24,644 nt of DNA from a virus. Both the position numbers and the translations under genes were made by a program. Positions within the stretch are counted from its first letter, which is position 1; each line of letters opens with the position of its first letter. Under the pieces are notes generated by a model, which was given only the letters and a program-made list of their open reading frames with translations, made no database searches and had not been told where the DNA came from. The stretch lies in IMG/VR virus record IMGVR_UViG_3300032215_000672, positions 1 to 24,644 of that record. The stretch is one strand, 5' to 3'. Below are positions 1-24,644 of this stretch, piece by piece.

Positions 1-1622
1 CCAGATGCATCCATACCAGCATCCATCAACTCATCAATGAATAACAAGTTAATTTGTTGGTAAAGACCTTCCCACACATCTCTGAAAGCCCAACTTAAAC
101 TTAAAATTAATCTATTTCTCTCTCCTCGACTCAAATTATCAAAATCTAATTCTCTGCCCAACTCTTCAATCTGAACATTTAAGTCTGGTAAAAATACCAC
201 AGTGTGAGGCAATTTAACCTGTGATAGATAAAATGCTAATCTTTGATTCAAGAATGTTAAGTTTTGTTCTATAATTCTAGTTCGAATAAAAGAGTCTTTA
301 GCAGTCAACAATTTATATAAGAATTCTTGATGTCTGAATAAATCTTCAATTTCGTTAGCTTTAATATAATCTATCTTTTGTATAGCAGTTTTACCTAATT
401 CTTCTATTTGTTCTTGATATGGGTTTTCTTTGCTCTTATTTTGTTCTAATTGTCTTTTTAAATCTTCTAAAGAGCCCTTGTGATTATATGCTTCATCTAT
501 ATTATCATAATAAGTGTCTGGAACAGAACCAATGTCACCGATATTTTCTATATTGCTCTGTATTTCTTTTAATTTTGCAGTAAGGTTTTGCTCATATTCT
601 TTTTGTTCTGTTAAATTCTTTCTTAGTTTATCATTTAAATGTTCGTGTTTTTCACCGTGTAAATCTTGCTCACAAGTAGGACACTTGGCCTGTGCTGCAT
701 ATTCTATATCTTTAACTGTTTGTTCTTTTTCTCTAGATGCTTTAGTTAAAGAGTCCTCGTGATAGCTCTTTTCTTTTTCAAGATTTTTTAATGTTTTTAA
801 ATCGTCTTTATGTTTGGCTAATCGTTTGTGTGCTTCTAATTCTTTTTGAATATCTACTCGTTCTAATTCTTCTATAGCAGATTGAAACTTTTTAATATCT
901 TCTTCTTTCTGTCTATCCCATGCTGAATTTCTTAATTGTAGTGCTTTAATAGATTCTTCTACTTTCTCATTGCTACTAACTATAGCTTGTAAACGCATTT
1001 TTTCTTCAGCTAACTCTTTTTTTGCCACAGTCATCTGTTCTTTTAACAGTTCTGCTTTCTCGCTCAACAGAGTAATACCTAATAATTGTTCTATAATTTC
1101 TCTCTGTTCTGCTTGTTTAGTAGACAAGAATGGTTGTGTATATGTGTTCAATGCCACTATATTCTTGAACATAGCATGCGTCATACCAATTAATTTATTG
1201 ATCTCTTCTTGAGTTTCTCTGTTCTCTCCTTGTGCTTCGTTGTCTTCTGTGCCGTCATCTCCGGCACTCTGTTCAATGTCATTCTTAAAGAATTTTAATA
1301 CCTGTGGTTTTCTACCACGCTCTATTTTGTAATTAATACCATTTTTTTCGAAATTTACAGTGACCAACATATCTTTGGCGTTGGTTTTATTCACAAGATT
1401 GTCTCTACGAATCTGTGTTAGTGCTTCGCCAAAGAACACATAACTAATGGCATTTATAATAGTGGTCTTACCAGTACCATTTCTTGCACCTGCATCATCG
1501 CCGCCCAAATCCATGTTTTCGCCGATTACTAATACTAGATTTTTACCAGCAAAATTTATAGCCTGCGTGTGATTGCCCACACTCATAAAGTTTTTTACTG
1601 TGAGATCTTTAATGTTGAACAT
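1..1622 (-). CDS. 46: gp46-like recombination endonuclease subunit (SbcC/Rad50-type ATPase), 3' end cut by window edge
   Basis: ATPase subunit of the phage Mre11/Rad50-like complex that resects DNA ends for recombination-dependent replication and host DNA breakdown. My translation from ATG at 1622 is open for 540 codons. The N-terminus reads MFNIKDLTVKNFMSVG, close to the T4 gp46 start. A Walker A (RNGTGKTT, residues 47-54) follows an expanded loop after GEN (34-36). Long charged coiled-coil segments flank a zinc-hook CPTC (Cys314, Cys317; bases 672-683). The signature LSRGER (497-502) and Walker B LLFIDE (526-531) follow. T4 gp46 is 560 residues, so only roughly 20-40 residues should be missing. 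The start overlaps the gp47 stop by 14 bases and no clear ribosome-binding site precedes it, so translation is probably coupled to gp47. Confidence 0.96.
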   Translation of the reverse strand, partial: MFNIKDLTVKNFMSVGNHTQAINFAGKNLVLVIGENMDLGGDDAGARNGTGKTTIINAISYVFFGEALTQIRRDNLVNKTNAKDMLVTVNFEKNGINYKIERGRKPQVLKFFKNDIEQSAGDDGTEDNEAQGENRETQEEINKLIGMTHAMFKNIVALNTYTQPFLSTKQAEQREIIEQLLGITLLSEKAELLKEQMTVAKKELAEEKMRLQAIVSSNEKVEESIKALQLRNSAWDRQKEEDIKKFQSAIEELERVDIQKELEAHKRLAKHKDDLKTLKNLEKEKSYHEDSLTKASREKEQTVKDIEYAAQAKCPTCEQDLHGEKHEHLNDKLRKNLTEQKEYEQNLTAKLKEIQSNIENIGDIGSVPDTYYDNIDEAYNHKGSLEDLKRQLEQNKSKENPYQEQIEELGKTAIQKIDYIKANEIEDLFRHQEFLYKLLTAKDSFIRTRIIEQNLTFLNQRLAFYLSQVKLPHTVVFLPDLNVQIEELGRELDFDNLSRGERNRLILSLSWAFRDVWEGLYQQINLLFIDELMDAGMDAS

Positions 1623-2631
1623 CGAGATTATTGTATATTGCCATTAATACTGTTTTATCATAAGTTTGTGAATCCACTGCTTCCAATTGTTTTATAACAA
1701 TTTGATCCACGCTGTCAAATTTTTCCACTTTGACCATGGGCTGATCTGCCTGATCTAACTGCTCTGGTATCAACTGTAACTCTCGCAATTGATATTTTTC
1801 CATGAATGTTTCTCTAATGAAATTGGCTTCCTCGTAGGAAATCTTAATGTCTAATCCCACTCTTACATACATCTTGTCAGCCAATATGTCGTCAGCCGCA
1901 TTTAATAGTTGTGATATTTTGTAATGTCGATACTTGGGCATGTCGGGCCAGTTAATATACTGTGGTTTACCACCATATTCTAATATCATCATGCCTCGCT
2001 CATCATCGCCTGCATCTGCATAATTGTGAGGAAAAGCATTGCCTATGTAATGTATGTTGCCTCGAATCTGTCTCATGTGGAAATGTCCAGTGAATACATA
2101 TTCTTGATTTACAAAGTGTTCCGATTTGATCGTGCCCACGTCTGGCATGTCTACCATGGCATTCATTTTAAAATATGGCAATTCAAAATGTCCAAAAATA
2201 TATCTCTGTTTTAGATCTTTGACTTTTTTCCATTCGTCGCCCACAATCCATGGAATTATGGCCACGTCATCTTCTACCAGCCAATCGTTCACTATTTTTA
2301 TATTAGGTATGTTACGACAATACTCCATGCTGTTGATTTCTCGTTTCTCTCTGTAGAATAGATCATGGTTGCCCATGATCACATAAACTTTTTCAAAAGC
2401 TCGCCCCAACCTTTCCATGTTACTAACAGTGTAATTCATGGTACTAACATTAGTGGCCGATCTGTGATGATGCCAATCGCCCAAGAATATACAAGTTTCA
2501 CAACCTGCTGCTTTGGCCTGTGCTATGAACCAATGGCAGAATGCTTCTCCATCGTCGTTGTGTACTCGGCTGTTGCCCTTCAATCCAAAATGTATATCAG
2601 TAAAACAAGCCGCTTTCTTAAAAAATGCCAT
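1609..2631 (-). CDS. 47: gp47-like recombination endonuclease subunit (Mre11/SbcD-type nuclease)
   Basis: Nuclease partner of gp46. The 340-residue product has the calcineurin-like metallophosphoesterase motifs in order: TDIHFG (Asp12, His14), GDWHHHR (Asp52), GNHD (Asn88, His89), GHFE (His148) and GHFH (His183, His185). These form the expected two-metal site, and the length is near T4 gp47 (339). The C-terminal third has no motif I recognise and should be the gp46-binding/capping region. It lies 9 bases downstream of gp55 on the same strand and overlaps gp46 by 14 bases, giving a compact 55-47-46 unit. A short inverted repeat (AGATA-T-TATCT, 2636-2646) spans the gp55/gp47 junction; I give it no function. 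Confidence 0.97.
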   Translation of the reverse strand: MAFFKKAACFTDIHFGLKGNSRVHNDDGEAFCHWFIAQAKAAGCETCIFLGDWHHHRSATNVSTMNYTVSNMERLGRAFEKVYVIMGNHDLFYREKREINSMEYCRNIPNIKIVNDWLVEDDVAIIPWIVGDEWKKVKDLKQRYIFGHFELPYFKMNAMVDMPDVGTIKSEHFVNQEYVFTGHFHMRQIRGNIHYIGNAFPHNYADAGDDERGMMILEYGGKPQYINWPDMPKYRHYKISQLLNAADDILADKMYVRVGLDIKISYEEANFIRETFMEKYQLRELQLIPEQLDQADQPMVKVEKFDSVDQIVIKQLEAVDSQTYDKTVLMAIYNNLDVQH

Positions 2632-2640
2632 GGTTAGATA

Positions 2641-3567
2641 TTATCTGTTTTTGTCATCCGATGCAAGTGATAATTTACCGGCCGCCTTCATTTCTTGATT
2701 TAATTTCTTGATCGCGGCCTTGTTGTAAACCTTCACCTCGCTTTTTTCTTGATATTTTTTCTTATTAACACCAGTTTCGCTTTCGTTTTTGGCCTGTCTA
2801 GTGAAACTAGGCATCATCTCATTCATCTCTAATATATCATCTCTGATATTTTGATTCTTTTTTTCTATATTCAATATTCTGGTGAAGCTGTTAGTGATCG
2901 CCGCAGTGTAATAAGCAAATGGATTCTCTGATTTGCTCTCATCAAATTGTAAACCAATTTGACTCAATTGCATCAGTGCTTGCGATCGCATCTCATCCAC
3001 ATAGGTATATCCTCTCCAGTTACTTCTCTGGCTATATCTTTCTGCTAATTTTAAAAACATGTGTGCCAATTTCTCTGTTATCTTGCCATGGTCGTTGCTG
3101 AAATGCCCATTGCCCATACCGCCCACCCAATGACTCTTGCCCACGCATACAGTTTGTCCTTTATCATTGATTCTGTAATGTTGGAATGGGGGAAAATTAA
3201 CTTTCGTGTGATGGTCGGCACGTGTTTTGGGATTTTTCTTTCTGTCGCTGTCCATGGTGATATGATCAAATGACATAACCCTAAACACTAGATCTGTTTT
3301 TTTGACATTCCTAGGAGACACGGTGTAATCACTCATCTTGATTCTCTTGTTGCCCAGTTTCTTTGCTTCTTCCCATGCTTTTGCGGTTAATCTTTTGGCC
3401 TGTATCTTCCTGGCCTTGGCAATGTTGGCAGGATTTATTTTCTTTAGTTCAGTCACAATCATGTCGTATTGATCGTCGTTTGGACCCACGTACGAGCTAT
3501 AACTGTTTTTGCTCTTGTGTATTTCCGCTAATAAATCGCGGTTGTTTAAATAGTTCACTCTTTTCAT
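2641..3567 (-). CDS. 55: gp55-like sigma factor for late transcription, enlarged
   Basis: Phage sigma factor that directs host RNA polymerase to TATAAATA-type late promoters. The 308-residue product begins with a T4-gp55-like NYLNNRDLL and carries the core match near residues 165-250: LAERYSQ, NWRGYTYVDEMR, FDESKSENPFAYYT and EKKNQNIRDDI. These correspond to the SGYTQSW, FDETKYKNPHAYIT and KKERK stretches of T4 gp55. T4 gp55 is 185 residues; here about 120 extra, basic residues lie between the N-terminal motif and the core (roughly 40-160), with clusters such as KARKIQAKR and DRKKNPKTR. The C-terminus ends GKLSLASDDKNR and lacks the SLDFLYE-type clamp-binding tail of T4 gp55. A strong ribosome-binding site supports the start. 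It is the first gene of the minus-strand unit, preceded by a sigma70-like promoter. Confidence 0.93.
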   Translation of the reverse strand: MKRVNYLNNRDLLAEIHKSKNSYSSYVGPNDDQYDMIVTELKKINPANIAKARKIQAKRLTAKAWEEAKKLGNKRIKMSDYTVSPRNVKKTDLVFRVMSFDHITMDSDRKKNPKTRADHHTKVNFPPFQHYRINDKGQTVCVGKSHWVGGMGNGHFSNDHGKITEKLAHMFLKLAERYSQRSNWRGYTYVDEMRSQALMQLSQIGLQFDESKSENPFAYYTAAITNSFTRILNIEKKNQNIRDDILEMNEMMPSFTRQAKNESETGVNKKKYQEKSEVKVYNKAAIKKLNQEMKAAGKLSLASDDKNR

Positions 3568-3572
3568 GCGAA

Positions 3573-3578
3573 TTCCTT
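3573..3578 (-). promoter_or_regulatory. Ribosome-binding site of gp55
   Basis: AAGGAA on the minus strand ends 5 bases before the gp55 ATG (3567). It is one of only two convincing Shine-Dalgarno sequences in the window; both belong to the first gene after a promoter. Confidence 0.8.
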
Positions 3579-3608
3579 GTTTTAGTTTAAAATTTGTACT
3601 GCTTGGAA

Positions 3609-3637
3609 ATTATAAAGTGCGCCTATTATTGTGCCTA
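3609..3637 (-). promoter_or_regulatory. Sigma70-like promoter for the 55-47-46 unit
   Basis: On the minus strand a perfect TATAAT -10 (3614-3609) is preceded by a 17-base spacer and TAGGCA (3637-3632), a 4/6 match to the TTGACA -35. Predicted initiation is near 3602, giving a leader of about 35 bases before gp55. It fits an early or middle gene read by host polymerase. The -35 overlaps the divergent late promoter. Assigned by inspection only. Confidence 0.5.
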
Positions 3638-3643
3638 TAAATA
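3636..3643 (+). promoter_or_regulatory. T4-type late promoter (TATAAATA) for the baseplate operon
   Basis: Exact match to the T4 late consensus TATAAATA recognised by gp55-bound RNA polymerase, 55 bases upstream of the gene 48 start. Initiation expected near 3649, giving a leader of about 50 bases. Positioned to drive the whole plus-strand structural block. Confidence 0.8.
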
Positions 3644-3688
3644 TTGTTACAGTATACGAAATTTAGAAAAGAATTACAACCTATTAAT

Positions 3689-3694
3689 AAGGGA
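3689..3694 (+). promoter_or_regulatory. Ribosome-binding site of gene 48
   Basis: AAGGGA lies 4 bases before the ATG at 3699. It decides the start: the longer reading frame from 3594 would place the late promoter inside the coding sequence. Confidence 0.75.
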
Positions 3695-3698
3695 AAAA

Positions 3699-4517
3699 AT
3701 GGCAGACCTGGGAAGCATAATAAATTCAGTTACCAACGTATCGAAGAGCGTCGGCGGGGTGTTCAGCAATGTTGCAGAACGTTTGAATAGATCTGGACTG
3801 TTCCCAGGCGCCCAGCCATCGCAATCTTTGACCGCCAGAGCGCAGTGGTCGGTTCGAGGCAATGCCACCGATTTTAGAGTCAAAATAACATTACCACCAG
3901 AGGGCACTTTAAAAGCCACCTATTTTGGAGGATCGAGTGAAATACTTGCTCCATTAGAGCCCGAAAAAGGCGTGATATTTCCTTTGACTCCCAGCATAGT
4001 GCTAACACACTCGGCATCTTATCAAGAACTGGCAACCACACACAGCAATTATCCTTTCTATGCTTATTCACACACAGATGTGCCAACCATTAATATCACA
4101 GGAGATTTTCCTGTACAGAATTATCAAGATGCACAGTATTGGGTAGGCATGGTGCATTTTTTTAGATCAGTCACTAAAATGTTCTTTGGAGCAGACAACG
4201 CCAATAGAGGTAACCCCCCACCGATTCTGTGGTTAAAGGGCTACGGAGATTATGTGTTTAATAATGTGCCTGTGGTAGTGAAGAATTTTTCTGTGACCAT
4301 GGGTCAGGATGTGGATTATATTTCAACATCTCAGAATAATTCTGTAAATGCTGTAGTAACTAATAAACAAGAATCGTCCTCGTGGGCTCCAGCAATGAGC
4401 ACGGTTAATTTAATAGTGCAACCAATCTACTCCAGAGAATCGACTAAGAATTTTAGTATGACGAAGTTTATAAATGGAGAAATTAGTGGCAACACCAACA
4501 CAAGAGGATTCATTTAA
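3699..4517 (+). CDS. 48: Baseplate tail-tube cap protein (gp48-like)
   Basis: A 272-residue protein that should cap the baseplate hub and start tail-tube assembly. I use ATG 3699 (MADLGSIINS), which has a ribosome-binding site and lies downstream of the late promoter. An in-frame ATG at 3594 would add 35 Cys/Tyr-rich residues encoded across the promoter. The second half has WVGMVHFFRSVTKMFFG, PPILWLKGYGDYVFNNVPV and the closing VNLIVQPIYSRESTKNFSM. These fit the gp48/gp54 tail-tube-related fold and resemble proteins annotated gp48 in marine T4-like phages. T4 gp48 is 364 residues, so this is a short form. First gene of the operon; its stop overlaps the gene 53 start by one base (TAATG). Alternative: gp54, a related fold. 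Confidence 0.7.
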   Translation: MADLGSIINSVTNVSKSVGGVFSNVAERLNRSGLFPGAQPSQSLTARAQWSVRGNATDFRVKITLPPEGTLKATYFGGSSEILAPLEPEKGVIFPLTPSIVLTHSASYQELATTHSNYPFYAYSHTDVPTINITGDFPVQNYQDAQYWVGMVHFFRSVTKMFFGADNANRGNPPPILWLKGYGDYVFNNVPVVVKNFSVTMGQDVDYISTSQNNSVNAVVTNKQESSSWAPAMSTVNLIVQPIYSRESTKNFSMTKFINGEISGNTNTRGFI

Positions 4518-4816
4518 TGGCAGCATACAGTCAGACATCTCCATATTACAATACTCCGCAAAATAAAATTAGTATGGATATATTTGTCCCGAGAGCCATA
4601 ACTGCGGAATTGGATGATGTTACCTATACCATAGATAGGATATATGCCTACAGACCCGACCTTTTGGCCTATGACTTGTATGGCACGCCCCGATTATGGT
4701 GGGTGTTTGCACAGAGGAATCCAAACAGGATCGAAGATCCTATCTATGACTTTTATCCAGGCAATGTGATACAATTGCCAAAAATGAGTAATCTTAGATC
4801 CGATCTAGGAATCTAA
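4517..4816 (+). CDS. 53: Baseplate wedge protein gp53
   Basis: A 99-residue wedge component that helps join wedges around the hub. It carries the family core YAYRPDLLAYDLYGTPRLWWVF (about 44-64) followed by RNPN (67-70) and DPIYDFYPGNVIQLP (74-88), the last LysM-like. T4 gp53 is 196 residues; the short form is common in marine relatives. The start overlaps the preceding stop by one base, so translation is likely coupled. The next gene begins 2 bases after its stop. Confidence 0.88.
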   Translation: MAAYSQTSPYYNTPQNKISMDIFVPRAITAELDDVTYTIDRIYAYRPDLLAYDLYGTPRLWWVFAQRNPNRIEDPIYDFYPGNVIQLPKMSNLRSDLGI

Positions 4817-4818
4817 AC

Positions 4819-6999
4819 ATGGCAATAAATTTTAAGTCAAACCCGGATAACATATACGAAGGGTGGCCCAACACATTGGATCAGTTTGCCTCTTACACAT
4901 ATATGTTCACTCTGTCTGCGATTAGGAGGAGCGAATTGGCAAGTCCGTCTTTGCTGTGGGACAAACCACCACATGATATAATAGCCAGAAGCGGAGGAAT
5001 TGGACCAGGGAAAAATTCTACTCCATTTGGAACAGAGATAATAGGCACAGGGATAAAAGATTCTCGAGACACAGATTTCTCTCCCACAAACTTGGTCAGT
5101 CCCAACATAGATGTGCTAGATGCCGACACAAACATATTGGAACAAAATCTAGACATCTTTTTTGCCAGAGTCTCCATAGAGACAGTACAGGCAGGCAACG
5201 AACTGAGACGCATGGCAAGGCTTTCTAAAATAAGCATGGAATTGGTTGAGCCATATGGGGTTAGTTTATTGAATAAAGTACGTGCTGCCGCAACCAATTG
5301 CGGTTGGTACAATCATACATCAGCACCGTTCTTATTAACTTTAGAATTTAAAGGATGGGACGAAATGGGCAACCCGATCATTCCCACAAATACAAATGGA
5401 CTGAAAAGATTAATACCTATAAAATTAACCAAATCAGACATACAAATAAACGAGGCAGGTACCAAATATACAATAAGTGCTGCTGCATGGAGTGAACTGG
5501 GGTGGTTAGATCAGTACGATAAGGTCAGAGGCACAGGCAATACATTCAGTAATGCAGTGTTTAATATCAAACAAAGAGTAAGCGGATTCTTCTCCGCACA
5601 CCAAAAGCCATCATTAAAAAATTTTAGAACAACATTTCAAACTGCTCAAGATACGCCAGCTAAGTCTTTGCAAACAGGAGCAGCAAAATTACAAGATGCG
5701 ATGAATAATCTTGCCAGATCACTGAATGACTTGCAAGAAAGAGAAGTGAGGAGAAATTTAAAAGAAAAACCAGACATCTACGAAATTATAGTAGATCCGG
5801 GCATATTTGATGGGGCCAGCCTAAATGCTAACCAAGCGGCATCTGTGGCTGCCGGGGGATATTCGGCTTATTTGAAAGTGGGAGACAGCATAACAGAAGC
5901 CATTGCCAGAACAGTGATGCAAGGAGATTATTATAAAATAATTTATGATAGGGCCAACGAATTATGGAAAGCGGCCGCGGGGGTTAATAATGCTGAAACT
6001 AATACCGAACTTTTTAAAAATGTAAACAACATAGCTTCTAGTCCTCTAAGGCAAGAAGACAACACATACCTATTAGATTGGTTCACAATCACATCAACGG
6101 TTGAAGCAGTAAACGATTTTGATAATAAGATAAAAGATTCCACAAGAAAAATAACATATAGAGTAATGCCTTATAAGATACATCTGCTGAATGCCGTCGG
6201 GCCGGGCATGAGTCTAGACGAATCGATATATAAAAATGTAAAAAAAGTTTACAATTATATCTACACGGGATTGAACAAAGATATATTAAGTTTAGAAATA
6301 AAATACAATGTTGCTTACACCCAACCAAAAGCAATACAAGAACTACAATCATCAGCAGAAAAAAAAGATCCATCTAATGAAAATTTTAGAGCAGCCATGA
6401 AACAGTATTATAACACAGGAAATCGTTTTTCCGACCCAGAGTTTCCATGGGGTTCTTCTGTGACGGTGCAAACAGAATCTAATGCTTCCGTGATCGGGTC
6501 AGAATCTCCAGCGACCGACCAAATATACGAATATCTCACCAATCCCACAGGAGACCTAGCAAAAATTGAAATGACGATATTGGGGGATCCGGCATTTTTG
6601 CCCCAAGACATATACATTCCGATCACAGATGACAAGAGTGTTGGAGCAGGCAATATAATTTTTCAGAACAAATCATGGAACGAACAATTGCAGTGTTTTA
6701 ATGCCAATTGGCAGGAAATAGTTATAAGACTAAACATAAAATATCCACAAGATATCAATGAAAACACAGGATTGATGAAAACAAACAATGTTGCTTTCAA
6801 TGGAATCTATAGAGTATACAACGTGGAGAGTGTTTTTGAAAACGGTAAATTCACACAAAATATACAAGCTGCGAGATACAAAGGACAAGGAAAAAAAGTT
6901 TATTGGGGAACAGCAGTGGATACATCTGGCACAAAAAACAGTACTAACAGTACTAACAGTACTACTAATAGTACAGATGTTAATTATAACTATTTTTAA
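4819..6999 (+). CDS. Virion structural protein, probable baseplate hub (gp27-position)
   Basis: A 726-residue protein between 53 and 5. I do not recognise it by name; the hub assignment is inferred from position and from its C-terminal portion. The N-terminus (INFKSNPDNIYEGWPNTLDQ) and the LTLEFKGWDEMGNPI stretch (about 173-187) look like a beta-rich tail-hub domain. A helical segment (about 290-320) contains LQDAMNNLARSLNDLQERE. Near the C-terminus, ILGDPAFLPQDIYI (around 590) and the IYRVYNVESVFENGKF stretch (around 663-678) resemble the closing strand of tail hub proteins such as gp27. It ends in an Asn-Ser-Thr tail encoded by tandem 9-base repeats. No gp27 homologue is otherwise visible, so it may be the gp27 equivalent with extra domains. 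Start 2 bases after the gene 53 stop. Confidence 0.7.
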   Translation: MAINFKSNPDNIYEGWPNTLDQFASYTYMFTLSAIRRSELASPSLLWDKPPHDIIARSGGIGPGKNSTPFGTEIIGTGIKDSRDTDFSPTNLVSPNIDVLDADTNILEQNLDIFFARVSIETVQAGNELRRMARLSKISMELVEPYGVSLLNKVRAAATNCGWYNHTSAPFLLTLEFKGWDEMGNPIIPTNTNGLKRLIPIKLTKSDIQINEAGTKYTISAAAWSELGWLDQYDKVRGTGNTFSNAVFNIKQRVSGFFSAHQKPSLKNFRTTFQTAQDTPAKSLQTGAAKLQDAMNNLARSLNDLQEREVRRNLKEKPDIYEIIVDPGIFDGASLNANQAASVAAGGYSAYLKVGDSITEAIARTVMQGDYYKIIYDRANELWKAAAGVNNAETNTELFKNVNNIASSPLRQEDNTYLLDWFTITSTVEAVNDFDNKIKDSTRKITYRVMPYKIHLLNAVGPGMSLDESIYKNVKKVYNYIYTGLNKDILSLEIKYNVAYTQPKAIQELQSSAEKKDPSNENFRAAMKQYYNTGNRFSDPEFPWGSSVTVQTESNASVIGSESPATDQIYEYLTNPTGDLAKIEMTILGDPAFLPQDIYIPITDDKSVGAGNIIFQNKSWNEQLQCFNANWQEIVIRLNIKYPQDINENTGLMKTNNVAFNGIYRVYNVESVFENGKFTQNIQAARYKGQGKKVYWGTAVDTSGTKNSTNSTNSTTNSTDVNYNYF
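6937..6975 (+). repeat. Tandem 9-base repeat encoding an Asn-Ser-Thr tail
   Basis: AACAGTACT occurs three times exactly (6937-6963), followed by ACT and a diverged copy AATAGTACA (6967-6975). The period is a multiple of three, so copy number can change without shifting the frame of the hub-candidate protein. Confidence 0.85.
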
Positions 7000-7005
7000 T
7001 AGCGA

Positions 7006-7017
7006 CCTTTTAAAAGG
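7006..7017. repeat. 12-base perfect palindrome before gene 5
   Basis: CCTTTTAAAAGG is a perfect palindrome in the 34-base gap between the hub-candidate gene and gene 5. Its 3' half contains the only Shine-Dalgarno-like AAAAGG of the gap, abutting ATGTAA (7018-7023). The gene 5 ATG lies 16 bases further on. Function unknown. Confidence 0.5.
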
Positions 7018-7033
7018 ATGTAAATAATTTATT

Positions 7034-9427
7034 ATGGGCGATATATCATCAAAATACGGAGCGGCATCATCGGAAAATTTCCAGGTCAAAGGAAAAGGTG
7101 GATCTCGATTGGATCCCGGTCCATACATAGCCATAGTCAAAAATAATATCGATGACATGTACATGGGCACACTGACAGTGATGATACCAGCATTGATGTT
7201 TGAAGGCAACGAAGGTCGATTAAGCGAATTGATTAAGGTTAGATACATGACCCCGTTCTATGGAACCAAAAGCCCCAACGCCGTGGGAGATAACCCCGGA
7301 GATAAAACAACTTATTCAGAGGCACCGCATTCTTATGGTATGTGGTTTACTCCTCCAGACATCGATACCAAAGTATTAGTGATATTTGCCGAAGGAGAAA
7401 TAACACAAGGTTTTTGGATAGGGTGTATACCCGAACCATTCCTTAATAACATGGTACCAGGCATAGCAGCATCTACTAGTGCCGCTTTGCCAGAAAATGA
7501 CACCAGTGGAGCAACAGTAAGTAATATATACGGAACCAATAATGTACCTGCGGGAGAGATCAATAGAAATTTATTGGCCACGGCCGATAAGTCACTCATT
7601 GACCAAACTCCAAGACCCGTGCATCCTTTCGCACAAACTTTAAGAAAACAAGGACTTACACAAGATACTGTTAGAGGAACTACCACTAGTTCGGCACGTA
7701 GAGAAACACCAAGCTCGGTTTTTGGAATCAGCACTCCGGGCAGGATAGATCCTTACACGCCAACGTCAAAATTAGGACCCGCAGATGCTCTGCGTGATGT
7801 AGCCACCACCCGTCAGGCCGGACACACATTCGTTATGGACGATGGAGATGTTAATGGCAGTAATCAATTAGTGAGATTGAGAACAGCATCCGGACATCAA
7901 ATTCTAATGAACGACACAGCAGGAGTGGTCTATATTGCCAATGGTTCAGGAAATGTGTGGATGGAATTCGCACAAGATGGCACGGTGGACATATATTCAC
8001 GATTGGGTTATAATCTAAGATCGGGTGGAGATATTAATTTTCATTCTGAAGGTAACATCAATATGTATGCCAACGGCAATATCAAAATGAAAGCCAATCA
8101 ACACCGATTCGAAGGCGATAATTTGATCAAAGGTATAATCAGTATGGACGGGTCAGTAATCAATCAAATTGCCAATCAACAAATCAATACCACAGTGACA
8201 AATGGATCTTATGCTCTATATGCAAAAAATAACATTATGTCTCAAGCCGACACAGGTTTCCAGGTACATCAATCTGGTCATCAAACTCATCTTATTGGCG
8301 AGCAAATTCATTTCAATAGTATACCCCCTATTGAAAATCTAGTATATCCATTACAAAGGACAGGGTTCAATCAACCGAGCGGTACAGGTACCAATGAGAT
8401 ACAGGTACAGGATGTTACTCCATTATTAAAATCAGCAACAGGAATTCTTAAAGTGGATAGAACCATTCCAGGCATGTCGGGCATGCGAGTACCCACACAC
8501 GAACCGTGGGTATGGCATTCAGATTATGTGGTACGATTCCCAAGAGGATCCAACATAGCAGACAGCAACAATCCCGGCACCCCAGGATATCAAGCTCGAC
8601 AGAATAGACTAAGTACCATCCCTGCTATACAGTTAGGACAATATGAAGCCGATCTAGAAGATTATCTAGCAGCAAATATTTCTAGTCCAACTGACGTTGC
8701 CGGCATACAGAGATTAACACAACAATTTACTGAAAATTATGCTGCCACCTATGGATTGCCAGATGGTCCTTTTGCCATAACATCATCCACCGGCGGAGTT
8801 AGTGACGTGGCGTCTAAAATAGTACAAAATGCCAAGGCATTATTTTCAGGATCATCAGCTCAGGCTGCTGAGGTTAATCTTATACAAAATCAAACATTCC
8901 TTAATAATAATAATGGATATGTTACTGTAATTGGGGATCCTCAAAAAGCCATGAGCGCTCTAGGAGTTGGCCCATCTAATCTTACAGCGGCCGCAGTGGT
9001 TCAACAATCTATTAATAAAATTCAAAGTTTATCCGGAACAAATGCTTTGTTCAATACTAAAGCTCTTCAACAAAATATTATCAACAAAATAGAACAAGGT
9101 GCTATCAATAAAGGAACTAATTATGCTGTTGATTATCTTCAGAGCACCACACTCTATAAAATGGGTCAAGATTATATTAAAGAATTACAACAACAAGCCA
9201 ATGTGTATGTTGGACAAACTTTCAATGTAGGTGATTATGGTTCCACACAGATAGAAAATTTGTACAATCAGAGTACTGTAAGTAATCAAGTAACCAACAC
9301 TTCTTTGTTGTCAACAGTGACGAATTCTTTCGGAGAAAATGTATTAACCATCAAAGCCAGTGTAGAAAATTTTGTATCACAATTGTTTGATAATACGCCA
9401 TCCAATGATGGTTGGGGAGTAGGTTAA
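7034..9427 (+). CDS. 5: Baseplate central spike/hub protein gp5 (no lysozyme domain seen)
   Basis: A 797-residue spike protein expected to form a trimer at the baseplate centre. The N-terminal OB-fold (about 30-140) has TLTVMIPAL, YGMWFTPPDIDTKVLVIF and TQGFWIGCIPEPF, typical of gp5/VgrG. A Pro/Ser/Thr-rich linker (about 145-260) follows in place of the lysozyme domain of T4 gp5. Residues 263-355 read HTFVMDDGD, RLRTASGHQILMND, GVVYIANG, then short beta-helix-like repeats (GGDINFHSEGNINMYANGNI), as in VgrG/gp5 C-terminal domains. Beyond are a VPTHEPW motif (486-492) and about 300 residues of helical, Gln/Asn-rich sequence not found in T4 gp5 (575 residues). The ATG at 7034 is the first in frame after a stop and lacks a well-spaced ribosome-binding site. 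Confidence 0.88.
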   Translation: MGDISSKYGAASSENFQVKGKGGSRLDPGPYIAIVKNNIDDMYMGTLTVMIPALMFEGNEGRLSELIKVRYMTPFYGTKSPNAVGDNPGDKTTYSEAPHSYGMWFTPPDIDTKVLVIFAEGEITQGFWIGCIPEPFLNNMVPGIAASTSAALPENDTSGATVSNIYGTNNVPAGEINRNLLATADKSLIDQTPRPVHPFAQTLRKQGLTQDTVRGTTTSSARRETPSSVFGISTPGRIDPYTPTSKLGPADALRDVATTRQAGHTFVMDDGDVNGSNQLVRLRTASGHQILMNDTAGVVYIANGSGNVWMEFAQDGTVDIYSRLGYNLRSGGDINFHSEGNINMYANGNIKMKANQHRFEGDNLIKGIISMDGSVINQIANQQINTTVTNGSYALYAKNNIMSQADTGFQVHQSGHQTHLIGEQIHFNSIPPIENLVYPLQRTGFNQPSGTGTNEIQVQDVTPLLKSATGILKVDRTIPGMSGMRVPTHEPWVWHSDYVVRFPRGSNIADSNNPGTPGYQARQNRLSTIPAIQLGQYEADLEDYLAANISSPTDVAGIQRLTQQFTENYAATYGLPDGPFAITSSTGGVSDVASKIVQNAKALFSGSSAQAAEVNLIQNQTFLNNNNGYVTVIGDPQKAMSALGVGPSNLTAAAVVQQSINKIQSLSGTNALFNTKALQQNIINKIEQGAINKGTNYAVDYLQSTTLYKMGQDYIKELQQQANVYVGQTFNVGDYGSTQIENLYNQSTVSNQVTNTSLLSTVTNSFGENVLTIKASVENFVSQLFDNTPSNDGWGVG

Positions 9428-9445
9428 CAGAGATTAAATAACAAT

Positions 9446-9853
9446 ATGGCAACTTCAGATCAAAACATAAACCCAAATCTACAACAAGTGTTCAAAGGAT
9501 TCAGTTCTAGAGCAGAGCAAACCAATTTTCGCTTGTATGATTTCCAATTGATCAGACAAGATCTTATAAATCAGCTCAGTGTCAGAAAAGGCGAGCGAGT
9601 AGAGAACCCAGAGTTTGGCACCATGATATATGATGCCATATACGAGCCATTAACAGAAGCAATTAAAGAACAGATATTAGCGGACATTACTCGCATATTG
9701 AACTCTGATCCTCGCATAGCAGCATCAAACATACTGGTATCAGAACAAGGCAGCGGAATCAGCGTACAGGCAGATCTTACCTATGTGCCCTACAATATCA
9801 CAGAGAAGTTAAGGTTTAATTTCGATCAAAACTCCACATTAAGTCTTTCTTAA
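9446..9853 (+). CDS. 25: Baseplate wedge protein gp25
   Basis: A 135-residue wedge protein with the gp25/gpW-like fold that links the wedge to the first sheath ring. RKGERVENPEFGTMIYDAIY (47-66) matches the family signature RKGxRxxxPEFG of T4 gp25 (132 residues), followed by the helix EPLTEAIKEQILADI and a closing beta segment ISVQADLTYVPYN. It follows gene 5 by 18 bases with only a weak purine stretch (AGAG) upstream. It sits directly before gene 6, whose protein it contacts in the T4 wedge. Confidence 0.95.
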   Translation: MATSDQNINPNLQQVFKGFSSRAEQTNFRLYDFQLIRQDLINQLSVRKGERVENPEFGTMIYDAIYEPLTEAIKEQILADITRILNSDPRIAASNILVSEQGSGISVQADLTYVPYNITEKLRFNFDQNSTLSLS

Positions 9854-9858
9854 TCTAC

Positions 9859-9888
9859 GCACTTAACGATATCAATAAATATCAGTGC
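9859..9888 (+). promoter_or_regulatory. Late-type promoter motif inside an inverted repeat upstream of gene 6
   Basis: AATAAATA (9874-9881) fits the NATAAATA late motif of marine T4-like phages. It is enclosed by nested inverted repeats: GCACT (9859-9863) with AGTGC (9884-9888), and GATAT (9868-9872) with ATATC (9879-9883), with a 4-base bulge (TAAC) and a 6-base loop. Initiation from the motif would fall near 9887, leaving a leader of only about 9 bases before the gene 6 ATG (9896). Promoter, RNA hairpin or both are possible; assigned by inspection. Confidence 0.45.
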
Positions 9889-9895
9889 ATAATTT

Positions 9896-12800
9896 ATGTC
9901 CACAACTGATAGACAAAATCGATTACTTGTAGCCCAAGATTGGCAGAAAATCTACACCAGTTTCCAACAGGCTAATTTCAAGTCTTACGACTTTGAAACC
10001 ATCAGAAGAACCATGGTGGGTTACCTTAGAGAAAACTATCCAAACGATTTTAACGATTTTGTAGAATCATCAGAGTACATAGCTCTCATAGATCTTATTG
10101 CCTACATAGCACAGAGTTTGAGTTTTAGAATAGATCTTAATGCTAGGGAAAATTTCTTAGAGACAGCCAGCAGAAGAAACAGCATACTTAGATTGGCACG
10201 ATTAATTAATTACAATCCTAAAAGAAATCAACCAGCCACTGGCTTATTAAAAATAGTATCGGTTGCAACCACACAGTCAGTCACAGACGGCACCGGAGCG
10301 ACCATATCCAGCAATACCATTCTATGGAATGATCCTAATAATCCAAATTATAGACAAAATTTTATAGACATATTAAATGCATCCAACGTACAGGGACAAA
10401 TTTTTGGAAGACCTAGAGAATCTGATACAATAGGTGGAATAGATACAGAAACTTACACTTTGAATTCTACCAATATTGATGTGCCTATATACACCATTAA
10501 TAGGACCATCGGTGGCCTCTCATTAAATTTTGAGATAGTGCCATCAACAATAACAAATTCAGAATCTATATATGAACAAGCCCCAGTGCCAGGCACAGGA
10601 TTCACTTATCTTTACAGGAACGACGGTGCCGGAGACAGCAGTCCTAACACAGGATTCTTTGTATTGTTCAAACAAGGTTCATCATCTGTTTTTAATTTTA
10701 ACATTGCTCAACCAGCCACTAATTATGTTCAACCAATCAATGTCAGTAATATTAACAATTCAGACGTTTGGTTGTATCAACTGGACGATTTTGGACAAAT
10801 ACAAAATTATTGGACACAGGTGCCAGACCTAATAGGCAACAATGTAATATACAACAGTCTTAGTGCCGACATCAGAAATATCTATAACGTGGTCACTCAG
10901 GAAGGGGACAGCATCAACTTGGTGTTTGGAGATGGAAATTTTGCCAACATACCTTCCGGTGCATTCAGATTTTATTACAGAACAAGTGCCAACACTAATT
11001 TTTCTATAAAGCCCACAGACATGCAAGGCATAACCATCAACATACCATATCGTGACAAGAATGATGCACAACAGACTTTAACCATCACTTGCTCATTGCA
11101 ACAGAGCATATACAATGCATCGGCCTCTGAAACCAATGCCAGCATAGTGACCAAAGCCCCTCAAACATATTATTCCCAAAACAGAATGATCACTGGAGAA
11201 GATTATAACATAGTACCTTTGTCGGCTTCACAAAATATTATAAAAGTTAAATCCACCAATAGAGCAGCCAGCGGCATCAGCAGAAGCAAAGAGATATTGG
11301 ATCCCACAGGAGCATACAGCAGCCTGTCTGTATTTGCCGATGACGGAATAATTTACAGAGAAGAAAATAATCCACAATTTACTTTTACTTTCGTTAACAA
11401 CAACGAGATAATGGATGTGATAGAAGGAAAAGTACAATCTAGATTGACCGAAGCTTATTCTAGACAGTTCTATTATTTAAAATATGGACAAAAAGATCTT
11501 AGCACACTAGGAGCTCGTTGGATATCTTCTACCAGTGGAACCAACACCAACACTGGTTATTTTGCTTCATCGGGCCCATTGCCTGTTGGAGTAACAAGCA
11601 GCAACGATCTCAAATATGTCTCTCCGGGAGCATTGGTTAAATTCACATCACCGGATTCTAGAAAATTTTTGAATAATAAACTGGTGCCCGCAGCCACAGG
11701 ATTGGCACAAGATAGATTATGGGTAGAAGTCTCTAATGTGATTGGAGATGGATCAAACAGTGGAGTAGGAAATCTTTCATCGGGTCTAGGACCAATAACA
11801 CTAAGCAATCAAGTACCTTTGGGGTCGGTAGTTTCGGCAGTGTATGCTCCTTTCTCTACAATTTTTGATGATAATCTCACAAAAAACATGCAGACACTTA
11901 TAGCAAATTATGAAAATTTTGGTGTAAGATATGATTTTGAATCAGGACTATGGAAAATAATCACAGCCGCTAATCTAGATACCTCTACAAATTTCTCTTT
12001 AGCACATGCAGGTGACACCTCGGCAACCAATCAGGACGCCAGCTGGTGGTTCCTATTCACAAACGACCAAACTATCTATACAGTTACATATCGATCATTG
12101 GATTATATATTTCAATCAGTGGAGCAAAACGTGTTCCATTACGATTCAACAGACAAAATATATGATTATGTTTCTGGTACATCGGTCAAAGATTCTATAA
12201 AAATATTAAAGGGTAACACCGTGCCAAGCACAGGGTTTCCTGTGGGATATCCGATCACTTGGCAGATAGTAGATACCATAACAGAAGCAGATGGTTATCA
12301 GGATAATAGAGCAGTCAAGATAGGATTCTATGACTCTAATGATGACGGTGTGGCCGACAATCCAGAAATTTTTGATATTGTGGTTGAGCCCACAGTAGAT
12401 GTCACTACAAAATATGTTTTCTTTCAAAAATATGTCGGATATAACAATATCATACGATATAAACCAACAGATGCTACAAATTTTATTGTGGCAGACAGCG
12501 AGTCCAGCATTACTCTTCCGGGATCATATCAAAATGGACAATTATTTTATTTCTATTTGGAAGATGTGGTTAAAATGTATAATGCTGATAGCATCACATT
12601 GACCACTAATACAGATTATTATGCACGTGTGGGAAGATCTTCCATAGAATTTATGTACAGTCACAATGCTGGACAAACCACCAGAATAGATCCATCACAA
12701 ACCAATATCATTGACATATATCTTTTAGAGAGACAATACGATCAGTCATTTAGAAGATGGATATCTCAGGGCGGCACAGAACCAACACCGTCCACGTCAG

Positions 12801-13375
12801 ATCAATTAAGAATATCATATTCGGGTGTATTAGAACCATTGAAGGGATTATCAGACCAGATCATCTATCATCCTGTTACATATAAAGTTTTGTTTGGTTC
12901 AAATGCAGATGAAAATTTACAGGCCACATTCAAAGTGGTTAAAAATTTAAGTACAAATGTAACAGATGCGGTTATAAAAACCAGAGTTATACAGGCAATC
13001 AATCAATTTTTTGCATTAGATAATTTTGATTTTGGAGATACATTTTATTTTACAGAACTAGCAGCCTACATACATCAGCGATTAGCACCCGATTTATTAT
13101 CAGTGGTTATCGTACCAAATCAACCAAAACAAGGATTTGGATCTCTCTTCCAGATAAGTGGAGCATCGGATGAGATATTCATCAGCGGAGCGACGGTTGA
13201 CAACGTAGTAATCATAGATGCTATAGGAGCCAATCAGTTAGAGGCTTCTGGTAATGTCGTAACTAGCACAACAAACGTCACAACCAGCAACAGATCCACA
13301 TCGGCAGTATCTTCGGTCACTACGGCAAGATCTGGATCAGGATCCAGTGTTGGCAGTAGCGGAACTGGATACTAA
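9896..13375 (+). CDS. 6: Baseplate wedge protein gp6, enlarged
   Basis: A 1159-residue wedge protein; in T4, gp6 (660 residues) forms the inner ring that holds wedges together. The N-terminal region (1-130) has the gp6/gpJ-like helical start: FETIRRTMVGYLRENYP, FVESSEYIALIDLIAYIAQS, LNARENFLETASRR. A conserved block near 420-470 reads YYSQNRMITGEDYNIVPL. The C-terminal wedge domain (about 1000-1100) has VIKTRVIQAINQFF, FDFGDTFYFTELAAYIHQR and LLSVVIVP. The middle (about 500-980) is an extra beta-rich insertion containing an EF-hand-like loop DSNDDGVADNPE (813-824). The last about 45 residues are Ser/Thr/Gly-rich. No ribosome-binding site is visible; a hairpin/late-promoter element ends 7 bases upstream. 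The next gene starts 2 bases after its stop. Confidence 0.9.
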   Translation: MSTTDRQNRLLVAQDWQKIYTSFQQANFKSYDFETIRRTMVGYLRENYPNDFNDFVESSEYIALIDLIAYIAQSLSFRIDLNARENFLETASRRNSILRLARLINYNPKRNQPATGLLKIVSVATTQSVTDGTGATISSNTILWNDPNNPNYRQNFIDILNASNVQGQIFGRPRESDTIGGIDTETYTLNSTNIDVPIYTINRTIGGLSLNFEIVPSTITNSESIYEQAPVPGTGFTYLYRNDGAGDSSPNTGFFVLFKQGSSSVFNFNIAQPATNYVQPINVSNINNSDVWLYQLDDFGQIQNYWTQVPDLIGNNVIYNSLSADIRNIYNVVTQEGDSINLVFGDGNFANIPSGAFRFYYRTSANTNFSIKPTDMQGITINIPYRDKNDAQQTLTITCSLQQSIYNASASETNASIVTKAPQTYYSQNRMITGEDYNIVPLSASQNIIKVKSTNRAASGISRSKEILDPTGAYSSLSVFADDGIIYREENNPQFTFTFVNNNEIMDVIEGKVQSRLTEAYSRQFYYLKYGQKDLSTLGARWISSTSGTNTNTGYFASSGPLPVGVTSSNDLKYVSPGALVKFTSPDSRKFLNNKLVPAATGLAQDRLWVEVSNVIGDGSNSGVGNLSSGLGPITLSNQVPLGSVVSAVYAPFSTIFDDNLTKNMQTLIANYENFGVRYDFESGLWKIITAANLDTSTNFSLAHAGDTSATNQDASWWFLFTNDQTIYTVTYRSLDYIFQSVEQNVFHYDSTDKIYDYVSGTSVKDSIKILKGNTVPSTGFPVGYPITWQIVDTITEADGYQDNRAVKIGFYDSNDDGVADNPEIFDIVVEPTVDVTTKYVFFQKYVGYNNIIRYKPTDATNFIVADSESSITLPGSYQNGQLFYFYLEDVVKMYNADSITLTTNTDYYARVGRSSIEFMYSHNAGQTTRIDPSQTNIIDIYLLERQYDQSFRRWISQGGTEPTPSTSDQLRISYSGVLEPLKGLSDQIIYHPVTYKVLFGSNADENLQATFKVVKNLSTNVTDAVIKTRVIQAINQFFALDNFDFGDTFYFTELAAYIHQRLAPDLLSVVIVPNQPKQGFGSLFQISGASDEIFISGATVDNVVIIDAIGANQLEASGNVVTSTTNVTTSNRSTSAVSSVTTARSGSGSSVGSSGTGY

Positions 13376-13377
13376 CA

Positions 13378-16300
13378 ATGGCAGATCAACCAATCAATAG
13401 CCAAAACAATTTTGAGGTTGTAACAGACCAGAATGGCACGACATTCAGGAGATCAATAGCACATCTTCCTGCTTTCTATAGAACAGATGCCAATCAAAAA
13501 TTTTTAAGCAGCACAGTAGACCAATTAATACAACCAGGCAAACTGGAGAGATTGGATGGTTATGTAGGCAGACAATATTCATACACCAGGAAACCTGCCG
13601 ACAGTTATTTGTCAGCAGTCAACGAGGACAGAACAAATTATCAATTGGAACCCACGGTCACTTATACCGAGCAAGACACATCATCTATAAATCCTGAAGA
13701 TCAGGTTAAATTTACAGCCACCTATGATGATTATATTAATCAGATAAAGTTTTTTGGTGGTAACGTAGATAATCATGATAGATTAAACAGAGAGCAAGTA
13801 TACAATTGGAACCCGGCAATAGATTTTGACAAACTAATTAATTACAGAGAATATTATTGGTTGCCAGAAGGACCAAATCCAATATCTTTAGAAGAGAATG
13901 GACCAAATTCTGTTACAGAAGTAGATGTAACATCTCCCGACGGGCAGTCTTATAATTTTACCAACTACCCAGGGGTAGATAATCCTGCTATAACTTTATA
14001 CAGAGGCAATACCTATAAGTTTAATATAGATCTTTCTGGACATCCGTTCTACATAATGACGCAACCTTATGCAGAGGGCGTGGCAACAGATGGTAGTACG
14101 TCAACCATATACAACGAATCTGTGGAGAATAATGGAATAGAGCATGGTACTTTAATATTCACGGTGCCTTCCGATGCGCCAAACACTTTATATTATCAAT
14201 CTGGCACCAATCAGGCCATGCATGGATCTATAAGCATCAAAACATTATCGTCTGATACGTTGATTGATGTGGCACACGAAATAGAAAATACAAAAAACTA
14301 CACCATGGATTCGGGCATAAAATTAAGCAATGGAATGAAGATACGATTTTTTGACAATGTATTGGACAACAATTATAAAAATCAACAATTTTATGTAGAG
14401 GGAGTGGGAGAGTCCATTACTTTAACGAATTTAAATTCATTGATAACCCCCGAATCCTATGCTGTGGAGAGCACGGATTTATATGACACAGTGGCATACG
14501 ACAGCAGACCATATGCGGTTAGTTTTTATAGACCACAAAACCCCGATTACATCACTATAAAAAGAGACAGCGTCGACGGCAATGCTTGGAGCAGATATAA
14601 TAGATGGTTCCACAAAGACATAATAGAGGCCGCTGGACGAGCCAACGGTTACACACCAGAACTTCTAGAAACAGACAGAGCCAAAAGACCCATAATAGAA
14701 TTTGACTCTGGACTCGCCTTATTCGATCACGGGAGCAAAGCAATAAAATCAGTTGCATTAGTAGACACCGTGACGACAAATATTTTTTCGCAAATAGAAA
14801 ATAAAATTAGCTATTATGTAGATGGTTACAGCTTACAAGCAGGTATGAGAGTGTTGTTCACCAACGATGTTGATGATTCTGTTAGGAATAGAATATATAA
14901 AGTCACCTTTGTAAAAGCCAACAACGTAAATGTTATTTCTTTGGTGGAAGAACCAGACGGACAACCAGCAGATAACAACGCAGTATTTGTAGAATTTGGA
15001 CAAGAAAATCAAGGAAAAACACTTCATTATCATGCAGAACAAAAACAATGGGTAAACTCTCAGAGGAAAACACAATTGAATCAACAACCATTGTTTGATC
15101 TATTCGATGAAAATTTAATATCATTCAGCGAAACAGAATATTATCCAAATTCTACCTTTACTGGAGCAACAGTATTTGCATACCAAACGTCAACATTGTC
15201 TACTCTAGACACAGTGTTGGGTTTACAAATAAAATATTCAAATCTTAATAACATTGGCGGCATTTTGTTTACATCAGATATCGAAACAGGAAAATTCACT
15301 TATAAGAACGGAGAAACTTTTGTCGACAAACTGTTTGTTACTGGTCATTTACAATATCGCAACAAGAAAAATCAAAATTTAATAAAATCATCTTTCGTTA
15401 AATCATCAGGACAAAGCAAGCAAAGAGTAGTAAAATTATATGTTGCTGATGCAAAACAACTGAATCTGTTTGCTATAGATGTATTTCCGAACAGTGCAGA
15501 GTTGACAGATCTAGAAGTTCAGGTGGATTTAAATTCAGTCACTCAAAATCTTGGTATTGATTATGATTTGGTCAATGGCACAACAAACAAATATGTACAA
15601 TTTTATAAAGATTTAAATGTAGGAGATATAGTAAAATTACAATGCTACAGTAAATCTAGTAGAACGCCAGGCATGGGTTTATACGAGATACCAGAAAATT
15701 TAGCAATTAATCCTTTCAATGATAGATTAAATGAATTTACTTTTGGTCAAATATTAAATCACTTACATGATATACAAGAAAAAAATCGAGATTTTATTGG
15801 AGCGACCCCAGGCATCAGCAATCTTAGAGATCTTCCACATGTTAGAATAAATGGCGGAACAATATTACAACATACTGCTCCTCTGCCGCAGGCTTCTTTC
15901 CTTTTAATAGATCAAAACGCCAATGCAATCAGCAGTATTGATTATGTTTCTTCAGAATATCAAAGATTTAAAGATAGTTTTGTCAATTACAACACAGGTA
16001 AAGATTACAATGGTGATGCACAGGCCATGGTAGATGACATTATACAAGGCATGGCAGGAAGCAAAGATAACAGTTTTCCTTTTTTCTATGAAGACATGAT
16101 TGGTTTTGGGCAGAAAGTTAGTGTAAGAAATTATGTGGTGCAAGACTCGGCGGAAAAACAATTTGTTATTGATTCTATTTTTAATATAACATCGCCAAAT
16201 AATCGTGCGGTATATGTTTATCAAAATGGTGCACAGTTATTGTTAGGACAAGATTACAATTTCAGTACCACGGGTGATTATGTGGAAATTACCGCTGCCC

Positions 16301-19300
16301 TGAATTCCGGAGATACTATAACCATAAGAGATTATCCCAATACTAGAGGCAACTTTGTGCCAGTGACTCCAACAAAAATGGGCATGTATCCAAAATTTAA
16401 ACCAGAGATAATTGTAGATAACACTTATATTACTCCCACCACAGTTATAGTTGGCCACGATGGCAGCAGAACAGTTGCTTATGGAGATTATAGAGATGAT
16501 ATATTGTTAGAATTGGAAAAAAGAATCTACAATAATTGCAAAACAGCATACAATCCTGCATTGTTATCAGAAACAGAAGTTCGTCCTTCTGCTTTCTCTG
16601 CGACCGATTATGCCCTGGAAGAAATCAACGAAACATTGAGTTATGATTTTTATAGTTGGGCAGGCAAAAATGGTCTAGACTATCAATCGAATACAGCATA
16701 CGATTCAGAAAACCCATTCACGTACAACTATTCACAAAATTTTGATGCTATCAATGGAAAAAAATTGCCAGGATATTGGAGAGGCATATACAAATATTTC
16801 TATGACACAGATAGGCCTCACACCAATCCGTGGGAAATGTTGGGCTATAGCGAGCAACCAACGTGGTGGCAAGAAACATATGGACCAGCTCCGTACACGT
16901 CAGGCAACACAGTATTATGGAATGATATGTCCAAGGGGTATGACGCCGGCTCCAAAGAAACGGTGGTCAGATATAGAAGACTTGATTTATTAGAATATTT
17001 GCCTGTAGACGAATACGGAAAATTAAAATCTCCAAAAGACATTGGATTGATACAAACGTATACCCAAGAGGGAACAGATATCATATGGAAATTTGGAGAC
17101 CAAGCACCAGTTGAAACAGCATGGCGCAAGAGTTCGCAATACCCATTCTCGGTAATTAAAATGTTGGCATTGACCAGACCAGCAAAATTCTTCTCGTTGT
17201 TTTTTGACAATAGTAAATTAAAAACTAGCATTACTGGAAATTTAATAAATTCTGATACTTTAATTACACAAAACATTAGAACAGACAAATATCATTTAGA
17301 AAACGAAAAAGATTCTCATGGCAATGTTACAACATGCATAACTTCTGGATATCAACCGTTCATAGTGAATTACTTGATAAAGAATGGATTGGATCCAGCA
17401 CCGTTCTTTTACGACAAAATGAAAAATTTAAATGTGCAGTTGTCTTATAAATTAGGAGGATTCACAGACAAGAACAATTTAAAGATATTGTTGGATAGTG
17501 TAAGCCCTGCATCATCCGGGGGTTCTCAATTTTTGCCAACAGAAAATTACAAAGTTTTATTTAGAGTCAGCAATCCTGTTAATACCTATGATTATTCCGG
17601 TGTGTTAATAGAATTGGTTTCCGGACAAACACAATCTGGTTATAAAGTAGTTGGATACAACACCATACGTCCATACTTTAAAACATTACAGCCGGTGATC
17701 AACAACAACAATTATGCCATAAAAGTGGGCAATGCCACAGGATTGATATACAAAGATTACAGCGAATCAGAAACCACGGTAACCTATGGAACAATATTAC
17801 CCAATATACAATCGGTGGTTAATTTTTTAACTGGGTACGGCAAGTATCTAGAATCACAGGGTTTTGTGTTTGATAAATTTTCTAAAGAATTACAAGAAGT
17901 AGCAAACTGGGTAACATCGGTCAAAGAATTTCTATATTGGACAAGGCAGGGTTGGGCATCAGGATCAGCAATAACATTGAGTCCGGGAGCAGATAGTTTT
18001 CGAATAACAACGCAATTTGGAATAATAGGACAATTAAAAAATTTAGAAGGACAGAACACACTACTAGATTCATCAGGACAATATATAAACAACAGTTACA
18101 TCAGTAGCAAAAGAGCAGGATCAACATTTGAAATAAGCACGAAAGACTCAAATATTGGAATTTATAACGCCAGCATGAATGCTGTGCAAAAAGAACACAT
18201 ATTAATATTTGATAATAAGACTGTGTTCTCTGATATATTGTTAGATCTCATCACAGGTTACAGACAAGAAAGATTAAAACTAATCGGATGGAAAACAGCC
18301 AACTGGAATGGAGATTTTTATGCTCCGGGGTTTGTGTTTGATGAAGCTGTCGTTAATCAATGGACCGCTAACACGGATTACGAAATCGGCGATACGGTAG
18401 AATACACAGCAAAATTTTATGTGGCTAAAATCAATCATAACTCGGGGAACAAATTTGTAGCAGATAATTGGCAAATTAAGAATAGCAAACCAATGGCACA
18501 ACTCCTGCCAAATTTTGATTACAAAGCTTCTCAGTTTAACAGTTTTTATTCTTTAGAAAGCAGCAATTTTGATGAAGGGCAACAATCTTTAGCACAACAT
18601 CTAACAGGATATCAATCTAGACCATATTTAGAAAATCTTTTTGCCAACGATATTACGCAATATAAATTTTATCAAGGATTCATAAGAGAAAAAGGAACAT
18701 TAAACGCCATAAACAAATTGATCAAAGGACAATTCTTTGGATCAAACATAAATTTAGAACTGTATCCTGAGTGGATGATCAGAGTGGGTGAATTCGGCAA
18801 CCTGAATGCTAAAAATTCGGTGCAGATTGGCATGCCAGACAGCCAATTTAAAAATAACATACAGAGTATAGAATTAATAAACACCAACAAAGACACAGTG
18901 AGTTGGGACAATTCTTCGGCCGTCACTCAATCGGAATTATATTCCAAACCACTGGAATACAATGCCTTAACAACATTTGATCTTTATGATTATAATCAAC
19001 CAGAACTGGACAGAGATGTTGTACAAAAATACAAGACCGCAGGATATCCTAGAATCGAAGACGTTGATTACACCCTGTTCAATGAGAGAGATTTATTAAA
19101 TTTAGATACGACAAAATTATCATCACAATCTTTGGCTTGGATAGCTAAAAAACAAAATAATGACTGGGACGTTAAACGATTGACATTCTCACATTTGAGA
19201 GTTAATTCGGTATTGGCCTTAAACAACAACAGTCAGGCACAGATAATATTTGATGGCACACATAATTTTGTTGTGGGCGATTATTTTGCAATACTGCAAA

Positions 19301-22300
19301 GTCAATACACAATACTAAATGGAATATATCAAGTTTCTGCAATCACAGATCAAACGTCTGTGGTGATTAATTTTTCAAATGCCAGATCCATATCAGCATT
19401 GGCAATATCTTCGGATCAATCCACAGTATCCACTTACGGAAATGTATACAAATGGATCAGCATGCGTTTAGACAGCATGGACAATGTTAATGATTTAATA
19501 TCATTTAATCGTTATAGAAGATACGATCCGGTGAACATGATCAGAGGAGATAGAGTTTTTGCTGATAACGTGGGTGGAAAATGGCAAATATTTGAGAAAA
19601 ACGATCCATATATGGAAACGATATTGTTCTCTCCAGACGAGGACAATCTACAACAGTTTGGTTACAAAATTGTGGCAAGGAACGATGGTAGGACATTGGC
19701 AGTTTCAGCGCCAGGCAAAGATCAAGGAACCATACATTTCTTCTATAGAAAAGACAATGTATCTGGATTCACTTTGAGACAAAGTGTGACCATGACCGAA
19801 GGTTATAATAACAAATCAAGACTGGGAGAATCTTTATCTATCAGTTCCGGAGAGAATTATATAGTGGCCGGAGCCCCAGGCACAGATCTATATTCAAACG
19901 ACATTGATCATTTCGATGCAGGATTAGTTAAAGTATTCAAATGGAATAATACAACTTACAACTATGATTTGTTGCAAACTATATTACCACCAGCATCTTT
20001 ATCTTTTGACAGTACCGCATTAGACAAGAGTAATTTTGGTTGGAGTACGGCCATGTCAGAGCCAACCATCAGCACCGATCCAGATGTTTCTGAACCCACT
20101 TATCTATTTGTGGGTGCGCCAGGACAAAACAATGGCAAGGGAGTGGTATACCTTTATACAGCCGATGTCAATAACAATTTTACATTGTCAGAAACTGCAA
20201 CACTTTACAGCACCGATTTGGGATCGGGACACAGGTTTGGCCATCGAGTGGTAGCCAACAGGGAAGCCAATGTTGTGGCAGTCAGTAGTTTGAATCCAAA
20301 AACAGCAGGGCAAGTGGAAATTTTTACACGAAATCAATATTTTCAAGATAGTACAACATACAGCGTGTTCACTCATACACAAACACTGACCGGAGTAACT
20401 AGTGATGGCAGCACATTAAACAATCAATTTGGTGGTGACATGGTGATGAGCAAAGACGGACAAACATTGGTTGTTTCAGCACCAGGAATAACAGAAGGAA
20501 CCACCAGCGGTGCCGGGTCGGTTTACATATATCAATGGAATGCAGACGATAATTCTACAAATACTTTTACACTGATGCAAGTTTTAACTCTGCCAGATAC
20601 GCAAGACAACATGAATTTTGGTTCATCTTTACAAATCAGCCCAGATGGCAAAAGAATAGTAATTGGTGCAGAACATTATAGCGACGATTATGCAATAAAA
20701 TTTGATTCTGGATTGACCACGTTCGATCAGGGAGAAACCAAAATCGTAGATAGAAATTCGTTGTCTGGAGCAGCATTCACGGCAACCAAGTACGACACAA
20801 GATTTGTGCTGGATGATCAATTGGTCACGTCTAGAGTGAGACCCAACAATGATTACGGCAAAGGTGTTTTTATAATAGACAATGCTGTATATGTTGGATC
20901 ACCCAACGATAATGTGCTTGCATCAGATGGCAGCACACTAGGCACAGCAGATGGCACAGTTACGGTGTTAGATCTCGCAACGCCGGGATCTTATTCATGG
21001 AACAAATTAGTCGAAGAAGAAGAACTTGTTGATAATACAAAAATTAAATCGGGATTTGTATTTGACATGGCATCAAATAAAATTTTAGATTATTTAGATT
21101 ATTATGATCCGATCAAAGGTAGATTATTGGGTATTGCTGATAGAGAAATTAATTACAAAACCGAGTGGGATCCTGCAGTATACAACATAGGCACAAAAAC
21201 AGATACATTAAATGGTGCCACAGCATGGGCAGAAGAACACGTGGGTGAAGTATGGTGGGATCTTAGATCTGTTAGATGGTTATGGTATGAACAGGGTGGA
21301 CAAGAATATAAAACAAAAAATTGGGGCAAAACGTTCCCGGGATCCAGCATAGATATATACGAATGGATAGAGACCACACAACTACCATCAAATTGGAATG
21401 TATTGGCCGACACCACGCAGGGATTATCACAGAATATATCAGGCAAACCTCTGCAGCCAAACAACACAGCATTCACAGTCAAACAAAAATATGATTCAAG
21501 GACTGATAGTTTTGTTAATTATTATTATTATTGGGTAAAAAATTCAGTATTCTTGCCAGAACCAGGAACGAGTGTGGTCACGAGAGAGAACACCACTGCT
21601 TATATTTCTAACTTGATTGCCAATCCTTTCCTATCAGGCATGGGGTATTTTACAGTTTCGGGACAAAACAGTATCATAACTTTCAACGTTAAGAGTCGAT
21701 TGGTTAACAACAACACTGTATTAAATGTTACCTACAGCAAGAATGACAGCGATGGCAACCTGCATGGAGTATGGAAATTAATCAAAGAAGGAGACAAGGA
21801 TAGTAGACCATCAGAATACATGGAGAAAAAATGGTGGGATAGTTTGGTAGGTAGCGATACACAACAAAATCTAGTACCAGATATAACTTTGCCTCTAAAT
21901 CAAAGATACGGAAACAGCATCAGACCTAGACAGGGCTGGTATGTGGATAGATTGGCAGCATTGAAAGAAGTAATACAATATGCGAACAGTGTGCTTTTAA
22001 AAAATCAATTGGCAAATAATATAAATTACACCAACTTAAATTCCGCGGATCCAGAACCATCTCAAGGATCGGGAGCATGGGCATTGGAATTTGACACCTA
22101 CACAGACCTAAATTATTTTAATACTAGAAATTTAACAGGCACAACCGATGCATTGGTGCACAATGATTCGAACAGCGGTGGTTACTGGGCAATATATCAT
22201 TGGAATGGAACAGAGTGGATCAGGACCAGGGTCCAAACATATAAGACCAATCTTTATTGGCAGCTGGCCGATTGGTACGCCGAGGGTGTTAACATCGATA

Positions 22301-24644
22301 CAGTGATTGACTCACAAGTGAAATTTCAATATCAATTGGATTTATTAGAATTAGATATAGGAAAGTATGTTAAAGTATTACAAGCAGACACAGGTGGTTG
22401 GAAAATTTTCCAATATACGGCCAATGGATTCGTCAATGTGGCCACACAAAACGGAACCATACAATTATCATCATCATTGTATGATTATTCTAACAACAAC
22501 ATAGGGTTTGATCAGAACAACACATTTGATACGGTGTCTTTTGACCAGAACCCGTCTTTAGAAACAAGAAATATATTAAAAGCTCTGAAAGAAGATATAT
22601 TTTTGGGCGAATTATATGTTGAATACAACAATTTATTTTTTGTAGGACTAAGAAAAGTATTAAATGAACAAATATTTGTTGATTGGTTAACAAAGACATC
22701 ATTTATAACTATTAAAAATAATTTAAAACCTTTGGATAGAAACAAAACCTATACTGTAGGCAATGACACATTTGTGGAGAGTTATATAAATGAAGTCAAG
22801 CCATATCATACAAAAATCAGAGAATCGTTAGTGGGATATACCAGCATCGATACACAAGATGGTATTAATTCAGATTTTGATCTTCCAGCATTTTTTGATG
22901 GTAGCGTGATCAGAAACGTAAACACAGACACCGATGTTGCAGTATTAGATACGTATCCATATAGATTCTGGAGAGACAATCATAAGAGATATGTGGGCAG
23001 TATAACAGTGACCAACGGAGGCAGTGGTTATGTTACACCTCCCTCGGTGATTATTTCTGGAGGAACCACACCATCCAGCGGACCATTTGCAGTATTGGGC
23101 AGAAGTAACAGCGGAGATACTAATGGACAAACAGGATATTTCTATCCTCTTTACACAGATTCGTCTTATGCGATATTGGAAGATCAACAGACAGGCGGAT
23201 TGGGAGAATATCTAACATTCACATTTAATGAATATCCAGCAGTTAATTTCTACATGCCAAATTCTGTACAAAATACAGCAAAAGCAGATAGACCATTGCA
23301 ATATGAAATCTATTCCAACGCCGATACACAGGCCACAGCACGAGCAGTAATTTCGGGAGGATCGGTCATCGAGATTAGAGTGTTAACACCAGGCAGCAAT
23401 TACACTTCCACACCAACAATTTCTATAGTGGGAGGCAATGGGTCGGGAGCAACAGCATACGCTAATCTAGAGAATGACATGGTTAGAGATGTGAAAATGA
23501 CCATGAAATTTGATAGAATTAAAGATACGGCCACAGTGTTAGAGTGGCAAACAAATACCACTTATGCTTACAATGATTTAGTTAGATATGAAAACGATTT
23601 TTATGTTGTTAATAATGCATTCTCCACAACTGACAAGTTTTTAGATACGTCCTCTAATTTAACAAAACTCAGAGGAGATGAACCATTTATTACAGCCACA
23701 GAGAGAACATTGGGATTTTATGCACCACAATCGGGCATGCCAGGCAACGTGTTGTCTCAGGTAATGACAGGAGTGGATTATGGTGGAGTTATGGTTACAG
23801 GACTACCTTTCTCTTACAATCAAGGGTGGGATAAGTCACCATGGTATGAAGAAGTTTGGGATAATTTCGGTTTGAGTAGAGTAAAGACATTTATTGGAGA
23901 TGGATCAACAGTACAATTTACTTTTAATATACCTCCAATTAGCACTGATACCTACACTGTTTACATAAATGGAGATAGACAAAAAAAATTAGCACATAGG
24001 GGAGATGGTTCTACCAGAACATTCATAGCACAATATGATACAGGTTCTCCAGCCGGGGAGGGTGATAAAATAGAATTTATACCAATAAACGACGACGGAG
24101 TATTGACACCCACAGATGACAGAACATTGGACAGCATAGTTAGTGGCGGATTATTTAAATCAGTGGTGGGAGTTTCACCATCAGATATATTGGTAGAGGG
24201 AGATGGGTTTGTTACCCCTTACACCAGCTATGCACCAGAAGAAAATGTTCCAGGTTCTATGTTTGATACTGTGGATATAAAAGTATTCTCGGCGCCAGAA
24301 TCGGGTACCCCGTTCGTGCTTAATAAAAATTATATAGGGGACGGAACAAACACAATATTTCCGATTGGTCAAACACCAGGCACACAAGCTTCGGTAATAG
24401 TGTCTGTGGATGGTACAACACAAACATTAGGCACAGATTATAATATCTACAATTTCCGCGGAGATTATAAATCAGTAGATTATTATCCAGGCGATGCTGT
24501 GATATATCAAGGAGTAAAATATCTTTGTTTAGCACTTACGTCTTATTATCCTCCGAGCTATGCTTACCCAAGTGGAGATTGGTTGATTATTCCAAATAAT
24601 ACATCAAAAAATAGTGTGGTGTTTACTTCAGCGCCATCTACAAA
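13378..24644 (+). CDS. Giant baseplate/virion structural protein in gene 7 position, open at window edge
   Basis: Open without an in-frame stop from ATG 13378 to the last base: at least 3755 codons. Position directly after gene 6 matches gene 7, the T4 wedge protein (1032 residues). A segment near 1755-1810 (YKFYQGFIREKGTLNAINK, ELYPEWMIRVGEFG) resembles in style the FYSTKGIEASYKFLF part of T4 gp7. I infer a gp7 role but homology is unproven. Order of parts: N-terminus HLPAFYRTDANQKFLSSTVD; degenerate cupredoxin-like module (about 195-289); large region with WRGIYKYFYDTDRPHTNPWE (about 1135); carbohydrate-binding-like module (1662-1702); FG-GAP-type propeller (about 2085-2540); then repeated GSGY, GDG/NG and carbohydrate-binding-like modules to the edge, as in tail fibres. 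No signal peptide or membrane segment seen. Start follows gene 6 by 2 bases, so translation is likely coupled. Confidence 0.85.
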   Translation, partial: MADQPINSQNNFEVVTDQNGTTFRRSIAHLPAFYRTDANQKFLSSTVDQLIQPGKLERLDGYVGRQYSYTRKPADSYLSAVNEDRTNYQLEPTVTYTEQDTSSINPEDQVKFTATYDDYINQIKFFGGNVDNHDRLNREQVYNWNPAIDFDKLINYREYYWLPEGPNPISLEENGPNSVTEVDVTSPDGQSYNFTNYPGVDNPAITLYRGNTYKFNIDLSGHPFYIMTQPYAEGVATDGSTSTIYNESVENNGIEHGTLIFTVPSDAPNTLYYQSGTNQAMHGSISIKTLSSDTLIDVAHEIENTKNYTMDSGIKLSNGMKIRFFDNVLDNNYKNQQFYVEGVGESITLTNLNSLITPESYAVESTDLYDTVAYDSRPYAVSFYRPQNPDYITIKRDSVDGNAWSRYNRWFHKDIIEAAGRANGYTPELLETDRAKRPIIEFDSGLALFDHGSKAIKSVALVDTVTTNIFSQIENKISYYVDGYSLQAGMRVLFTNDVDDSVRNRIYKVTFVKANNVNVISLVEEPDGQPADNNAVFVEFGQENQGKTLHYHAEQKQWVNSQRKTQLNQQPLFDLFDENLISFSETEYYPNSTFTGATVFAYQTSTLSTLDTVLGLQIKYSNLNNIGGILFTSDIETGKFTYKNGETFVDKLFVTGHLQYRNKKNQNLIKSSFVKSSGQSKQRVVKLYVADAKQLNLFAIDVFPNSAELTDLEVQVDLNSVTQNLGIDYDLVNGTTNKYVQFYKDLNVGDIVKLQCYSKSSRTPGMGLYEIPENLAINPFNDRLNEFTFGQILNHLHDIQEKNRDFIGATPGISNLRDLPHVRINGGTILQHTAPLPQASFLLIDQNANAISSIDYVSSEYQRFKDSFVNYNTGKDYNGDAQAMVDDIIQGMAGSKDNSFPFFYEDMIGFGQKVSVRNYVVQDSAEKQFVIDSIFNITSPNNRAVYVYQNGAQLLLGQDYNFSTTGDYVEITAALNSGDTITIRDYPNTRGNFVPVTPTKMGMYPKFKPEIIVDNTYITPTTVIVGHDGSRTVAYGDYRDDILLELEKRIYNNCKTAYNPALLSETEVRPSAFSATDYALEEINETLSYDFYSWAGKNGLDYQSNTAYDSENPFTYNYSQNFDAINGKKLPGYWRGIYKYFYDTDRPHTNPWEMLGYSEQPTWWQETYGPAPYTSGNTVLWNDMSKGYDAGSKETVVRYRRLDLLEYLPVDEYGKLKSPKDIGLIQTYTQEGTDIIWKFGDQAPVETAWRKSSQYPFSVIKMLALTRPAKFFSLFFDNSKLKTSITGNLINSDTLITQNIRTDKYHLENEKDSHGNVTTCITSGYQPFIVNYLIKNGLDPAPFFYDKMKNLNVQLSYKLGGFTDKNNLKILLDSVSPASSGGSQFLPTENYKVLFRVSNPVNTYDYSGVLIELVSGQTQSGYKVVGYNTIRPYFKTLQPVINNNNYAIKVGNATGLIYKDYSESETTVTYGTILPNIQSVVNFLTGYGKYLESQGFVFDKFSKELQEVANWVTSVKEFLYWTRQGWASGSAITLSPGADSFRITTQFGIIGQLKNLEGQNTLLDSSGQYINNSYISSKRAGSTFEISTKDSNIGIYNASMNAVQKEHILIFDNKTVFSDILLDLITGYRQERLKLIGWKTANWNGDFYAPGFVFDEAVVNQWTANTDYEIGDTVEYTAKFYVAKINHNSGNKFVADNWQIKNSKPMAQLLPNFDYKASQFNSFYSLESSNFDEGQQSLAQHLTGYQSRPYLENLFANDITQYKFYQGFIREKGTLNAINKLIKGQFFGSNINLELYPEWMIRVGEFGNLNAKNSVQIGMPDSQFKNNIQSIELINTNKDTVSWDNSSAVTQSELYSKPLEYNALTTFDLYDYNQPELDRDVVQKYKTAGYPRIEDVDYTLFNERDLLNLDTTKLSSQSLAWIAKKQNNDWDVKRLTFSHLRVNSVLALNNNSQAQIIFDGTHNFVVGDYFAILQSQYTILNGIYQVSAITDQTSVVINFSNARSISALAISSDQSTVSTYGNVYKWISMRLDSMDNVNDLISFNRYRRYDPVNMIRGDRVFADNVGGKWQIFEKNDPYMETILFSPDEDNLQQFGYKIVARNDGRTLAVSAPGKDQGTIHFFYRKDNVSGFTLRQSVTMTEGYNNKSRLGESLSISSGENYIVAGAPGTDLYSNDIDHFDAGLVKVFKWNNTTYNYDLLQTILPPASLSFDSTALDKSNFGWSTAMSEPTISTDPDVSEPTYLFVGAPGQNNGKGVVYLYTADVNNNFTLSETATLYSTDLGSGHRFGHRVVANREANVVAVSSLNPKTAGQVEIFTRNQYFQDSTTYSVFTHTQTLTGVTSDGSTLNNQFGGDMVMSKDGQTLVVSAPGITEGTTSGAGSVYIYQWNADDNSTNTFTLMQVLTLPDTQDNMNFGSSLQISPDGKRIVIGAEHYSDDYAIKFDSGLTTFDQGETKIVDRNSLSGAAFTATKYDTRFVLDDQLVTSRVRPNNDYGKGVFIIDNAVYVGSPNDNVLASDGSTLGTADGTVTVLDLATPGSYSWNKLVEEEELVDNTKIKSGFVFDMASNKILDYLDYYDPIKGRLLGIADREINYKTEWDPAVYNIGTKTDTLNGATAWAEEHVGEVWWDLRSVRWLWYEQGGQEYKTKNWGKTFPGSSIDIYEWIETTQLPSNWNVLADTTQGLSQNISGKPLQPNNTAFTVKQKYDSRTDSFVNYYYYWVKNSVFLPEPGTSVVTRENTTAYISNLIANPFLSGMGYFTVSGQNSIITFNVKSRLVNNNTVLNVTYSKNDSDGNLHGVWKLIKEGDKDSRPSEYMEKKWWDSLVGSDTQQNLVPDITLPLNQRYGNSIRPRQGWYVDRLAALKEVIQYANSVLLKNQLANNINYTNLNSADPEPSQGSGAWALEFDTYTDLNYFNTRNLTGTTDALVHNDSNSGGYWAIYHWNGTEWIRTRVQTYKTNLYWQLADWYAEGVNIDTVIDSQVKFQYQLDLLELDIGKYVKVLQADTGGWKIFQYTANGFVNVATQNGTIQLSSSLYDYSNNNIGFDQNNTFDTVSFDQNPSLETRNILKALKEDIFLGELYVEYNNLFFVGLRKVLNEQIFVDWLTKTSFITIKNNLKPLDRNKTYTVGNDTFVESYINEVKPYHTKIRESLVGYTSIDTQDGINSDFDLPAFFDGSVIRNVNTDTDVAVLDTYPYRFWRDNHKRYVGSITVTNGGSGYVTPPSVIISGGTTPSSGPFAVLGRSNSGDTNGQTGYFYPLYTDSSYAILEDQQTGGLGEYLTFTFNEYPAVNFYMPNSVQNTAKADRPLQYEIYSNADTQATARAVISGGSVIEIRVLTPGSNYTSTPTISIVGGNGSGATAYANLENDMVRDVKMTMKFDRIKDTATVLEWQTNTTYAYNDLVRYENDFYVVNNAFSTTDKFLDTSSNLTKLRGDEPFITATERTLGFYAPQSGMPGNVLSQVMTGVDYGGVMVTGLPFSYNQGWDKSPWYEEVWDNFGLSRVKTFIGDGSTVQFTFNIPPISTDTYTVYINGDRQKKLAHRGDGSTRTFIAQYDTGSPAGEGDKIEFIPINDDGVLTPTDDRTLDSIVSGGLFKSVVGVSPSDILVEGDGFVTPYTSYAPEENVPGSMFDTVDIKVFSAPESGTPFVLNKNYIGDGTNTIFPIGQTPGTQASVIVSVDGTTQTLGTDYNIYNFRGDYKSVDYYPGDAVIYQGVKYLCLALTSYYPPSYAYPSGDWLIIPNNTSKNSVVFTSAPST
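13960..14244 (+). other. Degenerate cupredoxin-like module in the giant structural protein
   Basis: Residues about 195-289: ITLYRGNTYKFNIDLSGHPF, then GTLIFTVPSDAP, LYYQSG and AMHGSI. The order matches the plastocyanin-like beta-sandwich common in marine phage tail proteins (GHPF ... LYYYCSNHSGMGG). The Cys and second His of the copper site appear replaced (LYYQSGTNQAMHG), so it is probably structural and not copper-binding. Confidence 0.55.
16162..16335 (+). other. First copy of a beta-rich NG/GxDY fibre module
   Basis: FVIDSIFNI, then VYVYQNGAQLLLGQDYNF and GDTITIRDY. The pattern V-x-V-x-x-[NG]-x-x-Q-x-L-G-x-D-Y with a closing GD-x-hydrophobic strand recurs near 23890 and 24331. Confidence 0.5.
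18361..18483 (+). other. Carbohydrate-binding-like (CBM5/12-type) module, copy 1
   Basis: Residues 1662-1702: W-TANTDYEIGDTVEYTAKFY-VAKINHNSG ending in NWQIKN. The W-x(3)-T-x-Y-x-x-GD-x-V ... Y ... W spacing is typical of small chitin/cellulose-binding modules and phage fibre domains. Two further copies lie near 23545 and 24478. Confidence 0.5.
19630..20990 (+). other. Probable seven-bladed FG-GAP-type beta-propeller
   Basis: Seven repeats start with FG-like motifs: FGYKI (residue 2094), LGESL (2149), FGWST (2220), FGHRV (2287), FGGDM (2351), FGSSL (2414), YGKGV (2493). Most continue with x-AVSAPG, IVAGAPG, LFVGAPG, VVSAPG or VYVGSPN and a closing strand such as GVVYLY or GSVYIY. Spacing of 55-79 residues and the count of seven fit a closed integrin-type propeller. 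Confidence 0.75.
23002..23466 (+). other. Two GSGY / GSNY beta-module repeats
   Basis: ITVTNGGSGYVTPPSVIISGG (from 23002) and IRVLTPGSNYTSTPTISIVGG (from about 23374), the second followed by GNGSGATAYA. This motif is frequent in marine phage tail-fibre proteins. The copies are separated by about 100 residues, suggesting repeated modules. Confidence 0.55.
23545..23673 (+). other. Carbohydrate-binding-like module, copy 2
   Basis: From residue 3390: WQTNTTYAYNDLVRYENDFY, then VVNNAFSTTDKF. It has the same W-x(3)-T-x-Y-x(3)-D-x-V-x-Y pattern as the copy at 18361, with the closing Trp replaced. Confidence 0.45.
23890..24450 (+). other. Two further GDG/NG fibre modules
   Basis: FIGDGSTVQFTFNIP ... 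YTVYINGDRQKKL ... GEGDKIEF (23890-24075) and YIGDGTNTIFPIGQ ... VIVSVDGTTQTLGTDYNIY (24331-24450). Each begins with an IGDG turn and carries the NG or DG hairpin before Q-x-L, repeating the pattern seen at 16162. Confidence 0.5.
24478..24597 (+). other. Carbohydrate-binding-like module, copy 3
   Basis: From residue about 3700: VDYYPGDAVIYQGVKYLCLA ... SGDWLIIP. It shows the GD-x-V-x-Y/x-Y ... W pattern of the other two copies, following directly on the last GDG/DG module. Confidence 0.45.

Follow-up and report, generated by a model that had tools for sequence, protein, structure and literature searches.

The late sigma factor of phage T4, split and minimal, is the textbook example of a sigma that recognises nothing but the -10 box of its promoters and depends on a sliding clamp. 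In phage lambda, the divergent promoters PRM and PR overlap too closely to be occupied jointly, and form a switch. At -35, the late promoters of T4 show no conserved sequence (PMC2988020, PMC7892883). For the related jumbo phage CBB, the excerpted text of one report places the gp55 promoter in a distinct class with a TGAAACG -35, rather than treating it as plain early (PMC5259590).

The window, our term for the whole 24 644-nt stretch analysed, is a 24.6-kb virus contig in which gp55, gp47 and gp46 read leftward and a baseplate operon reads rightward, with a gap of 132 bp between gene 55 and the operon (Table 1). It resembles the T4 system (gp55/gp33/gp45) in having a gp55-family sigma with region 2, a TATAAATA box before structural genes, and late transcripts of either polarity. 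It differs in that the late promoter before the baseplate operon carries a conserved box at about -36 to -24, at fixed spacing, where T4 has none (PMC2988020, PMC7892883), and in that the window's gp55 has an inserted domain of ~125 aa and shows no evident conserved C-terminal clamp-binding motif. CBB and GAP32 share the long type of gp55, the predicted late-promoter motif ATAAATA (at 35 places) and a gp55 gene downstream of its own promoter, whereas the excerpted text describes neither an upstream box nor an overlap with a divergent late promoter (PMC5259590). Cyanophage S-SM1 has the same gene order, 55-47-46, but there same-strand genes precede the cluster, which is not divergent from a baseplate operon, and the gp55 match covers residues 162-271 only, without the insert. 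Unlike in lambda, each of the two overlapping promoters in the window would have its own sigma factor, and one of these sigmas would be the product of the gene that is shut off. We regard the late promoter here, in a family of large T4-like phages, as a variant of T4 late transcription with an extra conserved upstream element.

Table 1. Features of the window (+, rightward strand; -, leftward strand)
Feature	Position	Strand	Evidence or remark
gp46	3-1622	-	after gp47
gp47 (SbcD-like)	1609-2631	-	downstream of gp55; phrog annotation
gp55, late-transcription sigma factor homologue, 308 aa	2641-3567	-	phrog, PDB and Foldseek matches
Initially annotated gp55 promoter, TAGGCA (3632-3637)/TATAAT (3609-3614), 17-bp spacer	3609-3637	-	-10 kept in 7/32
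Putative late promoter upstream element, consensus TTAAGTGCGCCTA, here TAAAGTGCGCCTA	3613-3625	+	conserved columns, recurrence
Predicted late promoter -10 box TATAAATA	3636-3643	+	invariant in 45 near relatives
Predicted sigma70-type gp55 promoter, -35 TTGTAA (3674-3679), 17-bp spacer, -10 TATACT (3651-3656)	3651-3679	-	32/32 distinct near relatives
First gene of divergent operon, virion structural protein (phrog_12050)	3699-4517	+	ATG at 3699
Remainder of rightward operon	4517-13375	+	nearly gapless
gp53	4517-4816	+	operon
Virion protein	4819-6999	+	operon
gp5 hub/lysozyme	7034-9427	+	operon
gp25	9446-9853	+	operon
Second predicted bipartite late promoter, before gp6, TCTTAATCTACGCACTTAACGATATCAATAAATA	9848-9881	+	15 nt before gp6 ATG
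gp6	9896-13375	+	operon

The initial annotation took the leftward gene for the late sigma factor, and homology searches bear this out. The product matches phrog_12791 (E 4.7e-81) and phrog_234 (E 2.1e-24), and matches the sequence of T4 gp55 in PDB entry 7d7c (E 1.8e-5, residues 151-237); among fold matches to its model, T4 gp55 in the open promoter complex ranks first (7d7c_F, Foldseek probability 0.99). The gene encodes a T4 gp55-type late sigma factor with homology to sigma region 2. It is the long version found in jumbo phages, and phrog_12791 reaches 121Q/PBECO4-type phages. The extra domain (residues ~25-150) follows the conserved N-terminal motif YLNNRDLL and precedes sigma region 2. 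Cyanophage and T4 gp55 lack it, and searching by fold with the whole protein found no relative for it other than gp55/sigma region 2. No obvious conserved hydrophobic sliding-clamp-binding motif was seen at the C-terminus, and the C-termini of relatives differ in length and sequence. Genes 33 and 45 lie outside this partial contig. In PA5oct and 121Q, too, the divergent operon begins with a gene of the phrog_12050 family. Downstream of gp6, positions 13378-24642 form one open frame, at least 3755 codons long, that continues past the end of the contig.

Neither promoter stands out by its count, so relatives were compared. The window has a single TATAAATA box, where shuffles have 3.2 +/- 1.9, and sigma70-like sites are at chance level overall (46 found, 42.7 +/- 7.1 expected, in 12 kb). 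Genome-wide counts of TATAAATA showed no clear excess over a reversed-pattern control in most contigs and were therefore not used as evidence. The comparison set held 80 loci with gp55 relatives, of which 45 near ones (L001-L044 and L050) share the region; these gave 32 distinct sequences for counts of the leftward promoter and 31 for column conservation.

Rightward, TGCCTATAAATA was found at the same place and in the same orientation in 45/45 near relatives. The late promoter rises above chance because it is conserved and not because of its count, and its 33-bp bipartite form had no match in shuffled windows. T4 geometry puts TATAAATA at -13 to -6, with a predicted start ~50 nt before the first gene of the operon. 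We identify the box as a conserved T4-type late promoter heading the baseplate operon, in agreement with the initial annotation. The window also has weak late-like sites ahead of gp5 and gp25; relatives do not conserve them, and they were dropped.

About 23 bp before TATAAATA lies the upstream box. Across the 31 relatives, columns 3618-3625 and 3613-3616 are invariant or nearly so, and the block is conserved as strongly as TATAAATA itself. The box was seen at three promoter classes only: the gp55-divergent promoter, the gp6 promoter, whose bipartite form is conserved in 16 contigs, and a promoter between two divergently oriented tail genes, one for the baseplate hub and one tape-measure-like, where the spacing has one extra base. 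It is missing from the majority of the other late-type sites of these phages. A cross-class matrix comparison gave a column-permutation p of 0.0002 or less between the gp55-divergent and gp6 classes, and about 0.001 for the third class with its 1-nt shift.

In the IMG/VR collection the gp6-type pattern occurred in at least 119 stretches at the observed spacing, and in 2 and 2 at spacings one nucleotide shorter and longer. Its matches lay before gp6 in 144 of 149 cases, two others falling at the gp55-divergent promoter of the distant loci L313 and L321, and all 119 of 119 matches to the gp55-divergent pattern adjoined gp55 or its divergent partner; these counts are not independent events because much of this is orthologous descent. 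The independent evidence for the box is its sharing between promoter classes and its fixed register in distant relatives. Thus L048 has TTAAGTGCG at the identical distance from TAAATA, and a group test over distant relatives gave p 0.0002, with the best score at zero shift. A matrix of the box only, built from gp55-divergent promoters, missed the other classes when the TATA part was left out, so the box alone is no genome-wide detector. A loose bipartite pattern run across the window gave only a chance-level match.

For the leftward promoter of gp55, the initial annotation had proposed TAGGCA/TATAAT, its -35 overlapping TATAAATA by two bases. The letters, positions and overlap are exactly as it gave them, and, in the window as in seven distinct sequences from its subclade, TAGGCA/TATAAT has 10/12 consensus letters. 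Its -10, however, is retained in those 7 of the 32 distinct relatives, all from the window's own subclade, and is missing in the other 25, where the position reads TATAGC, AATAAC, AATTAC or TACTAG. TAGGCA owes its fixation entirely to the late promoter, whose invariant TGCCTA it complements, and TATAAT complements the letters that precede the upstream box. The pair is mostly the complement of late promoter elements. That it drives gp55, with a start at about 3602 and overlapping the late promoter, we judge improbable; within the window's own subclade alone, it may possibly give gp55 a secondary promoter.

The best-supported gp55 promoter, judging from conservation, is at 3651-3679, where both hexamers, a spacing in the 16-18 bp range and conservation are found together. 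A pattern of TTG-N3, exactly 17 bp and then a TATACT, TATAAT, TATTAT or TACATT hexamer is present in all 32 distinct near relatives, against a background of 0.4% of random 60-nt windows. When best hits were scored automatically, this conserved site was sometimes beaten by other sigma70-like sites, and positional conservation decided. Distant relatives have strong gp55 promoters, for example GGTTGACA with TATAAT, and the consensus is TTGACA/TATAAT. What the initial annotation said of overlapping divergent promoters therefore stands, and the overlap is tighter than it had claimed, but it had assigned the wrong letters to the leftward one.

With standard spacing, the leftward start is predicted at ~3644, abutting TATAAATA, and the rightward start at ~3649. 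The starts would be ~5 bp apart, so each polymerase footprint would cover the other promoter and only one promoter could be occupied at a time; by these predicted starts the footprints overlap as expected for mutually exclusive divergent promoters. The gap from the sigma70-type promoter to the late box is 7-8 bp in 30/32 and 17 bp in 2/32. Elsewhere the late box falls inside the 17-bp spacer of the gp55 promoter (L054, L063, L072, L313), abuts the gp55 -35 (121Q), or is found a few tens of bp upstream of that -35 (L045-L080, PA5oct), with less overlap of footprints. Phosso has a longer gap with the two promoters far apart, and the first gene of its operon is annotated differently. Loss of one promoter with the gene order kept was not seen among relatives down to ~55% gp55 identity, nor in the cultured phages PA5oct and 121Q, both jumbo phages, and Atu_ph07, where gp55 is divergent from the operon and both promoter types are kept. 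What is constant among relatives is the gene order and the presence of both promoter types in one short gap, and the extreme interlock is a feature of the window's clade. Since the geometry differs between lineages, a switch of fixed geometry is not what is conserved.

We lean towards an interlocked pair, a sigma70-type gp55 promoter and a bipartite gp55-dependent late promoter, acting as an early-to-late switch with shut-down of gp55. Host-type polymerase would transcribe gp55-gp47-gp46 from the sigma70-type promoter before any gp55 exists. As gp55 and the replication clamp accumulate, the late polymerase would take the bipartite promoter, turning on the baseplate operon and lowering gp55's own early promoter. 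The sequence makes steric overlap unavoidable; exclusion of sigma70 polymerase by gp55 polymerase, with negative feedback on gp55, is plausible, as the initial annotation had suggested. Counted against the switch are the weaker overlap in L045-L080 and PA5oct, the spacing in Phosso, the CC-N-ATAAATA on the gp55 strand of many distant relatives, the other late sites without the box, and the CBB promoter class. The fuller version, a two-element late promoter whose box at the -35 position is read by the holoenzyme, interlocked with the gp55 early promoter and autoregulatory, we put forward tentatively and hold to be somewhat short of an even chance. The box may be read by the domain inserted in gp55, by a counterpart of gp33 or, on a rival reading, by a different regulator restricted to tail operons.

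Both promoters might be real and their overlap nothing but compact packing, occupancy of one having no useful effect on the other, with timing set by the supply of gp55 and clamp. The geometry does vary freely, the late box being 7-8 or 17 bp past the -10, in the spacer, abutting the -35 or tens of bp upstream; against this, nearly all relatives have both promoter types within one short gap, and the near clade hardly departs from the 7-8 bp spacing though much of the leader diverges. We consider packing rather unlikely. The box could also be an operator for another phage regulator of tail and baseplate operons which, when bound, would also repress transcription through the gp55 leader. We take this rival seriously because the box is confined to its three promoter classes, the majority of other late-type sites being without it, and T4 gp55 and gp33 read no sequence at -35 (PMC2988020). 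The fixed spacing of box and TATA in two classes over large divergence is, however, what contact by a holoenzyme predicts, an argument qualified by the third class being off by 1 nt, and we rate the operator unlikely to about the same degree as packing.

A role for the 3613-3643 block in the gp55 mRNA leader, as RNA structure or protein site and not as DNA, is very improbable. Counted from the predicted gp55 start, the block would span about +2 to +32, but the same box with ATAAATA stands before gp6, where there is no gp55 transcript, and does so in late-gene orientation, and Rfam gave no match in the region or in relatives.

If the two-element late promoter is correct, a large and abundant environmental branch with a fixed-spacing box would show how a missing -35 contact can be replaced, and the box makes the function of the extra domain of the long gp55 testable. 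The interlock would be a simple autoregulatory circuit, in which a promoter of the factor's own regulon shuts its gene, addressable in cultured jumbo phages of the same gene order.

Several minor observations were made in the relatives. TAAATA lies 11-14 nt before the ATG of 25/288 genes in G025 (the contig of L046; loci L121-L137) and of 33/379 in near-clade contigs (L081-L120), where more distant positions predict about 2-3. Shine-Dalgarno-like letters are scarce at these sites, 2/28 against 141/260 in G025, with a weaker contrast in the near clade (11/34 against 156/345). T4 geometry would put a TAAATA-driven start on the AUG, so these may be leaderless late mRNAs.

Two inverted TATAAATA boxes, 33-36 bp apart, sit between divergent tail genes at G010:10951/10984 and at equivalent places in G005, G009, G011, G013, G014 and G024; the late promoters would face each other across a short overlap. 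The gp55 leader of L023-L044 contains CAGACCTGTTTGTGGTC (for example L034:4957-4973), identical in nearly all members and limited to that subclade among the loci searched. It has no Rfam match and no stable fold, and a candidate leader hairpin in these loci was rejected as folding no better than shuffles (z +1.45).

In L045-L080 the gap upstream of gp55 has CC-N-ATAAATAAT on the gp55 strand beside an inverted TAAATA, a possible bidirectional late promoter that would give positive feedback on gp55. With CC-N-ATAAATA on the gp55 strand in many distant relatives, feedback there would be positive and not negative. In G025, at 61859-72781 (loci L124), a cluster of small leftward genes has a sigma70-type promoter in common. 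Its -35 reads GGTTGAC and its spacer contains a conserved GGTAAAACC; this is probably a signature of early promoters.
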